A stretch of DNA of 64,000 nucleotides from Paracoccus zhejiangensis (GTDB lineage: Bacteria; Pseudomonadota; Alphaproteobacteria; Rhodobacterales; Rhodobacteraceae). The notes beneath the pieces were generated by a model. It had not been told where the DNA came from, did not search any database, and saw only the letters and a program-made list of their open reading frames with translations. Made by a program: the position numbers and the translations under genes. Positions 1-64,000 of the stretch are shown one piece after another. Location of the stretch: assembly GCF_002847445.1 (NCBI RefSeq), contig NZ_CP025430.1, positions 3,592,501 through 3,656,500 on the forward strand, read 5' to 3'. Numbering within the stretch: position 1 is the first letter of the stretch; each line of letters begins with the position of its first letter.

Positions 1-1021
1 CGGGCTGGTCGGGCTGCTGGAAGAGGCCGGCGTGGCCGAGCGCCTGCACCGCGAGGGGCAGGAGCATGACGGCACCCAGATCGCCTGCGACGGCGAGATG
101 TTCCATCTGGATTTCCGCGCGCTGACCGGCAGGCCGGTCACGGTCTATGGCCAGACCGAGGTGACGCGCGACCTTTACGACGCGCGCGAGGCGGCTCATG
201 CCCGGACGGAGTTCGAGGTCGATCACGTCGAGATCCATGGTGCCGAAACCGATGCCCCCTATGTCACCTATGTACAGGGCGGGCGCAGCCATCGCATCGA
301 CTGCGATTTCGTGGCGGGCTGCGACGGTTTCCACGGCATCAGTCGCCAGACCATCCCGCTGTCGGTCAGGCGCGAATACGAGAAGACCTATCCCTTCGGC
401 TGGCTGGGGGTCCTTGCCGAGACACCGCCGGTCTATCACGAGCTGATCTACGCCAATTCCGAACGGGGTTTTGCGCTCTGCTCGATGCGGAACGCGAACC
501 TGTCGCGCTATTACCTGCAATGCGGTCTCTCCGATCATCCCGAGGATTGGACCGATCGCGCCTTCTGGCAGGAGTTGAAGCGCCGCATTCCGGCCGAGAT
601 GGCCGAGCGGCTGGTGACCGGCCCGAGCATCGAGAAATCCATCGCGCCCCTGCGCTCGTTCGTCTGCGAGCCGATGCGCTGGGGGCGGCTGTTCCTGTGC
701 GGTGATGCTGCCCATATCGTGCCGCCGACCGGCGCCAAGGGGCTGAACCTCGCGGCGAGCGACGTCCATTACCTCTATCACGCGCTCTGGCAATTCTACG
801 ACACGGGCGAGCGCGAGGGGATCGACCGCTATTCCGAACGCGCACTTCTGCGGGTATGGAAGGCCGAACGGTTCAGCTGGTGGTTCAGCGGGCTGCTGCA
901 CCGCTATCCGCATCAGAGCCGTTTTGATCTGAAGATGCAGCAGGCCGATATTGCCTTCCTGCGCGACAATCGCGCGCAACAACTGGCTTTTGCCGAGAAT
1001 TATGTGGGGTTGCCTTACTGA
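1..1021 (+). CDS. pobA: 4-hydroxybenzoate 3-monooxygenase, 5'-truncated
   Basis: This FAD- and NADPH-dependent aromatic hydroxylase converts 4-hydroxybenzoate to protocatechuate in the cytoplasm. The reading frame is open from base 2, so the start and the N-terminal FAD-binding GxGxxG lie outside the window; roughly 340 of the usual ~390 residues are present. Visible family features are the mid-protein FAD motif CDGFHG, the second FAD motif GDAAHIVPPTGAKGLNLA at about 705-760, and a C-terminus ending ENYVGLPY. Its TGA overlaps the ATG of pcaD by one base, so the two are co-transcribed and probably translationally coupled. The neighbour confirms a role in the beta-ketoadipate pathway. Confidence 0.95.
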   Translation, partial: GLVGLLEEAGVAERLHREGQEHDGTQIACDGEMFHLDFRALTGRPVTVYGQTEVTRDLYDAREAAHARTEFEVDHVEIHGAETDAPYVTYVQGGRSHRIDCDFVAGCDGFHGISRQTIPLSVRREYEKTYPFGWLGVLAETPPVYHELIYANSERGFALCSMRNANLSRYYLQCGLSDHPEDWTDRAFWQELKRRIPAEMAERLVTGPSIEKSIAPLRSFVCEPMRWGRLFLCGDAAHIVPPTGAKGLNLAASDVHYLYHALWQFYDTGEREGIDRYSERALLRVWKAERFSWWFSGLLHRYPHQSRFDLKMQQADIAFLRDNRAQQLAFAENYVGLPY

Positions 1022-1809
1022 TGGTTGATGTTCTGGATCTGGGCCATGTGCGCCTGCATGTCGCCGATGAGGGCCCGCGCGATGCGCCGGCGGTGATCTT
1101 TGCCAATTCGCTCGGCACCGATTTCCGGCTGTGGGACGCGATCCTGCCTCATCTGCCGCCGGGGCTTCGGATCGTGCGCGCCGACAAGCGCGGGCACGGG
1201 CTGTCGCAGACCACCGGGCCGATCAGCATAGACGATCTGGCAGATGACGTGGCGGGGATCATCGCCGCGCTGGAGCTGGACCGGCCGGTCTATGTTGGCC
1301 TGTCGATCGGCGGGCTGATCGGGCAGTCGCTGGCGCTGCGCCACGGGGATGCCATTGGCGGGCTGGTGCTATCGAACACCGCCGCCAAGATCGGCGAAAG
1401 CACGATCTGGACCGACCGCATCGCCGCCATCGAGGCCGGGGGCATCGGTGTCATTGCCGAGCCGACCATGGAACGCTGGTTCTCGCCCGCCTTCCGCGCC
1501 ACGCCCGACTGTGGCGCCTGGAAGCTGATGCTGGAACGGCAGGACCAGGCGGGCTATCTGGCCTGCTGCCGCGCCATCGCCGAGGCCGATTTCCGCGAGC
1601 GGCTGGCCGGGGTTCAGGGGCCGGTCCTCTGCATCGGTGGCAGCCTCGACGGCTCGACCCCGCCCGAGGCGATGCGCGACCTGACCGACCGGATCAGCGG
1701 CGCGCGGCTGGAGATCATCGAGGGCGTGGGCCATCTGCCTTGCGTCGAGGCGCCGGCCCTCTACGCCGACCTGCTGGCCGGGCATCTGCGCGACATCGGG
1801 CATATCTGA
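1021..1809 (+). CDS. pcaD: 3-oxoadipate enol-lactonase
   Basis: A 262-residue alpha/beta-hydrolase, the usual size of PcaD, which hydrolyses beta-ketoadipate enol-lactone to beta-ketoadipate. The nucleophile elbow GLSIGG lies around residue 96, the acidic residue in GSLDGSTPP and the histidine in GVGHLPCVE near the C-terminus, giving a full Ser-Asp-His triad. It begins on the last base of the pobA stop codon. Other pca genes (pcaHG, pcaB, pcaC) are not in the window and may lie upstream of pobA. A generic alpha/beta hydrolase is the alternative, but length, residues and the pobA neighbour favour PcaD. Confidence 0.9.
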   Translation: MVDVLDLGHVRLHVADEGPRDAPAVIFANSLGTDFRLWDAILPHLPPGLRIVRADKRGHGLSQTTGPISIDDLADDVAGIIAALELDRPVYVGLSIGGLIGQSLALRHGDAIGGLVLSNTAAKIGESTIWTDRIAAIEAGGIGVIAEPTMERWFSPAFRATPDCGAWKLMLERQDQAGYLACCRAIAEADFRERLAGVQGPVLCIGGSLDGSTPPEAMRDLTDRISGARLEIIEGVGHLPCVEAPALYADLLAGHLRDIGHI

Positions 1810-1824
1810 GCGAGAGGGGCCGGC

Positions 1825-2151
1825 CTATCCGGCTCCGTCCACCAGCCAGCGGCCATGGACCCAGCCCCTGCGGCGGGGCTTGCCATAGGTGATGCCGATC
1901 CACGGTCCGCTGCGGGCGCAGGTGCGCACCAGGTCACCGTTGTGCAACTCGTCGATGCGGGTGAAATCGGTGCCCGGCCCGGACCGCACGGCCAGGAAGC
2001 CATCGCCCTTCGGGTCAAGCCCGGCGACGATGCTGCCGGCGCAGCCCGCCGCCTGTCCGTCCTCGAAGACCTTGAACTCCACATCCAGTTGCTGCGCCGT
2101 GGACGCGCTGGCGAAAAGCGACAGCAACAGCGCGAGACACTTGATCGACAT
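1825..2151 (-). CDS. Secreted SH3-domain protein
   Basis: A 108-residue protein with a signal peptide (MSIKCLALLLSLFASASTAQ) followed by a bacterial SH3-like domain: LAVRSGPGTDFTRIDEL, then LVRTCARSGPWIGI and GWVHGRWL. Such domains are common in periplasmic proteins that touch the cell wall or other envelope proteins; no catalytic domain is present. The start at 2151 is chosen because it begins a clean signal peptide and is preceded by GGAGGT at good spacing; a longer frame upstream lacks both. It converges with pcaD. The exact role is unknown. Confidence 0.75.
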   Translation of the reverse strand: MSIKCLALLLSLFASASTAQQLDVEFKVFEDGQAAGCAGSIVAGLDPKGDGFLAVRSGPGTDFTRIDELHNGDLVRTCARSGPWIGITYGKPRRRGWVHGRWLVDGAG

Positions 2152-2242
2152 GGTGAACACCTCCGCCGTGCCCGGCTTCCGCCGACGAGTCGGCCTGATC
2201 GAGACTACAGCATTTGCAGGAAAGGCGACACGGCAGATCAAT

Positions 2243-2268
2243 CGGGGCCGCAACTGGCTGCGGCCCCG
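2243..2268 (-). terminator. Hairpin after the cytochrome gene
   Basis: A perfect 10-bp inverted repeat (CGGGGCCGCA / TGCGGCCCCG) with a 6-base loop lies just past the stop codon of the minus-strand cytochrome gene. Only a weak T-rich stretch follows, so it may be a stability hairpin or a factor-assisted terminator. Confidence 0.5.
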
Positions 2269-2277
2269 GTCTTGTCC

Positions 2278-2961
2278 TCAGACCGGGCAGGCGGCCCCGG
2301 TATCGATCCAGGCGCGGGTCAGGGCGCCGAAGATCTCCTGATTGCCCGGTGCGGGGGTGCGGCCCTCGCCCGGCTCCCAGGCCCAGCCCACCAGACCGTC
2401 CTCGGCCATATGCTCGTGCAGCGCCTCGAGATCGCGGCCGCCATTGCGCTCGGGATCCTTGATCTGGGTGCAGATATCGGCCAGCGACTGCCCGGCCCAG
2501 CCCATGCTTTCGGGCGCGAGCTGCCAAGGTTCATGGCCGGGGATCGAGCCGCTTTCGACCGAATAGGCGACGTTCTCGGCACCGTGGCAGGTGGTGCAGG
2601 CGAGGCCGTCCGGGCCGAAATCGGCCGCGCCGCGCACCATGGGCGGGCTGTGCGGGTGCATGTCATCGCCCTGCGTCGGGCCCCCGGTGACCGGATGGCA
2701 GTTCAGGCAGCGCGGATGGGTGATGACCTTGCCCATTTCCTCGAACAGCGCCACCGAGCGGGCGGCGTCATCCGCGCCGGTGATGGCCTCGGGGGATTGC
2801 AGGCCGGCGGCTTCGGCGGGTGCTGCCTCGGCTGCCGGTGCTTCCGCCGCTGGTGCCTCAGCCGCTGGTGCCTCCGTCGTTGCGGCCTCCTGCGCCCAAG
2901 CCGGCGCAGCCATCATCAGCGCCAGCGCCGAGGCGGCGGCAGTCAGTGTCAGTCGCTTCAT
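2278..2961 (-). CDS. Dihaem c-type cytochrome subunit of a molybdenum hydroxylase
   Basis: A 227-residue exported protein: signal peptide MKRLTLTAAASALALMMAA..AWA, an Ala/Glu/Pro-rich linker built from repeats of EAPAA (about residues 27-53), then two haem-binding motifs, CLNCH and CTTCH. It starts two bases after the stop of the molybdopterin subunit gene and completes a minus-strand operon. The likely role is to accept electrons in the periplasm from the Mo/Fe-S enzyme encoded upstream and pass them to the respiratory chain. Homologues are often labelled 'isoquinoline 1-oxidoreductase subunit'. Start chosen at the signal peptide; the longer open frame upstream is a shadow of the neighbour. 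Confidence 0.85.
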   Translation of the reverse strand: MKRLTLTAAASALALMMAAPAWAQEAATTEAPAAEAPAAEAPAAEAAPAEAAGLQSPEAITGADDAARSVALFEEMGKVITHPRCLNCHPVTGGPTQGDDMHPHSPPMVRGAADFGPDGLACTTCHGAENVAYSVESGSIPGHEPWQLAPESMGWAGQSLADICTQIKDPERNGGRDLEALHEHMAEDGLVGWAWEPGEGRTPAPGNQEIFGALTRAWIDTGAACPV

Positions 2962-2963
2962 GG

Positions 2964-5150
2964 TTACACCACCCCTCGTTGCACCATCGGCAGTTTGCGT
3001 GTCTGGGTTCCGGTCAGCGCCCGCCAGGCATTGGCGACCGCCGGTCCGATCGGCGGCACCCCCGGCTCTCCGATGCCGGTTGGATCGGCGGTGCTGGCGA
3101 TGATCTCGACCTGGACATCCGGCATCTCGCCGATCCTGAGCATCCGGTAGCTGTCGTAATTGCTTTCCTGCACCCGGCCACCGGCGCCAAAGGTGATCTG
3201 GCTGAACAGCGCGGCGCTGAGGCCGAAGCCGATGCCGCCCTCGATCTGCGCTCGGATGACGTTGGGGTTCACCGCCACGCCGCAATCGACCGCGCACCAG
3301 ACGCCGGTGACATGGGGCGCGCCGTCCCGATCCTCGACCTCGGCGATCTGGGCGACATAGGTGCCGAAGCTTTTGGCATAGGCCATGCCATAGCCCTTGC
3401 CCTCGGTCCCGTTCGGACCTTTCCAGCCGGCCATCTCGGCCACCTTCTCGATCACCGCGCGCGGGCGCGGGTCATCGGGCTTCAAGAGGTCAAGCCGCCC
3501 CTGCACCGGGTCCTTGCCCGCGCCCACCAGCACCTCGTCGAGGAACATCTCGACGGCGAAGGCGGTATGGGTCGAGCCGACCGAGCGCCACCAGAGCACC
3601 GGCACCCCGGTCTTGGTCTGCTCGAAGCCCACCCGGCGCGCGCCCAGATCATAGGGCAGTTCGACCGAGCCCTCGAAAGCGGTGGCATCGGGTGCTCCCT
3701 GCAGCATCGGCTCCATCGGCGTGCCGGCCAGCAGCGACTGGCCAGACACCACGTTCTCCCATGCGGTGATCTTGCCGTCAGCGTCGGTGGCCGCGCGGAA
3801 GCGATGGGCGGTCATCGGGCGGTAATAGCCGCCCTTGATGTCATCCTCGCGCGTCCACATCAGCTTGTAGCTGCCATCGCCCGCCGCCTTGGCGACCTCG
3901 GCCAGTTCGGCGGCCAGATGGGCGTCACCCGTTGCCCGGCGGCCGAAGGAGCCACCGGCCAGCATCACGTCCAGCGTCACCTTGGCCGGGTCGAGACCCA
4001 GGATCCCGGCAATGGTCGGCTGGTCGAGACCGGGGAACTGGCTGCCATAGGAGGCATGGGCGCTGTCGCCCGAGACCGTCAGCAGCCCGTCCAGCGCCTC
4101 GAGCGGTGCGTGGGCGAGGAAGGGGAATTGATACTCTGCCTCGTGCAGGGTCGATCCCTCGGCAGCAAAAGCCGCTGCCAGATCGCCGCCCTCTTCCTCG
4201 ACCGTTATCCCCGGCTGCCGCGCTGCCGCCAGCGTCATGGCGGCCAGTTCGGCATCGTCGCGGGTCTCGGCATTGGCCTCGTCCCAGGTGACGGCCAGCG
4301 CGTCGCGGCCTTTCAGCGCGGCAAAGGTGTTGTCGGCATAGACGGCGACCCCCTGCGGGATCTGATGCACAGCCCGCACGCCCGGCACCGCCAGCGCGGC
4401 GCTGTCATCGAAGGAAGCCACGGTGGCACCGAAGGCGGGCGGATGGGCGACCACCACGACCTGCATCCCCTCGGGATACTGGTCCAGCGTGAACATCGCC
4501 TTGCCGTCGGTCTTTTCGTCGGTGTCGAGCTTATGCAGGTCGGTGCCGATCAGGGTCCATTGCTCGGGCGTTTTCAGCACCGGCTCTGCCGGCGGGGTCA
4601 GGGCGCCCGCCGCCTCGGCCAGCGCACCGAAGCCCGATTGCTTGCCGGAGCCGGCATGGGCGATCACGCCCTTCGAGACGGTGATCTCAGCCGCCGGCAC
4701 GCCCCATTCGGCGGCGGCGGCCTCGACCAGCATGGCGCGCATGGCGGCGCCGGCCCGGCGCATGACCATGAAGCTGCTGGGCAGCGCGGTCGAACCGCCG
4801 GTGCCCTGTAGCCCGCCAAGGACGGCATTGCCGTACCAGGCGGCATTGGCCGGGGCCAGCGCGCCGCGCATCTGCGACCAGTCGGCGTCCAGTTCCTCGG
4901 CGACCAGCGTGGCAAGGCCGGTCATCGGGCCCTGACCGAATTCGATATGCTTGATCATCACCGTCACCGTGTCATCGGCGGCGATGCGGACGAAGGCATT
5001 GGGCGGAATGGCGACTGCGGCGGGTGCTGCGGCCTCCTGTGCCAGAAGCCGGCGACCTGGAACCGGCAGGGTCAGCGCCAGAACCAGCCCGGCACCGCCG
5101 GACAGGAAGGCCCGCCGAGACGTCTTAAAACCTGAGGTGCGGATCGTCAT
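2964..5150 (-). CDS. Xanthine dehydrogenase-family molybdopterin subunit (isoquinoline 1-oxidoreductase beta-like)
   Basis: A 728-residue large subunit of a periplasmic molybdenum hydroxylase. The N-terminus carries a twin-arginine signal (TSRRAFLSGG), so the folded, cofactor-loaded enzyme is exported by Tat. The body matches the IorB type; the C-terminal GIGEPGVPPIGPA (around residues 692-704) carries the conserved catalytic glutamate. It lies 3 bp downstream of the [2Fe-2S] subunit gene and 2 bp upstream of the cytochrome gene. The substrate (N-heterocycle or aldehyde) cannot be told from sequence; the isoquinoline name reflects family membership only. Confidence 0.88.
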   Translation of the reverse strand: MTIRTSGFKTSRRAFLSGGAGLVLALTLPVPGRRLLAQEAAAPAAVAIPPNAFVRIAADDTVTVMIKHIEFGQGPMTGLATLVAEELDADWSQMRGALAPANAAWYGNAVLGGLQGTGGSTALPSSFMVMRRAGAAMRAMLVEAAAAEWGVPAAEITVSKGVIAHAGSGKQSGFGALAEAAGALTPPAEPVLKTPEQWTLIGTDLHKLDTDEKTDGKAMFTLDQYPEGMQVVVVAHPPAFGATVASFDDSAALAVPGVRAVHQIPQGVAVYADNTFAALKGRDALAVTWDEANAETRDDAELAAMTLAAARQPGITVEEEGGDLAAAFAAEGSTLHEAEYQFPFLAHAPLEALDGLLTVSGDSAHASYGSQFPGLDQPTIAGILGLDPAKVTLDVMLAGGSFGRRATGDAHLAAELAEVAKAAGDGSYKLMWTREDDIKGGYYRPMTAHRFRAATDADGKITAWENVVSGQSLLAGTPMEPMLQGAPDATAFEGSVELPYDLGARRVGFEQTKTGVPVLWWRSVGSTHTAFAVEMFLDEVLVGAGKDPVQGRLDLLKPDDPRPRAVIEKVAEMAGWKGPNGTEGKGYGMAYAKSFGTYVAQIAEVEDRDGAPHVTGVWCAVDCGVAVNPNVIRAQIEGGIGFGLSAALFSQITFGAGGRVQESNYDSYRMLRIGEMPDVQVEIIASTADPTGIGEPGVPPIGPAVANAWRALTGTQTRKLPMVQRGVV

Positions 5151-5153
5151 GGC

Positions 5154-5612
5154 TCAGCCCTCCAGCGTCTTGGCCGCGTCATGGATCGCGGCGCGGATGC
5201 GGTGATAGGTGGCGCAGCGGCAGATATTGCCGGCCATCGCCTGATCGATCTGTTCGTCGCTGGGTGCCGGCACCATTTGCAACAGACCCGTGGCCTGCAT
5301 GATCTGGCCCGACTGGCACCAGCCGCATTGCGGCACGTCGATGGCGCGCCAGGCGGTCTGGATGGCGTCGAATTCCGCCCCCGCCATGCCCTCGATGGTG
5401 GTCACCTCGGAGCCGCCGATCGATCCGATCGGTGTCACGCAGGCCCGGCGCGGCGCGCCGTCCAGCATCACCGTGCAGGCGCCGCATTGCGCCACGCCGC
5501 ATCCGAATTTCGTTCCGGTCAGCCGCAGCTCGTCGCGCAGCGCCCAGAGCAGGGGCGTGTCGGGGTCAAGCTCCAGCGTGACCTCTTGCCCGTTTATGGT
5601 GAGTTTCGTCAT
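5154..5612 (-). CDS. [2Fe-2S] subunit of the molybdenum hydroxylase (IorA-like)
   Basis: A 152-residue ferredoxin-like subunit. A plant-type [2Fe-2S] motif CGVAQCGACTVML with a later Cys (RRAC) is followed by the second, helical cluster domain CGWCQSGQIMQ ... NICRCATYHRIR, as in all xanthine-oxidase-family small subunits. It passes electrons from the Mo site of the large subunit to the dihaem cytochrome. It has no signal of its own, so it is presumably carried through Tat with the large subunit. The start is at MTKLTINGQ; a longer frame upstream to 5714 lacks family similarity. First gene of the three-gene operon. Confidence 0.9.
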   Translation of the reverse strand: MTKLTINGQEVTLELDPDTPLLWALRDELRLTGTKFGCGVAQCGACTVMLDGAPRRACVTPIGSIGGSEVTTIEGMAGAEFDAIQTAWRAIDVPQCGWCQSGQIMQATGLLQMVPAPSDEQIDQAMAGNICRCATYHRIRAAIHDAAKTLEG

Positions 5613-5648
5613 CTTCTCTGGCCCCCCAATGGCTGGATAGATTCCTTC

Positions 5649-5678
5649 AGGATAGACCTCTGGTTGCATTGACTGCAA
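5649..5678 (-). promoter_or_regulatory. Candidate promoter of the molybdenum hydroxylase operon
   Basis: On the minus strand TTGCAG (5678-5673) and TATCCT (5654-5649) are separated by 18 bp, about 37 bp upstream of the ATG at 5612. This is a reasonable sigma-70-like arrangement but both boxes have mismatches. Confidence 0.35.
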
Positions 5679-5871
5679 GCGGTGGTGACGGCTGGGCAAG
5701 GTGGGCAGAGGCAAGCCCGCTGGCGCGACGGTGTTTCCGCCTGCGCCTGCCCGATCTCTGTGCAGAACGGCGATGTGCGCGGACTTGCGGGTGGTTTCGC
5801 AATATCAGAGGCTTGCGATCACCGCGCCGGGGCTGCTACCGGGCAGGGCAGGGACTTCAGGGAGAGACCGC

Positions 5872-6630
5872 ATGGCCGGGCCGGATGCAAAAGGCGACGC
5901 AAAGGGATTTGTCTCGCTGGTCTCCTCGGGGCCGGGTGATCCCGAACTCTTGACCCTGCGCGCCGCCGCGCGGCTGCGCCAGGCCGAGGTGGTGCTCTAT
6001 GACGACCTGTCCTCGGGTCCGATTCTCGAGCTTGCCAACCCCGATGCCGAGCTGGTCCCGGTCGGCAAGCGCGCCGGGCGGCCCTCGGCCAAGCAGGAAC
6101 ATGTGAACGCGCTGCTGGTCGAATACGCGCTGGCCGGGCAGCGTGTGGTGCGGCTGAAATCCGGCGATGCCGGCATCTTCGGGCGGCTCGAGGAAGAGAT
6201 CATCGCGCTGAACGAGGCCGGCATCGCCTTCGAGATCGTGCCGGGCGTGCCCTCGGCCGTGGCGGCGGCGGCGGCGGCGCAGATCCCGCTGACCCGGCGA
6301 CTGACCGCGCGGCGGCTGCAATTCCTGACCGGTGCCGATGTCACCGGGGCGCTGCCCAGGGATATCAACTGGGCCGCCATCGCCGATCCGGCCACCACCA
6401 CCGTCGTCTTCATGGGTCAGCGCAGCTTTCCCGATCTGGCGCGCGGGCTGCAGGAACATGGCCTCTCGGGCGAGACGCCGGCGCTGTTCGCCGAAGCCGT
6501 CAGCCATCCGCATCAGCGGCTGATCCGCACCACCATCGCCGCGCTGGCCGAGATGCTGGCCGATGCGCCGGTGACGCAGCCGGCGCTGATCCTCTATGGC
6601 CCGCTGGCCCAGGGGCCGGATCAGGGCTGA
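5872..6630 (+). CDS. cobA: Uroporphyrinogen-III C-methyltransferase
   Basis: A 252-residue SAM-dependent tetrapyrrole methyltransferase that makes precorrin-2, the branch point to sirohaem and cobalamin. Typical motifs are VSSGPGDPELLTLRAA at the N-terminus, VRLKSGDAGIFGR and EIVPGVPSAVAAAA. It stands alone, with no fused CysG dehydrogenase domain, so precorrin-2 oxidation must be encoded elsewhere. The ATG at 5872 follows GGGAGAGACCGC; a longer frame reaching 5701 has no family similarity. The 259-bp gap upstream separates it from the divergent molybdenum hydroxylase operon. No other cobalamin or nitrite/sulfite assimilation gene is adjacent. Confidence 0.9.
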   Translation: MAGPDAKGDAKGFVSLVSSGPGDPELLTLRAAARLRQAEVVLYDDLSSGPILELANPDAELVPVGKRAGRPSAKQEHVNALLVEYALAGQRVVRLKSGDAGIFGRLEEEIIALNEAGIAFEIVPGVPSAVAAAAAAQIPLTRRLTARRLQFLTGADVTGALPRDINWAAIADPATTTVVFMGQRSFPDLARGLQEHGLSGETPALFAEAVSHPHQRLIRTTIAALAEMLADAPVTQPALILYGPLAQGPDQG

Positions 6631-6748
6631 TCGCCGAAAACGCGGCAAATTCGACCGATCCCCTTCCGTTTGGGCGGGGATCGGGCACCTTGGTCTGGCC
6701 TCGTAGGGGGCAGTTCGTGAGTGACCGTTTTCCCAGAGTTGGGCCGGA

Positions 6749-9670
6749 ATGGACTATGTTGCGACGCTTCGGGTCGACCAGAACCGGTTTTTGACCCGCA
6801 TCACCGATCTGGTCATCGCAGAAGTCGCAGGTCGCCCGGTTCTGATCAGTGCCACCTATCTGGGCGGCGGGCTGGCCAGCTTTGCCATCACCGATGCCGA
6901 CCTGCCGGCGGGCGCGGGCAGCCTCTGGTCCCATCCCATCGGCTTCGAGCACTGGGGCGATCCGTGTTTGCAACTGCTCGAGATAGGCGGGCAGCCGTGG
7001 CTGACCCTGACCGGACTGGGGAACGGCCCGAACACGCGCCTGCCCTTGCTCGAGGGTGGGGATCTCGGGCCGGTTGCTGCCCTCTTCGGCGCCACGCCGC
7101 TGCCGCGCGACCTGACCCAGTTGGGCCAGATCGAGATCGGCGGCGACAGCTATGTCTATGCCGCGCGGCAGGGCGATGTGGAATTCACGCTCTATCGCGA
7201 GGCGGATGATGGCAGCCTGACCCGCATCACCCGGTCGCTGATGCCCTTGGCCGCGACCATGCCCGAGGCTTCGCTGGACAAGATCATCACCCTGCAGATG
7301 GGTGGCCAGCCGGTGCTGGTGGCGATCTCGGGTCTGGGGAATTTCCTCGCGAGTCACCGGCTTGACTCGCAGGGCGGGATCATCCGCGCCGACTATCTGA
7401 CGGCGGGGGACGGCACTGGCTTCAACGTCCCGAATGACGTGGCTGCGGTGACAGTGGACGGGCTGGTCTATCTGATCGTGACCTCGGCGCGGTCATCCTC
7501 GATCACCACCGTGCGACTGTTGCCCGATGGCAGCATGATCCCGGTCGATCATGTTGTCGACGAGCTGTCGACCCGGTTCCAGCGCGCCTCGGCACTGGCC
7601 ACGGTCGAGGTCGATGGCCGCGCCTATGTCTTCGTCGGTGGCATGGATGACGGCATCTCGGTCTTCACCCTGCAGCCCGATGGCAAGCTTCTTCATCTTG
7701 AAACGCTGGTCGATGACGCGGCGATGGCCCTGACCGATGTCAGCGCCATTGCGGCCGAGGAGGTGAGGGGCAAGATCGTTCTCTTTGTCTCGAGTTCGCG
7801 CGAGACCGGCATTACCCAGCTGTCCCTCGATCCGGGCCAACTGGGTCTGACGCGAAGGGTGGGGGCAGGCATTGTTTTGGGCAGCTCGGGCAATGACCTG
7901 CTGAGCGCGGGGCGCGGCACGACGCAGTTGAAGGGCGGCGATGGCGATGATGTGCTGGTCGCCGGGCGCGAGGACATCACGATCTGGGGCGGCGCGGGGC
8001 GCGACGTTTTCGTTGCTACCCCGGTCGCGGGCCGCATCCTGATCCGCGATTTCGAACCGGGCGAGGACCGGCTGGACCTGTCGCAGCTGGGCATGGTGCG
8101 CAGCATCGGCCAGCTGAGCTTCTCGCCCTTTTCCAAGGGTATCCGCATCCGCTTTGGCGAGACGCTGATCGAGATCCATTCGTCGCTTGGCACCACGCTT
8201 TCGGCCAGTCTCTTCACCAACGCGATGTTCCCGGTCGCCCATTACACGCCGCCCGATGTCGATACCATCATTGTCGGCTCGACCGGGGATGACCGCCTGA
8301 TCGCGGCGCGTGGCGGCTCCGAGATCCACGGCCTTGCCGGGGCAGACCTGATCGTCGGTAGCGAGGTCGAGGATCTGCTGATCGGTGATGAGGGCAACGA
8401 TACCATCTCGGCTGGGGCGTCGCAGGATACGGTTCAGGGGGGCGCTGGCGACGATCGGCTGCGCGGGGGAGATGGCGCGGACCGGATTTCGGCTGATGCC
8501 GGGAATGATGTCATGGTCGCGGATGCCGGCGAAGATCTGCTCGACGGTGGTGAGGGCGCCGATACACTGTTCGGCGGGACCGGCGGTGATACGCTGCTTG
8601 GCGGGGCGGGGCATGATTTCCTGTCCGGTGATGACGGCGACGATGACCTGCAGGGCGGTTCGGGGAACGATTCCCTGTCGGGTGGTGCGGGCGACGACCG
8701 GATCGATGCCGGCGATGGCGACAACATTCTGGCAGGGGATGCGGGCGATGATGCGCTGACCGCCGGCGGTGGCGTTGACCGGCTGCGCGGCGGGGCCGGG
8801 GCAGACGTGATCCGCTCGGGCGGTGGCAATGACGTGATCGAGGCCGGCGAGGGGGATGACCGTGCCTATGGCGAGTCAGGCGACGACCGCATTCTGGCCG
8901 AAGCCGGCAATGACACGGCCGAGGGCGGCGCGGGCAATGACACCCTGCATGGCGGGCTGGGTGACGACCTGCTGCAGGGCGATGACGGCAACGACCTGAT
9001 CCTCACGGGCGGCGGCGATGATCTTCTGCTCGGTGGCAATGGCGATGACAGTTTGATCGGCGGGCCGGGGGCAAGCCGCCTCGAGGGCGGGGAGGGGAGC
9101 GATCTTCTCGTCGGTGACCGGCTGGCCGAGACGCTGCTGGGTGGTGGTGGTGACGATACCGCCTTTGGTCATGGCGGCGCCGACCGGATCGAGGGCGGTG
9201 CCGGCCGCGATCTGCTGTTCGGCGGCGGCGATGATGACGCGGTCTGGGGCGAGGCGGGTCCCGACATGATCTTCGGTGATGTCGGGGATGATCAGCTCTA
9301 TGGTGGCGAGGGGCAGGACAACCTGCGGGGCGGTGATGGCAACGACCTGATCGAGGGCGGGGCGGGGGCCGACAACCTGCTCGGCGGCGCAGGGATGGAT
9401 CGCTTTGTGTTTAGGTCGGTGATCGATTCGACCATCGCCCTGCCGGATCGCATCGAAGATTTGGCGTCCGGCAGCGATCTGATCGACCTGACGGCCTTGC
9501 ATCTGCAGTTCATCGGCGCGCAGGCTTTCTCGGCCGCGGGTCAGCTGCGCCTGACAATGGCCGCCGACCATCAGCTGCTGCAGGCCGATCTGGATGGCGA
9601 CGGCCAGCCAGACCTAGCGATCCGCATCGACGGCACGCTGCCGATCACCGCCGATGGCCTGTTGTTGTGA
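6749..9670 (+). CDS. RTX / haemolysin-type calcium-binding repeat protein
   Basis: A 973-residue acidic protein. Residues 1 to about 370 contain repeated blade-like units (for example VDGRAYVFVGGMDDGISVFTL) suggesting a beta-propeller. From about base 7865 there is a short block of GGxGxDxxx nonapeptides, then from about 8270 to 9410 a long near-continuous array (GGAGDDRL, GGEGADTLFGG, GGNGDDSL and so on). The end, with GGAGMDRFVFRS and a hydrophobic tail, resembles the type I secretion signal of serralysin-type proteins. No signal peptide and no protease or lipase motif were seen. An in-frame stop at 6722 rules out earlier starts. No type I secretion genes are nearby. Likely an extracellular calcium-bound surface protein; function unknown. 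Confidence 0.88.
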   Translation: MDYVATLRVDQNRFLTRITDLVIAEVAGRPVLISATYLGGGLASFAITDADLPAGAGSLWSHPIGFEHWGDPCLQLLEIGGQPWLTLTGLGNGPNTRLPLLEGGDLGPVAALFGATPLPRDLTQLGQIEIGGDSYVYAARQGDVEFTLYREADDGSLTRITRSLMPLAATMPEASLDKIITLQMGGQPVLVAISGLGNFLASHRLDSQGGIIRADYLTAGDGTGFNVPNDVAAVTVDGLVYLIVTSARSSSITTVRLLPDGSMIPVDHVVDELSTRFQRASALATVEVDGRAYVFVGGMDDGISVFTLQPDGKLLHLETLVDDAAMALTDVSAIAAEEVRGKIVLFVSSSRETGITQLSLDPGQLGLTRRVGAGIVLGSSGNDLLSAGRGTTQLKGGDGDDVLVAGREDITIWGGAGRDVFVATPVAGRILIRDFEPGEDRLDLSQLGMVRSIGQLSFSPFSKGIRIRFGETLIEIHSSLGTTLSASLFTNAMFPVAHYTPPDVDTIIVGSTGDDRLIAARGGSEIHGLAGADLIVGSEVEDLLIGDEGNDTISAGASQDTVQGGAGDDRLRGGDGADRISADAGNDVMVADAGEDLLDGGEGADTLFGGTGGDTLLGGAGHDFLSGDDGDDDLQGGSGNDSLSGGAGDDRIDAGDGDNILAGDAGDDALTAGGGVDRLRGGAGADVIRSGGGNDVIEAGEGDDRAYGESGDDRILAEAGNDTAEGGAGNDTLHGGLGDDLLQGDDGNDLILTGGGDDLLLGGNGDDSLIGGPGASRLEGGEGSDLLVGDRLAETLLGGGGDDTAFGHGGADRIEGGAGRDLLFGGGDDDAVWGEAGPDMIFGDVGDDQLYGGEGQDNLRGGDGNDLIEGGAGADNLLGGAGMDRFVFRSVIDSTIALPDRIEDLASGSDLIDLTALHLQFIGAQAFSAAGQLRLTMAADHQLLQADLDGDGQPDLAIRIDGTLPITADGLLL

Positions 9671-9676
9671 CCCGGA

Positions 9677-10597
9677 TCACCCTTGCGGGGTCATCGCCTT
9701 GCGCTGGCGGCTGCGCTCCAGCCCCAGCCGGTGCTCGCGCCAGATGATCAGGAAGCCGGCGGCGATGACGATGGCGGCACCGATCAGCATGGTCAGGGTC
9801 GGCACCTCGCCAAAGACGCCGTAGCCGATGGCCAGCGCAAACAGCATCGCGGCATAGTCGAAGGGCGCGACCAGCGAGGCATCGGCAAAGCGGTAGGCCG
9901 AGGTCAGAAGGATCTGCCCGACCCCGCCCATCAGCCCGGCCAGAACCAGCAGGGCTGCGGTGCCCGGCGAGGGGACCACCCAGCCAAAGGGTAGCGTCAC
10001 CAGCGCCAGAACCGTCGCGGTGATCGAGAACCAGAAGACGATGGCCGAGGTGCTTTCTTCCTGCACCAGCTTGCGGATGAAGATCTGCGCCAGCGCCGCG
10101 CACATCGCCCCCATCAGGGTGATGACCGCGCCAAGGGTCTGCGCCGTCGAGAGCCCGTCGCCCACCTGCCCGAGACGCGGCGACAGTACCACCAGCACCC
10201 CGATCAGCCCCAGCGCCACCGTGGCAAGGCGAAAGGCGCGCACATCCTCGCCGAGAAACATCGCCGCGAAGATGACCGTCAGCAGCGGTGCGGCAAAGCC
10301 GATGGCGGTGACCTCGGGCAGGGGCAGAAGGCCGAGGCCGGCAAAGCCCAGTCCCATCGCCGCCGTGCCCATCAGCCCGCGAAAGACATGACCCATCGGG
10401 CGCGAGGTGCGCAGGCCCGAGGACAGCTCTCCCCGCCGCATCAGCCAGATCAGGATGACCGGTATGGCGAAAAGCGAGCGAAAGAAGACCTGCTCGCCCG
10501 GCGGCACCTCATCGGCGGTGGCCTTGATGAGGGCGGCCATGAGGACGAAGATCGTCACGCTGCCCAGTTTCAGCAGGATGCCGCGCAGCGGGTTCAC
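9677..10597 (-). CDS. DMT-superfamily (EamA) transporter
   Basis: A 306-residue membrane protein with about ten hydrophobic helices in two EamA repeats, the usual architecture of drug/metabolite exporters. The start is taken as GTG at 10597, which overlaps the TGA of queG (GTGA), giving an N-terminus (V/M)[19 protein letters not shown] that enters the first helix at once; a longer start at 10627 lies within queG. Its stop is only 6 bp from the convergent RTX gene. The substrate is unknown. Confidence 0.85.
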
Positions 10598-11616
10598 GCG
10601 GGAAACTCCAGCCGCCCGGCGGCCCATCTTGCCGCATCGGCGACGGTCGGGTCGGCATCGCCCGTCAAGCCCTGCGCCACCGCCCGCAACTGCGGCAGGC
10701 CGGAATTGCCGATGGCATAAAGCACGTTGCGGACAAAGCGGTCACGCCCGATGCGCTTGATCGGACTGCCGGAAAAGCGCGCACGAAAGCCGGCATCGTC
10801 GAGCGTCGCAAGCTCCGCCAGCGGCGGCGCGTCGATCACGCCACGATAGCGCAGTTCGCTCGCCTCGCGGGCGAACTTGTTCCACGGGCAGACAGCCAGG
10901 CAATCGTCGCAGCCATAGATGCGGTTGCCCATCAGCGCCCGCAAATCGGGATCGACCGGCCCCTTATGCTCGATGGTCAGGTAGGAAATGCAGCGCCGCG
11001 CATCGAGTTGGAAGGGCGCGGGAAAGGCGCCGGTCGGGCAGATGTCCAGGCACGCCCGACAATTGCCACAATGCTCGACCTCGGGCGGGTCGGGGGGCAG
11101 GTCGAGCGTGGTGAAGATGGCGCCGAGAAAGAACCAACTGCCCAGATCGCGGGCCAGCAGATTGGTGTGCCTGCCCTGCCAGCCCAGCCCCGCCGCCTGC
11201 GCCAAGGGCTTTTCCATCACCGGGGCGGTGTCGACAAAGACCTTGATCTCGCCGCCATGGGCGTCGATCAGCCAGCGCCCCAGCCGCTTCAGCCGCTTCT
11301 TGACCAGATCGTGGTAATCCTTGCCCTGGGCATAGACGCTGACCGCCGCGCGGTCGGGCTGGTCCAGCACCGCCAGCGGGTCGTGGTCGGGCGAATAGAC
11401 CTCGGCCAGCATCACCACCGAACGCGCCTCGGGCCAGAGCGCGGCGGGATTGCCACGCCAGCCGGTCCGCTCGGCCATCCAGCCCATCTGGCCTTCCCGG
11501 CCAGCCTCCAGAAATTCCGCCAACCGCGCGGGTAGCTGCGGCACCGCATCGGGGCGGCAGACGCCCATCTTGGCGAAACCTTCGATCCCGGCCTGCGTGG
11601 CCAGATCGGCTTTCAT
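10594..11616 (-). CDS. queG: Epoxyqueuosine reductase
   Basis: A 340-residue cobalamin- and iron-sulfur-dependent enzyme that reduces epoxyqueuosine to queuosine in tRNA. Two ferredoxin-like clusters are visible: [16 protein letters not shown] and [14 protein letters not shown], with [20 protein letters not shown] upstream, as in QueG. The C-terminal part is a short HEAT-like region. Start [10 protein letters not shown] at 11616 fits the family; the longer frame to 11733 overlaps the upstream GST gene. Its TGA overlaps the transporter GTG, so both may share a transcript. Confidence 0.92.
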
Positions 11617-11641
11617 CTTGGCGGAAATATCCCGGGGGGTG

Positions 11642-11659
11642 CGGGGGGCTGGCCCCCCG
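11642..11659 (-). terminator. GC hairpin after the GST gene
   Basis: CGGGGGG (11642-11648), loop CTGG, CCCCCCG (11653-11659) lies just past the GST stop on the minus strand and 26 bp before the queG start. There is no U-tract, so termination is uncertain; it could instead lower read-through. Confidence 0.35.
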
Positions 11660-11662
11660 GCT

Positions 11663-12352
11663 TCAGCCGAAATCAAGCTCGGCATAATGCGGGGCAGGGT
11701 GGATGCCGGGGATCTGGTCGGCCAGAATGCCACGGAAGGCTGGGCGCGATTTGATCGTCGCGTACCAGCTGGTTAGGATTTCCGAGCGGTCCCAATCGAC
11801 ATCCGAGATATAGTCGAGGCAGGAAAAATGCGCCGCGGCGGTGAAGTCGGCAAGGCTCAGCGCGCTGCCCGCCAGCCAGCGCCGGGTTTCCAAGAGGCTG
11901 GTCAGGTAGTCGATGTGATCCTTGATCGCCTTCAGCCCGGCCTTGACCGCGCGCGAGTCGGGATGGCCGGAGCGAGTGATCTTCTTCCAGACCCGCTCTT
12001 CAAGGATCGGGCGCGTCACCTCGCGGTTGAACTTGTCGTCGAACCAGGCGCAGAGCCGGCGCACCTCGTAGCGTTCGGCGGGGCTTTTCGGCATCAGCGC
12101 GGGCTGCGGCACTGTTTCGTCCAGATATTCGCAGATCGCCTGGCTTTCCGACATCAGCCGACCGTCATGGCGCAGCACCGGCACCATGCCAGCGGGGTTG
12201 CGGCGCAGCAGCTCGGAATTGTTTTCCCAGTACCGTTCCTCGACCAGTTCGACCTCGATCTTCTTCTCGGCCAGCACCAGGCGGACCTTGCGCGAGAAGG
12301 GGGAGAGGGGGGTGTGGTAAAGGCGGGTGGTCTGCTGGCTGGAGGTGTTCAT
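11663..12352 (-). CDS. Glutathione S-transferase family protein
   Basis: A 229-residue cytosolic GST. The thioredoxin-like N-terminal domain is clear: [29 protein letters not shown] (cis-Pro) and [12 protein letters not shown] (glutathione gamma-Glu contact). The all-helical C-terminal domain includes [15 protein letters not shown]. The SPFSRKVR segment supplies a serine as the probable thiol-contacting residue. The start at MNTSSQQTT is the most family-like; an ATG at 12370 is also possible. The role cannot be narrowed beyond a detoxification or redox GST. Confidence 0.85.
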
Positions 12353-12439
12353 CTGTCGCTCGTGTCGCATGGCAGCCGTGATACGCTTGGCCCCGTCATG
12401 TTTCAACCGCAAGCCGGGGGGCGGGTGGCGAAAGCCGGC

Positions 12440-13147
12440 CTATTCGAAACAGGCGGCGCGGCCGTCGCGCCGGATCGTCTCGGCCCCGTCGGCGATGGCG
12501 CGGCTGCGGCGGCTGCCCTGCGCGGTGCCCCGGGTCTTGGGCGCGGGCAGGATTGCCGCCAGCCGCGCCGCCTGCGCAGGCGTCAGTGCATCGGGCGTGG
12601 TGCCGAAGTGATGGGCCGCCGCCGCATGGACGCCGAACACGCCCGGCCCGAATTCCGCCACGTTCAGATAGACCTCGAGAATGCGGCGCTTGGTCCACAG
12701 CGCCTCGATCATCGGCGTATAGGCGGTTTCCAGCAGTTTCCTCACCCAGCTGCGTCCCTGCCACAGGTAGACATTCTTGGCGGTCTGCTGGGTCAGGGTC
12801 GAGGCCCCGCGCGAGCTGTTCGAGGCGATGACCTTGCGGATCTCGGCCATGTCGAAACCCCAGTGCAGGCAGAAATTCGCATCCTCCGCCGCCACGACCG
12901 ATCGCGGCAGGGCCGGCGTCATGTCCTCAAGATCGGTCCATTCGCGGGGGAAACTTGCCTCGCGCGCAATGGTCCAGGTCGTCGGCGGGTTGATCAACCC
13001 ATAGAAGCCGACCAGCGCCAGCATCAGCAGCAATACCCGCAGCCCGAACCAGCGCAGCCCGCGCCAGATCGACAGGCGCCGGAAGGGCGCGCGACGACGC
13101 CGGGCGCGTGTTTGGGTTTCCTCGGGCGCGGACGCTTTTTCGGCCAT
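12440..13147 (-). CDS. mtgA: Monofunctional peptidoglycan transglycosylase
   Basis: A 235-residue GT51 glycosyltransferase that polymerises lipid II into glycan strands at the outer face of the inner membrane. One N-terminal membrane helix (WFGLRVLLLMLALVGFYGLI) is followed by GT51 motifs: VVAAEDANFCLHWGFD (catalytic Glu), GASTLTQQTAKN, KRRILEVYLNVAEFG and a C-terminal AARLAAILPAP. No transpeptidase domain is present, as expected for MtgA. An alternative ATG lies three codons upstream at 13156. Neighbours are unrelated. Confidence 0.92.
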   Translation of the reverse strand: MAEKASAPEETQTRARRRRAPFRRLSIWRGLRWFGLRVLLLMLALVGFYGLINPPTTWTIAREASFPREWTDLEDMTPALPRSVVAAEDANFCLHWGFDMAEIRKVIASNSSRGASTLTQQTAKNVYLWQGRSWVRKLLETAYTPMIEALWTKRRILEVYLNVAEFGPGVFGVHAAAAHHFGTTPDALTPAQAARLAAILPAPKTRGTAQGSRRSRAIADGAETIRRDGRAACFE

Positions 13148-13210
13148 GACCCGCATCTGTCACGCGGGTCGGGATTGCGTCAAGCCGATGCGGCGCCCTG
13201 CCAGCATCTC

Positions 13211-13735
13211 TCAGGCCGAGGGCGGCGGCGGTGCCACGCTGCTGTCACCCCCTGCCAGCGCATCGCGCAGTTTCTGCTCCTGCTCGTTCGACAGCGATGT
13301 CCGCAGCACCCGCCCGCCATGCCCGACCTGCGACAGACGCTCCAGCATCTTGTCGGGGGTCATCTTGCGCACCAGTACGAAGACGGCCGAGCCGCCGGGC
13401 GGCACGGCATGGGCGACCTCTTTCATGAACTCGTCATTGATGCCGACATCGGTGAACCGCCCGGCCAGCGCACCCGAGGCCGCACCCACCGCCGCGCCCA
13501 GAAGCGGGTTGAGGAACAGCAAGCCAACCAGCGTGCCCCAGAAGCCCCCGCCCACTGCGCCGGCGGCGGTCAGGTTCACCGCCTGATGCAGCTTGATGTC
13601 ATCCTCGGAATTGCGGGTGACAACGACCACATCCTCCATCTCGATGAGATAATCCTTCTGCATCTTGACCAGTTCGGTCCGCAGATCGAAGCCGGCGGCC
13701 TCGGTGTCGAAGGCTATGACGATCAATTCCGACAT
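13211..13735 (-). CDS. DUF1269 domain-containing protein
   Basis: A 174-residue protein with a central glycine/alanine-rich hydrophobic segment (GGGFWGTLVGLLFLNPLLGA..GAASGALAG) typical of the DUF1269 membrane-associated family. The N-terminus SELIVIAFDTE and the later VFVLVRKMTPDKMLERL are family-like. A strong ribosome-binding site (GTAGGAGATTACCC) precedes the ATG at 13735. Function unknown; such genes are often stress-related, which cannot be tested here. Confidence 0.85.
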   Translation of the reverse strand: MSELIVIAFDTEAAGFDLRTELVKMQKDYLIEMEDVVVVTRNSEDDIKLHQAVNLTAAGAVGGGFWGTLVGLLFLNPLLGAAVGAASGALAGRFTDVGINDEFMKEVAHAVPPGGSAVFVLVRKMTPDKMLERLSQVGHGGRVLRTSLSNEQEQKLRDALAGGDSSVAPPPPSA

Positions 13736-13778
13736 GGGTAATCTCCTACTGGCTGGAAATGGGGATGCGGCTTCGGGA

Positions 13779-14192
13779 TCAGAGCGAGATGGTCCGCACG
13801 GTCTCGTCCTCGCGCATCAACTCGACATAGCCGGGCAGCACGACCCGCGCCCGGTTGCCATAGCGATAGACCGAGACCGTCCCCAGACGCACATCGGTGC
13901 CGCCGCGGCAGCGCGCGCGGAAGGCCATGGCGCCATCGACCGGCTGTTCGGAATAATCGACGATATTGCCTCGAATGGCGCAGGCCTCGCCCAGGGCTTT
14001 CTGCACCTCGTGCGGCTGGAAGCCCGCCGGATCATAGCGCCCACTGAAGCCGGTCTGGCTCAACTGGGCATAGAAGGCATTCGAGGCCGGCGGGTTAGTC
14101 GCCCCGGTCGTCATGGTGCAGGCGGAAAGCACGAAGGCCGAGGCCGTCAGCAGGCCGGGCAGCAGGGCGCGGCGAAAAAGGGGAGTGAACAT
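13779..14192 (-). CDS. Small predicted lipoprotein
   Basis: A 137-residue protein with a lipoprotein signal: positively charged start, hydrophobic stretch and lipobox LSAC at about residues 21-24. The rest is soluble with paired cysteines (GEACAIRGN, RARCRGGTDVRLG) that could form a disulfide. GAAGGAG precedes the ATG at 14192; an in-frame upstream start at 14258 gives no sensible signal. No family was recognised. It lies 43 bp upstream of the DUF1269 gene on the same strand and may be co-transcribed with it. Confidence 0.7.
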   Translation of the reverse strand: MFTPLFRRALLPGLLTASAFVLSACTMTTGATNPPASNAFYAQLSQTGFSGRYDPAGFQPHEVQKALGEACAIRGNIVDYSEQPVDGAMAFRARCRGGTDVRLGTVSVYRYGNRARVVLPGYVELMREDETVRTISL

Positions 14193-14326
14193 GGGGCGCT
14201 GGCTCCTTCTCGGAAAACGGACCGGCAGATACGGGGTACAAGCCTTGTCGACAGTCAACGCCCGCGCGGAGGGATTGTCAATTTGCCGGGGCTGCGCCGG
14301 GTCGTCGCGGGAGGGGCAAACGAAAT

Positions 14327-14352
14327 CGGGCGGGACGTTTCCGCCCCGCCCG
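14327..14352 (-). terminator. Hairpin after gltB
   Basis: Inverted repeat CGGGCGGG / CCCGCCCG with a 10-base loop, 20-odd bp past the gltB stop on the minus strand, followed by a short ATTTC. Placement suits a terminator of the glutamate synthase operon, though the U-tract is poor. Confidence 0.5.
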
Positions 14353-14373
14353 CATCAAGCGCATTTCCCCGGC

Positions 14374-18908
<4,535 letters not shown>

Positions 18909-18912
<4 letters not shown>

Positions 18913-19631
18913 TGCATGGCCCTTTCCTGAAGAAGCTGCGCCACCATCATGTCGCAGTCGTATTGGGGTTCGGTCTCGCCATAGCCGGGCTGACCGGGAA
19001 AGCTGAAATCGACCGGGCTGTCATTGCTTTCGCCCGAGGCGCCGGTCCAGTCGCTGTAGGTCTCGATGCCGCCATAGAAACGGCCATTGGCGCGGCTGAT
19101 GAACTGCTGGCCCTCGCGCTGGATCAGCACCTGCCCGTCCGAGCCGGTGGTGGTCAACTGGAAGCGGGTCTTTTCCAGCGCGATCCCGTCGATGGTGACG
19201 GTCTCGCCGGTCAGCTCGTCATGGCCGACATGGTGCAGCTTCTCGCCGGTATTCGACTCGGTCCAGAAATCGAAATCGTCGCGGCCGGTCTGTTTCAGCG
19301 TCGAGAAGCTGGCATGATCCTCGGCCGCCTCGACCAGACGATCGATCAGCCCGGTTTCCGGGTCGGTGCTTTCGATCCAGCGGGTCTCGGCATCGATGGT
19401 GGACAGGTGGGTCATCCCGTCCTGCCCGAAGATGGCGACATGCTGGTAGCCTGCGGGATCGGCCGAGCAGCGATAGATCTGGCTGACCGTGCAGCCGCGA
19501 TTCTGGATGGTCATCTCCAGATTGCAGCCCTGCGGCGCGCGGAAGGTCGCGGCCGAAACCGGCCCCGCCAGCGCGGTCAGCAGGCTTGCCACCGTCAGCG
19601 GCAGGGCGCGGTTCGCGTCCACCGCCCTCAC
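18909..19631 (-). CDS. Secreted protein of unknown function inside the glt operon
   Basis: A 240-residue protein with an N-terminal signal (LPLTVASLLTALAGPVSAA). The mature part is mainly beta-like and contains four cysteines near the N-terminus and one near the C-terminus (GCNLEM, RGCTVSQIYRC, YDCDMM). It starts with GTG overlapping the gltD stop (GTGA) and ends in ATGA overlapping gltB, so it is locked between the two synthase subunit genes and must be translated with them. Both neighbours are cytosolic, whereas this protein should be periplasmic. No known domain was recognised. Confidence 0.8.
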
Positions 19632-21112
19632 TCCGCCGCGATGCGGGCTTCGCCCGTCAGCCAGTCCTCGATCGCATCGGCGGCCTCGCGCCCATCACGG
19701 ATCGCCCAGACCACAAGGCTTGCGCCCCGCACGATGTCGCCCACGGCATAGACGCCGGGCAGGCTGGTGCGATGGGTGGTGAAATCGGCCTTGACCGTGC
19801 CCCAACGGGTGACTTCCAGCCCATCGGTGCCCCAGAGCTTCGGCAGATCCTCGGGCTCGAAGCCAAGCGCCTTGATGACCAGTTCGGCCGGTTCGTCGTA
19901 ATCCGCGCCCTCGATCAGTTCGGGCGACTGGCGGCCGCTGACATCGGGCGCGCCAAGGCGCATCCGCTGCACCCGGACCGCACCGATCTGGGCGACCTCG
20001 TCCACGTCACGCTCCTGCGCCTCGGCGGCAAAGCCGGTGACATGGCCGACGAACTCGCCGGGGGCCGAGAGCCAGACGAATTCGACGCCCTCCTCCTCGG
20101 CATTCTGCACCTCGCGCTGCGAGCCCGGCATGTTCGCGCGGTCGCGGCGATAGAGACATTTGACCGACAGCGCGCCCTGGCGGATGGCGGTGCGCACGCA
20201 ATCCATCGCCGTGTCGCCGCCGCCGATGACGACGACGCGCTTGCCCGCGGCGTTCAGCTCGCCATCGGCGAAATCGGGAACCTCGTCGCCGAAATCGATC
20301 TTGTTCGAGGCGGTCAGATAGTCGATGGCGCGCACCACGCCGCCGGCATTGGCATTGTCCATGTCGAGATCGCGGGTCTTGTAGACACCCGTGGCGATCA
20401 GCACCGCATCATGCTTGCCGCGGATCGCGTCAAAGCTGATATCCTCGCCGACATTGCAGTTCAGCACGAATTCGACGCCGCCATCGGCCAGCAGGGCATT
20501 GCGGCGCAGGACGATGTCCTTTTCCAGCTTGAAGCCGGGGATGCCATAGGTCAGCAGCCCGCCGGCGCGGTCGTAACGGTCGTAGACAGTGACCTGAAAG
20601 CCCTTGCGGCGCAGCGCATCCGCCGCCGCCAGCCCGCCCGGGCCGGCACCGATGATGCCGATGCTTTCCGCACGCTCCTGTGCCGGAGCGGCAGCGCTGA
20701 CCCAGCCTTCTTCAAAGGCGGTGTCGGTGATGTATTTCTCGATGGCGCCGATGGTGACGGTGCCATGCCCCGACTGCTCGATGACGCAATTGCCTTCGCA
20801 AAGACGGTCCTGCGGGCAGATGCGGCCGCAGATTTCCGGGAAGGTATTGGTCGCCTGGCTGACGCGATAGGCTTCCTCGAGCCGGCCCTCGGCGGTCAGG
20901 CGCAGCCAGTCGGGGATGTTGTTGTGCAGCGGGCAATGGCTCTGGCAATAGGGCACGCCGCACTGGCTGCAGCGGCTGGCCTGCTCGGCCGCCTTGATCG
21001 CGGCGAATTCCTGGTAGATCTCGCGGAAATCCTCGCTGCGCGTGGCCGCATCCCGCTTTTCCGGCATTTCGCGCGGAGTCGAGACAAACTTCAGCATTTT
21101 TTGCGTGGCCAT
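19628..21112 (-). CDS. gltD: Glutamate synthase small subunit
   Basis: A 494-residue NADPH-oxidising subunit of GOGAT. It carries two [4Fe-4S] cysteine sets (CSQCGVPYCQSHCPLHNN and CGRICPQDRLCEGNC), an FAD site (IIGAGPGGLAAADAL) and an NADPH site (VIGGGDTAMDCVRTA). GAAGGTG precedes the ATG at 21112. First gene of the gltD-orf-gltB operon, with 4-bp overlaps throughout. The upstream region holds a striking inverted repeat (see 21186-21260). Confidence 0.96.
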   Translation of the reverse strand: MATQKMLKFVSTPREMPEKRDAATRSEDFREIYQEFAAIKAAEQASRCSQCGVPYCQSHCPLHNNIPDWLRLTAEGRLEEAYRVSQATNTFPEICGRICPQDRLCEGNCVIEQSGHGTVTIGAIEKYITDTAFEEGWVSAAAPAQERAESIGIIGAGPGGLAAADALRRKGFQVTVYDRYDRAGGLLTYGIPGFKLEKDIVLRRNALLADGGVEFVLNCNVGEDISFDAIRGKHDAVLIATGVYKTRDLDMDNANAGGVVRAIDYLTASNKIDFGDEVPDFADGELNAAGKRVVVIGGGDTAMDCVRTAIRQGALSVKCLYRRDRANMPGSQREVQNAEEEGVEFVWLSAPGEFVGHVTGFAAEAQERDVDEVAQIGAVRVQRMRLGAPDVSGRQSPELIEGADYDEPAELVIKALGFEPEDLPKLWGTDGLEVTRWGTVKADFTTHRTSLPGVYAVGDIVRGASLVVWAIRDGREAADAIEDWLTGEARIAAE

Positions 21113-21185
21113 CGCTGCGCACCTTCTTAACGGAAAATCCCCTCGCGTGGAAATAAACCAGACGCTTTCCGATGAAAAGTCAGCA

Positions 21186-21260
21186 ATACTGACCTATTGC
21201 CAAGATTTATGGCGTGGAGTGCAAAAACTTCACGCTGCAACCGCAAAAATAGGTCAGTAT
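21186..21260 (-). promoter_or_regulatory. Perfect 13-bp inverted repeat upstream of gltD
   Basis: ATACTGACCTATT at 21186-21198 and its exact reverse complement AATAGGTCAGTAT at 21248-21260 are separated by 49 bp, with centres 62 bp apart (about six helical turns). The interval also holds a direct repeat GCAAAAA at 21221 and 21243, 22 bp apart. The repeat lies upstream of gltD (start 21112) in an AT-richer gap. It could be a pair of operator sites allowing DNA looping, or a long stem in the leader RNA. The regulator is unknown. Confidence 0.5.
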
Positions 21261-21263
21261 GTG

Positions 21264-22067
21264 TTACATACCTGCCGCAAGGGCCAGCAATGCAAGGCTG
21301 CCGACGATGATTCGCCACCAGGCAAACAGCCCGTATCCATGCTGCGAGACATAGCCAAGCAGCCAGCGCACCACCAGGATTGCCATGATGAAGGCGCAGA
21401 CGAAGCCAATGGCGATGTTTTCCAGCGCCGCCGCGTCCAGCAGCTCGCGGTTCTTGTAGAAGTCATAGACGAAGGCGCCGAGCATGGTCGGCATCGACAG
21501 GAAGAACGAGAACTCGGCCGCCGACCGCTTGTCGGCGCCAAGCGCCAGCGCCCCGACGATGGTCGCGCCCGAGCGCGAGACACCGGGGATCATCGCAAGG
21601 CACTGGATGAACCCGATCTTCAGCGCCATCGGCAGCGGGAAATCCTCGGCCCGGTGATAGATCGGACGCTTGGCCATGCGGTCGACGAACAAGAGGACGA
21701 ACCCACCGATGATCAGGTTGATGGCGATCAGCAGCGGCGTCTCGAACAGTACCCGCTTGATGAAGCCATGGGCCAGAACGCCGATCACAGCCGCCGGCAA
21801 GAAGGCCAGCAGCACGGCAAGGATGAAGCGACGGGCTGCCGGATCATGTGGCGCGGCGCTGAAGATGCGCCACAGCTGCCCGGCATAGACGCCCAGGATC
21901 GCGAGGATCGCGCCCAGCTGGATCATCACCTCGAAGGCATTTCCCGGGGAATCGAAGCCCAGAAAGTGCCCAGCCAGAAGGACATGGCCGGTCGAGGAGA
22001 CCGGAATAAACTCGGTCAGCCCCTCGAGCAGGCCGAGGACGGCTGAAACGATCGTGTCATGGGTCAT
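21264..22067 (-). CDS. uppP: Undecaprenyl-diphosphatase
   Basis: A 267-residue polytopic membrane protein that dephosphorylates undecaprenyl pyrophosphate, recycling the lipid carrier for cell-wall synthesis. The two active-site regions are present: [14 protein letters not shown] near the N-terminus and [17 protein letters not shown] in the middle. Length and hydrophobic pattern match the BacA/UppP family. Its ATG overlaps the stop of the NDUFA9-like gene by one base. Confidence 0.95.
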
Positions 22068-23053
22068 CAGTTGTGACGCAGGTTCTTCGCCGAGGCCTTG
22101 ATCGCGTCATATTGCCCCGAGGGGCGGAAGCGCCACAGATAGCTGTCGATGACGGCCTCGGGTGCGGTCGGCTCGATCCCCAGATCGGCGAAGCCCTTCG
22201 CCCCCTCGCTGACCACATTATCGGTGCGCAGCAGGTGCAACTGGTCGCGGGTGATCATCTTGTTGCCAATTAGCCCGCCGGAAATGGTCTGCACCAGGTC
22301 CAGCACCCCGGCACCGATGCCGGCCAGCCAGAAGGGCAGGTTGATGACGGCGCGGCGGCGGTCGACGGCCTTCAGCGTCATCTGCACAAGCTCGCGCAGG
22401 GTCAGGATGTCGGGACCGCCCAGTTCATAGACCCCAGCAGCGGCGGTGCCGTCCAGCCCCTTGGTCGCGGCCGCGGCCACGTCTTCGACGAAGACCGGCT
22501 GCATCCGGCTGTTGCCACCAGCAATCATCATCAGCGGGCCAAACCGGCTCATCCCGGCAAAGCGGTTGAACAGCTGGTCCTCGGTCCCGAAGATCACCGA
22601 GGGGCGCAGGATCACCGCATCGGGTCGGTGTTCCAGCACGGCAGCCTCGCCGCGCGCCTTGGCCGAAACATATTTGCTGGGGGATTCGGCATCGACGCCG
22701 ATGCCCGAGATATGCACGATGTTCTGAACGCCCAGCTCGGCGGAAATGCGGGCGATGTTCGCCGCGCCCTCGACCAGAACGGTCTCGAAGGTGCTCTTGC
22801 CCTCTTTCCCGGTCAGGTTGACGCAGTTGATGACCGCATCTGCATCCTGCATCGCCAGCTTCACCGAGGCCGCGTCGCGGATATTGCAGAGGACCGGCAC
22901 GACCTGGCCCACCGCGCCATAGGTGCGGGTGAATAGCGCCTCGTCCGGGCGGCGGACGGCAATGCGCACGCGCCAGCCGTCCTGCGCCATCATCCGCGCG
23001 ACATAACGTCCGACAAAGCCAGACCCGCCATAGATGGTCACCAGTTTCGCCAT
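22067..23053 (-). CDS. Complex I NDUFA9-like NAD(P)-binding protein
   Basis: A 328-residue atypical short-chain dehydrogenase. The Rossmann motif [15 protein letters not shown] is at the very N-terminus, followed by [10 protein letters not shown] and [20 protein letters not shown]. This matches the NDUFA9 family, which in alphaproteobacteria such as Paracoccus is a supernumerary complex I subunit rather than an enzyme with a known reaction. The ATG follows GAAGGGGCGAGGGC. It is translationally coupled to uppP, although the functions differ. A general NAD-dependent epimerase is the alternative. Confidence 0.85.
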
Positions 23054-23228
23054 GCCCTCGCCCCTTCGCTTCGTGCGGTGCTTTTCAGTTCAATACCGAA
23101 GCCCGCTCGGCACGACAAGCCGGGCGCGCGGTCAAAGGGGGCGGTATCGTCGCGGGCTGGTTGTCCTTCCAAGCGACCGGCGGGATAAGTCTTCTACTCG
23201 GAATGACGATATTTTCGATTTCGGCCCA

Positions 23229-23257
23229 TTGACACCCCCCTCGACTGCCCGTAATCA
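23229..23257 (+). promoter_or_regulatory. Promoter of tRNA-Leu
   Basis: A perfect TTGACA at 23229-23234 and TAATCA at 23252-23257 with 17-bp spacing end 14 bp before the tRNA. This is the clearest sigma-70-type promoter in the window. Confidence 0.8.
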
Positions 23258-23271
23258 GCCGCTCACCACCT

Positions 23272-23356
23272 GCCCAGGTGGCGGAATTGGTAGACGCGCA
23301 CGGTTCAGGTCCGTGTGCCGCAAGGCGTGGAGGTTCGAGTCCTCTCCTGGGCACCA
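23272..23356 (+). tRNA. tRNA-Leu (anticodon CAG)
   Basis: An 85-base tRNA. The acceptor stem GCCCAGG (23272-23278) pairs with CCTGGGC (23346-23352), followed by discriminator A and an encoded CCA. The D-arm region GGTGGCGGAATTGGTAGACG and a long variable arm are typical of type II tRNA-Leu. The anticodon loop TTCAGGT gives CAG, reading CUG, the most used leucine codon here. The T-arm is GGTTCGAGTCC. It has its own promoter and an immediate terminator. Confidence 0.97.
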
Positions 23357-23393
23357 AAAAACCCCGCAGCGCATTGTCGCTGCGGGGTTTTTT
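23357..23393. terminator. Strong bidirectional terminator
   Basis: A-tract, then CCCCGCAGCG / CGCTGCGGGG with a 6-base loop (23372-23377), then six T residues. Symmetric A and T tracts allow it to stop the tRNA on the plus strand and the LacI-type gene on the minus strand. Confidence 0.9.
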
Positions 23394-23412
23394 CTTGTTC
23401 AGGCGACGGTTC

Positions 23413-24435
23413 TCACGCGCCGCGCGCGGGCAGGGGGTGCAGGATGCAGGGCACGTCGATGCGGCTTAGCTGATCCGTCCCGCCGGCAATGGCGTCGAAC
23501 ACCTGCTGCAGCATCGCCGGCACGTCCTGTTCGGCCATGCCGACATTTTGCGGCAGAAGCGCGGCGAAGGGGTCCCAGTCAAAGCACCCCAGCCGGACGC
23601 GGTCCATGGCGAGATTCTCGCCTAGCCAGCGCACCACACCCTCCATGGTGATGGTCGAATTGACGAAAATGCCGAAGCGCGGGGGGAAGACCCGGCCAGC
23701 CAGCGCGGCGGCGGCCTTGTCGGGGGAATAGCCGGGCATGATCACCTGGGCCTCCGGCGCGGGCAGCCCGGCCTCGACATGCGCCGCCCGAAAGCCGCGC
23801 AGGCGTTCCACGGTATTGTGATCATGCGACCGGCCACCGATGAACCACAACGGCGCGGCCTCGCCGAAGTCCCGCCGCATCCGTGACAGGATCAGCCGGG
23901 TCAGGTCGCGCGCGCCGCCGAAATTGTCCGAGACGACCGAGGGCGCCTTGCTGCCGGGCAGGTCCAGATTGATCGCCCTTACCCCGGCCGCGGCGCAGAA
24001 ATCGGCGATCCGGTCCGGGTCGGTCGCGCCGGTGATGACCAGAGTTTCGGCCTGGTAGGAGACCATCTCGCGCGCGGCCTCGAATTCCAGATCGGGATCG
24101 CGCTGGGTGCAGGTGATGACCGGGAACAGGTCGCGGGCGCGGGCCATGGCCTCGAACCGCTCGGCGATCGCACCGAAATAACGGTTGTCATATTTGGGGA
24201 CGATCATGCCGATGATATGCGACCGCTCGCGGCGCAGCAGGCTGGCCTGCAGGTTCACCGCATAGCCCTGTTCGGTGGCGATCTTGGTGACGCGCTCGGC
24301 GGTGGCGGCGCTGATTCGGCGTTTCTTCCAAGTGCCGTTCAGGATGGAACTCACCGCGCTGGGGCTGGCCCCGGCGATCTGCGCCAGATCATAGATCGTT
24401 GGCCGCCTTGCAGAATTTCCGCTGTTCTCTGTCAT
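23413..24435 (-). CDS. LacI-family transcriptional regulator of the pentitol-like operon
   Basis: A 340-residue LacI/GalR repressor. The N-terminal helix-turn-helix and hinge are clear (PTIYDLAQIAGASPSAVSSI, then RISAATAERVTKIA), followed by a periplasmic-binding-like sugar domain (HIIGMIVPKYDNRYFGAI onward). GGAGGAAA precedes the ATG at 24435. It is divergent from the ABC sugar importer, dehydrogenase and FGGY kinase genes and very probably represses them through the palindrome at 24512-24531. The inducer is likely a pentitol or pentulose, judged only from the neighbouring enzymes. Confidence 0.9.
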   Translation of the reverse strand: MTENSGNSARRPTIYDLAQIAGASPSAVSSILNGTWKKRRISAATAERVTKIATEQGYAVNLQASLLRRERSHIIGMIVPKYDNRYFGAIAERFEAMARARDLFPVITCTQRDPDLEFEAAREMVSYQAETLVITGATDPDRIADFCAAAGVRAINLDLPGSKAPSVVSDNFGGARDLTRLILSRMRRDFGEAAPLWFIGGRSHDHNTVERLRGFRAAHVEAGLPAPEAQVIMPGYSPDKAAAALAGRVFPPRFGIFVNSTITMEGVVRWLGENLAMDRVRLGCFDWDPFAALLPQNVGMAEQDVPAMLQQVFDAIAGGTDQLSRIDVPCILHPLPARGA

Positions 24436-24483
24436 TTTCCTCCGCGCGCCGGGGCGCGGAAAATGCGCCTCGCCAGCTTCATC

Positions 24484-24510
24484 TTGACAGGATGAGATGG
24501 TTAAGACAAT
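24484..24510 (+). promoter_or_regulatory. Candidate promoter of the sugar ABC operon
   Basis: TTGACA at 24484-24489 and GACAAT at 24505-24510, spacing 15 bp, point to transcription starting inside the palindrome immediately downstream. Spacing is short, so an alternative -10 (CAATCT, 17 bp) is possible. Confidence 0.45.
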
Positions 24511-24511
24511 C

Positions 24512-24531
24512 TTGCTACATCGATTGAGCAA
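24512..24531. promoter_or_regulatory. Predicted LacI-type operator
   Basis: TTGCTACATCGATTGAGCAA is a 20-bp palindrome with a central CG, broken only at two positions (AC versus TG). A 16-bp segment of it (24514-24529) recurs 22 bp downstream (24536-24551) with three differences. It overlaps the expected transcription start of the ABC operon and lies 77 bp upstream of the LacI-type gene start, the expected position for repression. Confidence 0.6.
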
Positions 24532-24681
24532 GCATGCTGCATCGGTTGCGCTGTTGGGAGGCGGCGGGAGGATAGCCAGAAGGAAACGGGCAGATCGACC
24601 GCCTTGGCGGTGCGGCCCGTCATGGCTTTCATCCGGGTGAGACCTTCCATCGGCGCGTGTCACAGAGGGAGGAGACACGAG

Positions 24682-25731
24682 ATGAAGACCAGAACTTCGA
24701 TTGCCGCCGCTTCGGCCCTGATCGCCGGACTGCTGGGTGGCGCCGCCACGGCGCAGGAGGCCGCGACCGTGGCCTTCCTGATGCCCGACCAGGCCTCGAC
24801 CCGTTACGAGGAACATGACTTCCCGGGCTTCGAAGCGGCGATGAAGGAGCTTTGTGCCGAGTGCACGGTGATCTATCAGAACGCCAATGCCGATGTCTCG
24901 CTGCAGCAGCAGCAGGTGAACTCGGTCATCGCGCAGGGCGCCAAGGTGATCGTGCTGGATCCGGTTGACAGCGCCGCGGCCGCCGGGCTGGTGCAGATGG
25001 CGCAGAGCCAGGGCATCAAGATCATCGCCTATGACCGGCCGATCCCGGACGTGCCGGCGGATTACTATGTCTCGTTCGACAATGAAGGCATCGGTGCCGC
25101 CATCGCGCAATCGCTGGTCGATCACCTGAAGGCCTCGGGCGTGGCGGCGGGCGCGGGCGTGCTGCAGATCAACGGCTCGCCCACCGATGCGGCGGCCGGT
25201 CTGATCCGCGACGGGATCGACAGCTCGCTGGACGGGTCCGAATACAAGACGCTGGCCGAATATGACACGCCGGACTGGGCGCCGCCGAAGGCGCAGGAAT
25301 GGACCGCTGGCCAGATCACTCGCTTCGGGGCCGAGATCACCGGCATCGTCGCCGCCAATGACGGCACGGCGGGCGGTGCCATCGCGGCGCTGAAGGCGGC
25401 GGGCGTTGACCCGGTGCCGCCGGTCACCGGCAATGACGCGACCATTGCGGCGCTGCAGCTGATCATCGCGGGGGATCAGTACAACACCATCTCGAAGCCC
25501 TCCGAGATCGTCGCCCGCGCCGCCGCAGAAGTGGCCGTGACCTTCCTCAAGAGCGAGACGCCCGAGCCGAAGACCACGCTCTACAACACGCCGTCCGAGC
25601 TGTTCGTGCCGGCCGTGGTCACGCGCGAGAACATCAAGGCCGAGATCTTCGACAAGGGCATCCAGACGGCCGAGCAGATCTGCACCGCCGACTATGCCGA
25701 CGCCTGCGCCGAACTGGGCATCACCCAGTAA
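24682..25731 (+). CDS. Sugar ABC transporter substrate-binding protein
   Basis: A 349-residue periplasmic binding protein of the ribose/xylose (XylF) type. Signal peptide MKTRTSIAAASALIAGLLGG..ATAQ; mature start VAFLMPDQASTRYEEHDFPG. The fold is marked by QQQQVNSVIAQGAKVIVLDPVD and ISKPSEIVARAAAEVA. GGGAGGAGA precedes the ATG at 24682. It heads a five-gene operon with ATPase, permease, dehydrogenase and pentulose kinase, so its ligand is probably ribitol or another pentitol. That ligand is inferred from context. Confidence 0.92.
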   Translation: MKTRTSIAAASALIAGLLGGAATAQEAATVAFLMPDQASTRYEEHDFPGFEAAMKELCAECTVIYQNANADVSLQQQQVNSVIAQGAKVIVLDPVDSAAAAGLVQMAQSQGIKIIAYDRPIPDVPADYYVSFDNEGIGAAIAQSLVDHLKASGVAAGAGVLQINGSPTDAAAGLIRDGIDSSLDGSEYKTLAEYDTPDWAPPKAQEWTAGQITRFGAEITGIVAANDGTAGGAIAALKAAGVDPVPPVTGNDATIAALQLIIAGDQYNTISKPSEIVARAAAEVAVTFLKSETPEPKTTLYNTPSELFVPAVVTRENIKAEIFDKGIQTAEQICTADYADACAELGITQ

Positions 25732-25791
25732 CCACGCCAACCGGCGCGCGGTCCCGGCCGCGCGCCGCCATTCCGGGGAAGGAGACAGCCC

Positions 25792-26586
25792 ATGGCCACA
25801 GGCCAAAACCCTGCCGAGCCGATCCTGAAGCTGCGCGGCGTATCCAAGCAGTTCGGTGCGGTCTCGGCCCTGACCGAGATCGATCTGGACATTCATGCGG
25901 GCGAGGTGGTGGCCCTTGTGGGCGATAACGGCGCCGGCAAGTCGACGCTGGTCAAGGTTCTGGCCGGTGTGCACCAGCCGACGGCGGGCAGCATCGAATT
26001 CATGGGCAAGCCGGTCGATCTGGACAGCCCCGGCAAGGCGCTGGAAATGGGCATTGCCACGGTGTTTCAGGATCTCGCCCTGTGCGAGAACCTTGATGTG
26101 GTGGCGAACCTGTTCCTCGGTCACGAGCTGAACCCCTGGGCGCTGGACGAGGTGCAGATGGAGGTTCGTGCCTGGACCCTGCTGCGCGAGCTGGCCGCTC
26201 GCATCCCCTCGGTCCGCGAGCCCATCGCCTCGCTCTCGGGCGGGCAGCGCCAGACCGTCGCCATCGCCCGTTCGCTGCTCTTGGATCCCAAGATCATCAT
26301 GCTGGACGAACCGACCGCCGCGCTTGGCGTGGCCCAGACCGCCGAGGTGCTGAACCTGATCGAGCGGGTGCGCGATCGCGGTCATGGGGTCGTCCTCATC
26401 TCGCATAACATGGAGGATGTGCGCGCCGTCGCCGACCGCATCGTAGTCCTGCGGCTGGGGCGCAACAACGGCATCTTCACCGCCGAAACATCGAATGCCG
26501 AACTGGTCGCCGCCATCACCGGCGCCACCGAGAACGCGGTATCGCGTCGCCGCGCCCGCAAGGAAGAAGTGGAGCATCACGCATGA
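25792..26586 (+). CDS. Sugar ABC transporter ATP-binding protein
   Basis: A 264-residue ATPase with a single nucleotide-binding domain: Walker A GDNGAGKST, Q-loop TVFQDLAL, signature LSGGQRQTVAIAR, Walker B IIMLDEPTAAL and switch histidine in LISHN. Unlike RbsA/XylG, which fuse two domains, this is a one-domain type that must act as a homodimer. Its stop overlaps the permease ATG (ATGA). Confidence 0.93.
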   Translation: MATGQNPAEPILKLRGVSKQFGAVSALTEIDLDIHAGEVVALVGDNGAGKSTLVKVLAGVHQPTAGSIEFMGKPVDLDSPGKALEMGIATVFQDLALCENLDVVANLFLGHELNPWALDEVQMEVRAWTLLRELAARIPSVREPIASLSGGQRQTVAIARSLLLDPKIIMLDEPTAALGVAQTAEVLNLIERVRDRGHGVVLISHNMEDVRAVADRIVVLRLGRNNGIFTAETSNAELVAAITGATENAVSRRRARKEEVEHHA

Positions 26587-27827
26587 GCGATCAGAACAAA
26601 CCCGCCGCGCTGGACCGCTCGGACAGCCGCGTGCGCCATGACGAGGGCATTTCCGGCGCCATCCGCGCCTTCATCGACCGCGTCCGTTCGGGCGATCTGG
26701 GCATGCTGCCCGTCGCCGTCGGGCTGGTGCTGATCTCAGTCGTCTTCGCGTCGCTGAACCCGGTCTTCCTCGCGCCGAACAACCTGGTGAACCTGCTGTT
26801 TGACGCCGCTGCCGTGGGCTGCATCTCGCTTGGCATAGTCTGCGTGCTGATCCTGGGCGAGATCGACCTCTCGGTCGGCTCGATGAGCGGCCTTGCCTCG
26901 GCGATGGTCGGCGTCATCTGGGCGAATATGGGGATGCCGGTAGTGCTGGCGATCCTAGCGGCGCTGGCCGCCGGGGCGGTCATGGGCATGATCTATGCCA
27001 CGCTTCTGAACAAGTTCGGCATGCCCAGTTTTGTCTCGACCCTCTCGGGCCTGCTGGCGCTGCTGGGGATGCAGCTCTACATCCTCGGGCCGACCGGCTC
27101 GATCAACCTCAGCTACAATTCGGCGCTGGTGAAGTTCGGCCAGATCCTGATCATGCCGCATTGGCTCAGCTATCTGCTGGCGATCCTGCCGGGGGTGGTG
27201 ATGGTGATCACGGGCCTCGGCACCATGCGCCGCCGGGCCGAGGCGAACCTGTCCAGCCCCGGACTCAGCGTGCTGATCGCCAAGGCGGCGATTCTGACGG
27301 CAGCGCTGCTGGTCGCGGTAATCTATCTCAATCAGGGACGCGGCGTGCCCTACATGTTCGGGCTGTTCGTCCTTCTGGTCGTGGCGATGAACTACCTGCT
27401 GACCCGCACCCAATGGGGCCGTTCGATGTTCGCCGTCGGTGGCAACCGCGAGGCCGCCCGCCGCTCGGGCATCAATGTGAACCGCATCCGCATGACCGCC
27501 TTCATGCTGTGTTCGTCGCTGGCGGCGCTGGGGGGCGTTCTGGCCTCGGCCCGGCTTGCCACCTCGAGCCAGCAGGCGGGGGCGGGCGACGTGAACCTGA
27601 ACGCCATCGCGGCGGCGGTGATCGGGGGCACCTCGCTTTTCGGCGGGCGCGGTTCGGCCTGGTCGGCGCTGCTGGGCATCCTCGTCATTCAGGCGATCTC
27701 GAATGGACTGACGCTGCTGAACCTCAGCTCCTCGCTGCGCTACATGATCACCGGGGCCGTTCTGGCCATCGCGGTCATCGTCGACAGCCTGGCCCGCCAG
27801 TCCCGCGCCAGCCATGGCCGCGGCTGA
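26583..27827 (+). CDS. Sugar ABC transporter permease
   Basis: A 414-residue inner-membrane permease of the ribose/xylose (RbsC/XylH) family, with many hydrophobic helices and the family motifs GEIDLSVGSMSGLASAM and GRGSAWSALLGILVIQAISNG. The N-terminal 35 residues are hydrophilic and cytoplasmic. It starts within the ATPase gene (4-bp overlap). Length is slightly above RbsC and equals XylH-type permeases. Confidence 0.92.
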   Translation: MSDQNKPAALDRSDSRVRHDEGISGAIRAFIDRVRSGDLGMLPVAVGLVLISVVFASLNPVFLAPNNLVNLLFDAAAVGCISLGIVCVLILGEIDLSVGSMSGLASAMVGVIWANMGMPVVLAILAALAAGAVMGMIYATLLNKFGMPSFVSTLSGLLALLGMQLYILGPTGSINLSYNSALVKFGQILIMPHWLSYLLAILPGVVMVITGLGTMRRRAEANLSSPGLSVLIAKAAILTAALLVAVIYLNQGRGVPYMFGLFVLLVVAMNYLLTRTQWGRSMFAVGGNREAARRSGINVNRIRMTAFMLCSSLAALGGVLASARLATSSQQAGAGDVNLNAIAAAVIGGTSLFGGRGSAWSALLGILVIQAISNGLTLLNLSSSLRYMITGAVLAIAVIVDSLARQSRASHGRG

Positions 27828-27845
27828 GAAAGAAGGAAATCCGAT

Positions 27846-28577
27846 ATGGCTGAACTGATGAAGGGCAAGGTCGCGGCGGTCACCGGCGCGGCCTCGGGGA
27901 TCGGGCTTGAATGCGCCAAGACCCTGCTGACCGAAGGTGCAACCGTGGTGCTGGTGGACCGTGCGGCGGACCGGCTGAACACGCTCTGCGCCGAGTTGGG
28001 GCCGATGGCCAAACCGCTGGTCGTCGACCTGATGGACGGGGCGCAGGTGGACGGCATGGCGGCCGCTATCGAGGCACTGGCCGGCGCGCCGCTGGATATC
28101 CTGCATGCCAATGCGGGCGCCTATATCGGCGGCCCGGCGGCCGAAGGCGATCCCGACGCATGGGACCGGATGCTGCATCTGAACATCAATGCCGCCTTCC
28201 GCTCGGTCCGGGCGGTTCTGCCCGGCATGATCGAGCGCAAGACCGGCGACATCATCTTCACCTCTTCGGTCGCGGGCGTTGTTCCGGTGGTGTGGGAGCC
28301 GATCTATACCGCCTCGAAATTCGCGGTTCAGGCCTTCCTGCACGCCACCCGTCGGCAGGTCAGTCCGCACGGCATCCGCATGGGCGCGGTGCTGCCCGGC
28401 CCGGTGGTGACGGCGCTGCTGGACGACTGGCCCAAGGCCAAGATGGAAGAGGCGCTGGCCAATGGCTCGCTGATGCAGCCGAAGGAAGTGGCCGAGGCGG
28501 TGCTGTTCATGCTGTCGCGCCCGCGCAATGTGGTGATCCGCGATCTGGTGATCCTGCCGAACAGCGTCGACCTGTGA
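27846..28577 (+). CDS. Short-chain dehydrogenase, probable ribitol 2-dehydrogenase type
   Basis: A 243-residue classical SDR. Cofactor motif [14 protein letters not shown], catalytic serine in FTSSVAG and YTASK (Tyr-x-x-x-Lys). The aspartate in VLVDRAAD after beta-2 suggests NAD rather than NADP. It sits between the ABC permease and an FGGY pentulose kinase, the arrangement expected for oxidation of an imported pentitol (for example ribitol to D-ribulose). The substrate is inferred from context. Confidence 0.85.
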
Positions 28578-28601
28578 CGCCTCTCACGGAGGAACAAGAC
28601 C

Positions 28602-30200
28602 ATGAGTGACGCCGTGTTTCTGGGCGTGGATGTCGGCACCGGCAGCGCCCGGGCGGGACTGTTCGATGCTTCGGGCACCATGCTCGCCTCGGCCAAGCGC
28701 GATATCCGCATGTGGCGCGAGGCGGGCGATATCGTCGAGCAGTCAAGCGAGGATATCTGGTCGGCCATCTGTGCCTCGGTGCGCGATGCACTGGCCGAGG
28801 CCGCGATCGACCCGGCACGGGTGGCCGGCATCGGCTTTGACGCCACCTGTTCGCTGGTGGTGCTGGGCGAGGGCGGGGCGCCGCTGACCGTCAGCCCATC
28901 GGGCGATCTGGCGCGCAACATCATCGTCTGGATGGATCATCGCGCCATCGATCAGGCCGAACGCATCAACGCCACCGGCCATGATGTCCTGCGCTATGTC
29001 GGCGGCGTCATCTCGCCCGAGATGGAGACGCCGAAGCTGCTCTGGCTCAGCGAGAATATGCCGCAGACCTATGGTGCAGCCTGGCAGTTCTTCGATTTGG
29101 CGGATTATCTTTCGTGGCGCGCCACGGGCAGTCTCGACCGCTCGACCTGCACCGTCACCTGCAAATGGACCTATCTCGCGCATGAAGACCGCTGGGACCC
29201 GGATTATTTCCGCAGCATCGGTCTGGGCGATCTGGCCGATCAGGATTTTGCCCGCATCGGTCAGACGGTCGTCGCCCCCGGCACGCCGCTTGGCTCTGGC
29301 CTCACACCCGATGCTGCCGAGGATCTGGGACTGAACCCCGGCACGCCGGTCGCCGCCGGGCTGATCGACGCCCATGCCGGCGGCATCGGTACGGTCGGGG
29401 CCGAGGGCAGCCCGCAATCGAACCTCGCCTATGTCTTTGGCACCTCCTCCTGCACCATGACCTCGACCAGCGATCCGGTCTTCGTGCCGGGCGTCTGGGG
29501 GCCCTACTATCAGGCGATGGTGCCGGGGCTCTGGCTGAACGAGGGCGGGCAATCCGCCGCCGGTGCCGCCATCGATCAATTGCTGTCCTTCCATCCTGCC
29601 GCAGCGGAGGCGCGCGAGACGGCGCGGGCGGCGGGGCAATCCCTGCCGGTCTGGCTGGCAAGCCGGGCGGAGGCACTGGCCGGGGCCGAGGGCGTGGTGG
29701 CGCTGGCGAAAGGCCTGCATGTGGTGCCCGAGTTTCTGGGCAACCGCGCCCCCTTTGCCGATCCCCATGCCCGCGCCCTGATCGCCGGACTGGGCATGGC
29801 GCGGGACGCCGACAGCCTTGTCGCGCTTTACATCGCCGGGCTTTCGGGCATCGGCTATGGCCTCCGTCAGATCATCGAGACGCAGGATCGCGCCGGGGCG
29901 TCGGTGGATCGCATCGTCATCTCGGGCGGGGCCGGGCAATTGCCGCTGGTCCGGCAGTTGCTGGCCGATGCCGCAGGCCGCCCGGTCGTGGCCGTCGCGG
30001 CGGAAGAGCCGGTGCTGCTGGGCTCGGCCATCCTTGGCGCTGTGGCGGCCGGCAGCTTTGCCCAGATGCCCGACGCAATGGGGCGGATGACGCATAAATC
30101 CTCGGTCTATGACCCGGACCCTGCGGCAGAGGCGGTGCATGATCGGCGCTATGACGCCTTCTGCAAGTTGCAGGAGCTTGGCCGCAGCTTGCGCGACTGA
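28602..30200 (+). CDS. FGGY-family pentulose kinase (D-ribulokinase type)
   Basis: A 532-residue sugar kinase of the FGGY family. The N-terminal phosphate loop is FLGVDVGTGSARAGLFD; DATCSLVVL and IIVWMDHRA follow; the C-terminal actin-like domain has VISGGAGQLPLVRQLLAD. Length and MDHRA match the pentulose kinase subfamily. It should phosphorylate the ketopentose formed by the dehydrogenase gene just upstream, feeding the pentose phosphate pathway. Last gene of the operon. Confidence 0.88.
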   Translation: MSDAVFLGVDVGTGSARAGLFDASGTMLASAKRDIRMWREAGDIVEQSSEDIWSAICASVRDALAEAAIDPARVAGIGFDATCSLVVLGEGGAPLTVSPSGDLARNIIVWMDHRAIDQAERINATGHDVLRYVGGVISPEMETPKLLWLSENMPQTYGAAWQFFDLADYLSWRATGSLDRSTCTVTCKWTYLAHEDRWDPDYFRSIGLGDLADQDFARIGQTVVAPGTPLGSGLTPDAAEDLGLNPGTPVAAGLIDAHAGGIGTVGAEGSPQSNLAYVFGTSSCTMTSTSDPVFVPGVWGPYYQAMVPGLWLNEGGQSAAGAAIDQLLSFHPAAAEARETARAAGQSLPVWLASRAEALAGAEGVVALAKGLHVVPEFLGNRAPFADPHARALIAGLGMARDADSLVALYIAGLSGIGYGLRQIIETQDRAGASVDRIVISGGAGQLPLVRQLLADAAGRPVVAVAAEEPVLLGSAILGAVAAGSFAQMPDAMGRMTHKSSVYDPDPAAEAVHDRRYDAFCKLQELGRSLRD

Positions 30201-30279
30201 TGGGGAGGCGTCCGTCCCACGGGCTTGCACCTGCGCGCGCGCCGGTTAACCTCGGGGCGTGGCAGAACCCCGAGGCGTG

Positions 30280-31398
30280 ATGAGCAACCTTGCCTACAAG
30301 ATCGACATTCTCGTCATCGGCGGCGGGCAGGCCGGGCTGTCGGCCGCCTATCACCTGCACCGACTGGGTCTGAAGGGCGGCAAGGAATTCCTGCTGCTGG
30401 ACAAATCCCCGGAACCGGGTGGGGCGTGGCAGTTCCGCTGGCCCTCGCTGACCATGAAGACGATCAACCGGCTGCACGACCTGCCCGGCATGCGCTTTGC
30501 CGAGGTGCTGGACCCGGGCCAGACCGAGGTGCGCGCGGCCGAGGCGGTGCCGGCCTATTTCCGCGCCTATGAGCAGCGGTTCCAGTTGCCGGTCTATCGC
30601 CCGGTGACGGTGCGGCTGGTCTGTGGCCGGGGCGAACGGCTCAGGATCGAGACTGATCACGAGACCTTCTCGGCGCGCGGCATCATCAATGCGACCGGCA
30701 CATGGGACGCACCGCAGATCCCCTATTATCCGGGGCGCGAGCTGTTTCAGGGCCGGCAGATGCACACCCATGACTATCAGCGTCCCGAGGAATTCGCCGG
30801 CAAGCGCGTGGTCATCGTCGGCGCCGGCATCTCGGCACTGCAATTCCTTGACGAGATTTCCCGCGTTGCTGCCCGGACCATCTGGGTCACCCGCCGTCCG
30901 CCCGAATTCCACGAGGGCGATTTCACCGCCGAGGACGGGCGTGCCGCCGTCGCGCGGGTCGAGGAGCGGGTGCGGCAGGGGCTGATCCCCGGCTCGGTCG
31001 TCTCGGTGACCGGCATCCCGATAACCCCAGCGATCCGCGCCATGCAGGACCGCGGCGTGTTGAACCGCCAGCCGATGTTCTCCGAGATCACCCCCACCGG
31101 CATCCGCTGGCCCGACGGGCGGGAGGAGGCGGTGGATGTTATCCTCTGGGCCACGGGCTTCCGCAGCGCGCTGGACCATCTGGCGCCCTTGCAACTGCGC
31201 GAGGAGAATGGCGGGATCGTCATGACCGGTCGCCTTGCCACGCAGGCTGCCCGCGATCCGCGCGTGCATCTGGTGGGCTATGGCCCCTCGGCCTCGACCA
31301 TCGGCGCCAATCGTGCTGGCGGCGCGGCGGCGGGCGAGTTGGTCCAGTTTCTGGGGCTCGCGAGTTCCACGAGCGAAAGGGAAGCCCATGCCAAGTGA
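30280..31398 (+). CDS. FAD/NAD(P)-dependent flavoprotein (FMO-like)
   Basis: A 372-residue flavoprotein with two dinucleotide sites: IGGGQAGLSAAYHLHRLG for FAD near the N-terminus and VVIVGAGISALQFLDEI in the middle. GGAWQFRWPSLTMKTINRL and ATGTWDAPQIPYYPG resemble flavin monooxygenases and YhaJ/CzcO-type proteins. The start is ATG 30280, preceded by GAGG; a GTG at 30259 is the alternative. It overlaps the small acetyltransferase gene downstream by 11 bp. Substrate unknown. Confidence 0.8.
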   Translation: MSNLAYKIDILVIGGGQAGLSAAYHLHRLGLKGGKEFLLLDKSPEPGGAWQFRWPSLTMKTINRLHDLPGMRFAEVLDPGQTEVRAAEAVPAYFRAYEQRFQLPVYRPVTVRLVCGRGERLRIETDHETFSARGIINATGTWDAPQIPYYPGRELFQGRQMHTHDYQRPEEFAGKRVVIVGAGISALQFLDEISRVAARTIWVTRRPPEFHEGDFTAEDGRAAVARVEERVRQGLIPGSVVSVTGIPITPAIRAMQDRGVLNRQPMFSEITPTGIRWPDGREEAVDVILWATGFRSALDHLAPLQLREENGGIVMTGRLATQAARDPRVHLVGYGPSASTIGANRAGGAAAGELVQFLGLASSTSEREAHAK

Positions 31399-31672
31399 GG
31401 TGATCGAGAACCCGGCCGAGCATCGCTTTGAACTGGCGCTGGAGGGCGAGGACATCGCCGCCGCCTATTACCAGGTCGACGAGAACGGCAATGTCGTGCT
31501 GACCCATACCGAGGTGCCCTTTGCCTATGGTGGGCAGGGCATCGGCACGCGGCTGGCCACCGGGGTCTTCGACCAGATCCGGGCCTCGGGGCGCAAGGCG
31601 GTGCTGAAATGCAGCTTCATGGGCCGCTTCTTCGCGACCCACCCGGAATATGGCGACATCGTGGCGGGCTGA
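31388..31672 (+). CDS. Small GNAT-type N-acetyltransferase (YjdJ-like)
   Basis: A 94-residue protein of the short GNAT subfamily: NVVLTHTEVPFAYGGQGIGTRLATG carries the acetyl-CoA pyrophosphate-binding GGQGIG, and VLKCSFMGRFFATHPEY is the conserved C-terminal segment. The ATG at 31388 follows GAAAGGGAAGCCC and lies inside the end of the flavoprotein gene, so the two are translationally coupled. Substrate unknown. Confidence 0.82.
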   Translation: MPSEVIENPAEHRFELALEGEDIAAAYYQVDENGNVVLTHTEVPFAYGGQGIGTRLATGVFDQIRASGRKAVLKCSFMGRFFATHPEYGDIVAG

Positions 31673-31679
31673 GCCGGGT

Positions 31680-32276
31680 TTACGAGAACTCGGGGTCCTG
31701 CCGGGCGCGTTCGAGGATCAGCGGAATCACAAGATCCTCTTCATCCGCCAGATGCTGACGCAAGAGCGGCGCAAAGCGGTCCACCACCGCTGCCAGCGCA
31801 TCGACGGCAAACCGTTGGTCGCTGGTCATCACCCCCTCGGCTTGACCCAGCCTTTGCAGGCTGTCGCGGGTCGTGGCTGCCAGCTTGTCGATGCTGTCAT
31901 GGATCAAGTGATGGTCGGCATCGAGGATTTCGAATCCCCGCAGCAGGCGCGGCTCGGCGCGCTGGAAGGCGGGGAAATAGTGGTGATCCTCGACCCGGTG
32001 ATGCCCGTCGAGGCCGCCGAGCAGTCCGTTGATGTGGCGCTGCAGCGCCGGGCCGCTGTCAAAGCCGGTTTCGCCGCTTTCGCGCAGGGCGGACAGACTG
32101 CCCGCGATCCGCTGGATCATGCCGCGGAAATAGTCGTGATTGGCCAGCCAGAACTCGCCAGTGCCAGCAAGGCCGGGCTGGCCGCGCCAGTTGCCGCGCG
32201 GGTGCTGGCGCGCGAGGAACATGAGCTCCTCGGGCAGACCCGCGCGGGTACCCAGTTTCAGCGTTTCGTCATCCAT
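31680..32276 (-). CDS. Hemerythrin domain protein
   Basis: A 198-residue helical protein with spaced histidine/acidic pairs typical of hemerythrin HHE domains: NHDYFRGMI, GLDGHHRVEDHHYFPAF, DADHHLIHDSID and RQHLADEEDLVIPLIL. It probably binds a di-iron site used for oxygen or nitric-oxide handling. MDDETLKLG at 32276 is preferred as start (GAGGAGTGAGGTC before it) over an ATG at 32303 that overlaps the pirin gene. It lies 23 bp after pirin and is probably in the same transcript. Confidence 0.8.
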   Translation of the reverse strand: MDDETLKLGTRAGLPEELMFLARQHPRGNWRGQPGLAGTGEFWLANHDYFRGMIQRIAGSLSALRESGETGFDSGPALQRHINGLLGGLDGHHRVEDHHYFPAFQRAEPRLLRGFEILDADHHLIHDSIDKLAATTRDSLQRLGQAEGVMTSDQRFAVDALAAVVDRFAPLLRQHLADEEDLVIPLILERARQDPEFS

Positions 32277-32299
32277 GACCTCACTCCTCAATCGGGCGA

Positions 32300-33160
32300 T
32301 CACATCCGGCCGAAGCGACCCGACTGGAAATCGCTCATCGCCTTGCGGATCTCGGCATCGCTGTTCATCACGAAGGGACCATAGGCCGCCACCGGCTCGT
32401 CGATGGGCTGGCCGGCAAGGATCAGCACCTTGGCCTCGCTGCCGGCCTCTAGCAGAATGTCCCCGCCCTTGCGCGACAGCCGCGCCGAAGACGGGCCGCT
32501 GAGCCGGGTTTCGCCGTTCACGACCACATCGCCGCTCAGCACGACGACGATGACGTTATGGCCCTCGACCGGCGTCAGGGTGACGGGCTTGCCGGCATTC
32601 AGACGCAGATCCCAGACATCCATCGGCGTAAAGGTCCGCGTCGGGCCCTTCTTGCCGCCATGGGCCCCCGCGATCACCCGCAGCTGACCGGCGCCCCCGG
32701 GCAGATCGATCACCGGGATCTGCGCATCGGTGATGCCCTGATAGCCCGGCTTGGCCGATTTGTGCTTCCTGGGCAGGTTCACCCACAACTGCACCATCTC
32801 GAAACGGCCGCCCTTGGCGGTGAAATCGCGGCTGTGGAATTCCTTGTGCAGAATGCCGCTGCCGGCGGTCATCCATTGCACGTCACCCTTGCGGATCACG
32901 CCGCCCTTGCCGGTGCTGTCGCCGTGTTCAACCTCGCCCTCGTAGACGATGGTGACGGTCTCGAAGCCCTTATGGGGATGCACATCGACGCCGCGCGGCT
33001 TCTTGGCCGGGGCGAAGTCGTGCGGGCCGCCATAGTCCAGCATCAGGAAGGGGGTGTTATCGTTATCGCCGGACATATGCGAGAACAGCGAGCGGACCGG
33101 GAAGCCGTCGCCGACCCAATGACCGCGCGGCGCGGAGGATTTTGACAGGATTTTACGCAT
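32300..33160 (-). CDS. Pirin family protein
   Basis: A 286-residue bicupin. The N-terminal cupin has the metal ligands in VDVHPHKGFETVTIVYEGEVEHGDS and GSGILHKEFHS; the second cupin (FTPMDVWDLRLNAGKPV onward) lacks them, as usual. Bacterial pirins include quercetin 2,3-dioxygenases and redox-sensing proteins. It is divergent from a DoxX and an isochorismatase-family gene, a cluster often linked to electrophile or oxidative stress. The reaction here is not known. Confidence 0.88.
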   Translation of the reverse strand: MRKILSKSSAPRGHWVGDGFPVRSLFSHMSGDNDNTPFLMLDYGGPHDFAPAKKPRGVDVHPHKGFETVTIVYEGEVEHGDSTGKGGVIRKGDVQWMTAGSGILHKEFHSRDFTAKGGRFEMVQLWVNLPRKHKSAKPGYQGITDAQIPVIDLPGGAGQLRVIAGAHGGKKGPTRTFTPMDVWDLRLNAGKPVTLTPVEGHNVIVVVLSGDVVVNGETRLSGPSSARLSRKGGDILLEAGSEAKVLILAGQPIDEPVAAYGPFVMNSDAEIRKAMSDFQSGRFGRM

Positions 33161-33365
33161 TTCGGACCTCTGTTGGGTGATGCGGCCGCGCCGCTCTTGA
33201 TGGTCAGATGGGTCTTGAGCCTGCCGGCGGGAAGATGTCTTATGTTCGATAAGCCAGAACGCCGTATTTTGGCATTGTCATCTGGCATCGCACGCTTGCA
33301 GGCGCGACCTGCTGCGGCGGACGGGCGGCATATTGTGGCCGCGCCGGGGAAACGAGGAGCGAGTG

Positions 33366-33935
33366 ATGCGGGACAATCTTTCCAGAACGCCGTTGTTTCT
33401 GCCTTTCATGGCAGGCTTTTATGACAGCTTTGCCAAGCCGCTGGCGCATCTGGGGCTGCGGCTGGCCGTCGGCGCGCTGCTGATCGTCGAGGGCTGGCCC
33501 AAGATCGTCGCGCCTTTCGCCATGGCTGGCTTTACCGAGAACCTTGGTCTCTATCCCGGCTGGCTGTGGTCCGCCGTGCTGGCGGCGCTGCAATTCGTCG
33601 GCGGTGTGCTGATCGTTCTGGGGCTCCTGACCCGTCCGGCGGCGCTGGCCAATGGCGTGATGTTGGCTGTGACCTATTGGTTCCATCTCAGCCACCCCTA
33701 TGGCGCGGCGATCCTGACGTCCGAGGGTATGGCGCAGCTAGCCCAGCAGGCGAGCCTCTTCACCGAGGACGGGCTGCGCAATCTGGCGGCGGATGGCGGC
33801 GCGGTCTTCCTGCATCAGGTGCAGTTCAAGGCCGAGGGGCTGTCGGCAATGTGGACCGTCGCGGCGCTGTTCCTGGCGGCTTGGGGTGCGGGTCCGCTGT
33901 CGGTTGACCGCAGCCTGCTGAAGCGCGAATTTTGA
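33366..33935 (+). CDS. DoxX family membrane protein
   Basis: A 189-residue membrane protein with about four helices (LGLRLAVGALLIVEGWPKIV, VLAALQFVGGVLIVLGLL, GVMLAVTYWFHLSHPYG and MWTVAALFLAAWGAG). DoxX-type proteins associate with membrane redox chains and oxidative-stress responses. The ATG at 33366 follows GAGGAGCGAGTG. It is 26 bp upstream of the isochorismatase-family gene and divergent from pirin across a 205-bp gap in which no clear promoter was recognised. Confidence 0.85.
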   Translation: MRDNLSRTPLFLPFMAGFYDSFAKPLAHLGLRLAVGALLIVEGWPKIVAPFAMAGFTENLGLYPGWLWSAVLAALQFVGGVLIVLGLLTRPAALANGVMLAVTYWFHLSHPYGAAILTSEGMAQLAQQASLFTEDGLRNLAADGGAVFLHQVQFKAEGLSAMWTVAALFLAAWGAGPLSVDRSLLKREF

Positions 33936-33961
33936 GCCAAGACTGGAAGAAGGAGGACCCG

Positions 33962-34606
33962 ATGGCCAAGACCCAACCCGAACCGATCCGCGATCCGAAG
34001 ACGGATCACCTGCTGACGCCGCAGAATTGCGCGGTGGTGCTGATCGACTATCAACCCGAGCAGTACCGCACGATCACCTCCTCGACGCGGGATGAGATCG
34101 ACCTGAACGTGATCGCGCTCTGCAAGCTGGCGCGGGCCTACGAGATCCCGGTGATCGTCTCGACGGTCGGCGTGGACATGGGGGTGAATACCGGCACCGC
34201 CGAGGCGATCATGGCCGAGCTGCCGGGTGTGACCGAAATCGACCGCAGCGGTGTCAATGCGTGGGAGGACGAGGAATTCCGCAAGGCGGTCGAGGCGACC
34301 GGTCGCAAGAACATCGTCATGGCGGGGCTTTGGACCGAGGTCTGCCTGACCTTCCCGACCCTCGACATGCAGGCCGAAGGCTATCACGTCTATCCCGTCG
34401 CCGATGCCGTGGGCGGCATTTCCCCGGTGGCGCATGACCAGGCGCTGGAACGGATGCGGGCGGCCGGCGCGACGCCGATCACGGCGATCCAGTTCGGGTC
34501 CGAACTGATGCGGAACTGGGCGCGCGACAGTTCTCAGCGGTTCCGCGAAGTGCTGCAATGGTACTTCCCGAAACGATTTGGATTGGTGAAAGAGGGGAAG
34601 ATCTGA
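33962..34606 (+). CDS. Isochorismatase-family (YcaC-like) cysteine hydrolase
   Basis: A 214-residue cysteine hydrolase: Asp in VVLIDYQPEQ, Lys in EFRKAVEATGRKNIVMAG, and nucleophile Cys in GLWTEVCLTFPTLDM, the usual triad. Ending HDQALERMRAAGATPITAIQ resembles YcaC. The strong GAAGGAGGACCCG before ATG 33962 fixes the start; an upstream TTG would overlap the DoxX stop. Substrate unknown. Confidence 0.85.
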   Translation: MAKTQPEPIRDPKTDHLLTPQNCAVVLIDYQPEQYRTITSSTRDEIDLNVIALCKLARAYEIPVIVSTVGVDMGVNTGTAEAIMAELPGVTEIDRSGVNAWEDEEFRKAVEATGRKNIVMAGLWTEVCLTFPTLDMQAEGYHVYPVADAVGGISPVAHDQALERMRAAGATPITAIQFGSELMRNWARDSSQRFREVLQWYFPKRFGLVKEGKI

Positions 34607-34613
34607 CGCCCGC

Positions 34614-35504
34614 TCAGGCGTTCCACAGCACCCTGCCGGCCTCGCTGACATCATAGCCGCCATAGCCTTCCGCCCGCTGGCGGAAGGCGTCGGTCCGGCA
34701 GAAGGCGATCAGTTTCTGGAAGCAGGGATCGAACCAGGCCTTGCGATCGACCAGCAGCGCATATTGTTCCTCGATCAGCGGGACAAAGCGCAGGCCAAAG
34801 CTGCGGGCGACGGATTCGAGGCCGAAGGTCACATCGGATTCGCCGCGCCGCACGCTTTCGACGGCATCATCCTCGGTTCGTGCCACGGGTTGCAGCGCCA
34901 CCTGCGCAAGATCCAGCCCCGCCTCGGCGGCCAGTTCGCGGAACAGGATGGCAGTGCCGGAGTCCTCTTGCCGCGGGGTGACGCGCAGGCCCGCCAGCCC
35001 GGCGATCCCCTTGGGCTCTGGCAGGCCATCACCGATCACCAGCCCCCGCCGGCGGCTCGCAAACGCGACCAGAACCGCGTTCAGACCCTGCGCCATGGTC
35101 GAGGCCGCGACTATGTTCCAGCTGCGGCTGCGGGCGTCATGGATATGCAGTCCCGCTGCGACCCCCTCGCCGCGTGCAAAGCGCGCAAGCCCGTCCATCG
35201 ATCCGTCGAAGAAGGTGGCCAGCCCCGATTGCGACTGCCGGATGGTCCAGTCGAGCAGCGGGTCATGGCTGCCCAGCACGATCGGCGGGCGCGCCGCCAG
35301 CTCGACCTTGCCACCCGAACGGGCGCGCTCGATCCAGTCGCGCACTTCGCGGGCGGGGAACAGCAGCTTTCCCGTGGCACGCGAAACGGGAACCTCGCCC
35401 GAGGCGGCAAGGTCATAGACCTTGCGCTCCTTGATGCGCAAAAGCTCGGCCAGCTCGCGCACGGTCAGGAATTCGGGGCTGTCGAGGGTCTCGGGCATCA
35501 TCAT
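34614..35504 (-). CDS. HTH–substrate-binding regulator of the tungstate operon
   Basis: A 296-residue protein joining an excisionase/MerR-like DNA-binding domain (FLTVRELAELLRIKERKVYDLA ... SRATGKLLFPAREVRDWIE, about residues 10-65) to a periplasmic-binding-like domain (from about residue 75: PPIVLGSHDPLLDWTIRQSQ ... DVTFGLESVARSFGLRFVPL). There is no signal peptide, so it is a cytoplasmic one-component sensor, probably binding tungstate or molybdate. It is the last gene of the tup operon on the minus strand. Three adjacent ATG codons (35504, 35501, 35498) can serve as start. Homologues near tungstate transporters are known; binding here is inferred. Confidence 0.75.
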   Translation of the reverse strand: MMMPETLDSPEFLTVRELAELLRIKERKVYDLAASGEVPVSRATGKLLFPAREVRDWIERARSGGKVELAARPPIVLGSHDPLLDWTIRQSQSGLATFFDGSMDGLARFARGEGVAAGLHIHDARSRSWNIVAASTMAQGLNAVLVAFASRRRGLVIGDGLPEPKGIAGLAGLRVTPRQEDSGTAILFRELAAEAGLDLAQVALQPVARTEDDAVESVRRGESDVTFGLESVARSFGLRFVPLIEEQYALLVDRKAWFDPCFQKLIAFCRTDAFRQRAEGYGGYDVSEAGRVLWNA

Positions 35505-35544
35505 CTTGTCATGCGGGGGCCGGTCACCCGGTCCCCGGACCGTA

Positions 35545-36363
35545 TCACTGTTTCGGCGCGTTCGGGAAGAACAGCTGCTGATCGTTGATCTTGTAGCCCG
35601 CGATCGCGGCTTGACCCTCGGTCGAGGCCAGCCAGTCGGCAAAGGCCTGCGCCTCGGCGGTCTTGACCGACGGGCATTTCGCCGGATTGACCGGGATCAC
35701 GCCATACTGGTTGTAAAGATCCTGATCGCCCTCAACGAGAATTTCGTAGTCCTGTTTGTTCTCGAAGCTGATCCAGGTGGCACGGTCGGTCAGCACATAG
35801 GCACCCATGCCAAGCCCTGTGTTCAGCGTCGCCCCCATGCCCGAGCCGGTTTCTCGATACCATTCGCCCGAGGCGGCCTTGGGATCGGCACCGGATTCCG
35901 ACCAGAGCTGCACTTCCTTCTGATGGGTGCCGGAATCATCGCCGCGCGAGGCGAAGGGCGCCTTGGTCTCGGCGATCTTGGCCAGGGCCGGCTGCACGTC
36001 ATTCATGCCCTTGATGCCAGCCGGATCGGCGGGCGGGCCGACGATGATGAAGTCGTTATACATCAGGTCGGTGCGCGTGGTGCCGAAGCCGTCGGCCACG
36101 AACTTCTCTTCCGCCGGCTTGGCATGGACCAGCAGCACGTCGCCATCGCAATTCTCGGCATTCTTGATCGCCTGCCCGGTGCCGACCGCCACGACATTGA
36201 CGGTGATGCCGCTTTCTGCGGTGAAGATCGGCAACAGGTAGTCGTAAAGCCCCGAATTTGCCGTCGATGTGGTCGATTGCACGAGGATCGATTGCTCCTG
36301 TGCAAGTGCGGGCGTGGCGAGGCCAAGGGCCAGCAGGGCAATCCTCACGGTCTTTGCGGTCAT
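35545..36363 (-). CDS. tupA: Tungstate ABC transporter substrate-binding protein
   Basis: A 272-residue periplasmic protein with a signal peptide (MTAKTVRIALLALGLATPAL) and the tungstate signature VQSTTSTANSGLYDYLLP near the mature N-terminus, which separates TupA from ModA and WtpA. SRGDDSGTHQKE and NTGLGMGAYVLTDRATW are also conserved. It binds the oxyanion for the TupBC transporter. It follows tupC by 26 bp. Tungsten use would fit enzymes such as tungsten formate dehydrogenases elsewhere in the genome; the Mo enzyme at 2278-5612 is a possible but unproven link. Confidence 0.93.
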   Translation of the reverse strand: MTAKTVRIALLALGLATPALAQEQSILVQSTTSTANSGLYDYLLPIFTAESGITVNVVAVGTGQAIKNAENCDGDVLLVHAKPAEEKFVADGFGTTRTDLMYNDFIIVGPPADPAGIKGMNDVQPALAKIAETKAPFASRGDDSGTHQKEVQLWSESGADPKAASGEWYRETGSGMGATLNTGLGMGAYVLTDRATWISFENKQDYEILVEGDQDLYNQYGVIPVNPAKCPSVKTAEAQAFADWLASTEGQAAIAGYKINDQQLFFPNAPKQ

Positions 36364-36389
36364 GAAAACACTCTCCGTTGCGATAGGGG

Positions 36390-37160
36390 TCAGAGCACCA
36401 GGTTGCCCTGCAGGAAATCCCGCGCGGCCTCGGTATCGGGTCGGGCGAAGAAGTCCGGGGCCGCGCGGTGCTCGGCGATGCGACCGCGATGCAGGAAGAC
36501 GACATCATCGGCCATGCGCTTGGCCTGACCGACATCGTGGGTAACGAGGATGACCCGGATGCCGCTGCTGCGCGCCTCGGTCATGATCGTCTCGATGGCC
36601 AGCGTCGAGGCGGGATCAAGGCTGGCGGTCGGTTCGTCCATCAAGAGCACATCGGGATCGGTGGCCAGCGCCCGCGCCATGCCCAGCCGCTGTGCCTCGC
36701 CCCCCGACAATTGCCGCGCCGGCTGATCAGACTTGTGCCGCAGCCCGACATGGTCCAGCAGTGCATCGCCCCGCCCGCGATCCTTGCCGCGCGCTTGCAG
36801 GACGAAATCCAGATTTGCCGCGACCGAGCGGCGCAGCAGCATCGGTTTCTGGAAGACGAGCGACTGCCGGGCCGTCACCTCGGCAGGCGGCAGCGCGCCC
36901 CAGCGGATCTGGCCCGATGTCGGCAGGATCAACCCGTGCAGCAGCTTCAGGAGCAGGCTTTTCCCCGTGCCATTCGGCCCCATGATGACGGTGCAACCGC
37001 GTGTGCCGAGATCCAGATCCAGCGCGTCGAGGATGGTCTGCCCGGCCAGTTGCAGGGTCACGCCGCGCAGGCTCAGGGGCAAAACCGGGGCGCGCGCGGG
37101 CTGCGCCACCGCCGGGATGTCGCGGCCGCGAAGAACCGTCCTGTCGGCCAGATCAGACAT
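36390..37160 (-). CDS. tupC: Tungstate ABC transporter ATP-binding protein
   Basis: A 256-residue ATPase: Walker A GPNGTGKSLLLKLL, signature LSGGEAQRLGMARALA, Walker B VLLMDEPTASLDP and switch region VTHDVGQAKRMADDV. The N-terminal ~25 residues precede the domain. Its start overlaps tupB by 8 bp. Lacks the C-terminal MOP/TOBE domain of ModC, as usual for TupC. Confidence 0.92.
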   Translation of the reverse strand: MSDLADRTVLRGRDIPAVAQPARAPVLPLSLRGVTLQLAGQTILDALDLDLGTRGCTVIMGPNGTGKSLLLKLLHGLILPTSGQIRWGALPPAEVTARQSLVFQKPMLLRRSVAANLDFVLQARGKDRGRGDALLDHVGLRHKSDQPARQLSGGEAQRLGMARALATDPDVLLMDEPTASLDPASTLAIETIMTEARSSGIRVILVTHDVGQAKRMADDVVFLHRGRIAEHRAAPDFFARPDTEAARDFLQGNLVL

Positions 37161-37893
37161 AGGCCTGCCTCACAGCCGTCAGCCGTACCGATTGCACCGC
37201 CGCATTCACCCCCAGCGCCAGCACCAAGAGGATGATGCCCAACGCCAATGCCAGCGGCAGATCACCCTTGGAGGTTTCCAGCGCGATGGCCGTGGTCATC
37301 ACCCGGGTCAGGTGATCGATATTGCCGCCGACGATCATCACCGCGCCGACCTCGGCCACGGCGCGGCCGAAGCCTGCCAACCCCACGGTCAGAAGCGAAT
37401 AGCGCGCATCCCAGATCAGCGCCCGCATGGTCTGACCCCGGCTGAGGCAGAGCGAGCGAAACTGTTCGTCATATTCGACATGCAGATCCTCGATCACTTG
37501 CCGCGACAGCGCAGCGACGATCGGGGTGATCAGGATGGTTTGTGCCATAATCATCGCTGCCGGTGTATAAAGCAGCCCCAGGAACCCCAGCGGACCCGAG
37601 CGCGACAGGTAGAGATAGACCAGAAGGCCAATGACCACAGGCGGCAGGCCCATCAGCGCATTCATCAGGATCAGCACCGCCTCGCGGCCGCGAAAGCGCA
37701 GCGTCGCAACGATGGCACCGAGGGGCAGGCCGATCAGGCAGGCGAGAGCGGTCGCGGTCAGGCTGACCTGCAGCGACAGGGCGACGATCTCGACCAACGC
37801 CGCATCGCCTGTCAGGACCAGCTGCCAGGCCAGTCCGAATGCCTCACCGATGCCTTGCAAATTCTCCACCCAACGGGAAATTGTGCTGACCAT
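37153..37893 (-). CDS. tupB: Tungstate ABC transporter permease
   Basis: A 246-residue inner-membrane permease with five to six helices and the EAA-like segment GFGRAVAEVGAVMIVGGNIDH. Family length for TupB. It is the first gene of the minus-strand tupBCA-regulator operon. Upstream is a 117-bp gap to the divergent trmO gene containing a small palindrome (37979-37992). Confidence 0.92.
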   Translation of the reverse strand: MVSTISRWVENLQGIGEAFGLAWQLVLTGDAALVEIVALSLQVSLTATALACLIGLPLGAIVATLRFRGREAVLILMNALMGLPPVVIGLLVYLYLSRSGPLGFLGLLYTPAAMIMAQTILITPIVAALSRQVIEDLHVEYDEQFRSLCLSRGQTMRALIWDARYSLLTVGLAGFGRAVAEVGAVMIVGGNIDHLTRVMTTAIALETSKGDLPLALALGIILLVLALGVNAAVQSVRLTAVRQAYV

Positions 37894-37978
37894 GACGGTA
37901 GCGCGTGAAAGCAGGACAATTCAAGTCTGGAAAAGGGGAACGACTCGGGCGAAAAAGAGGATGTGCCGGGCGCAGACC

Positions 37979-37992
37979 TGCATGGATATGCA
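37979..37992. promoter_or_regulatory. Small palindrome between tupB and trmO
   Basis: TGCAT-GGAT-ATGCA lies 86 bp upstream of tupB and 19 bp upstream of the trmO GTG. Position suits an operator for the linked HTH regulator, but it is short and no second copy was found. Confidence 0.3.
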
Positions 37993-38010
37993 AAATTTAC
38001 GGGGTGCGCG

Positions 38011-38493
38011 GTGAGTGATCAGAAACCAGCCAGGGCCAATGAGGCGGTGGTTGATCTGCGTCCGGCCACCGATGCGCAATTGCGCTTCATTGGCGTGATC
38101 CGCACGCCATGGGTCACGCGCGACCTTTGCCCGCGTCAGGGAGCCGAGGACGGGCCGGAATGTCGGCTGGTGCTGGACCCGGTCTGGCAGCCGGCGCTGG
38201 CGGGGCTCGAGGATTACGAGCGGATCGAGGTGCTCTATTGGCTCGACCGCAGCCGTCGTGATCTGGTCACGCAAAGCCCCAAGGGCGATGGCAAGACGCT
38301 CGGCACCTTTGCCCTGCGCTCGCCGGTGCGGCCGAACCCCATCGGCACCTCGGTCGTGCGTCTGGTCGGGATCGAGGGCGCCGAGGTGATTGTGCGCGGG
38401 CTCGATTGCCTTGACGGCACCCCGCTTCTGGACATCAAGCCCGAGCGCGGCAGCTTTACCCCCAAGGCGCCGCCGAAGCCCGGTGTGGCCTGA
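38011..38493 (+). CDS. trmO: tRNA (N6-threonylcarbamoyladenosine-37) N6-methyltransferase
   Basis: A 160-residue protein of the TsaA/TrmO (YaeB) beta-barrel methyltransferase family, which adds a methyl group to t6A37 in tRNA-Thr. FIGVIRTPW, CPRQGAEDGPECRLVLDPVWQ, FALRSPVRPNPIGTSVVRL and LDCLDGTPLLDIKPE are the conserved blocks. Start is GTG 38011; a GTG at 37963 would extend it through a non-conserved stretch. It is divergent from the tungstate operon; TsaA-like genes recur near Mo/W genes in other bacteria, so a different role is possible. Confidence 0.85.
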   Translation: MSDQKPARANEAVVDLRPATDAQLRFIGVIRTPWVTRDLCPRQGAEDGPECRLVLDPVWQPALAGLEDYERIEVLYWLDRSRRDLVTQSPKGDGKTLGTFALRSPVRPNPIGTSVVRLVGIEGAEVIVRGLDCLDGTPLLDIKPERGSFTPKAPPKPGVA

Positions 38494-38502
38494 CCGCGCG
38501 GG

Positions 38503-39135
38503 TCAGTCCGGCATCGGGATCGGCCCGACATCCTTCGGCACCTGATAGCCCCGCTGCACCGTCGGGCGCTCGGCCAGCGCGCGATACCAGCGCAGGACGT
38601 TGGGGAAATCGCGCAGATCGACCTGGTGCCAGTCATGCCGCGCGACCCAGGGAAAGATCGCCATGTCGGCGATGGAGTAGTCGCCGGCGACGAATTCCCC
38701 CTCTGCAAGCTGCCGGTCCAGCACGCCGTAAAGCCGCCGCGCTTCCTTGCGGAAGCGATCTTCGGCGGCGGGGGCCAGACCCGGGTTGTTCTTCAGATAG
38801 ACATGCGCCTGACCCAGCATCGGGCCAAAGCCGCCCATCTGCCACATCAGCCATTGCAGCACATCGGCCCGCGGTTTCGGCTCGGTCGGCAGAAACCGCC
38901 CGGCGCGTTCGGCCAGATGGATCAGGATCGCGCCCGATTCAAACACCGGGAAACCCGCGTCATGGTCAAAGATCGCCGGGATCTTGTTGTTGGGCGAGAT
39001 CTTCAGGAAGGCCGGATCGAACTGTTCATCCTTGCCGATATCGACCGCATGGACGGTGTAGGGCTGGCCCAGTTCTTCCAGCAGGATCGAGATCTTGCGG
39101 CCATTGGGCGTGCTCCAGGTATAGAGGTCGATCAT
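38503..39135 (-). CDS. Glutathione S-transferase, nu-class-like (YfcG type)
   Basis: A 210-residue GST. N-terminal LYTWSTPNGRKISILLEELG has the Thr-Pro-Asn motif of nu-class (YfcG/YghU) disulfide-bond reductases, followed by ISPNNKIPAI and FESGAILIHLAE. It is the last gene of a three-gene minus-strand operon with a ThDP enzyme and an FAD dehydrogenase; its ATG overlaps the dehydrogenase stop by 4 bp. This link suggests handling of a reactive product such as an aldehyde or glutathione adduct, which is inference. Confidence 0.87.
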   Translation of the reverse strand: MIDLYTWSTPNGRKISILLEELGQPYTVHAVDIGKDEQFDPAFLKISPNNKIPAIFDHDAGFPVFESGAILIHLAERAGRFLPTEPKPRADVLQWLMWQMGGFGPMLGQAHVYLKNNPGLAPAAEDRFRKEARRLYGVLDRQLAEGEFVAGDYSIADMAIFPWVARHDWHQVDLRDFPNVLRWYRALAERPTVQRGYQVPKDVGPIPMPD

Positions 39136-40556
39136 CTTGTGCCTTCCGTCGCTGGGGCAAGCACCTTGCCCGGATTCATCAGGTTCTGCGGATCGATGGC
39201 GGATTTGAGGCTGGCCATCAGCGCCAGCGCCACCGGATCCTTGTAGCGCGGCAGCTCGTCGCGCTTGGCCAGACCGATGCCATGCTCGGCCGAGATCGAG
39301 CCGCCCATCGAGGCCACCAGATCATGCACGATGCGGTTGAACCGGGGATAATGCGACAGGAACTCGGCATCACTCATGTCCACCGGCCGGGTCAGGTTGA
39401 AATGGATATTGCCGTCGCCGAAATGGCCGAAGGGGCAGGGGCGGACCGGCGGCATATAGTCGCGGCAGAGGCCGACGCCGGTGGTGATGAACTCGGCCAC
39501 ACGGGCGACCGGCACCGCCACGTCATGCTTGATCGAAGCGCCGTAATGCTTCTGCATCTCGGACATGTTCTCGCGCAGCGACCACAGCGCGGCATTCTGT
39601 GCCTCGGACCTGCCGATGACGGCATCTGCGACCAGCCCGGATTCGATCGCCTCGGCCAACGCGTTTTCCATCCGCGCCTCGAGATCGGCATCGGGATCGG
39701 GCGAGCTGAGTTCGATCAGGCAATAGGCCGGGTGCGCCTCCGTCATCGGGTCGCGCGCGCCGGGCAGATGGGCCAGCACCATCTCGACCCCGAAGCGTTC
39801 GAGATATTCAAAAGCCGTCAGGCTGTCCCCGGCACGCGCCCGCAGGATGTCAAAGATCGCCAGCGCGGCTTCCGGCCCGGCGCAGCCGGCAAAGGCCGTG
39901 ACCTTGGTGGCGGGTTTCGGGAACAGCTTCAGGACGGCCGTGGTGATGATCCCCAGCGTGCCCTCGGCCCCGATGAACAGGTCGCGCAGGTCATAGCCGG
40001 TATTGTCCTTCCTCAGTGCCGACAGCTCGTTCAGGATGCGGCCATCGGGCAGAACCACCTCGACCCCGAGGCAAAGCTCGCGGGTATTGCCGTAGTGCAA
40101 GACGCCGGTACCGCCGGCATTGGTCGAGAGATTGCCGCCGATCTGGCAGGTGCCTTCCGAGGCCAGCGACAGCGGGAACAGCCGCCCGGCTTCCGCCGCT
40201 GCTTCCTGCACCGAGGCGAGCGTGCATCCGGACTCTACCGTGATGGTGGCGTTCAGCGGATCGACCGAGCGGATGCGGTTCATTCGCCCGGTGGTGATGA
40301 CCACGCCGCCCCGCGGCACGCCGCCGCCGACCAGTCCGGTATTGCCCCCTTGCGGCACCATCGCCACGCCGGCCTCGGCGCAGGCGCGGACACAGGCGGC
40401 AACCTCTTCGGTCGAGCCGGGATGAACCACCGCGATCGCCTCGCCGGTCCAACGGCGGCGATCCTCGCGGAGGTGCGGGGCGATCTGGTCAGGGTCGGTC
40501 CAGACATGCCGCTCGCCCACGGCGGCGCGCAGGGCGGCGATCAGCGCCGCACTCAT
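39132..40556 (-). CDS. FAD-linked D-2-hydroxyacid dehydrogenase (D2HGDH/DLD type)
   Basis: A 474-residue VAO/GlcD-family flavoprotein. The FAD-binding half has PQGGNTGLVGGGVPRGG and GTCQIGGNLSTNAGGTGVLHYGNT; the C-terminal substrate half has the metal-site motifs FGHFGDGNIHFN and SAEHGIGLAKRDELP. This architecture oxidises D-2-hydroxyacids (D-lactate, D-2-hydroxyglutarate and similar) to 2-oxoacids. It overlaps the ThDP enzyme gene by 4 bp upstream and the GST by 4 bp downstream. In this locus it probably oxidises the D-isomer made by the LarA-like racemase. Confidence 0.88.
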   Translation of the reverse strand: MSAALIAALRAAVGERHVWTDPDQIAPHLREDRRRWTGEAIAVVHPGSTEEVAACVRACAEAGVAMVPQGGNTGLVGGGVPRGGVVITTGRMNRIRSVDPLNATITVESGCTLASVQEAAAEAGRLFPLSLASEGTCQIGGNLSTNAGGTGVLHYGNTRELCLGVEVVLPDGRILNELSALRKDNTGYDLRDLFIGAEGTLGIITTAVLKLFPKPATKVTAFAGCAGPEAALAIFDILRARAGDSLTAFEYLERFGVEMVLAHLPGARDPMTEAHPAYCLIELSSPDPDADLEARMENALAEAIESGLVADAVIGRSEAQNAALWSLRENMSEMQKHYGASIKHDVAVPVARVAEFITTGVGLCRDYMPPVRPCPFGHFGDGNIHFNLTRPVDMSDAEFLSHYPRFNRIVHDLVASMGGSISAEHGIGLAKRDELPRYKDPVALALMASLKSAIDPQNLMNPGKVLAPATEGTR

Positions 40557-42244
40557 CCCCGGGCCTCCGCCTGCTCGCGCAGCCGCGTGATGGTGGTGCG
40601 GCTCGAGATCTGTTCGGGATCGGTCACCAGTTCGATCACCGCCGGCTTGCCCGAGGCACGGGCGCGGGCCAGCGCCGGGGCGAAGTCTTCGGTGCGGGTG
40701 ACGCGCTCGGCATGGCAGCCCAGCCCCTCGGCCATCTTGCCGAAATCATGCCCGGCCATGGTCGTGCCCGAGACGCGGCGCGGATGCTCGCGCTCCTGAT
40801 GCATGCGGATGGTGCCGTAGATGCCGTTGTTGAACAGCAGAACGATGGGCGTCGCGCCATATTGGGCGGCGGTCGCCAGTTCCATGCCGCTCATCATGAA
40901 GCCGCCATCGCCGACCATCGCCAGCACAAGGCTCTCGGGCCGGGTCAGCGCCGCCGCCACCGCCGCCGGCACCGCATAGCCCATCGAGCCGCAGGTCGAG
41001 CCGACCTCGCGCCCCGGCCGGCCAAAGCGCAGGTAGCGCTGCCCCCAGCCGGTATGGTTGCCGGCATCCAGCGTCACGATCAGGTCGGCGGGCAACTCGT
41101 CGCGGATGGCGCAGAAGGCCTTGCCCATGTCCAGCTGCCACTGATTGTCACCCGGCGGTTCGGTGTCGGCGATATATTCGTCGCGCAGGGTCTTGGCCCA
41201 ATCGGCCCAATCCGCCCGCCGCCCCAGATTGCGCCCGGCCAGCCCGGCGACGACGCCCGGCATGTCGGCGGCAATCCCCAGATCGGGGCCATAGACCCGA
41301 CCGATCTCGTCGGCATCCTGATGCACATGGATCAGGCGCTGGCGCGATTGCGGCGGCGTCAGCGTGGTATAGCCACGCGTGGTCATCTCCCCCAGCCGCG
41401 CGCCGAGGACCAGAAGCAGATCAGCCTCGGCGATGCGTTTGACGATGGTCGGGCTGACGGCGGTGCCGAACTCGCCGACATAGGCCGAAGAATGGTTGTC
41501 GATGGCGTCCTGACGGCGGAACGAGGTGCAGACGGGCAGGGCGTTCGCCTCGGCAAAGGTCTGGATGTCCAATGCCGCTTGCTCGGTCCACCCCGATCCG
41601 CCCAGCATCACCAGGGGCCGCTTTGCCGTCGACAGCAAGGCGCAGATGCGGTCGATGTTCCCCGCATTCACTTCGGCGCGGGTCGGCAGGTAGGGCTCGG
41701 CATCGGCGACCGTCACGGTCTCGGTCAGCATGTCCTCGGGCAAGGCCAGCACCACCGGGCCGGGGCGACCCGAGGTGGCCATGCGGAAGGCGCGGGCCAT
41801 GTATTCCGGCACCCGCTCGGCGCAGTCGATCTGCGCCACCCATTTCGCCAGCCCGCCGAACATCTGGCGGTAATCGACCTCCTGAAACGCCTCGCGGTCC
41901 ATCATGTCGCGGCCAACCTGCCCGATCAGCAGGATCATTGGCGTGCTGTCCTGCTGCGCGATATGGACGCCGATGGCGGCATGGCAGGCACCGGGGCCAC
42001 GCGTCACCATGCAGATGCCGGGCTTGCCGGTCAGCTTGCCATAGGCCTCGGCCATATCCGCCGCGCCAGCCTCGTGCCTTGCATTGTAGAGGGTAAAGCG
42101 GTCGGACACGTCATGCAGCGCGTCCAGCACCTCGAGATAGCTTTCGCCCGGCACGCAGAAGGCGCGGTCGGCGCCGTGGATCAGCAATTGATCGACCAGA
42201 ACCTGACCCGCCGTGCGGGGCTTCAATTGGCTGCCATCGGGCAT
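40553..42244 (-). CDS. Thiamine diphosphate-dependent enzyme (acetolactate synthase-like)
   Basis: A 563-residue three-domain ThDP enzyme. The cofactor-activating Glu is in ARHEAGAADMAEAYGK, and the ThDP/Mg motif GDGGFMMSGMEL ... NNGIYG lies in the C-terminal domain. The middle domain (LVMLGGSGW onward) is of the acetolactate-synthase/benzoylformate-decarboxylase superfamily. There is no regulatory subunit gene, so a biosynthetic acetolactate synthase is unlikely. As first gene of an operon with a 2-hydroxyacid dehydrogenase it may decarboxylate or cleave the resulting 2-oxoacid. GAAGGAG precedes the ATG at 42244. Confidence 0.85.
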   Translation of the reverse strand: MPDGSQLKPRTAGQVLVDQLLIHGADRAFCVPGESYLEVLDALHDVSDRFTLYNARHEAGAADMAEAYGKLTGKPGICMVTRGPGACHAAIGVHIAQQDSTPMILLIGQVGRDMMDREAFQEVDYRQMFGGLAKWVAQIDCAERVPEYMARAFRMATSGRPGPVVLALPEDMLTETVTVADAEPYLPTRAEVNAGNIDRICALLSTAKRPLVMLGGSGWTEQAALDIQTFAEANALPVCTSFRRQDAIDNHSSAYVGEFGTAVSPTIVKRIAEADLLLVLGARLGEMTTRGYTTLTPPQSRQRLIHVHQDADEIGRVYGPDLGIAADMPGVVAGLAGRNLGRRADWADWAKTLRDEYIADTEPPGDNQWQLDMGKAFCAIRDELPADLIVTLDAGNHTGWGQRYLRFGRPGREVGSTCGSMGYAVPAAVAAALTRPESLVLAMVGDGGFMMSGMELATAAQYGATPIVLLFNNGIYGTIRMHQEREHPRRVSGTTMAGHDFGKMAEGLGCHAERVTRTEDFAPALARARASGKPAVIELVTDPEQISSRTTITRLREQAEARG

Positions 42245-42293
42245 CGCGCGACTCCTTCAAGACTGCCCCTGTCTTGTCCCATGCTGGACAGGG

Positions 42294-42312
42294 TTGTCAA
42301 CGAAGCTTACAA
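42294..42312. promoter_or_regulatory. Predicted GntR-family operator 1
   Basis: TTGTCAACGAAGCTTACAA matches the site at 46169-46187 at 14 of 16 arm positions with the same 3-bp spacer. It lies between the divergent ThDP operon and the GntR gene, 40 bp upstream of the regulator ATG, and overlaps a minus-strand TTGACA. A perfect GCTTAC-AA-GTAAGC palindrome (42305-42318) overlaps its right half. Confidence 0.6.
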
Positions 42313-42351
42313 GTAAGCCATGCCCCTCTGGTCGGATTTCAGGACACTGGC

Positions 42352-43092
42352 ATGAACGACGCGCCGGCGAGCCAAGACCCGCTGCTGATCCAGCCGATCC
42401 GCAAGCGCGAGACGCTGGCCGACCAGATCTATGGCCGGGTGCTGGAGCTGATCGCCGCTGGCCAGATCGCCGAGGGCGCCAAGCTGCCCTCGGAACATCA
42501 GATCAGCGAGCGGTTTTCGGTCTCGCGCCCGGTCGTGCGCGAGGCACTGGCGCGTCTGCGCGACGACGGAATCATTGTGGCGCGCCACGGCATCGGCAGC
42601 TTCGTGCGCCGCCGCCCGCCACAGGGGCTGATCGACTATGCCGGGGCCGATGATGTGGCCGGGCTGATGCGCTGCATGGAGGCGCGGCTGGCGGTCGAGC
42701 CCGCCGCCGCTCGCCTTGCCGCGCTGCGCGCCGCGCCCGATGACCTGTCCCGGATCGACTCGGCGCTGGCGGAACTCGAGCAAGTAATGCGCAGCCGCGA
42801 GCCGGTGATCGAGCTGGATTTCGCCTTTCACATGGCCGTCGCCCGCGCCAGCGGCAACGAGATCTTTGCGCGGATGCTGGACACCACGCGCGCGCAGATG
42901 CAGGCCGCGATCGGCGTGGCGCAAAGCCTGACGCGCATCGGCACCGACCAGCGGATCGAGGCGGTCATCACCGAGCACCGCCAGATCGCCGAGGCGATCC
43001 GCGCCCGCGACGGCGAGGGCGCGGCGCTGCTCATGAGCTATCACCTGACGCAGGCGCGCCAGCGGGTGACGGATCAGCGGCGCAGGGTCTAG
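42352..43092 (+). CDS. GntR-family (FadR/FCD-type) regulator
   Basis: A 246-residue regulator. The winged-helix domain spans about residues 15-85 (LADQIYGRVLELIAAGQIAE ... LPSEHQISERFSVSRPVVRE), and the C-terminal all-helical FCD ligand domain includes ARLAVEPAAARLAAL, LDFAFHMAVARASGN and ITEHRQIAEAIRARD (metal-binding Asp/His positions). FCD regulators commonly sense small carboxylic acids. The ATG at 42352 follows AGGA. It stands between the ThDP operon and the TRAP transporter genes, and matching palindromes lie at both, so it probably controls both. Confidence 0.9.
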   Translation: MNDAPASQDPLLIQPIRKRETLADQIYGRVLELIAAGQIAEGAKLPSEHQISERFSVSRPVVREALARLRDDGIIVARHGIGSFVRRRPPQGLIDYAGADDVAGLMRCMEARLAVEPAAARLAALRAAPDDLSRIDSALAELEQVMRSREPVIELDFAFHMAVARASGNEIFARMLDTTRAQMQAAIGVAQSLTRIGTDQRIEAVITEHRQIAEAIRARDGEGAALLMSYHLTQARQRVTDQRRRV

Positions 43093-43098
43093 TCGGGG

Positions 43099-45006
43099 TC
43101 AGTTCTCGCCGGTCTTCAGGTCGCTCATCTTCACATGCGTCTCGCCTTCCAGATCGGCCTCGGCAGTGTGTTCCGGGTCCGGTTCACGCCGGTTCAGAAG
43201 CGCACCCAGCAACCCCAGCCCCAGCCCGATGGCATCGGTCATCAGCCCCGGCTTGATCAGCGTGAAGGCGGCGGCGATCAGCAGGATGCGGACCAGCCAG
43301 CCCGCCGGGCGGAACAGATAGCCGGCCAGCCCCGCCGAGAGAAAGGTCACGCCAAGCGTCGCGGTGATGACCGTCAGCACCACCTTGGGCCATTCCCCGA
43401 TGAGCAGCAGAGAGGGGCCGAAGACGAACATGAAGGGGATGATATATCCCGTCAGCCCCAGCCGCACCGCGGTCATCGAGGTGCTGACCACCGGAGATCG
43501 CCCGATGCCGCAGGCGGCATAGACGGCGATGGCGACCGGGGGTGTGATGGCCGAGAGGATGGCGAAATAGAAGACGAACATATGCGCCGCCGGGATCGAG
43601 ACGCCCAGCTTGACCAGCGCCGGCACCAGAAGCGCCACCTGCACGATATAGGCGGGCGTCGTCGGCATCCCCATGCCCAGCACGATCCCCGCCATCATCG
43701 TCAGGATCAGCGCCGGCAGCAGCATGTCCTGCGCTGCTGCCCTGACCAGCCCGGTGAAGGTCAGTCCCAGCCCGGTCTGCGCGATGACGCCAATGACGAT
43801 GCCCGCCGTGGCGCAAGCCAGCGCCACCACCACCGAATTGACCGCGCCCGATTGCAGCGCCTCGATCAGTTTCGGGATGCTGAACTCTTTCCGCGTGGTC
43901 TTGCGCAGAAGCACCACCGGCACGATCGACAGGATCCCCGCAAGAGCCGAGAAGGGCGCGGAATAGCCCGACATCAGCGTGGCGATGATGATGACCAGCG
44001 GCAGGAACAGATGCCCCTCGTCGCGCAGCACCTTGCCCACGCGCGGCAGGTCGGCGCGGGGCAGGCCCTTCATGCCGCGCTTGCGGGCCTCGAAATGCAC
44101 CGCAAGAAAGACCGCGAGATAGTAGAGCAGCGCCGGCAGCAGCGCATAGGCGGCGACGGTCAGGTAACTGACGCCCATGAACTCGGCCATGACGAAGGCG
44201 GCGGCGCCCATGATCGGCGGCATGATCTGCCCGCCAGTCGAAGCCACCGCCTCGACCGCGCCGGCGAAATGGGCCGGATAGCCGATGCGCTTCATCAGCG
44301 GGATGGTGAAGGTTCCGGTGGTCATCACATTGGCGACGGCCGAACCCGAGACCGAGCCGAAAAGCCCAGATGTGACGACGGCGACCTTGGCCGGCCCGCC
44401 CGCGGTATGGCCGGTCAGCGCAAGGGCGAAATCCATGAACAGCTTGCCGATGCCGAACCGCTCGGCCATCGCCCCGAAGATCACGAACAGCACCACATAG
44501 GTGGCCGAGACCTGCGCCGGCACGCCGAAGAGGGCATCGGTGGTCATGTATTGATATTCCAGAAGCCGCGTCAGGTCGGCCCCGGTGAAGAAGATCTGGT
44601 AGCCGAGAAAGACCAGCGCAGTGATCGGCAGGATCGGCCCGACGGCGCGGCGCGTGGCCTCGAGCACGGTGACGATCATGATCGTCGCCATCACCTGATC
44701 CATGACCGAGACCGGCCCGACATAGGCCATGCGGGTGTTGAAATAGGTCTGGTTGACGATCGGATAGGCCGAGGCCGCCAGCGCCGCCGCCATCAGGATC
44801 AGGTCCATGATCCCCGGCGATTTCTCGGCTCGCGAAGGCGTGAAGGGTAGCGTCAGGTAGGCCAGCACCAGCGCGAAGCCGAAATGCGTGGCGCGCAGGG
44901 TAAAGGCATTGGGCGGCCCGAACCACGCCACATAGAGGTGAAAGAGGCTCATGGTCACGGCGACAAGCGTCACCACGCGCCGCATCCAGATCGAGTTTGC
45001 CAGCAT
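43099..45006 (-). CDS. TRAP transporter permease, fused 4TM-12TM type
   Basis: A 635-residue membrane protein with about 17 hydrophobic segments. The N-terminal part corresponds to a DctQ-like small subunit fused to a DctM-like large subunit, including GLFGSVSGSAVANVMTTGTFTIP, VASTGGQIMPPIMGAAAFVMAEF and MAGIVLGMGMPTTPAYIVQ. This fusion normally pairs with TAXI-type binding proteins, and one is encoded just upstream (start-to-stop gap 73 bp). It is convergent with the GntR gene (6 bp). Probable substrate: a 2-hydroxy- or dicarboxylic acid, from context. Confidence 0.93.
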   Translation of the reverse strand: MLANSIWMRRVVTLVAVTMSLFHLYVAWFGPPNAFTLRATHFGFALVLAYLTLPFTPSRAEKSPGIMDLILMAAALAASAYPIVNQTYFNTRMAYVGPVSVMDQVMATIMIVTVLEATRRAVGPILPITALVFLGYQIFFTGADLTRLLEYQYMTTDALFGVPAQVSATYVVLFVIFGAMAERFGIGKLFMDFALALTGHTAGGPAKVAVVTSGLFGSVSGSAVANVMTTGTFTIPLMKRIGYPAHFAGAVEAVASTGGQIMPPIMGAAAFVMAEFMGVSYLTVAAYALLPALLYYLAVFLAVHFEARKRGMKGLPRADLPRVGKVLRDEGHLFLPLVIIIATLMSGYSAPFSALAGILSIVPVVLLRKTTRKEFSIPKLIEALQSGAVNSVVVALACATAGIVIGVIAQTGLGLTFTGLVRAAAQDMLLPALILTMMAGIVLGMGMPTTPAYIVQVALLVPALVKLGVSIPAAHMFVFYFAILSAITPPVAIAVYAACGIGRSPVVSTSMTAVRLGLTGYIIPFMFVFGPSLLLIGEWPKVVLTVITATLGVTFLSAGLAGYLFRPAGWLVRILLIAAAFTLIKPGLMTDAIGLGLGLLGALLNRREPDPEHTAEADLEGETHVKMSDLKTGEN

Positions 45007-45079
45007 ATTCGTTCCCTTCCGCGCCGCGAGGGGGCGAGGCCCGACCGGGCCCCGCCATGGGTCAACGAGGGGTCAGGGA

Positions 45080-46012
45080 TCAGCCGCCGGTATGTTCGGC
45101 ATAGAATTCCTTGGCGCCCTCATGCAGCGGCACACCGGTATCGGCCTGCATGCTTTCCAGCGTGGTGTCCTTCATCGCCGCGCTGATGGCGATCAGGTCG
45201 TCGCGCCCGTCCCACATCCGGGTCAGCAGGGTCTTCACCACTTCCTTGTCCAGATCGCAGCGCGCGATGACCTGGGTGGCATAGCCCACCGCCAGCACAT
45301 CCTCGTCCTGACCGGGATAGCTGCCGGCGGGAATGTTCAGGCTGGCATAGCCGGGATTCAGGTTGGCCTTCATGTCGTCGATGAAGCTCTGCTCCAGCGG
45401 CACCATCTTGATGGCGGTGGAATTGGCGAGGTCCATCACCGCCGAGGCCGGAACGGTGGTGCCGAGGGTGAAGTAATCGGCATTGCCATCCTGCAACAGC
45501 GCCACCCCGTCGGAATAGGAGACGTAATCGACGCTGCGCATCGCCTCGTAATCCGTACCGGCGGTTTTCAGGACGGCGCGGGTGACCTCTTCGGCGGTAT
45601 TGCCGACGGGCTGGGTGACCAGCCGCTTGCCGGCGATGTCGGCCACGGTCTGGATGCCGCTCGCCTCGGTGGCGACGATGTGGAAATATTGCGGATAGAG
45701 CGTGGCCACGTTGCAGACATTGTCGGCCTTGCCCTCGAAGGGCGGCCGCCCCTCGATCGCATCGACGACCGAGATCGAGTTGCCAAAGCCCAGGTCGGCC
45801 TGACCGCCCTGCACCCCCTGCACATTGGCGACGCCGCCGCCGGGCAGCACTTGGATGCCGATACCGTCATCCGAGACCATCGACTGCATCGCCCCGCCGA
45901 GCGGATACCAGGACCCGCCCTGCGGCCCGGTCATCAGTTTCAATTGCTGGGCCTCGGCCATGCCGCCGGTCGCGGCAAAGGCGATAAATCCGGTTGCGAT
46001 CAATATGCGCAT
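45080..46012 (-). CDS. TAXI-family TRAP transporter solute-binding protein
   Basis: A 310-residue periplasmic protein. Signal peptide MRILIATGFIAFAATGGMAEA, then LKLMTGPQGGSWYPLGGAM, the TAXI family N-terminus, and GGVANVQGVQGGQADLGFGNS. GGGAGGATAGA precedes the ATG at 46012; a longer frame has no signal. First gene of the transporter operon, with the palindrome at 46168-46188 upstream. Confidence 0.92.
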   Translation of the reverse strand: MRILIATGFIAFAATGGMAEAQQLKLMTGPQGGSWYPLGGAMQSMVSDDGIGIQVLPGGGVANVQGVQGGQADLGFGNSISVVDAIEGRPPFEGKADNVCNVATLYPQYFHIVATEASGIQTVADIAGKRLVTQPVGNTAEEVTRAVLKTAGTDYEAMRSVDYVSYSDGVALLQDGNADYFTLGTTVPASAVMDLANSTAIKMVPLEQSFIDDMKANLNPGYASLNIPAGSYPGQDEDVLAVGYATQVIARCDLDKEVVKTLLTRMWDGRDDLIAISAAMKDTTLESMQADTGVPLHEGAKEFYAEHTGG

Positions 46013-46167
46013 TCTATCCTCCCTGTCATATGCTCTTGAAGCCCGGCCATGACTGCCCGCCGCCTTGTCTGGCGGTCGCGGCTGGCTGGGCAAGCTGGTC
46101 CTCCCCCGGCGCCTGTTGGCTCCCGAAGGAGACGCCGACCGCCAAAGGTTCAACCGAACAGCCGTCA

Positions 46168-46188
46168 CTTGTCAACTTAGTTGACAAG
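46168..46188. promoter_or_regulatory. Perfect 21-bp palindrome, predicted GntR-family operator 2
   Basis: Ten-base arms (CTTGTCAACT and AGTTGACAAG) flank a single central T. The core TTGTCAACTTAGTTGACAA (46169-46187) closely matches the site at 42294-42312. On the minus strand the right arm contains TTGACA, a likely -35 box for the TAXI-TRAP operon about 160 bp downstream, so binding would block transcription. The downstream -10 is poor. Confidence 0.7.
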
Positions 46189-46211
46189 GGGAGCGCAAAG
46201 TGGAGGCGGTT

Positions 46212-47381
46212 CTAATCGTGCGTCTCGGCCCGGCGGCGCAGGGATTGCCGGGCGGCATGGTCGCCGGCTGTGGCGAGATCGTCCATCTCGGCCTTGGTGA
46301 TCTGACCGCCAAGTGGGAGCTGCCGGGTCTTGGTGCCGATCTCGCGCCCATCAACCTGCACCGGCTGCGCTTCACGGGGAAGCAGCATCCGCCGCTCCTC
46401 CCGCAGGCGCAAGCCGATGGTGGTGGTCTCGGCGAAACAGGCCCGCGCGACCTCCTCCATCGCCGCGTGGCGGCAGATGAGTTCGATCCGGCTCATCATT
46501 CGGCCCTTCTTGCCGAAGGCCGGCAGTTGCAGCACATCCAGCACATCCTCGCGACCGCGCAGATTGGCAAGGCCGACCGCCAGATCCTCGCCGGTCTGAT
46601 CGTCGACATGAAAGCTGATGACGCCGACCCTGTCCCGATCCTCTGCTGCTTCCGCCTGCCACAACCCGACCCGCAGCAGGTTCGCAACGCCCTCCATCCG
46701 CCGCGTGCCAAGGCCATTGCCGGTCCGGCGCAGTGTCATGGTGCCAGCGGGCAGGGCGGGCGCAGGCTGCAGATGCGCCATGATCGCCGCGCCGGTCGGC
46801 GTGACCCGCTCGCCCGGAATGCCGTCATCGATCACCGGCAGGCCCTGCATCAGGATCAGCGTGGCCGGCGCCGGCACCGGCATCTGGCCATGCTCCGTCT
46901 CGACCCGCCCGCCGCCAAGCGGCAGGGCCGAGGTGCTGGCCGAACTCACCCCCAGCCGTTCGAGGCACAAGGCCGCCAGCAGCACATCGGCAATGGAATC
47001 CCAGTCCGAGATCTCGTGGAAATGCACCTGCGCCAGGGTGACCCCATGCACCGCCGCCTCGGCCTCGCCCAAGCGGCGCAAAATGTCGTCGGCCCGGCGC
47101 GCCACACCCGGATCGGGGGCCAATTCTGCCAGCAGCGCCTGGTACTCACCGTAATGGCGCGGACCCCGGCGGCTTTCCGGCAGGGTGACGGCAAGATGCC
47201 GCCCGCGCATCCCGTGATCGCGCTGTTCCACCGCATCGATGCCGACCCCCGGCCCGATCCGTGCGGCCAGCGCCTGCGCTTCGGGCAAGAGGTCCGGTGC
47301 GGCATCCAGCATCGCCGCCACGAACATGTCGCCGGCAATGCCGCCGAGCGGGTCGAGATGCAGGTGGGTGTCTTGCGGCAT
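46212..47381 (-). CDS. larC: Nickel-pincer cofactor biosynthesis protein LarC
   Basis: A 389-residue LarC, the CTP-dependent nickel insertase that puts Ni into the pincer cofactor of LarA. The N-terminus LHLDPLGGIAGDMFVAAMLD and HFHEISDWDSIADVL are characteristic, as are VTPTGAAIMAHL and the C-terminal domain with MSRIELICRH. Both LarC1 and LarC2 parts are in one uninterrupted frame, so no ribosomal frameshift of the Lactobacillus kind is needed. GAAGGAG precedes the ATG at 47381. It is divergent from larE. Confidence 0.93.
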   Translation of the reverse strand: MPQDTHLHLDPLGGIAGDMFVAAMLDAAPDLLPEAQALAARIGPGVGIDAVEQRDHGMRGRHLAVTLPESRRGPRHYGEYQALLAELAPDPGVARRADDILRRLGEAEAAVHGVTLAQVHFHEISDWDSIADVLLAALCLERLGVSSASTSALPLGGGRVETEHGQMPVPAPATLILMQGLPVIDDGIPGERVTPTGAAIMAHLQPAPALPAGTMTLRRTGNGLGTRRMEGVANLLRVGLWQAEAAEDRDRVGVISFHVDDQTGEDLAVGLANLRGREDVLDVLQLPAFGKKGRMMSRIELICRHAAMEEVARACFAETTTIGLRLREERRMLLPREAQPVQVDGREIGTKTRQLPLGGQITKAEMDDLATAGDHAARQSLRRRAETHD

Positions 47382-47483
47382 GGGCGTCTCCTTCGCCGCC
47401 CGATGATCCCCACAGGGCCGCGGATGGCAAGGGGCATGGTCACGGCGGATCGACCTGATAAGCTGCGCCCGGAAGGAGTGCCG

Positions 47484-48284
47484 ATGACCCAAGCCGACGA
47501 TCCCGCTGCGCGATTGCGCGCGATCCTGACAAGCCAGCCGGGGCTGGCGCTGGCGGTCAGCGGCGGGGTGGACAGCCTGACGCTGGCCCATGGGGTCGCG
47601 CGACTGGCGGGGCAGGTGCCGCGTGTGTTTCACGCCGTCTCGCCCGCCGTGCCCGTGGAGGCGACGGCGCGTGTCCGCCGTCATGCCGAGGCGCATGGCT
47701 GGCAGCTGACGGTGATCGAGGCGGGCGAATTCGCCGATCCCGATTACCTCAGGAATCCGGTCAATCGCTGCTATTTCTGCAAGTCGAACCTTTACGCCCG
47801 GATTGCCGGGGCCACGGATGCCACCATCGCCTCGGGCGCCAATCTGGACGATCTGGGCGATTACCGCCCCGGCCTGACGGCAGCATCCGAGCGGCAGGTG
47901 ATCCATCCTTTCGTGCTGGCCGGCATGGGCAAGGCCGAGATCCGGCGCATGGCGGCGGGCTTCGGCCTCAGCGATGTGCAGGACCTGCCGGCGCAGCCCT
48001 GCCTCGCCAGCCGGATCGAGACCGGGTTGCCGGTGCGCGCCGATGATCTGGCTTTCGTCGCGCGGGTCGAGGCCGCGCTGACCACCCTCGCCGGCCCCGG
48101 CGATCACCGCTGCCGGATCACGGCTGAGGGCGTGCGGATCGAGTTGCAGCCGGAATTGCTGCAGGACGCCGCCCTGATCGCCCGCCTGACCGCCGAGGCC
48201 ACCCGGCTCTGCGGTGCCGATCACCGCATCCTTACCACCATCGGCCCCTATCGCCGCGGATCGGCCTTCCTGCATGACCAGTGA
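47484..48284 (+). CDS. larE: ATP-dependent sulfur transferase LarE, three-cysteine type
   Basis: A 266-residue PP-loop protein that supplies sulfur for the pincer cofactor. The PP-loop SGGVDS is at about residues 26-31. Three cysteines stand out: Cys96 and Cys99 in VNRCYFCKSNLY and Cys173 in PAQPCLASRIETG. The Lactobacillus plantarum enzyme uses a single sacrificial cysteine, whereas three-cysteine LarE proteins carry a [4Fe-4S] cluster and can act catalytically; this one looks like the latter. GGAAGGAGTGCCG precedes the ATG at 47484. It overlaps larB by 11 bp. Confidence 0.93.
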   Translation: MTQADDPAARLRAILTSQPGLALAVSGGVDSLTLAHGVARLAGQVPRVFHAVSPAVPVEATARVRRHAEAHGWQLTVIEAGEFADPDYLRNPVNRCYFCKSNLYARIAGATDATIASGANLDDLGDYRPGLTAASERQVIHPFVLAGMGKAEIRRMAAGFGLSDVQDLPAQPCLASRIETGLPVRADDLAFVARVEAALTTLAGPGDHRCRITAEGVRIELQPELLQDAALIARLTAEATRLCGADHRILTTIGPYRRGSAFLHDQ

Positions 48285-48924
48285 CCCCGGCGATATCCGC
48301 TTCGACTGGCAGCGCCGCGCCCGCACCGGCATCCCCGAGGCCGTGCTGGCCGAGGGAAAGAGCCCCGATCAGCTTGCCCGCATTCTTGCGGAAGCGCGGG
48401 CGCGTCGGACCGTTCTGTTCCTGACACGGCTGCCCCCCGAGATCGCCACAGGCTTTCCCGATCTGGACTATGACCCCATCTCACGCACCGGCATCTTCGG
48501 AATACCCACCCGCCGACCCGAAACGGACGGAAAAATCGCCGTGGTCTGCGCCGGCAGCAGCGATCTGCCTGTGGCTGCCGAGGCCCGCCGCGCCTTGCAG
48601 GTCTTCGGCACCGATGCCCCGCTTTACGCCGATGTCGGCGTGGCCGGTCTCTGGCGGCTGATGGAGGTCGCCGACGAGTTGCGGCAGTTCCGCGTTCTGA
48701 TCGCCGTCGCCGGGATGGAGGGCGCGCTGTTTTCCGTCCTCGCCGGGTTGGTGCCGGGGCTGGTGATCGCCGTGCCCTCGCCGGTGGGCTATGGCGTCTC
48801 GGCGGGCGGGCAGGTGGCGCTGACTGCGGCACTGGCAAGCTGCGCCCCCGGCGTGGTCACCACCAATATCGGCAATGGCTTCGGCGCCGCAGCAGCAGCC
48901 TGGAAGGTCATCGGCGCGGGTTAG
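48274..48924 (+). CDS. larB: Pyridinium dicarboxylate synthase LarB
   Basis: A 216-residue protein related to PurE (AIR carboxylase) that carboxylates and hydrolyses nicotinic acid adenine dinucleotide, the first step of pincer cofactor synthesis. PurE-like features are IAVVCAGSSDLPVAAEARRAL, AVAGMEGALFSVLAGLVPG and VPSPVGYGVSAGG. The N-terminal segment FDWQRRARTGIPEAVLAEGKS is the LarB-specific extension. It starts inside larE and its end overlaps the convergent racemase gene by 4 bp. Confidence 0.93.
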   Translation: MTSDPGDIRFDWQRRARTGIPEAVLAEGKSPDQLARILAEARARRTVLFLTRLPPEIATGFPDLDYDPISRTGIFGIPTRRPETDGKIAVVCAGSSDLPVAAEARRALQVFGTDAPLYADVGVAGLWRLMEVADELRQFRVLIAVAGMEGALFSVLAGLVPGLVIAVPSPVGYGVSAGGQVALTAALASCAPGVVTTNIGNGFGAAAAAWKVIGAG

Positions 48925-50189
48925 GTGCGATTGCCCGCCGCATCGAAGACCGGCAATTCGGCCTCGCCCAGAATCTCGATCGCCGGATTATCGCGCGCCT
49001 CGGGCAGCAGCGCCGTCGAGATACGGATCGTTTCAAGATGTAGCGTATCCGTCAGCCAGACCATGCGCGGGGCCTCGGGGTCGGCGGCATTGCTGGTCTT
49101 CAGCGCCACCTGCAGCGCCGCCTTCTCGCTGTCCATGATGACCGGCAGGCGGGCACTGGCCAGCACGGTCGAGGTGATGCAATTGGCATAGGTGGCCGGA
49201 TAGTCGATCTTCTCGACCAGCCGCCTCGTGCAGATATCGGCCAGCCCGATGCCGGTGGCGTTGCCGCCGCTCTTGGTGCTCAGGTCCAGCACCGCCAGCT
49301 TGCCAACCGTCTGCGCGGTGCGGACATAGGGCGTGCCGGCGCGGCCGGTGATGTTCGGGTCCATGCCGGTGCCAGAGAACTCCTTGCCCATGCGGTCGAC
49401 GATCAGCACGTCCAGCGGATCGAACAGGATGCGTGGCATCCGGGCGCGGGCCATCTGCAGCAGGCCCGGCTCGCGCGAGATGATCTGCGCGCCCGGCACC
49501 AGCTCCAGATGACAGACCCGGTCATAGGCGTTTTCCACCGAGGCGATGCCGAACAGGATCGGCAGGGTGCCAAGGGTCAGCGCCGCCATGTCGCGCACAT
49601 TCTGGCCCATCAGTCCAAAGCCCATGGCATGACAGCTTTCCGCGCCCTTCTGCTTGCCGAGGCCAATGGTCACCATCTTGGCCAGCCCGCTTTCGATCTC
49701 GGCGGAAAAGCTGGTATGCGGCTTCACCCGGTTGATGACGACGATTCCGTCCGCTTGCAGCGCCAGCCGGTCCAGGTAGATCGGCAGGCCGTTCGGGAGG
49801 CTGCCGATCTGGTCGACCTCCATCGACGAGCGGATCTCGCAGCCGGCGCTGTCGGGTGTGACCCCGAGCCCGGCCAGCAACGCGCGCTGACCCTCGGCGC
49901 TGGCGCCACCATGGCTGCCCATGGCCGGCACGATGAAGGGCTCGGCCCCGGCGGCCCGGATCGCGTCGATGGTGGCGCGGACAATGATCGGCAGATCGGC
50001 AAGCCCGCGACTGCCCACACCCACCGCGACGCTCATGCCGGGCCGCAGCCCGTGCGCGCCGTCCATCCGGGCGAATTCGGCGCGGATCGCGGCGGGGATA
50101 TCGGTGATGCGGCTGTCGTCAAAGACCTGCCGCACCGGGGCCATGGCCGGAATCGCAACTTCGCCGATCAGCGTCTCGATGATACCCAT
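48921..50189 (-). CDS. LarA-family nickel-pincer 2-hydroxyacid racemase/epimerase
   Basis: A 422-residue LarA homologue (DUF2088). Probable active-site residues are His93 (AMGSHGGAS), His158 (NRVKPHTSF), Lys171 (SGLAKMVTIG) and His187 (AESCHAMGF). Lys171 and His187 are 16 residues apart, as recalled for the pincer-binding Lys184 and nickel ligand His200 of L. plantarum LarA. Surrounding sequence differs from classical lactate racemase, so another 2-hydroxyacid is likely. GGAGGGGCGAGAC precedes the ATG at 50189. It converges with larB; larB, larC and larE are adjacent and would supply the cofactor. Confidence 0.85.
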   Translation of the reverse strand: MGIIETLIGEVAIPAMAPVRQVFDDSRITDIPAAIRAEFARMDGAHGLRPGMSVAVGVGSRGLADLPIIVRATIDAIRAAGAEPFIVPAMGSHGGASAEGQRALLAGLGVTPDSAGCEIRSSMEVDQIGSLPNGLPIYLDRLALQADGIVVINRVKPHTSFSAEIESGLAKMVTIGLGKQKGAESCHAMGFGLMGQNVRDMAALTLGTLPILFGIASVENAYDRVCHLELVPGAQIISREPGLLQMARARMPRILFDPLDVLIVDRMGKEFSGTGMDPNITGRAGTPYVRTAQTVGKLAVLDLSTKSGGNATGIGLADICTRRLVEKIDYPATYANCITSTVLASARLPVIMDSEKAALQVALKTSNAADPEAPRMVWLTDTLHLETIRISTALLPEARDNPAIEILGEAELPVFDAAGNRT

Positions 50190-50628
50190 GTCTCGCCCCT
50201 CCGCTCTGGGGTCAGACTGACGCCTCGGATGGCGATTGTCCAACCCGTCCCTACCGGGGCGGAAACGGGGCCGCTCAGCCTGTTGCGGGGGTGATTCTCG
50301 CGCCCTCGCATCTTGGCGCTTGGTCAACGGATCGGGGCGAGGTCACGTCACCCGCCTGCGACAACCTGCCGCCTCGCATCGGCGGATCAGACGTTTCGCC
50401 TGAATATCGGGCATTGTGATGCGTTACTTGCGCGTAATGCCGGGCATTCCTTCCGTCCGATGCGGCGGTGCAGCATCAAGAAAACGTCAACGATTGCGGG
50501 GTTTTATGCAGTTCCTGCATATCAGCCCTGCATTCTTGGAGATGGTTTTCTGCATCTGCAAAATCTATTTGCATCGGTATACCGAAACAGCCCGATACGC
50601 GGGCAGATGAACTGAAAAAGGTGACACG
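50190..50628. other. Non-coding gap between the racemase and DUF1127 genes
   Basis: 439 bp with no supported gene. It must contain the minus-strand racemase promoter and the plus-strand DUF1127 promoter. The right part is AT-richer than its surroundings and holds a perfect 12-bp palindrome TCGGTATACCGA (50574-50585), and GCAAA/TTTGC arms at 50558-50572. The clear GntR-type site seen elsewhere in the island was not found here. Confidence 0.6.
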
Positions 50629-50823
50629 ATGTCCGCGATTGACATGAACCGCATGGCCACTGCCTCGCACTCGACCGGCGTTTTCGCCTGGGTGCTCGAG
50701 CGTCTGACCGCCTGGAACGACACGCGCGTGACGCGCAACTCGCTGAGCCGCCTGTCGGATCACGAGCTGAACGACATCGGCCTCTGCCGTGGTGATATCG
50801 AGCGGGTCGCGCGCCGCTTCTGA
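50629..50823 (+). CDS. Small DUF1127 protein
   Basis: A 64-residue basic protein. The C-terminal part NSLSRLSDHELNDIGLCRGD followed by IERVARRF is the conserved DUF1127 motif, found in short alphaproteobacterial proteins, some linked to RNA binding or stress and phosphate adaptation. AAAAAGGTGACACG precedes the ATG. A strong terminator follows, so the gene is monocistronic. Specific role unknown. Confidence 0.85.
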   Translation: MSAIDMNRMATASHSTGVFAWVLERLTAWNDTRVTRNSLSRLSDHELNDIGLCRGDIERVARRF

Positions 50824-50865
50824 GCCGCACCCCTTCCCCCCGGTCCCGGGGTCAACGGGCCAATG

Positions 50866-50899
50866 AAAAACCCCCGATGCGGTGGCAACGGGGGTTTTT
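50866..50899. terminator. Bidirectional terminator
   Basis: A perfect 11-bp inverted repeat (AAAAACCCCCG / CGGGGGTTTTT) with a 12-base loop lies between the DUF1127 gene and prmA, which converge on it. A and T tracts on both sides allow termination in both directions. Confidence 0.9.
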
Positions 50900-50920
50900 G
50901 CATGTCTGAAGCGGGCGAAA

Positions 50921-51793
50921 TCAGCCGCGCTGCATGGTCAGCGTGGTCCATTCGCCCAGCTCGTCCCGACCCTCGAGCTTGAAGGCCTGCGCCTCATAGG
51001 CCGCGATCACCTCGTCGCCCTGTTCGTTCAGGATGCCCGACAGGATGATCCGGCCGCCATGCGCGACATGCTTGTGCATATGCGGCGCAAGGTCGATCAG
51101 CGGCTGTTTCAGGATATTGGCAAAGACCAGATCGAAGGGTTCGCCCTCGTCCAGCATCGGGTGATCAAAGCCCATGGCCTCGATGCAGACCACCCGTCCA
51201 TCCAGCCCGTTGGCGATGACATTGGCGGCGGCGGTATCGACCGCGATCGGGTCAATGTCGCTGGCCAGCACCGTTACGGGCCAGAGCCGCGCGGCCCCCA
51301 TCGCCAGAACCGCCGTGCCGCAGCCGATATCGGCAATGCGCTTGGGGTCGAAACCCGCAACCTGCAGCCGGTCGGCGGCCTCCAAGCAGCCCTTGGTGGT
51401 GCCGTGATGGCCGGTGCCAAAGGCCATGGCGGCCTCGATCCACAGCGGCTCGACCCCCTCGGGGATGCTGTCCGCATCATGGCTGCCATGGACCCAGAAG
51501 CGCCCGGCATGAACCGGCGACAGTTCGCGCTTGACCTTGGCGACCCAGTCGACCTCGGGCAGTTCCGAGATGACGAAGGGCTCTGCCTCATGCGCGGCGG
51601 CCAGCAGTGCCAGCGCCACCTCGTCGGGGGCTTCGGTGAAATAGACCCCGACCTCCCACCGATCCTTGCCATCCTCGATCTCGAAGACGCCGGAACCGAC
51701 GGGTTCCGGGTCCAGCACCTCTTCGCAAGCCTCGGCCAGCGCCGCAGCGCGCGCGTGACACGCCGTATGGGTCAGGGCGGTCCAGGTCGGCAT
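50921..51793 (-). CDS. prmA: Ribosomal protein L11 methyltransferase
   Basis: A 290-residue class I SAM methyltransferase that trimethylates ribosomal protein L11. Motif I is IADIGCGTAVLAMGA, preceded by IEAAMAFGTGHHGTT (family-typical FGTGxHxTT) and followed by LVFANILKQPLIDLAP. Start MPTWTALTH at 51793 overlaps the msrA stop by one base; a longer frame runs into msrA. Confidence 0.94.
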   Translation of the reverse strand: MPTWTALTHTACHARAAALAEACEEVLDPEPVGSGVFEIEDGKDRWEVGVYFTEAPDEVALALLAAAHEAEPFVISELPEVDWVAKVKRELSPVHAGRFWVHGSHDADSIPEGVEPLWIEAAMAFGTGHHGTTKGCLEAADRLQVAGFDPKRIADIGCGTAVLAMGAARLWPVTVLASDIDPIAVDTAAANVIANGLDGRVVCIEAMGFDHPMLDEGEPFDLVFANILKQPLIDLAPHMHKHVAHGGRIILSGILNEQGDEVIAAYEAQAFKLEGRDELGEWTTLTMQRG

Positions 51794-52368
51794 CAGAGAC
51801 CTGCCGGGTTCGGCAGGGCGCAGGCGACGCCGGTGCCCTTCATCGCGCAATACCCGTTCGGGTTATTGTGCAGATATTGCTGATGCGCCTCTTCGGCGGG
51901 CCAGAAGGGGACCTTGTCGATGATCTGGGTGGTCACCTTGCCATAGCCCTCGACCGCCAGCCGGTTGCCATAATCGATCATCGAGGCCTCGGCGGCGGTG
52001 CGCTGGCTGGGGTTCATGGCGACGATCAGGCTGCGATACTGGCTGCCCAGGTCATTGCCTTGCCGGTTGCCCTGCGTCGGGTCGTGGTTTTCCCAGAAGA
52101 GTTGCAGCAGATGCTCATAGCTGATGCGCGAACTGTCATAGACCACACGCACCACCTCGGCATGGCCGGTATCGGTTTCGCAGACCTGGGCATAGGTCGG
52201 GTTCTCGACCTGACCGCCGGCAAAACCCACCTCGGTCAGCCAGACGCCCTCCTGCTGCCAGAACAGCCGCTCGATCCCCCAATAGCAGCCCATGCCGAAA
52301 ATGGCCTCGTCATAGCCCGCGGGGATGGGGCCATTCATGGGCCGGTTGAAGATGGCGTGATTGCTCAT
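51793..52368 (-). CDS. msrA: Peptide methionine sulfoxide reductase A
   Basis: A 191-residue MsrA that reduces methionine-S-sulfoxide. The active-site motif is GMGCYWGIERLF (a Tyr variant of the usual GCFWG). VGFAGGQVENPTYAQVC, DTGHAEVVRV and NDLGSQYRS are conserved, and a resolving Cys lies near the C-terminus (GYCAMKGTGVACALP). AAAGGA precedes the ATG at 52368. A 120-bp gap separates it from xerC. Confidence 0.95.
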   Translation of the reverse strand: MSNHAIFNRPMNGPIPAGYDEAIFGMGCYWGIERLFWQQEGVWLTEVGFAGGQVENPTYAQVCETDTGHAEVVRVVYDSSRISYEHLLQLFWENHDPTQGNRQGNDLGSQYRSLIVAMNPSQRTAAEASMIDYGNRLAVEGYGKVTTQIIDKVPFWPAEEAHQQYLHNNPNGYCAMKGTGVACALPNPAGL

Positions 52369-52488
52369 CGCGCGTCCTTTCCAGTTTCTGCCGAAGAACG
52401 CGAAACGCCCGCCTTGGGTTCGCATCGGCCTTGGCTGCCTATTTGGCGTCCTCAGCGGGAAATTGCCAGAGGCCGCGCATCCGCGCCG

Positions 52489-53424
52489 TTATCCCCGTGG
52501 ATGCGCCGCGCGGTAGACCGCCAGCAGATGCGCGTCATCGACCCCGGTATAGACCTGCGTGGTCGACAGGCTGGCATGGCCCAGCAGTTCCTGGATCGAC
52601 CGCAGATCGCCCCCCGCCGCCAGAAGATGCGTGGCGAAGGAATGGCGCAGCGCATGGGGCGTGGCGGTGGGCGGCAGGCCCATGGCCTGCCTTGCACGGC
52701 GCATGGTGGTTTCCACGATGCCCGCGTTCAGCCGCCCGCCCCGCGCGCCGCGGAACAGCGGCTGGTCGGCCTTCAAGGGCCAGGGGCAGAGGCGCAGGTA
52801 ATCCGCCACCGCCTGATGTGCGACCGGCAGCACCGGCACTTGCCGCTCGCGCCCGCCCTTGCCGCGAATGGTCAGCGCCTCGCGAAACGGCCAGTCGCGG
52901 CCATCGAGGCCGAGCCCCTCGGAGATCCGCAGCCCGCAACCGTAAAGCAGCGTCAGCACGGCGGCATCGCGGGCGGCGATCCAGGGCGTCTCATGCGCCT
53001 CGCCCGCCATGTCCAGCATCTGCCGCGCCTGATCTGGCGCGAGGGGCCGGGGCAGCGAACGGCGGTATTTCGGGCTTCGGGTCGAGAGCGCCGCCGAGAG
53101 GTCGACCCCCTCGCGGTCCGCGATCCAGCGCAGGAAGGACCGCACTGCCGATTGCCGCCGGGCGAGCGACCGCGCGCCCAAACCACGCGCCCGTTCAGCG
53201 GCGGCAAAGGCGCGCAGGTCGGTCTGCTTCAGCCGCGCCAGCCCGCCGGGCAGGGCCGGGGTGCCGTGGTAATCGCCAAGGAAGCGCAGGAAGCTGACCA
53301 GATCGTCACGATAGGCCTTGATCGTATGCGGCGAGCGGTCGCGGGTGCCCGCCTCGACCTCCAGCCAGCGCGCCAGTGCGTCCGACATGGCGGGCGCGAG
53401 GGCAAGCTGGCCCGGCTCGGTCAT
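52489..53424 (-). CDS. xerC: Tyrosine recombinase XerC
   Basis: A 311-residue site-specific recombinase for chromosome dimer resolution. The N-terminal SAM-like domain is followed by catalytic residues: Arg in YGCGLRISEGLGL, Lys in IRGKGGRERQVP, His/Arg in HALRHSFATHLL, His in LLGHASLSTTQVYT and the final Tyr. Its start overlaps the DUF484 gene by 4 bp, the usual chromosomal DUF484-xerC pairing, so it is not a phage integrase. Confidence 0.94.
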   Translation of the reverse strand: MTEPGQLALAPAMSDALARWLEVEAGTRDRSPHTIKAYRDDLVSFLRFLGDYHGTPALPGGLARLKQTDLRAFAAAERARGLGARSLARRQSAVRSFLRWIADREGVDLSAALSTRSPKYRRSLPRPLAPDQARQMLDMAGEAHETPWIAARDAAVLTLLYGCGLRISEGLGLDGRDWPFREALTIRGKGGRERQVPVLPVAHQAVADYLRLCPWPLKADQPLFRGARGGRLNAGIVETTMRRARQAMGLPPTATPHALRHSFATHLLAAGGDLRSIQELLGHASLSTTQVYTGVDDAHLLAVYRAAHPRG

Positions 53425-54104
53425 TCGCGCAGCCAGCCCATCAGCGCCAGCCGGAACACCTGCCCGAAGAAGCGCAACAGGTCGGTGCCATGCGCGGGCG
53501 AGAAACGCCCCGGCTCGGCACTGCCCATCAACAGGAGGGCAGGGGGGTGATCGGGGCCCAGATCCAGCGGGATCAGTGCCTCGGACGCCACTTCCATGCC
53601 ATGCACGGTCTGCGTAATGGCAGCGGCCTTGCGCAGGATGATGTCATCGCCGCGCGGATTGCGCCGTCCCCCGGCGATCAGCCGCGCCACCGCGCCCTTG
53701 GGGGCCAGGATGATCTGGTCGGGCAGGCCCGGCTGCGGTTCGTCGCTTTCAAAGACCAGCCGCAGCGTGTCGACGCGCAGAAGCGGCGCCACCTCGGCCT
53801 GCAGGTTCTCGACGAAGCCGGCGGCATCCTGCGGCTCCAGCAGCGCCAGCACAGCGCGGTGGATCACCGCCATGCCCGACTGGTTGTCGAAGGCGGCCGA
53901 GATCACGCTTTCATGCGCGACCTCCAGCCGGTCGAGGCGCGTCTCCAGCGCCTCCATCGCGCGGCCGCGAATGTCGATCACGTTGTGACCGACCTCCGCC
54001 TCGCGCGCCGCCACCAGCGCCCGCATCAGGTCGCGGTCGCCCAGAAGGACCGACGGATCGGCCAGCAATTTTTCGCGCGTAACGTCGTCCAGAACTGCAC
54101 TCAT
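53421..54104 (-). CDS. DUF484 family protein
   Basis: A 227-residue GAF-like protein of the DUF484 family: a N-terminal helical stretch (ADPSVLLGDRDLMRALVAARE, VIDIRGRAMEALETRLDRLE) and a C-terminal GAF fold ending SPAHGTDLLRFFGQVFRLAL. Such genes are commonly found directly upstream of xerC, as here with a 4-bp overlap. Function unknown. Confidence 0.88.
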   Translation of the reverse strand: MSAVLDDVTREKLLADPSVLLGDRDLMRALVAAREAEVGHNVIDIRGRAMEALETRLDRLEVAHESVISAAFDNQSGMAVIHRAVLALLEPQDAAGFVENLQAEVAPLLRVDTLRLVFESDEPQPGLPDQIILAPKGAVARLIAGGRRNPRGDDIILRKAAAITQTVHGMEVASEALIPLDLGPDHPPALLLMGSAEPGRFSPAHGTDLLRFFGQVFRLALMGWLRE

Positions 54105-54140
54105 GCCTCTGCCCTCGTTTGCCGCGCTTCTTGCGCGGTC

Positions 54141-54794
54141 TCAGCCGATCTTCTGACCGGTCTTTGCCCAGTCCTCATTGAACTGTGCGAGGCCCTTGTC
54201 GGTCAAGGGATGGTTGATCATCGACTTGATTACGCTCGGAGGTGCGGTAATTACGTCAGTCCCGATCTTACCCACCTCGATGATGTGGTTGACCGAACGG
54301 ATCGAGGCGGCAAGGATCTGCGTCTCGTAGCCGTAATTGTCATAGATCTCGCGGATGTCGGCGATCAGGTCGACGCCATCCAGATGGATGTCGTCCAGCC
54401 GGCCGATGAACGGGCTGATGAAGGTGGCACCGGCCTTGGCGGCCAGAATCGCCTGCGCGGCGCTGAAGCACAGGGTCACGTTGACCATGTGCCCGGCATC
54501 CGAGAAATGGCGGCAGGCTTTCAGCCCGTCCCAGGTCAGCGGCACCTTGATGGCGATGTTCGGCGCGATCGCGGCCAGCTTGGTGCCCTCGCGGATCATG
54601 TCCTCGGCCTTCTCGGCCACCACCTCGGCCGAAACCGGGCCCTCGACCATGTCGCAGATTTCCTTGGTGACTTCGATGATGTCGCGGCCGGATTTCAGGA
54701 TCAGCGAGGGGTTGGTGGTCACACCATCGACCATACCCAGGTCGTTCAGTTCCTTGATGGCGGCAACATCGGCGGTATCGACGAAGAATTTCAT
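54141..54794 (-). CDS. tal: Transaldolase (short, TalC/Fsa-like)
   Basis: A 217-residue class I aldolase-fold enzyme of the short transaldolase/fructose-6-phosphate aldolase family. [25 protein letters not shown] and the Schiff-base lysine in NIAIKVPLT are diagnostic; [11 protein letters not shown] follows. It links sedoheptulose-7-phosphate and glyceraldehyde-3-phosphate in the pentose phosphate pathway, downstream in logic of the pentulose kinase at 28602. GAGGAG precedes the ATG at 54794; the longer frame upstream is not family-like. Confidence 0.93.
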
Positions 54795-54869
54795 GGCGGC
54801 GCTCCTCATGCTTGGGGTTGGGGCGGTGATACCGCAAAGGCAGGGCGGCGGAAAGGGTGGCCTGACCTT

Positions 54870-54981
54870 GGCCCGTGCGACCAGCACGGGCCGCGCCCGA
54901 CCCGCCGATCTTGCAGGCCCGGCCCGGAGCAAGGCACGCAGTGCCGCCGGGCCAGCGGACGACCGCCCCCCGGTCGTCCGC
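54870..54981. other. Cluster of stable hairpins in the tal-priA gap
   Basis: The 336-bp gap 54795-55130 has no supported gene but contains consecutive strong inverted repeats: GGCCCGTGC/GCACGGGCC (54870-54892, 5-base loop), GGCAC/GTGCC (54933-54945) enclosed by GGCCCGG/CCGGGCC (54921-54953), and GCGGACGACCG/CGGTCGTCCGC (54955-54981, 5-base loop). These could be the structured leader of tal (minus strand), a small RNA, or termination signals. Confidence 0.45.
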
Positions 54982-55093
54982 TTTGGTGCCGTCCCGCACC
55001 GAACAGCCGTTCGATATGCTGGCACCATAAACCGCCTCCACGAAACGCCAGCAACGGACACCCGCGGTCCTCCGCTGTCCCTCCCCTCGGCTC

Positions 55094-55123
55094 TTGAACT
55101 CGCCCCCCCTCATCGCCTTTATA
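55094..55123 (+). promoter_or_regulatory. Candidate priA promoter giving a leaderless transcript
   Basis: TTGAAC (55094-55099) and TTTATA (55118-55123) are separated by 18 bp. A start site 7-8 bp downstream would coincide with the priA ATG at 55131, and no Shine-Dalgarno sequence is present. Confidence 0.4.
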
Positions 55124-55130
55124 GCGCGTC

Positions 55131-57338
55131 ATGACGCTCGTTCCCGAACCCCGCTTCTTCCCTGTCGGCCACCGCATCGCGGTGCTGGTGACCGAGCCTG
55201 TCGGCGTCTTGGACTATCTCGCGCCCGAGGGGGGCGTGGCGACCGGGCAGCTGGTCCTCTGCCCGCTGGGTCCGCGCCGGGTCTTGGGCGTGGTCTGGGG
55301 CGAGGGGCTGGGTGGGTTCGATGCCGCCAAGCTGCGCCCGGTGATCCGGGGCCTGGAGGCCGAGCCGCTGGCCCCCGACTTCCTCGAATTTCTCGCCCGT
55401 GCCGGCGATTACACCCTGACGCCGCTGCCGCTGATGCTGCGCATGGCGACGCGCGCGCCCGATCTCGACCGCCCGACCGCCGAGCGGCGGGTGATCGCGC
55501 TGGCCGGCGATCCGCCCGAGCGGATGACCGAGGCGCGGGCGCGGGTGATGCAGGTGCTGGCCGATTACGGCGGGGCGAGCTTCGCGCCCTCGGAACTGGC
55601 GCAGCTGGCCGGGGTCGGGACCTCGGTGGTCAAGGGCTTGGTGACTGCGGGCACATTGGCCGAGATGGCGGCGCCGCGCGATCTGCCCTATCCTCGCCTC
55701 GATCCGGACCGGCCCGGCAAGCCCTTGGCCACCGACCAGCAGGCGGCGGCGGATGCGCTGCGCCACGCCATTGCCGGCGGTCGCTATGGCACGACGCTGC
55801 TGCGCGGGGTGACCGGATCGGGCAAGACCGAGGTTTATCTGGAAGCCGTGGCCGAATGCCTGAAGGCCGGGCGTCAGGCGCTGGTGCTTCTGCCCGAGAT
55901 CGCGCTGTCGGCGGAATTTCTCGACCGGGTCGAGGCCCGCTTTGGCGCGCGCCCCGGCGAATGGCACAGCGGCATCACCCGCACCGAACGCCGCCGGCTC
56001 TGGCACATGGCGGGGCGGGGCGAGGTCGGGCTGGTGGTCGGTGCGCGCTCGGCCCTGTTCCTGCCCTTCCGCGATCTCGGCCTGATCGTCGTCGATGAGG
56101 AACATGACAGCAGCTACAAGCAGGAAGACGTGGTCTTCTACAGCGCCCGTGACATGGCGGTGCTGCGGGCGTCCCTCAGCGATGCGCAGGTGGTGCTGGC
56201 CTCGGCCACGCCCAGCCTTGAAAGCTGGGTGAACGCGGCCAGCGGGAAATATCAGCGGCTCGACCTGCGCTCGCGCTATGGCGAGGCGGAACTCCCTGAC
56301 ATGGCCGCCATCGATCTGCGCGGCGAAGAGATGCCGGGCAGCCGCTGGATCTCGCCCACGCTCGCCGGCGCGGTCGAGGCGCGGCTGGCCAAGGGCGAAC
56401 AGTCGCTTCTCTTCCTCAATCGCCGCGGCTATGCGCCGGTGACGGTCTGCCGGGCCTGCGGCCAGCAGGTCGGCTGCGACCAATGCGATGCGCGCATGGT
56501 CGAACACCGCTTCCAGAATCGCCTCGTCTGCCACCAATGCGGCGAGACAAAGCCCATCCCCACCGCCTGCCCCAGTTGCAAGGTCGAGGGTCGCATGGCC
56601 CCGGTCGGACCGGGGGTCGAGCGTCTGGCCGAAGAGGTCGCCGCCCGCTTTCCCGACGCCACCGCCACGGTCCTCTCCTCGGACCTGTTCCATTCGGCCC
56701 GGGCGCTGAAAGAGACCATTGCCGAGATCTCGACCGGCAAGACCGACATCATCATCGGCACCCAGATCGTCGCCAAGGGCCATAACTTCCCCCGCCTGAC
56801 ACTGGTTGGCGTCATCGATGCCGATCTGGGTCTTCAGGGGGCGGACCTGCGCGCCGCCGAGCGGTCGTTCCAGCTGATGCGGCAGGTGGCGGGTCGAGCG
56901 GGGCGGCAGCCGGGCGATGCGCCGGGGCTGGCGCTCTTGCAAACCCACCAACCCGACCACCCGGTCATCCGCGCGATCCTGTCGGGCGAGGATGAACGCT
57001 TCTGGGATGCCGAGGCGCTCGGCCGGCAGGGCGCCGGGATGCCGCCCTATGGCAGGCTGGCCGGGATCATCCTGTCGCATCCCGATCCGGGCGTGGTCGC
57101 CGATTTCGCCCAGCACCTCGCCCGCCATGCCGCGCCCCTGCGCGATGCCGGTTGCGAGCTGTGGGGTCCGGCCCCCGCGCCCATCGCCCGCATCCGTGGC
57201 CGCCACCGGATGCGGATGCTGATCCGCGCCGCGCGGCAGGCGCCGATCCAGATGGCGATCAGCGACTGGCTGGCCCCGCACAAGCCGCCGACCAACCTGC
57301 GGCTGTCGGTGGACATCGATCCGCAGAGCTTCTTCTAG
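55131..57338 (+). CDS. priA: Primosomal protein N' (replication restart helicase)
   Basis: A 735-residue superfamily 2 DNA helicase that reloads the replisome at collapsed forks. Walker A GVTGSGKTEVYLEA, DEEH box in VVDEEHDSSYKQED, and a zinc-binding region with paired cysteines (CRACGQQVGCDQCDARM, CHQCGETKPIPTACPSC) inserted between helicase lobes; motif VI is QLMRQVAGRAGRQ. The start gives a family-like N-terminus (FFPVGHRIAVLV) without a ribosome-binding site. Convergent with the lytic transglycosylase. Confidence 0.95.
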   Translation: MTLVPEPRFFPVGHRIAVLVTEPVGVLDYLAPEGGVATGQLVLCPLGPRRVLGVVWGEGLGGFDAAKLRPVIRGLEAEPLAPDFLEFLARAGDYTLTPLPLMLRMATRAPDLDRPTAERRVIALAGDPPERMTEARARVMQVLADYGGASFAPSELAQLAGVGTSVVKGLVTAGTLAEMAAPRDLPYPRLDPDRPGKPLATDQQAAADALRHAIAGGRYGTTLLRGVTGSGKTEVYLEAVAECLKAGRQALVLLPEIALSAEFLDRVEARFGARPGEWHSGITRTERRRLWHMAGRGEVGLVVGARSALFLPFRDLGLIVVDEEHDSSYKQEDVVFYSARDMAVLRASLSDAQVVLASATPSLESWVNAASGKYQRLDLRSRYGEAELPDMAAIDLRGEEMPGSRWISPTLAGAVEARLAKGEQSLLFLNRRGYAPVTVCRACGQQVGCDQCDARMVEHRFQNRLVCHQCGETKPIPTACPSCKVEGRMAPVGPGVERLAEEVAARFPDATATVLSSDLFHSARALKETIAEISTGKTDIIIGTQIVAKGHNFPRLTLVGVIDADLGLQGADLRAAERSFQLMRQVAGRAGRQPGDAPGLALLQTHQPDHPVIRAILSGEDERFWDAEALGRQGAGMPPYGRLAGIILSHPDPGVVADFAQHLARHAAPLRDAGCELWGPAPAPIARIRGRHRMRMLIRAARQAPIQMAISDWLAPHKPPTNLRLSVDIDPQSFF

Positions 57339-57341
57339 GGT

Positions 57342-58262
57342 TCAGTTCTTCAGCACGATGCAGCGTCCGCCGACCTGCTTCAGCAGCACGCAGAAGGCAT
57401 TGGCCTCGGACCGGCTGTCATAGCCCACCTGCGCCGTATAGACCGCGCGTGACGATCCGGTCATGCGCTTCCTGACATAGCCGATCTGCTTGCCCTGCAG
57501 GATCGGCCGCAAGCTGCGGTTCAGCCGCGTGACCTGTTGCTGCGCGCCCGAACGGCTGGGGTGGCTGGCCAGGATCACGCCCCAGGGAAAGGCCCGCTGC
57601 TCGGGGGTGAACTCGCGCAGGGACCGGTTGCCGGCCAGTTCGACGCAGGCCTCGCGGAAGGGCTGGTCCTTGTTCAGGGCCAGCTGCAATTCCTCGGCGC
57701 CCGGCGGGTTATCGCGCCAGCGCCAGGCATTGTGGCCGGTGATCGACTCGACATAATCCTGCGTCTCGTAGGGCAGCACGGTCTTGCTGTTGATGAAGCG
57801 CGCCGCCCGGTTCTCACCGCCGTTATAGGCCACCGCCGCAAGCCCGATATTGCCGAACATGTTGGTCAGATAGCGCAGGTACCAGGCCGATTTCGAGATC
57901 GCCTGTGCCGGGTTGAACGGGTCGTCCAGATCGTAAAGCTCGGCGGTCGAGGGGATGAACTGGGCGATGCCGATGGCCCCGGCGGGGCTGACGGCACTGG
58001 GTTCGAACCGGCTCTCCTTCCACAGGAGACGGGCCAGGAAGCTCGGGTCCAGCTGGTTCTGCGCGGCATTGCGCTCGATCAGCATGCAGACATCTTCGAC
58101 GTAATGCTCCAGCCGAACGCAGTCACGGCCGTCATCGGTGCAGCGCTGGTTCTCGCGCTCTTTCGGTGGCAGATAGCCCACGATGGCATCCACCGCCGGC
58201 CGCGCCGCCGCAGTCGTCACCGCAAGCAGCAGCACAGCACAGATCAACGCAAACTGACGCAT
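57342..58262 (-). CDS. Lytic transglycosylase with C-terminal SPOR-like region
   Basis: A 306-residue exported protein. Signal peptide MRQFALICAVLLLAVTTAAA; SLT domain with catalytic Glu in LARLLWKESRFEPSA, then GAIGIAQFIPSTA and VAYNGGENRAARF. The C-terminal 75 residues (WGVILASHPSRSGAQQQVTRL onward, ending GRCIVLK) look like a SPOR-type repeat that binds denuded glycan. It cleaves peptidoglycan in the periplasm. Stop lies 3 bp from priA. Confidence 0.87.
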   Translation of the reverse strand: MRQFALICAVLLLAVTTAAARPAVDAIVGYLPPKERENQRCTDDGRDCVRLEHYVEDVCMLIERNAAQNQLDPSFLARLLWKESRFEPSAVSPAGAIGIAQFIPSTAELYDLDDPFNPAQAISKSAWYLRYLTNMFGNIGLAAVAYNGGENRAARFINSKTVLPYETQDYVESITGHNAWRWRDNPPGAEELQLALNKDQPFREACVELAGNRSLREFTPEQRAFPWGVILASHPSRSGAQQQVTRLNRSLRPILQGKQIGYVRKRMTGSSRAVYTAQVGYDSRSEANAFCVLLKQVGGRCIVLKN

Positions 58263-58353
58263 CAGACCCCTGACAGAAAACCCCTTGCCTGATTAGCACC
58301 GCCGGTCGTCGTTGAAAACGCCCGGATTGCCGATCGGCGCGCGGAACGCGGGG

Positions 58354-59214
58354 TCAGGCCTTGTCCTTGGCCTTCTTCTTTTTCTTCTTGTCGCCCGACT
58401 TGACCGCGTCTGATTTCGCTTTCCCGGCCTTGGCCTTTTCAGCCTGCCGCTCGGCTTTTTTCGCGGCCTTCCGGACGGCCTTGCGCTCGGCTTTCAGCTT
58501 GGCCTTCTCGGCCTCTTTCTCGGCTTTGCGGGCCGCCTTCTCCGCCTGCTTCTCGGCCTTCTTCACTGCCTTGCGCGCGGCCTTCGCCGCCTCCTTGGCG
58601 GCAGCGGCTTGCTCGAGTTCGGCGGCGGTCGGCGTCACCTTGGCGGGCTTGGCGGTCGTCGTCGCGGCCTTCGGCTTGCGCGGCTGCGCCGGGCGCGCAC
58701 GGGTGGGGTTTGCCGCTGCGGGCGTTTCGGCGGTGGTGGCTGCGCTCGTGGCAGTCTCGGGCTTCGGCCGCGCCTTGACCACGCGGCGTGGCGTGGTGCG
58801 GGTGTCGGGCTTGCTCGAGGCCGGTTTGCGACCCGCCGGGCGGCGCTTGCCGGGACCTGCCGTGGCCTTGGTCGCCGGCTTCTTCGGCGCTGCGGTGGCC
58901 GCGCGCGGCGCGCTGGCGGGCGCTTTGCCGGCGGATCGCGCCCCACCATCGGTCGTCAGACCCCGGCGACGGCGGTCGGCATGGGCGCGCCTGAGGGCGG
59001 CGTTCAGGATGTCGGCTTTCGACGGCCCCTCGGGGGTCGCGCCGGCGGTCGCAGCAGCGGTTTCCGCCCCGGCCAGACGCGTGGTCAGATCGGCGATCAG
59101 CGCCATCAGGCTGGCATCGTCCAGTGCGATGATGGCGGGCTTGCTGGCGCGGTCGGTCAGCGCAAGTTCTTCCTCGGACAGCAATTCCTTGGCCAGTTTG
59201 GCAAAGTTCGGCAT
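58354..59214 (-). CDS. Lysine/alanine-rich protein with histone H1-like tail
   Basis: A 286-residue protein. Residues 1-100 form an ordinary acidic-to-neutral domain (LAKELLSEEELALTDRASKP, IALDDASLMALIADLTTRLA). The rest is low complexity: a Pro/Ala/Lys/Arg-rich stretch, then near-periodic Lys-Ala units (EKQAEKAARKAEKEAEKA) ending in a run of lysines (GDKKKKKKAKDKA). It resembles bacterial histone H1-like DNA-binding tails. GAGGA precedes the ATG at 59214. No firm family; DNA or RNA binding is inferred from charge. Confidence 0.72.
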   Translation of the reverse strand: MPNFAKLAKELLSEEELALTDRASKPAIIALDDASLMALIADLTTRLAGAETAAATAGATPEGPSKADILNAALRRAHADRRRRGLTTDGGARSAGKAPASAPRAATAAPKKPATKATAGPGKRRPAGRKPASSKPDTRTTPRRVVKARPKPETATSAATTAETPAAANPTRARPAQPRKPKAATTTAKPAKVTPTAAELEQAAAAKEAAKAARKAVKKAEKQAEKAARKAEKEAEKAKLKAERKAVRKAAKKAERQAEKAKAGKAKSDAVKSGDKKKKKKAKDKA

Positions 59215-59339
59215 CGGGTCCTCGCGATGCAGGGTGAGGTCATGGCGCATCTTTGCCGCAGAAAAGCCGCGCACGCAAATGATTAGGCCCCGGCAGATTG
59301 CCGGGGCCTTGGATCATGTCAACGCTCTCTGCGCCGGGA

Positions 59340-60206
59340 TCAGTTCCCGGGAACGGCGCTTTCGACCGGCGAGACGAAGGACACGGTCTGCGCAGCCGGT
59401 GCGGCGGTGGCAGCTGCCGGAGCGGCGGTGCCGGTCGCGGCCTGCATCTCGCGCGCCGGGACCACGTAGCCCTCGGGCGTGTTGACCATCGGGCCTTCCA
59501 GCCGCAGGCTTTCGGCCTGCGAGCGGACCTTCACCGCGTCACCCAGCTGCGATTCGTCGAACAGGTCCATGATGTCCTGGTTGAACAGGCGGATACAGCC
59601 GGCCGAGGTCGCCTTGCCGATGGACGAGGGGTCCATCGTGCCATGGATGCGGTAATAGGTGTCCTTGCCGCCGCGATAGAGGTACAGCGCGCGCGACCCC
59701 AGCGGGTTCTCCGGGCCACCGGCAACGCCACCGGCGAATTGCGCGTAAAGCTGCGGCTCGGTGCGGACCATGTTGGCGGTCGGCGTCCAGCTGGGCCAGG
59801 CCTGCTTGCGCTGGATCGTGGCATTGCCGGCGAAGCCCTTGCCCTCGCGACCGACCGCGATGCCAAAGCGCATGGCCTCGCCACCCGGCAGCACGTCGTA
59901 GAGGACGCGCGCATAGGGATCGACGACCAGCGTGCCGGGCGCTTCGGGGCCATTATAGGGCACGCGCTGGCGGCGGTTGCGCTCGGTCAGATAGGCAGGG
60001 CGCACGGCCGGGATGACGAAGGGCTTGCCACCGGGCAGCACGTCGTTGCGTGCGGCATAGATCTGCGCCTCGTTGGCCGGGGTTGCGCCGACGGGCAGCG
60101 TGGCCAACTCGCGGGGATCGTTCGGATCGGACTGTTGGACAGCGGTTTCAGGGGCACAACCGGCCAGCCCAAGGGCCAGCACGGCGGCGGTGACAGCGAG
60201 ACGCAT
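59340..60206 (-). CDS. L,D-transpeptidase lipoprotein (YkuD family)
   Basis: A 288-residue lipoprotein with lipobox LAGC near residue 17. The YkuD domain (GTLVVDPYARVLYDVLPGG ... YYRIHGTMDPSSIGKATSAG, then CIRLFNQDIMDL) has the catalytic His and Cys in HGT...SAGCIRL. It cross-links peptidoglycan or anchors proteins to it. The C-terminal tail is Ala-rich. GAAGGA precedes the ATG at 60206. The 282 bp upstream to 60488 contain no gene and no clear promoter. Confidence 0.92.
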   Translation of the reverse strand: MRLAVTAAVLALGLAGCAPETAVQQSDPNDPRELATLPVGATPANEAQIYAARNDVLPGGKPFVIPAVRPAYLTERNRRQRVPYNGPEAPGTLVVDPYARVLYDVLPGGEAMRFGIAVGREGKGFAGNATIQRKQAWPSWTPTANMVRTEPQLYAQFAGGVAGGPENPLGSRALYLYRGGKDTYYRIHGTMDPSSIGKATSAGCIRLFNQDIMDLFDESQLGDAVKVRSQAESLRLEGPMVNTPEGYVVPAREMQAATGTAAPAAATAAPAAQTVSFVSPVESAVPGN

Positions 60207-60488
60207 AGCGATTTCCTTCGTAACGGCAGGCGCCTCAAGCGCGCCTGTGACAGCGGATACCAAGTTCGGAACCGCGCCGACGGCAGAGCCAGCGTGATTC
60301 GAGCCAATCTTTATCAGCCTGTCGGTGCCGTGTGGCGTCAACCCTTGCAGGCAATGCGCGTCGATTTAGCCGCGGGACTGTTGCCATTCGGCAAGGACGG
60401 CCCCCGGCGCGGAACTTTTCGCAGACATAATGGTTAAATTGCATGATTTCCGGTGCTTGCGCCGGATGACCTGCACAGGAGCGCAACC

Positions 60489-60749
60489 ATGACTGTTACC
60501 GGACTTCTCATTACCCTGCTGATCGGTGCGATCGCGGGCTGGCTGGCTGGCGAGATTGTGAAAGGGCACGGACAGGGGCTGGTGATGAACATCGTCATCG
60601 GCATCCTCGGCGCGGTGATCGCGTCCTTCCTGTTCCCGGCTGTCGGTCTTGCCATCGGCGGCGCCGGTTCGATCCTTGGCTCGATCATCTATGCCACGCT
60701 TGGCGCGGTGATCCTGCTGGTGATCGTCGGGCTGGTCAAACGAGCCTGA
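60489..60749 (+). CDS. GlsB/YeaQ/YmgE family stress membrane protein
   Basis: An 86-residue, very hydrophobic protein with three helices (LLITLLIGAIAGWLAGEIVK, GLVMNIVIGILGAVIASFLF and a C-terminal helix). GWLAGEIVKGHGQGLVMNIV is the family signature of these transglycosylase-associated-domain proteins. AGGAG precedes the ATG at 60489. Followed by a strong terminator, so monocistronic. Confidence 0.9.
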   Translation: MTVTGLLITLLIGAIAGWLAGEIVKGHGQGLVMNIVIGILGAVIASFLFPAVGLAIGGAGSILGSIIYATLGAVILLVIVGLVKRA

Positions 60750-60780
60750 CGACCCGACCCGATTGTTCAACGAGTGTTGC

Positions 60781-60812
60781 GGCCCCGCCTTCCCCAAGGG
60801 CGGGGCCTTTTT
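60781..60812 (+). terminator. Terminator of the GlsB-like gene
   Basis: GGCCCCGCC / GGCGGGGCC (9-bp stem, 9-base loop) is followed by TTTTT, 32 bp past the stop codon: a classic intrinsic terminator. Confidence 0.88.
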
Positions 60813-60911
60813 CGATGCCGCCTTCCATGCCGCTCGCCCCGCGCGCTCGCGCATTGCCCCGCCCGGAACATCCGCCTAGTCTGACCCCAGACCCGTAGCC
60901 CGGTAGCCGTC

Positions 60912-62540
60912 TTGCCTAGTCAGCCCTCTGCCCTTGCCCCGTTCCGCCATGTCGATTTCCGCACACTCTGGGCGGCGACGCTGGTGTCGAATTTCGGCGG
61001 GTTGGTGCAGCAGGTGGGCGCGGCCTGGATGATGACCCAACTGACCGACAGCGCCACGCTGATTGCGCTGGTGGCGGCCTCGAACACCCTGCCGATCATG
61101 CTGCTGGCGCTGATGTCGGGGGCGCTGGCCGACATGTTCGACCGCAAGACGCTGCTGCTGACGGCGCAGGTGCTGATGGCAAGCTTCTCGGCGCTGCTGG
61201 CCCTTGCCGCCTGGCAAGGAATCCTGACGCCCTGGCTGCTCTTGGGCTTCACCTTCCTGATCGGCGCGGGGCAGGCGCTTTACAACCCGCCCTGGCAGGC
61301 CAGCATGGGCGATCTGGTCCCGCGCGAGGATCTGCCGGCGGCGGTGACGTTGAACTCGGTCGGCTTCAACCTGATGCGCAGTGTCGGGCCGGCGGCGGGC
61401 GGGTTGATCGTCGCCGTCTTCGGCGCGGCGGCAGCATTTTTCGTCAATGCACTGAGCTATATCCCGCTGCTTGCCGCGCTGCTGCGCTGGTCACCGCCGA
61501 AACGCCCGGCGACCCATACCCGCGAGCCCTTCATCAGCGCCGTCGGCACCGGGCTGCGCTATGTCGCGCTGTCGCCGAACCTGCTGCGGGTCATCGGACG
61601 GGCGGCGCTGTTCGGCTTTGGCGCGGTCTCGGTGCTGGCGCTGCTGCCGCTGGTCGCCAAGGCCCATCCGCAGGGCGGATCGATGCTGTTCGGCGGACTC
61701 CTGGGCTGTTTCGGCCTCGGCGCGATCAGCGGGGCGATCCTGAACCCGCGCATCCGCGCGCGAATGGATAACGAGCATGTCATCCGCCTGGCCTTCCTCG
61801 GCTTTGCGCTGGCCACGCTGGCGCTGGGGCTGACCGACACGATCTGGCTGCACGCGCTGGCAATGCTGCCGGCCGGCGCCTCATGGGTGCTGGCGCTGTC
61901 GCTTTTCAACGTGACGGTGCAGCTGTCGACGCCGCGTTGGGTGGTGGCGCGGGGGCTGGCGCTGTACCAGACGGCGACCTTTGGCGGCATGGCGGCGGGG
62001 TCATGGGTCTGGGGCGGGGTGGCCGGGGCGCATGGCGTCGGCACCGCCTTTGTCTGCGCCTCGGCGGTGCTGGGTCTTGGTCTGCTGATCGGCTTTGTCT
62101 TCAAGGCGCCGGAATTCGGCAATCTCGACCTCGACCCCGCCGACCGCTTCCGCGAGCCGCCCTTGGCGCTGGATCTGCGCGGACGCTCGGGGCCGATCAA
62201 GATCATGGTCGACTATCAGATCGCGCTGAAGGATGTGCCGGAATTCCTGCGCCTGATGCGCCAGCGCCGCGTGATCCGCCGCCGTGACGGGGCGCGGGCC
62301 TGGAGCCTGTTGCGCGATCTCGAACATCCCGAGATCTGGTCGGAAAGCTATCAGATCGCCACCTGGGACGACTATGTCCGCCACAACCTGCGCCGCACCA
62401 AGACCGATAACGAGGTCACGCAGGCATTGCGCCAACTGCACCGGGGCGAGGCGGATCCACTGGTCCACCGGATGATCGAGCGCCACACCGTCAGCCCCAG
62501 CGACGACGTGCCGCTGGTCGGCAAGATCGAGGTGCCCTGA
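60912..62540 (+). CDS. MFS transporter with C-terminal soluble domain
   Basis: A 542-residue protein. The first ~420 residues are a 12-helix major facilitator of the MFS_3/enterobactin-exporter-like group (FRTLWAATLVSNFGGLVQQV, ALADMFDRKTLLLTAQVLMA). The last ~110 residues (IKIMVDYQIALKDVPEFLRL ... REPPLALDL before it) form a soluble domain like a dimeric alpha/beta-barrel monooxygenase-type fold found fused to these exporters. The start is TTG at 60912 with no clear ribosome-binding site; no better start exists upstream of the first helix. Substrate unknown. Confidence 0.83.
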   Translation: MPSQPSALAPFRHVDFRTLWAATLVSNFGGLVQQVGAAWMMTQLTDSATLIALVAASNTLPIMLLALMSGALADMFDRKTLLLTAQVLMASFSALLALAAWQGILTPWLLLGFTFLIGAGQALYNPPWQASMGDLVPREDLPAAVTLNSVGFNLMRSVGPAAGGLIVAVFGAAAAFFVNALSYIPLLAALLRWSPPKRPATHTREPFISAVGTGLRYVALSPNLLRVIGRAALFGFGAVSVLALLPLVAKAHPQGGSMLFGGLLGCFGLGAISGAILNPRIRARMDNEHVIRLAFLGFALATLALGLTDTIWLHALAMLPAGASWVLALSLFNVTVQLSTPRWVVARGLALYQTATFGGMAAGSWVWGGVAGAHGVGTAFVCASAVLGLGLLIGFVFKAPEFGNLDLDPADRFREPPLALDLRGRSGPIKIMVDYQIALKDVPEFLRLMRQRRVIRRRDGARAWSLLRDLEHPEIWSESYQIATWDDYVRHNLRRTKTDNEVTQALRQLHRGEADPLVHRMIERHTVSPSDDVPLVGKIEVP

Positions 62541-62554
62541 GCGGGTGATGCGGC

Positions 62555-62932
62555 TTAGTTCGGTCCCGGTCCGCCGTCCCGCGCCGCGATGATCTCGGGC
62601 AGGCTGGTCTCGATCCAGTCGGCCAGCCCCCTGACCCGTTCTGCTGCCTGCAGACCCAGCGGCGTCAGTCGGTAATCGACATGGGGCGGCACCACCGAAT
62701 AGGCGGTGCGCTGCACCAGCCCGTCGGCCTCGAGCCATTGCAGCGTCTGCGCCAGCATCCGCTCGCTGACCCCGCCGATCATCCGGCGCAATTCGCCAAA
62801 GCGCCGGGTCTCGCTTTCCAGCGCCATCAGCACCAGCACGCCCCAGCGGCTGGTCACATGTTTCAGCACGTCGCGGGAGGGGCAGTCGGCGGACATCAGA
62901 TCGCCGCGTTGCAGTTTTTCCGACAGGGACAT
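62555..62932 (-). CDS. ytfH: HxlR-family regulator of qorB
   Basis: A 125-residue winged-helix protein closely resembling E. coli YtfH over its whole length (CPSRDVLKHVTSRWGVLVLMAL, GVSERMLAQTLQWLEADGLV, VVPPHVDYRLTPLG). The conserved Cys17 (SADCPSR) corresponds to the redox-active N-terminal cysteine of quinone/aldehyde-sensing HxlR proteins. Match to YtfH supports the start at 62932 rather than the ATG at 62896. Divergent from qorB, as in E. coli. Confidence 0.9.
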   Translation of the reverse strand: MSLSEKLQRGDLMSADCPSRDVLKHVTSRWGVLVLMALESETRRFGELRRMIGGVSERMLAQTLQWLEADGLVQRTAYSVVPPHVDYRLTPLGLQAAERVRGLADWIETSLPEIIAARDGGPGPN

Positions 62933-62959
62933 TTTTTCATACTTACAGAAATGTGCGTT

Positions 62960-62974
62960 CTTACTTTTCGTAAG
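62960..62974. promoter_or_regulatory. Predicted HxlR operator
   Basis: CTTAC-TTTTC-GTAAG is a perfect palindrome between ytfH and qorB; a further ACTTAC half-site lies at 62941-62946. It resembles the sites of quinone-sensing HxlR/DUF24 regulators. Confidence 0.6.
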
Positions 62975-63019
62975 TGGCAACTCCAGATCGGATTTACCAG
63001 AACCGAAAAGGAGACAGAC

Positions 63020-63868
63020 ATGACCATTGCCGTGACAGGCGCGACCGGCCAATTGGGCCGGCTGGTGATTGAGGCGCTGAAGACCAAAGTGCCTGCATCC
63101 GAGATCGTTGCGCTCGCGCGCAGCCCGGAAAAGGCCGCCGACTTGGGGGTGTCGGCGCGCGCAGCCGATTACACCGCGCCCGAGGCGCTGGAGCAGGCGC
63201 TGCAAGGGGTCGAAACGCTGCTCTTGATCTCGTCGAACGAGATCGGCCAGCGGGCGGTGCAGCACGCCAATGTCATCGCCGCTGCGAAGGCGGCGGGGGT
63301 GGGGCGCATCGTCTATACCAGCCTGTTGCATGCCGACCGCTCGCCCCTGAGCCTTGCGGGCGAGCATCGCGAGACCGAGGCGGCGCTGAAATCCTCGGGC
63401 CTTGCCCACAGCATCCTGCGCAATGGCTGGTACGCCGAGAACCATCTGGGTTCGATCCCGGCGGCGCTGGCCGGCGGCGCGTTTCTGGGCAGCGCGGGCG
63501 AGGGGCGCATTTCCGCCGCCACCCGCGAGGATTTCGCCGAGGCGGCCGCGGTGGTGCTGACCGGCGAGGGGCATGAGGGCAAGACCTATGAGCTTGCCGG
63601 GGATGAGGGCTTCACGCTGGCCGATCTGGCTGCCGAACTGTCGCGCCAGACCGGGCGGGATATCCCTTATCGCAACCTGCCCGAGGCGGAATATGCAGCG
63701 ATCCTGCAGGGTGCCGGTTTGCCCGCGCCGCTGGCCGAAGCCATTGCCGGTTGGGACGGCGATGCGGCGCAGGGCGCGCTGCAGGAGGACGGCCGCGCGC
63801 TGTCGCGACTGATCGGCCGGCCAACGACGCCGCTGCGCGAGGCGGTGGCGGCGGCACTGGCGGGGTAG
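63020..63868 (+). CDS. qorB: NAD(P)H:quinone oxidoreductase QorB
   Basis: A 282-residue atypical SDR (NmrA-like). The NADPH site is IAVTGATGQLGRLVIEALK; LLLISSNEIGQRAVQHANVI, YTSLLHADRSPLSLAGEH and ILRNGWYAENHL match E. coli QorB (YtfG). It reduces quinones and limits quinone stress. AAAAGGAGACAGAC precedes the ATG at 63020. Probably repressed by the divergent YtfH-like protein. Confidence 0.93.
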   Translation: MTIAVTGATGQLGRLVIEALKTKVPASEIVALARSPEKAADLGVSARAADYTAPEALEQALQGVETLLLISSNEIGQRAVQHANVIAAAKAAGVGRIVYTSLLHADRSPLSLAGEHRETEAALKSSGLAHSILRNGWYAENHLGSIPAALAGGAFLGSAGEGRISAATREDFAEAAAVVLTGEGHEGKTYELAGDEGFTLADLAAELSRQTGRDIPYRNLPEAEYAAILQGAGLPAPLAEAIAGWDGDAAQGALQEDGRALSRLIGRPTTPLREAVAAALAG

Positions 63869-63877
63869 GGCGCGGCC

Positions 63878-64000
63878 TCACACCCAGTCAGCAGGAATCT
63901 CGGGCGCGGCGGCGATAAGCTGCCGCGTATAGGGATGGGTCGGCGCGTCCATGACCTTGGCCGTCGGACCCTGCTCCACGATCCGGCCGTTCTGCATGAC
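63878..64000 (-). CDS. Peptide-type ABC transporter ATPase, C-terminal fragment
   Basis: Only the last 40 codons are in the window. The translated end [20 protein letters not shown] followed by [20 protein letters not shown] is typical of oligopeptide/dipeptide ABC ATPases (OppD/DppD/OppF type), where the HPYT segment begins the C-terminal zinc/dimer region. The gene continues beyond base 64000. Converges with qorB. Confidence 0.85.

Follow-up and report, generated by a model that had tools for sequence, protein, structure and literature searches.

A conserved gene module around a group-22 nickel-pincer-nucleotide isomerase in Paracoccus zhejiangensis and its putative role in the catabolism of a sugar-acid or di-acid substrate

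Genes for a racemase of the LarA superfamily, a dedicated transporter, a D-2-hydroxyacid dehydrogenase and a thiamine diphosphate (ThDP) enzyme lie side by side in the genome of Paracoccus zhejiangensis, which raises the question of whether they form one functional unit and, if so, which acid this unit acts upon. The window analysed here comprises 64,000 nucleotides of contig NZ_CP025430.1, and all positions refer to it. The ten genes and their enzyme families, as proposed by the initial annotation, were all present and intact at the coordinates given there, most of them with NCBIfam or Pfam scores above the respective cut-off.

The racemase gene larA (48921..50189, minus strand) encodes 422 amino acids and scores 532.5 bits against the NCBIfam model NF052515 of nickel-pincer-nucleotide (NPN) isomerase group 22 (cut-off 400). 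It is accompanied in the window by cofactor biosynthesis genes, namely larB (48274..48924, plus strand; NF033503, 225.8 bits, cut-off 175), larE (47484..48284, plus strand; TIGR00268, 228.9 bits, cut-off 150) and larC (46212..47381, minus strand; TIGR00299 and NF052512, representing LarC1 and LarC2, above cut-off, in addition to PF01969). Import is represented by a TAXI-family TRAP solute-binding protein (45080..46012, minus strand; TIGR02122, TRAP_TAXI, 213 bits, cut-off 84) and a TRAP fused permease (43099..45006, minus strand; TIGR02123, TRAP_fused, 641 bits, cut-off 321). A GntR/FCD regulator (42352..43092, plus strand; PF00392 and PF07729 above cut-off) is divergent from the gene of a ThDP enzyme of the PRK08199 subfamily (40553..42244, minus strand; NF006052, 785 bits, cut-off 539), followed by genes for an FAD-linked, D2HGDH-like D-2-hydroxyacid dehydrogenase (39132..40556, minus strand) and a glutathione S-transferase (GST; 38503..39135, minus strand). 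Since the GST, FAD and ThDP genes overlap twice by 4 bp, they probably constitute one operon.

The cohesion of this gene set was assessed in 125 Paracoccus genomes. A group-22 LarA occurs in 9 and an orthologue of the ThDP enzyme in 17 of them, and all nine LarA genomes carry the ThDP orthologue at a distance of at most 10 kb, an overlap with a hypergeometric P of 1.6e-9 when relatedness is ignored. LarB exceeded its cut-off in 9/9 LarA genomes versus 0/8 genomes with the ThDP orthologue only; these eight, among them the 86% complete G487, also yielded no match to Lar_N. An orthologue of the FAD enzyme (at least 64% identity) was present in eight of the nine LarA genomes versus one of the eight ThDP-only genomes (Fisher P 0.003); in the remaining LarA genome, G403, just a 45% relative was found elsewhere in the genome. 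On the other hand, 8 of the 17 genomes with the ThDP orthologue have no LarA, the ThDP gene standing there in mixed surroundings, so that this enzyme is not tied to the racemase. As gene calls in the fetched loci were crude (third-position G+C), gene absences rest on BLAST with the window proteins. Several fetched loci end less than 10 kb from LarA, and annotation of L055 to L065 went no further than this. The genes of the racemase, the transporter, the D-2-hydroxyacid dehydrogenase and the ThDP enzyme thus form one conserved module, and the initial annotation's proposal passed one of its own tests, namely that relatives should share these genes.

The module, moreover, appears to accompany two, perhaps three, separate LarA lineages. 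In tree tests that were specified after inspection of the tree, a single clade uniting the LarA clades A, B and C was rejected with a p-AU of 6e-47, while a single clade of A and B was rejected only marginally (p-AU 0.043). Unlike their LarA partners, the ThDP proteins fall into one clade. Long-branch warnings apply to both the LarA and the ThDP tree; L078, a duplicate of L046, was omitted from the former, in which L043 was coded as module-negative although its extended stretch does show the module. Given the overlap statistic and the recurrence with separate LarA lineages, the gene neighbourhood is not due to chance.

The model score places the window LarA in NPN isomerase group 22, and its relatives include the LarA of Paracoccus tegillarcae (74%); at least 7,997 relatives were retrieved at E ≤ 1e-20, a number which may include other LarA groups. 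The catalytic histidine pair of Lactobacillus plantarum LarA (H108 and H174) corresponds to H93 and H158, while the cofactor-linking Lys184 and the nickel ligand His200 correspond to K171 and H187 with an unchanged spacing of 16; each of these residues, as well as K269, is invariant in 43/43 group-22 rows. V58 aligns, in a weak profile alignment, with the cofactor-ribose-binding Asp72 of other LarAs, and its position is absent from the conserved group-22 columns. The loop past the second catalytic histidine consists of T-S, i.e. small polar residues. The profile of the window LarA matches two other LarAs weakly (hhalign probability 29%, E 6e-4) and the alignment ends just past H187, so that lactate-racemase numbering is not transferable to the C-terminal half. 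TAL-effector matches, which formed the top rows of PDB searches with LarA, were judged to be repeat artefacts. The LarA superfamily includes racemases and epimerases of malate, 2-hydroxyglutarate and gluconate, hence of polar or acidic substrates, with which group 22 shares the superfamily and the proposed hydride-transfer mechanism (PMC7583248 and PMC11770544); group 22 is nevertheless very distant in sequence and differs in its loop residues. A published activity for group 22 was not found, and the designation is absent from the main texts of these two papers.

Hints at the substrate come from the FAD enzyme, whose best solved relatives are 3pm9, which we take to be RPA1076, and human D2HGDH. 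The zinc-binding and catalytic residues of D2HGDH (R386, H434, H441, E475 and H476) are kept in 13/13 FAD orthologues compared, and the same holds for K401 and N443, which hold the distal carboxylate. Differences from both relatives concern T390, replaced by Ser in 12 orthologues and by Ala in one, and Y432, replaced by Phe in all 13. Equivalents of K401 and N443 are lacking from GlcD and D-lactate dehydrogenases, with the exception of yeast DLD2 and DLD3, as stated in PMC7801405. An assignment of the FAD enzyme as glycolate oxidase GlcD was rejected (TIGR00387, 267 bits versus a cut-off of 568). Comparison of 21 orthologues of the ThDP enzyme shows that two motifs are kept, GDG...NN and ARHEAG, the latter presumably supplying the catalytic Glu. 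It is not classed as an acetolactate synthase, since the best such model shown reached 324 bits versus a cut-off of 509, whereas the PRK08199 subfamily was met instead.

Taken together, we consider it somewhat better than an even chance, with a probability of roughly 55%, that the module catabolises a 2-hydroxy acid which is either polyhydroxylated or dicarboxylic, has about 3 to 6 carbons and resembles an aldonate or aldarate, by import, inversion at C2, D-specific oxidation and ThDP-dependent cleavage. We infer substrate class, step order and the ThDP reaction from the protein sequences and their neighbourhoods, and a sugar-acid or di-acid appears more likely as substrate than a mandelate-like aromatic acid. 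The substrate would enter the cell via the TAXI-TRAP transporter, in keeping with the ligands reported for TAXI proteins, among them glutamate, 2-oxoglutarate and 2-hydroxyglutarate as well as phthalate. LarB, LarE and LarC would provide the nickel-pincer nucleotide for LarA. By proton-coupled hydride transfer LarA may then invert C2, converting the (2S) form or an epimer into the D (2R) form, which the Zn/FAD dehydrogenase would oxidise to the 2-oxo acid, to be decarboxylated or cleaved by the ThDP enzyme.

A further connection between import and catabolism is suggested by a palindrome. The perfect palindrome CTTGTCAACTTAGTTGACAAG lies between the larC and TAXI-TRAP genes (46168..46188) and a second copy, TTGTCAACGAAGCTTACAAG, in the divergent promoter region of the ThDP and GntR genes (42293..42313). 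These are the only two sites with at most 3 mismatches in the 64 kb, where 0.02 matches would be expected. At up to 5 mismatches the window contains 8 matches compared to 0 to 4 in five mononucleotide shuffles; because the shuffles also yield matches at this level, only sites with at most 3 mismatches were used in the window. Counterparts of both sites occur at the equivalent positions, between larC and TAXI and between GntR and ThDP, in the three relatives L047, L048 and L049, and the TAXI gene of L047 and L048 itself contains a further site (4 and 5 mismatches). Among clade-B loci, weaker copies precede TAXI in L067 (4 mismatches) and L052 (5 mismatches), while none was seen at this place in L050, L051, L053, L054 and L073. 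The GntR protein probably binds this palindrome, and the FCD-GntR protein would thereby control both the transporter genes and the ThDP-FAD-GST genes via one presumed common operator. No copy was found before larA, whose co-regulation is thus only putative.

The surroundings of LarA relatives point in the direction of sugar acids. Eight named records that lack the module were picked by hand, and in seven of them group-22 LarA stands beside sugar-acid genes. Several clade-B copies of the module sit inside sugar-acid islands of Rhodobacterales, which we take to be of the Weimberg type. A galactarate/altronate-type dehydratase adjoins LarA in 6/8 clade-B copies, and an L-arabinonate dehydratase occurs in 5/8 within the stretch examined; the ThDP-FAD genes lie farther off, their distance from LarA being about 8-10 kb in Paracoccus and rising to 16-19 kb in L067 and L073 and to some 26-28 kb in G152. 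Such islands, in which both routes coexist, give some weight to a composite island, in which LarA works for a sugar-acid dehydratase, of the galactarate/altronate type or for L-arabinonate, encoded nearby or far away, while the FAD and ThDP enzymes handle another acid from the same transporter. The four clade-A genomes keep a 48-49% homologue of the galactarate/altronate-type dehydratase and a 78-80% L-arabinonate dehydratase elsewhere, and the window genome encodes both types far from the module, the former adjoining a TRAP transporter; 20-kb stretches around these two remote genes contain no operator at up to 4 mismatches. However, neither dehydratase is found beside LarA in clade A, where LarA nevertheless remains with TAXI-TRAP, ThDP and FAD genes, and the window's own clade-A copy, in contrast to the islands, has neither a sugar-acid dehydratase nor an aldolase or semialdehyde dehydrogenase beside it. 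As the FAD orthologue also tracks LarA among Paracoccus genomes, we regard the composite arrangement as improbable, though it is the strongest competitor of a single catabolic sequence.

Considerably less probable is a pathway for 2-hydroxyglutarate, comprising TAXI import, racemisation by LarA and oxidation to 2-oxoglutarate by the D2HGDH-like enzyme, with the ThDP enzyme acting on another compound. A TAXI-TRAP of Proteus mirabilis was reported to be specific for 2-oxoglutarate and 2-hydroxyglutarate; together with the D2HGDH-type pocket and the 2-hydroxyglutarate racemases known among LarAs (PMC7583248 and PMC11770544), this fits such a route. Nevertheless, a ThDP step within the operon would be superfluous for 2-oxoglutarate, and the T-S loop of the window LarA departs from the usual Y-F of 2-hydroxyglutarate racemases.

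The initial annotation had drawn a parallel to mandelate degradation, in which a racemase, a stereospecific dehydrogenase and a ThDP decarboxylase act in succession. The order of enzymes agrees with this analogy, as does the distant relationship of the ThDP enzyme to benzoylformate decarboxylase and benzaldehyde lyase, but it loses ground on the sugar-acid clusters around LarA relatives, on the small, polar loop residues of LarA and on the di-acid pocket of the FAD enzyme, where the Lys and the Asn that would hold a second carboxylate are retained. Neither a mandelate racemase of the enolase superfamily nor an FMN-dependent mandelate dehydrogenase was recognised among the module genes, which instead encode a nickel racemase, an FAD/Zn D-dehydrogenase and TAXI-TRAP import, so that an aromatic, mandelate-like substrate is quite unlikely. 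Least probable of all is 3-sulfolactate, to be racemised, oxidised to sulfopyruvate and decarboxylated to sulfoacetaldehyde: a sulfonate could fit the carboxylate pocket, Sulfitobacter is among the module carriers, the sulfo-lyase SuyB belongs to the same family as the galactarate/altronate-type dehydratase and the logic resembles sulfopyruvate decarboxylase routes, but sugar-acid neighbours predominate, the ThDP enzyme lies far below the Xsc cut-off (234 versus 676 bits) and the gene annotation of the three islands examined, whose PLSDB tables are incomplete, lists no sulfoacetaldehyde acetyltransferase.

Beyond the catabolic module proposed for the window, a tentative generalisation, which we hold to be possible at about one chance in three, is that group-22 LarAs are widespread nickel-dependent C2 epimerases of polyhydroxy mono- and di-acids (aldonates, aldarates and tetronates), which joined the same set of TAXI-TRAP transporter, D-2-hydroxyacid dehydrogenase and ThDP lyase at least twice. 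This would amount to a previously undescribed route that leads a sugar di-acid through epimerisation, C2 oxidation and decarboxylation rather than through dehydration. If true, it would constitute a nickel-dependent, non-dehydrating entry into sugar-acid catabolism and assign a use to the poorly known TAXI transporters. Since a transporter, a regulator and downstream enzymes are encoded together with this LarA, the module makes the substrate directly testable, and named carriers exist.

The GST, which the initial annotation had included as a pathway enzyme, is at most an optional member, since it was present at 5 of the 12 loci whose GST place was visible and also occurs close to a ThDP gene in a 17-kb stretch that contains no LarA; a fixed role in the pathway was rejected on this distribution. 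Its closest solved relatives are 6tah/4eci, followed by YfcG, and the protein resembles YfcG and YghU, yet it falls below both equivalog cut-offs (193 bits versus 332 for YfcG), its kinship to the nu class being taken from a PDB sequence search only. Tungstate-type ABC genes and trmO adjoin the GST gene and were left out of the module.

All ten genes that the initial annotation had placed at 38503..50189 are present in the window at those positions, intact and of the families named. Since the genes for the glutathione S-transferase (GST), the FAD-linked D-2-hydroxyacid dehydrogenase and the ThDP enzyme show 4-bp overlaps, they probably form a single operon, from whose ThDP gene the GntR gene diverges. 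The larE and larB genes overlap each other, larB being convergent with larA, and larC and the TAXI-TRAP transporter genes lie between GntR-ThDP on one side and larE/larB/larA on the other. Directly adjoining the GST gene, and not counted in the module, are trmO (37963-38493) and TupA-, TupB- and TupC-like genes of tungstate-type ABC transport (35545-37893), the Tup-like genes all under their equivalog cut-offs.

The window LarA scores above the NCBIfam cut-off for 'nickel pincer cofactor-dependent isomerase, group 22'. The term 'group 22' is absent from the main texts of two LarA superfamily papers, and a literature search combining it with 'nickel pincer' found no paper. H93, H158, K171, H187 and K269 are invariant in an alignment of 43 group-22 rows, one identical pair included. 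H93 and H158 correspond to the catalytic histidines H108 and H174 in comparisons both with a lactate racemase of known structure and with a profile built from two other LarAs; the profile also identifies K171 as the cofactor-linking lysine and H187 as the nickel ligand, at the same spacing of 16 as in other LarAs; that K269 is the counterpart of K298 is a guess. The ribose-binding D72 is not conserved, V58 taking its place in a weak profile alignment. Because the match to this two-LarA profile is weak (probability 29%, E 6e-4), the window protein represents a remote branch. The second catalytic histidine is directly followed by the small, polar T159 and S160, whereas the accessible text of PMC11770544 gives F-F as usual for lactate racemases and Y-F for 2-hydroxyglutarate racemases.

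Group-22 matches above the cut-off occurred in 11 of 394 family, 9 of 125 genus, 11 of 385 class and 3 of 398 phylum genomes, these samples overlapping. When surroundings of 20 kb (less at contig ends) were taken for all 30 distinct non-window LarA loci, TAXI, TRAP and ThDP genes were found near LarA at 11 of 31 loci (window, L047-L054, L066 and L043), the module of L043 lying ~20-28 kb away from its LarA. In addition, 40-kb stretches revealed the module on plasmids of Pseudosulfitobacter sp. DSM 107133 and Sulfitobacter dubius. The FAD gene is present at 12 of 13 module loci and missing in genome G403. GST, in turn, is a variable member that comes and goes, since it occurs at only 5 of 12 module loci (window, L047/L130, L048, L049/L129 and L067; L139 was left out because its stretch ends too early). 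In Sulfitobacter SK025 (L068), GST stands near the ThDP gene with no LarA within the 17-kb stretch; next to these two genes, two large proteins with weak Dyp-peroxidase matches are encoded, one of which has 1620 residues and contains a P450 domain. Urease, another nickel user, is encoded within a few genes of the module on the Sulfitobacter plasmids L069 and L073.

Within Paracoccus, ThDP orthologues (identity of at least 67%, above a gap with the next at 52%) occur in 17 of 125 genomes, among which are all nine LarA genomes (hypergeometric P 1.6e-9, ignoring relatedness), each with the ThDP gene at most 10 kb from LarA. The eight ThDP-only genomes, of which G487 is 86% complete, gave no Lar_N match. 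LarB exceeded its cut-off in 9/9 LarA but 0/8 ThDP-only genomes; in G473 and G508, larB is located elsewhere in the genome. The FAD orthologue occurs in 8/9 versus 1/8 (Fisher P 0.003); thus, the distribution of the D-specific dehydrogenase follows that of the racemase, the pattern to be expected where one enzyme feeds the other. The ThDP enzyme is used more widely than with the racemase alone, since orthologues at loci without LarA, like more remote relatives, reside in mixed gene surroundings.

On a tree of 42 LarA proteins, module carriers appear at three places. Clade A (window, L047-L049) neighbours LarAs from TTT/dehydratase operons (L037, L038 and Loktanella L070), clade B comprises the other Paracoccus, the Sulfitobacter group and L043, and L066, from another family of the phylum, stands beside LarAs of IlvD/GMC operons. 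A single clade of A, B and L066 was rejected (p-AU 6e-47), that of A and B only marginally (p-AU 0.043). The ThDP proteins of all three LarA lineages fall, together with LarA-less ones, into one clade of 23 (SH-aLRT 100) on a midpoint-rooted tree with long branches. Given separate LarA lineages but one ThDP clade, either one downstream module has acquired different group-22 LarAs on at least two occasions or LarA has been swapped in place. Both courses argue for a functional link and a similar reaction.

Three lines point to a polar, acidic substrate, defining a class and not one acid. The first draws on eight named plasmid records with group-22 LarA, hand-picked for variety. There, LarA accompanies a galactarate/altronate-type dehydratase, IlvD and DHDPS in Loktanella, a split galactarate-type dehydratase in Sporomusa, glucuronate isomerase in Paenibacillus, IlvD/Edd in Roseicitreum and a DUF4147 protein, presumably a glycerate kinase, in Haloarcula. 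In Rubrobacter and Haladaptatus (L077, L079), a nearby four-carbon acid sugar kinase and PdxA suggest threonate/erythronate epimerisation, while the eighth record, Haloferax gibbonsii, has no clear sugar-acid context. LUD-domain genes of the lactate-utilisation type lie near haloarchaeal group-22 LarA in L076 and L075. Among clade-B module copies, a galactarate/altronate-type dehydratase adjoins LarA in six of eight (not L054 and L043), and five of the eight stretches (L050/L125, L051/L126, L052/L127, L067, L073) encode L-arabinonate dehydratase, accompanied by genes of the DHDPS family and, in most cases, for NADP aldehyde dehydrogenase; only L-arabinonate dehydratase reached its curated cut-off, the galactarate-type enzymes scoring about half the GarD cut-off. 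Moreover, R386, K401, H434, H441, N443, E475 and H476 (human D2HGDH numbering) are kept in all 13 FAD orthologues compared, including that of G487, whose locus has no LarA. As described in the accessible part of PMC7801405, human D2HGDH uses K401 and N443 to bind the second carboxylate, and these residues are substituted in GlcD and in D-lactate dehydrogenases other than yeast DLD2 and DLD3. However, T390 is changed to Ser/Ala and Y432 to Phe, which counts against a polar acid. The TAXI ligands named in the accessible part of PMC12344293 are glutamate, 2-oxoglutarate, 2-hydroxyglutarate and phthalate.

The GntR protein may bind a perfect palindrome, CTTGTCAACTTAGTTGACAAG, at 46168-46188, whose distance to the start of TAXI is ~155 bp, and a second copy in the ThDP/GntR gap (42293-42313) that differs from the first at 2-3 positions. 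These are the only window sites at no more than three mismatches (4 strand matches versus 0.02 expected), and no copy was found before larA. All three clade-A relatives carry counterparts in both the larC/TAXI and the GntR/ThDP gap, with respective mismatch counts of 0 and 3 (L049), 3 and 2 (L048), and 4 and 4 (L047). In clade B, where the TAXI, TRAP, ThDP and FAD genes share one orientation and follow a divergently transcribed GntR gene, weaker copies precede TAXI in L067 (4 mismatches) and L052 (5 mismatches), and none was seen there in L050, L051, L053, L054 and L073.

Gene content, linkage and residues are observed; for the order of reactions, we infer that import would be followed by inversion of C2 by LarA, oxidation of the (2R) form and ThDP-dependent decarboxylation or carboligation. 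All parts belong to known families, and the novelty lies in the conserved gene combination and in a likely class of substrates for a LarA group that lacks characterised members; no paper describing the combination was found in literature searched without most subscription journals. Consistent with a need for nickel, a protein of the HupE/UreJ family of nickel permeases is encoded by the immediate neighbour of larC in L052 and L053, and by a gene ~5 kb away in L066, the Pfam assignment covering the L052 copy. The LarA at L132 in genome G057 belongs to a different group; it matches the structure of the broad-spectrum Isosphaera racemase with 358 bits and is flanked by a larC-like and a glycerate-kinase-like gene, both assigned by eye.
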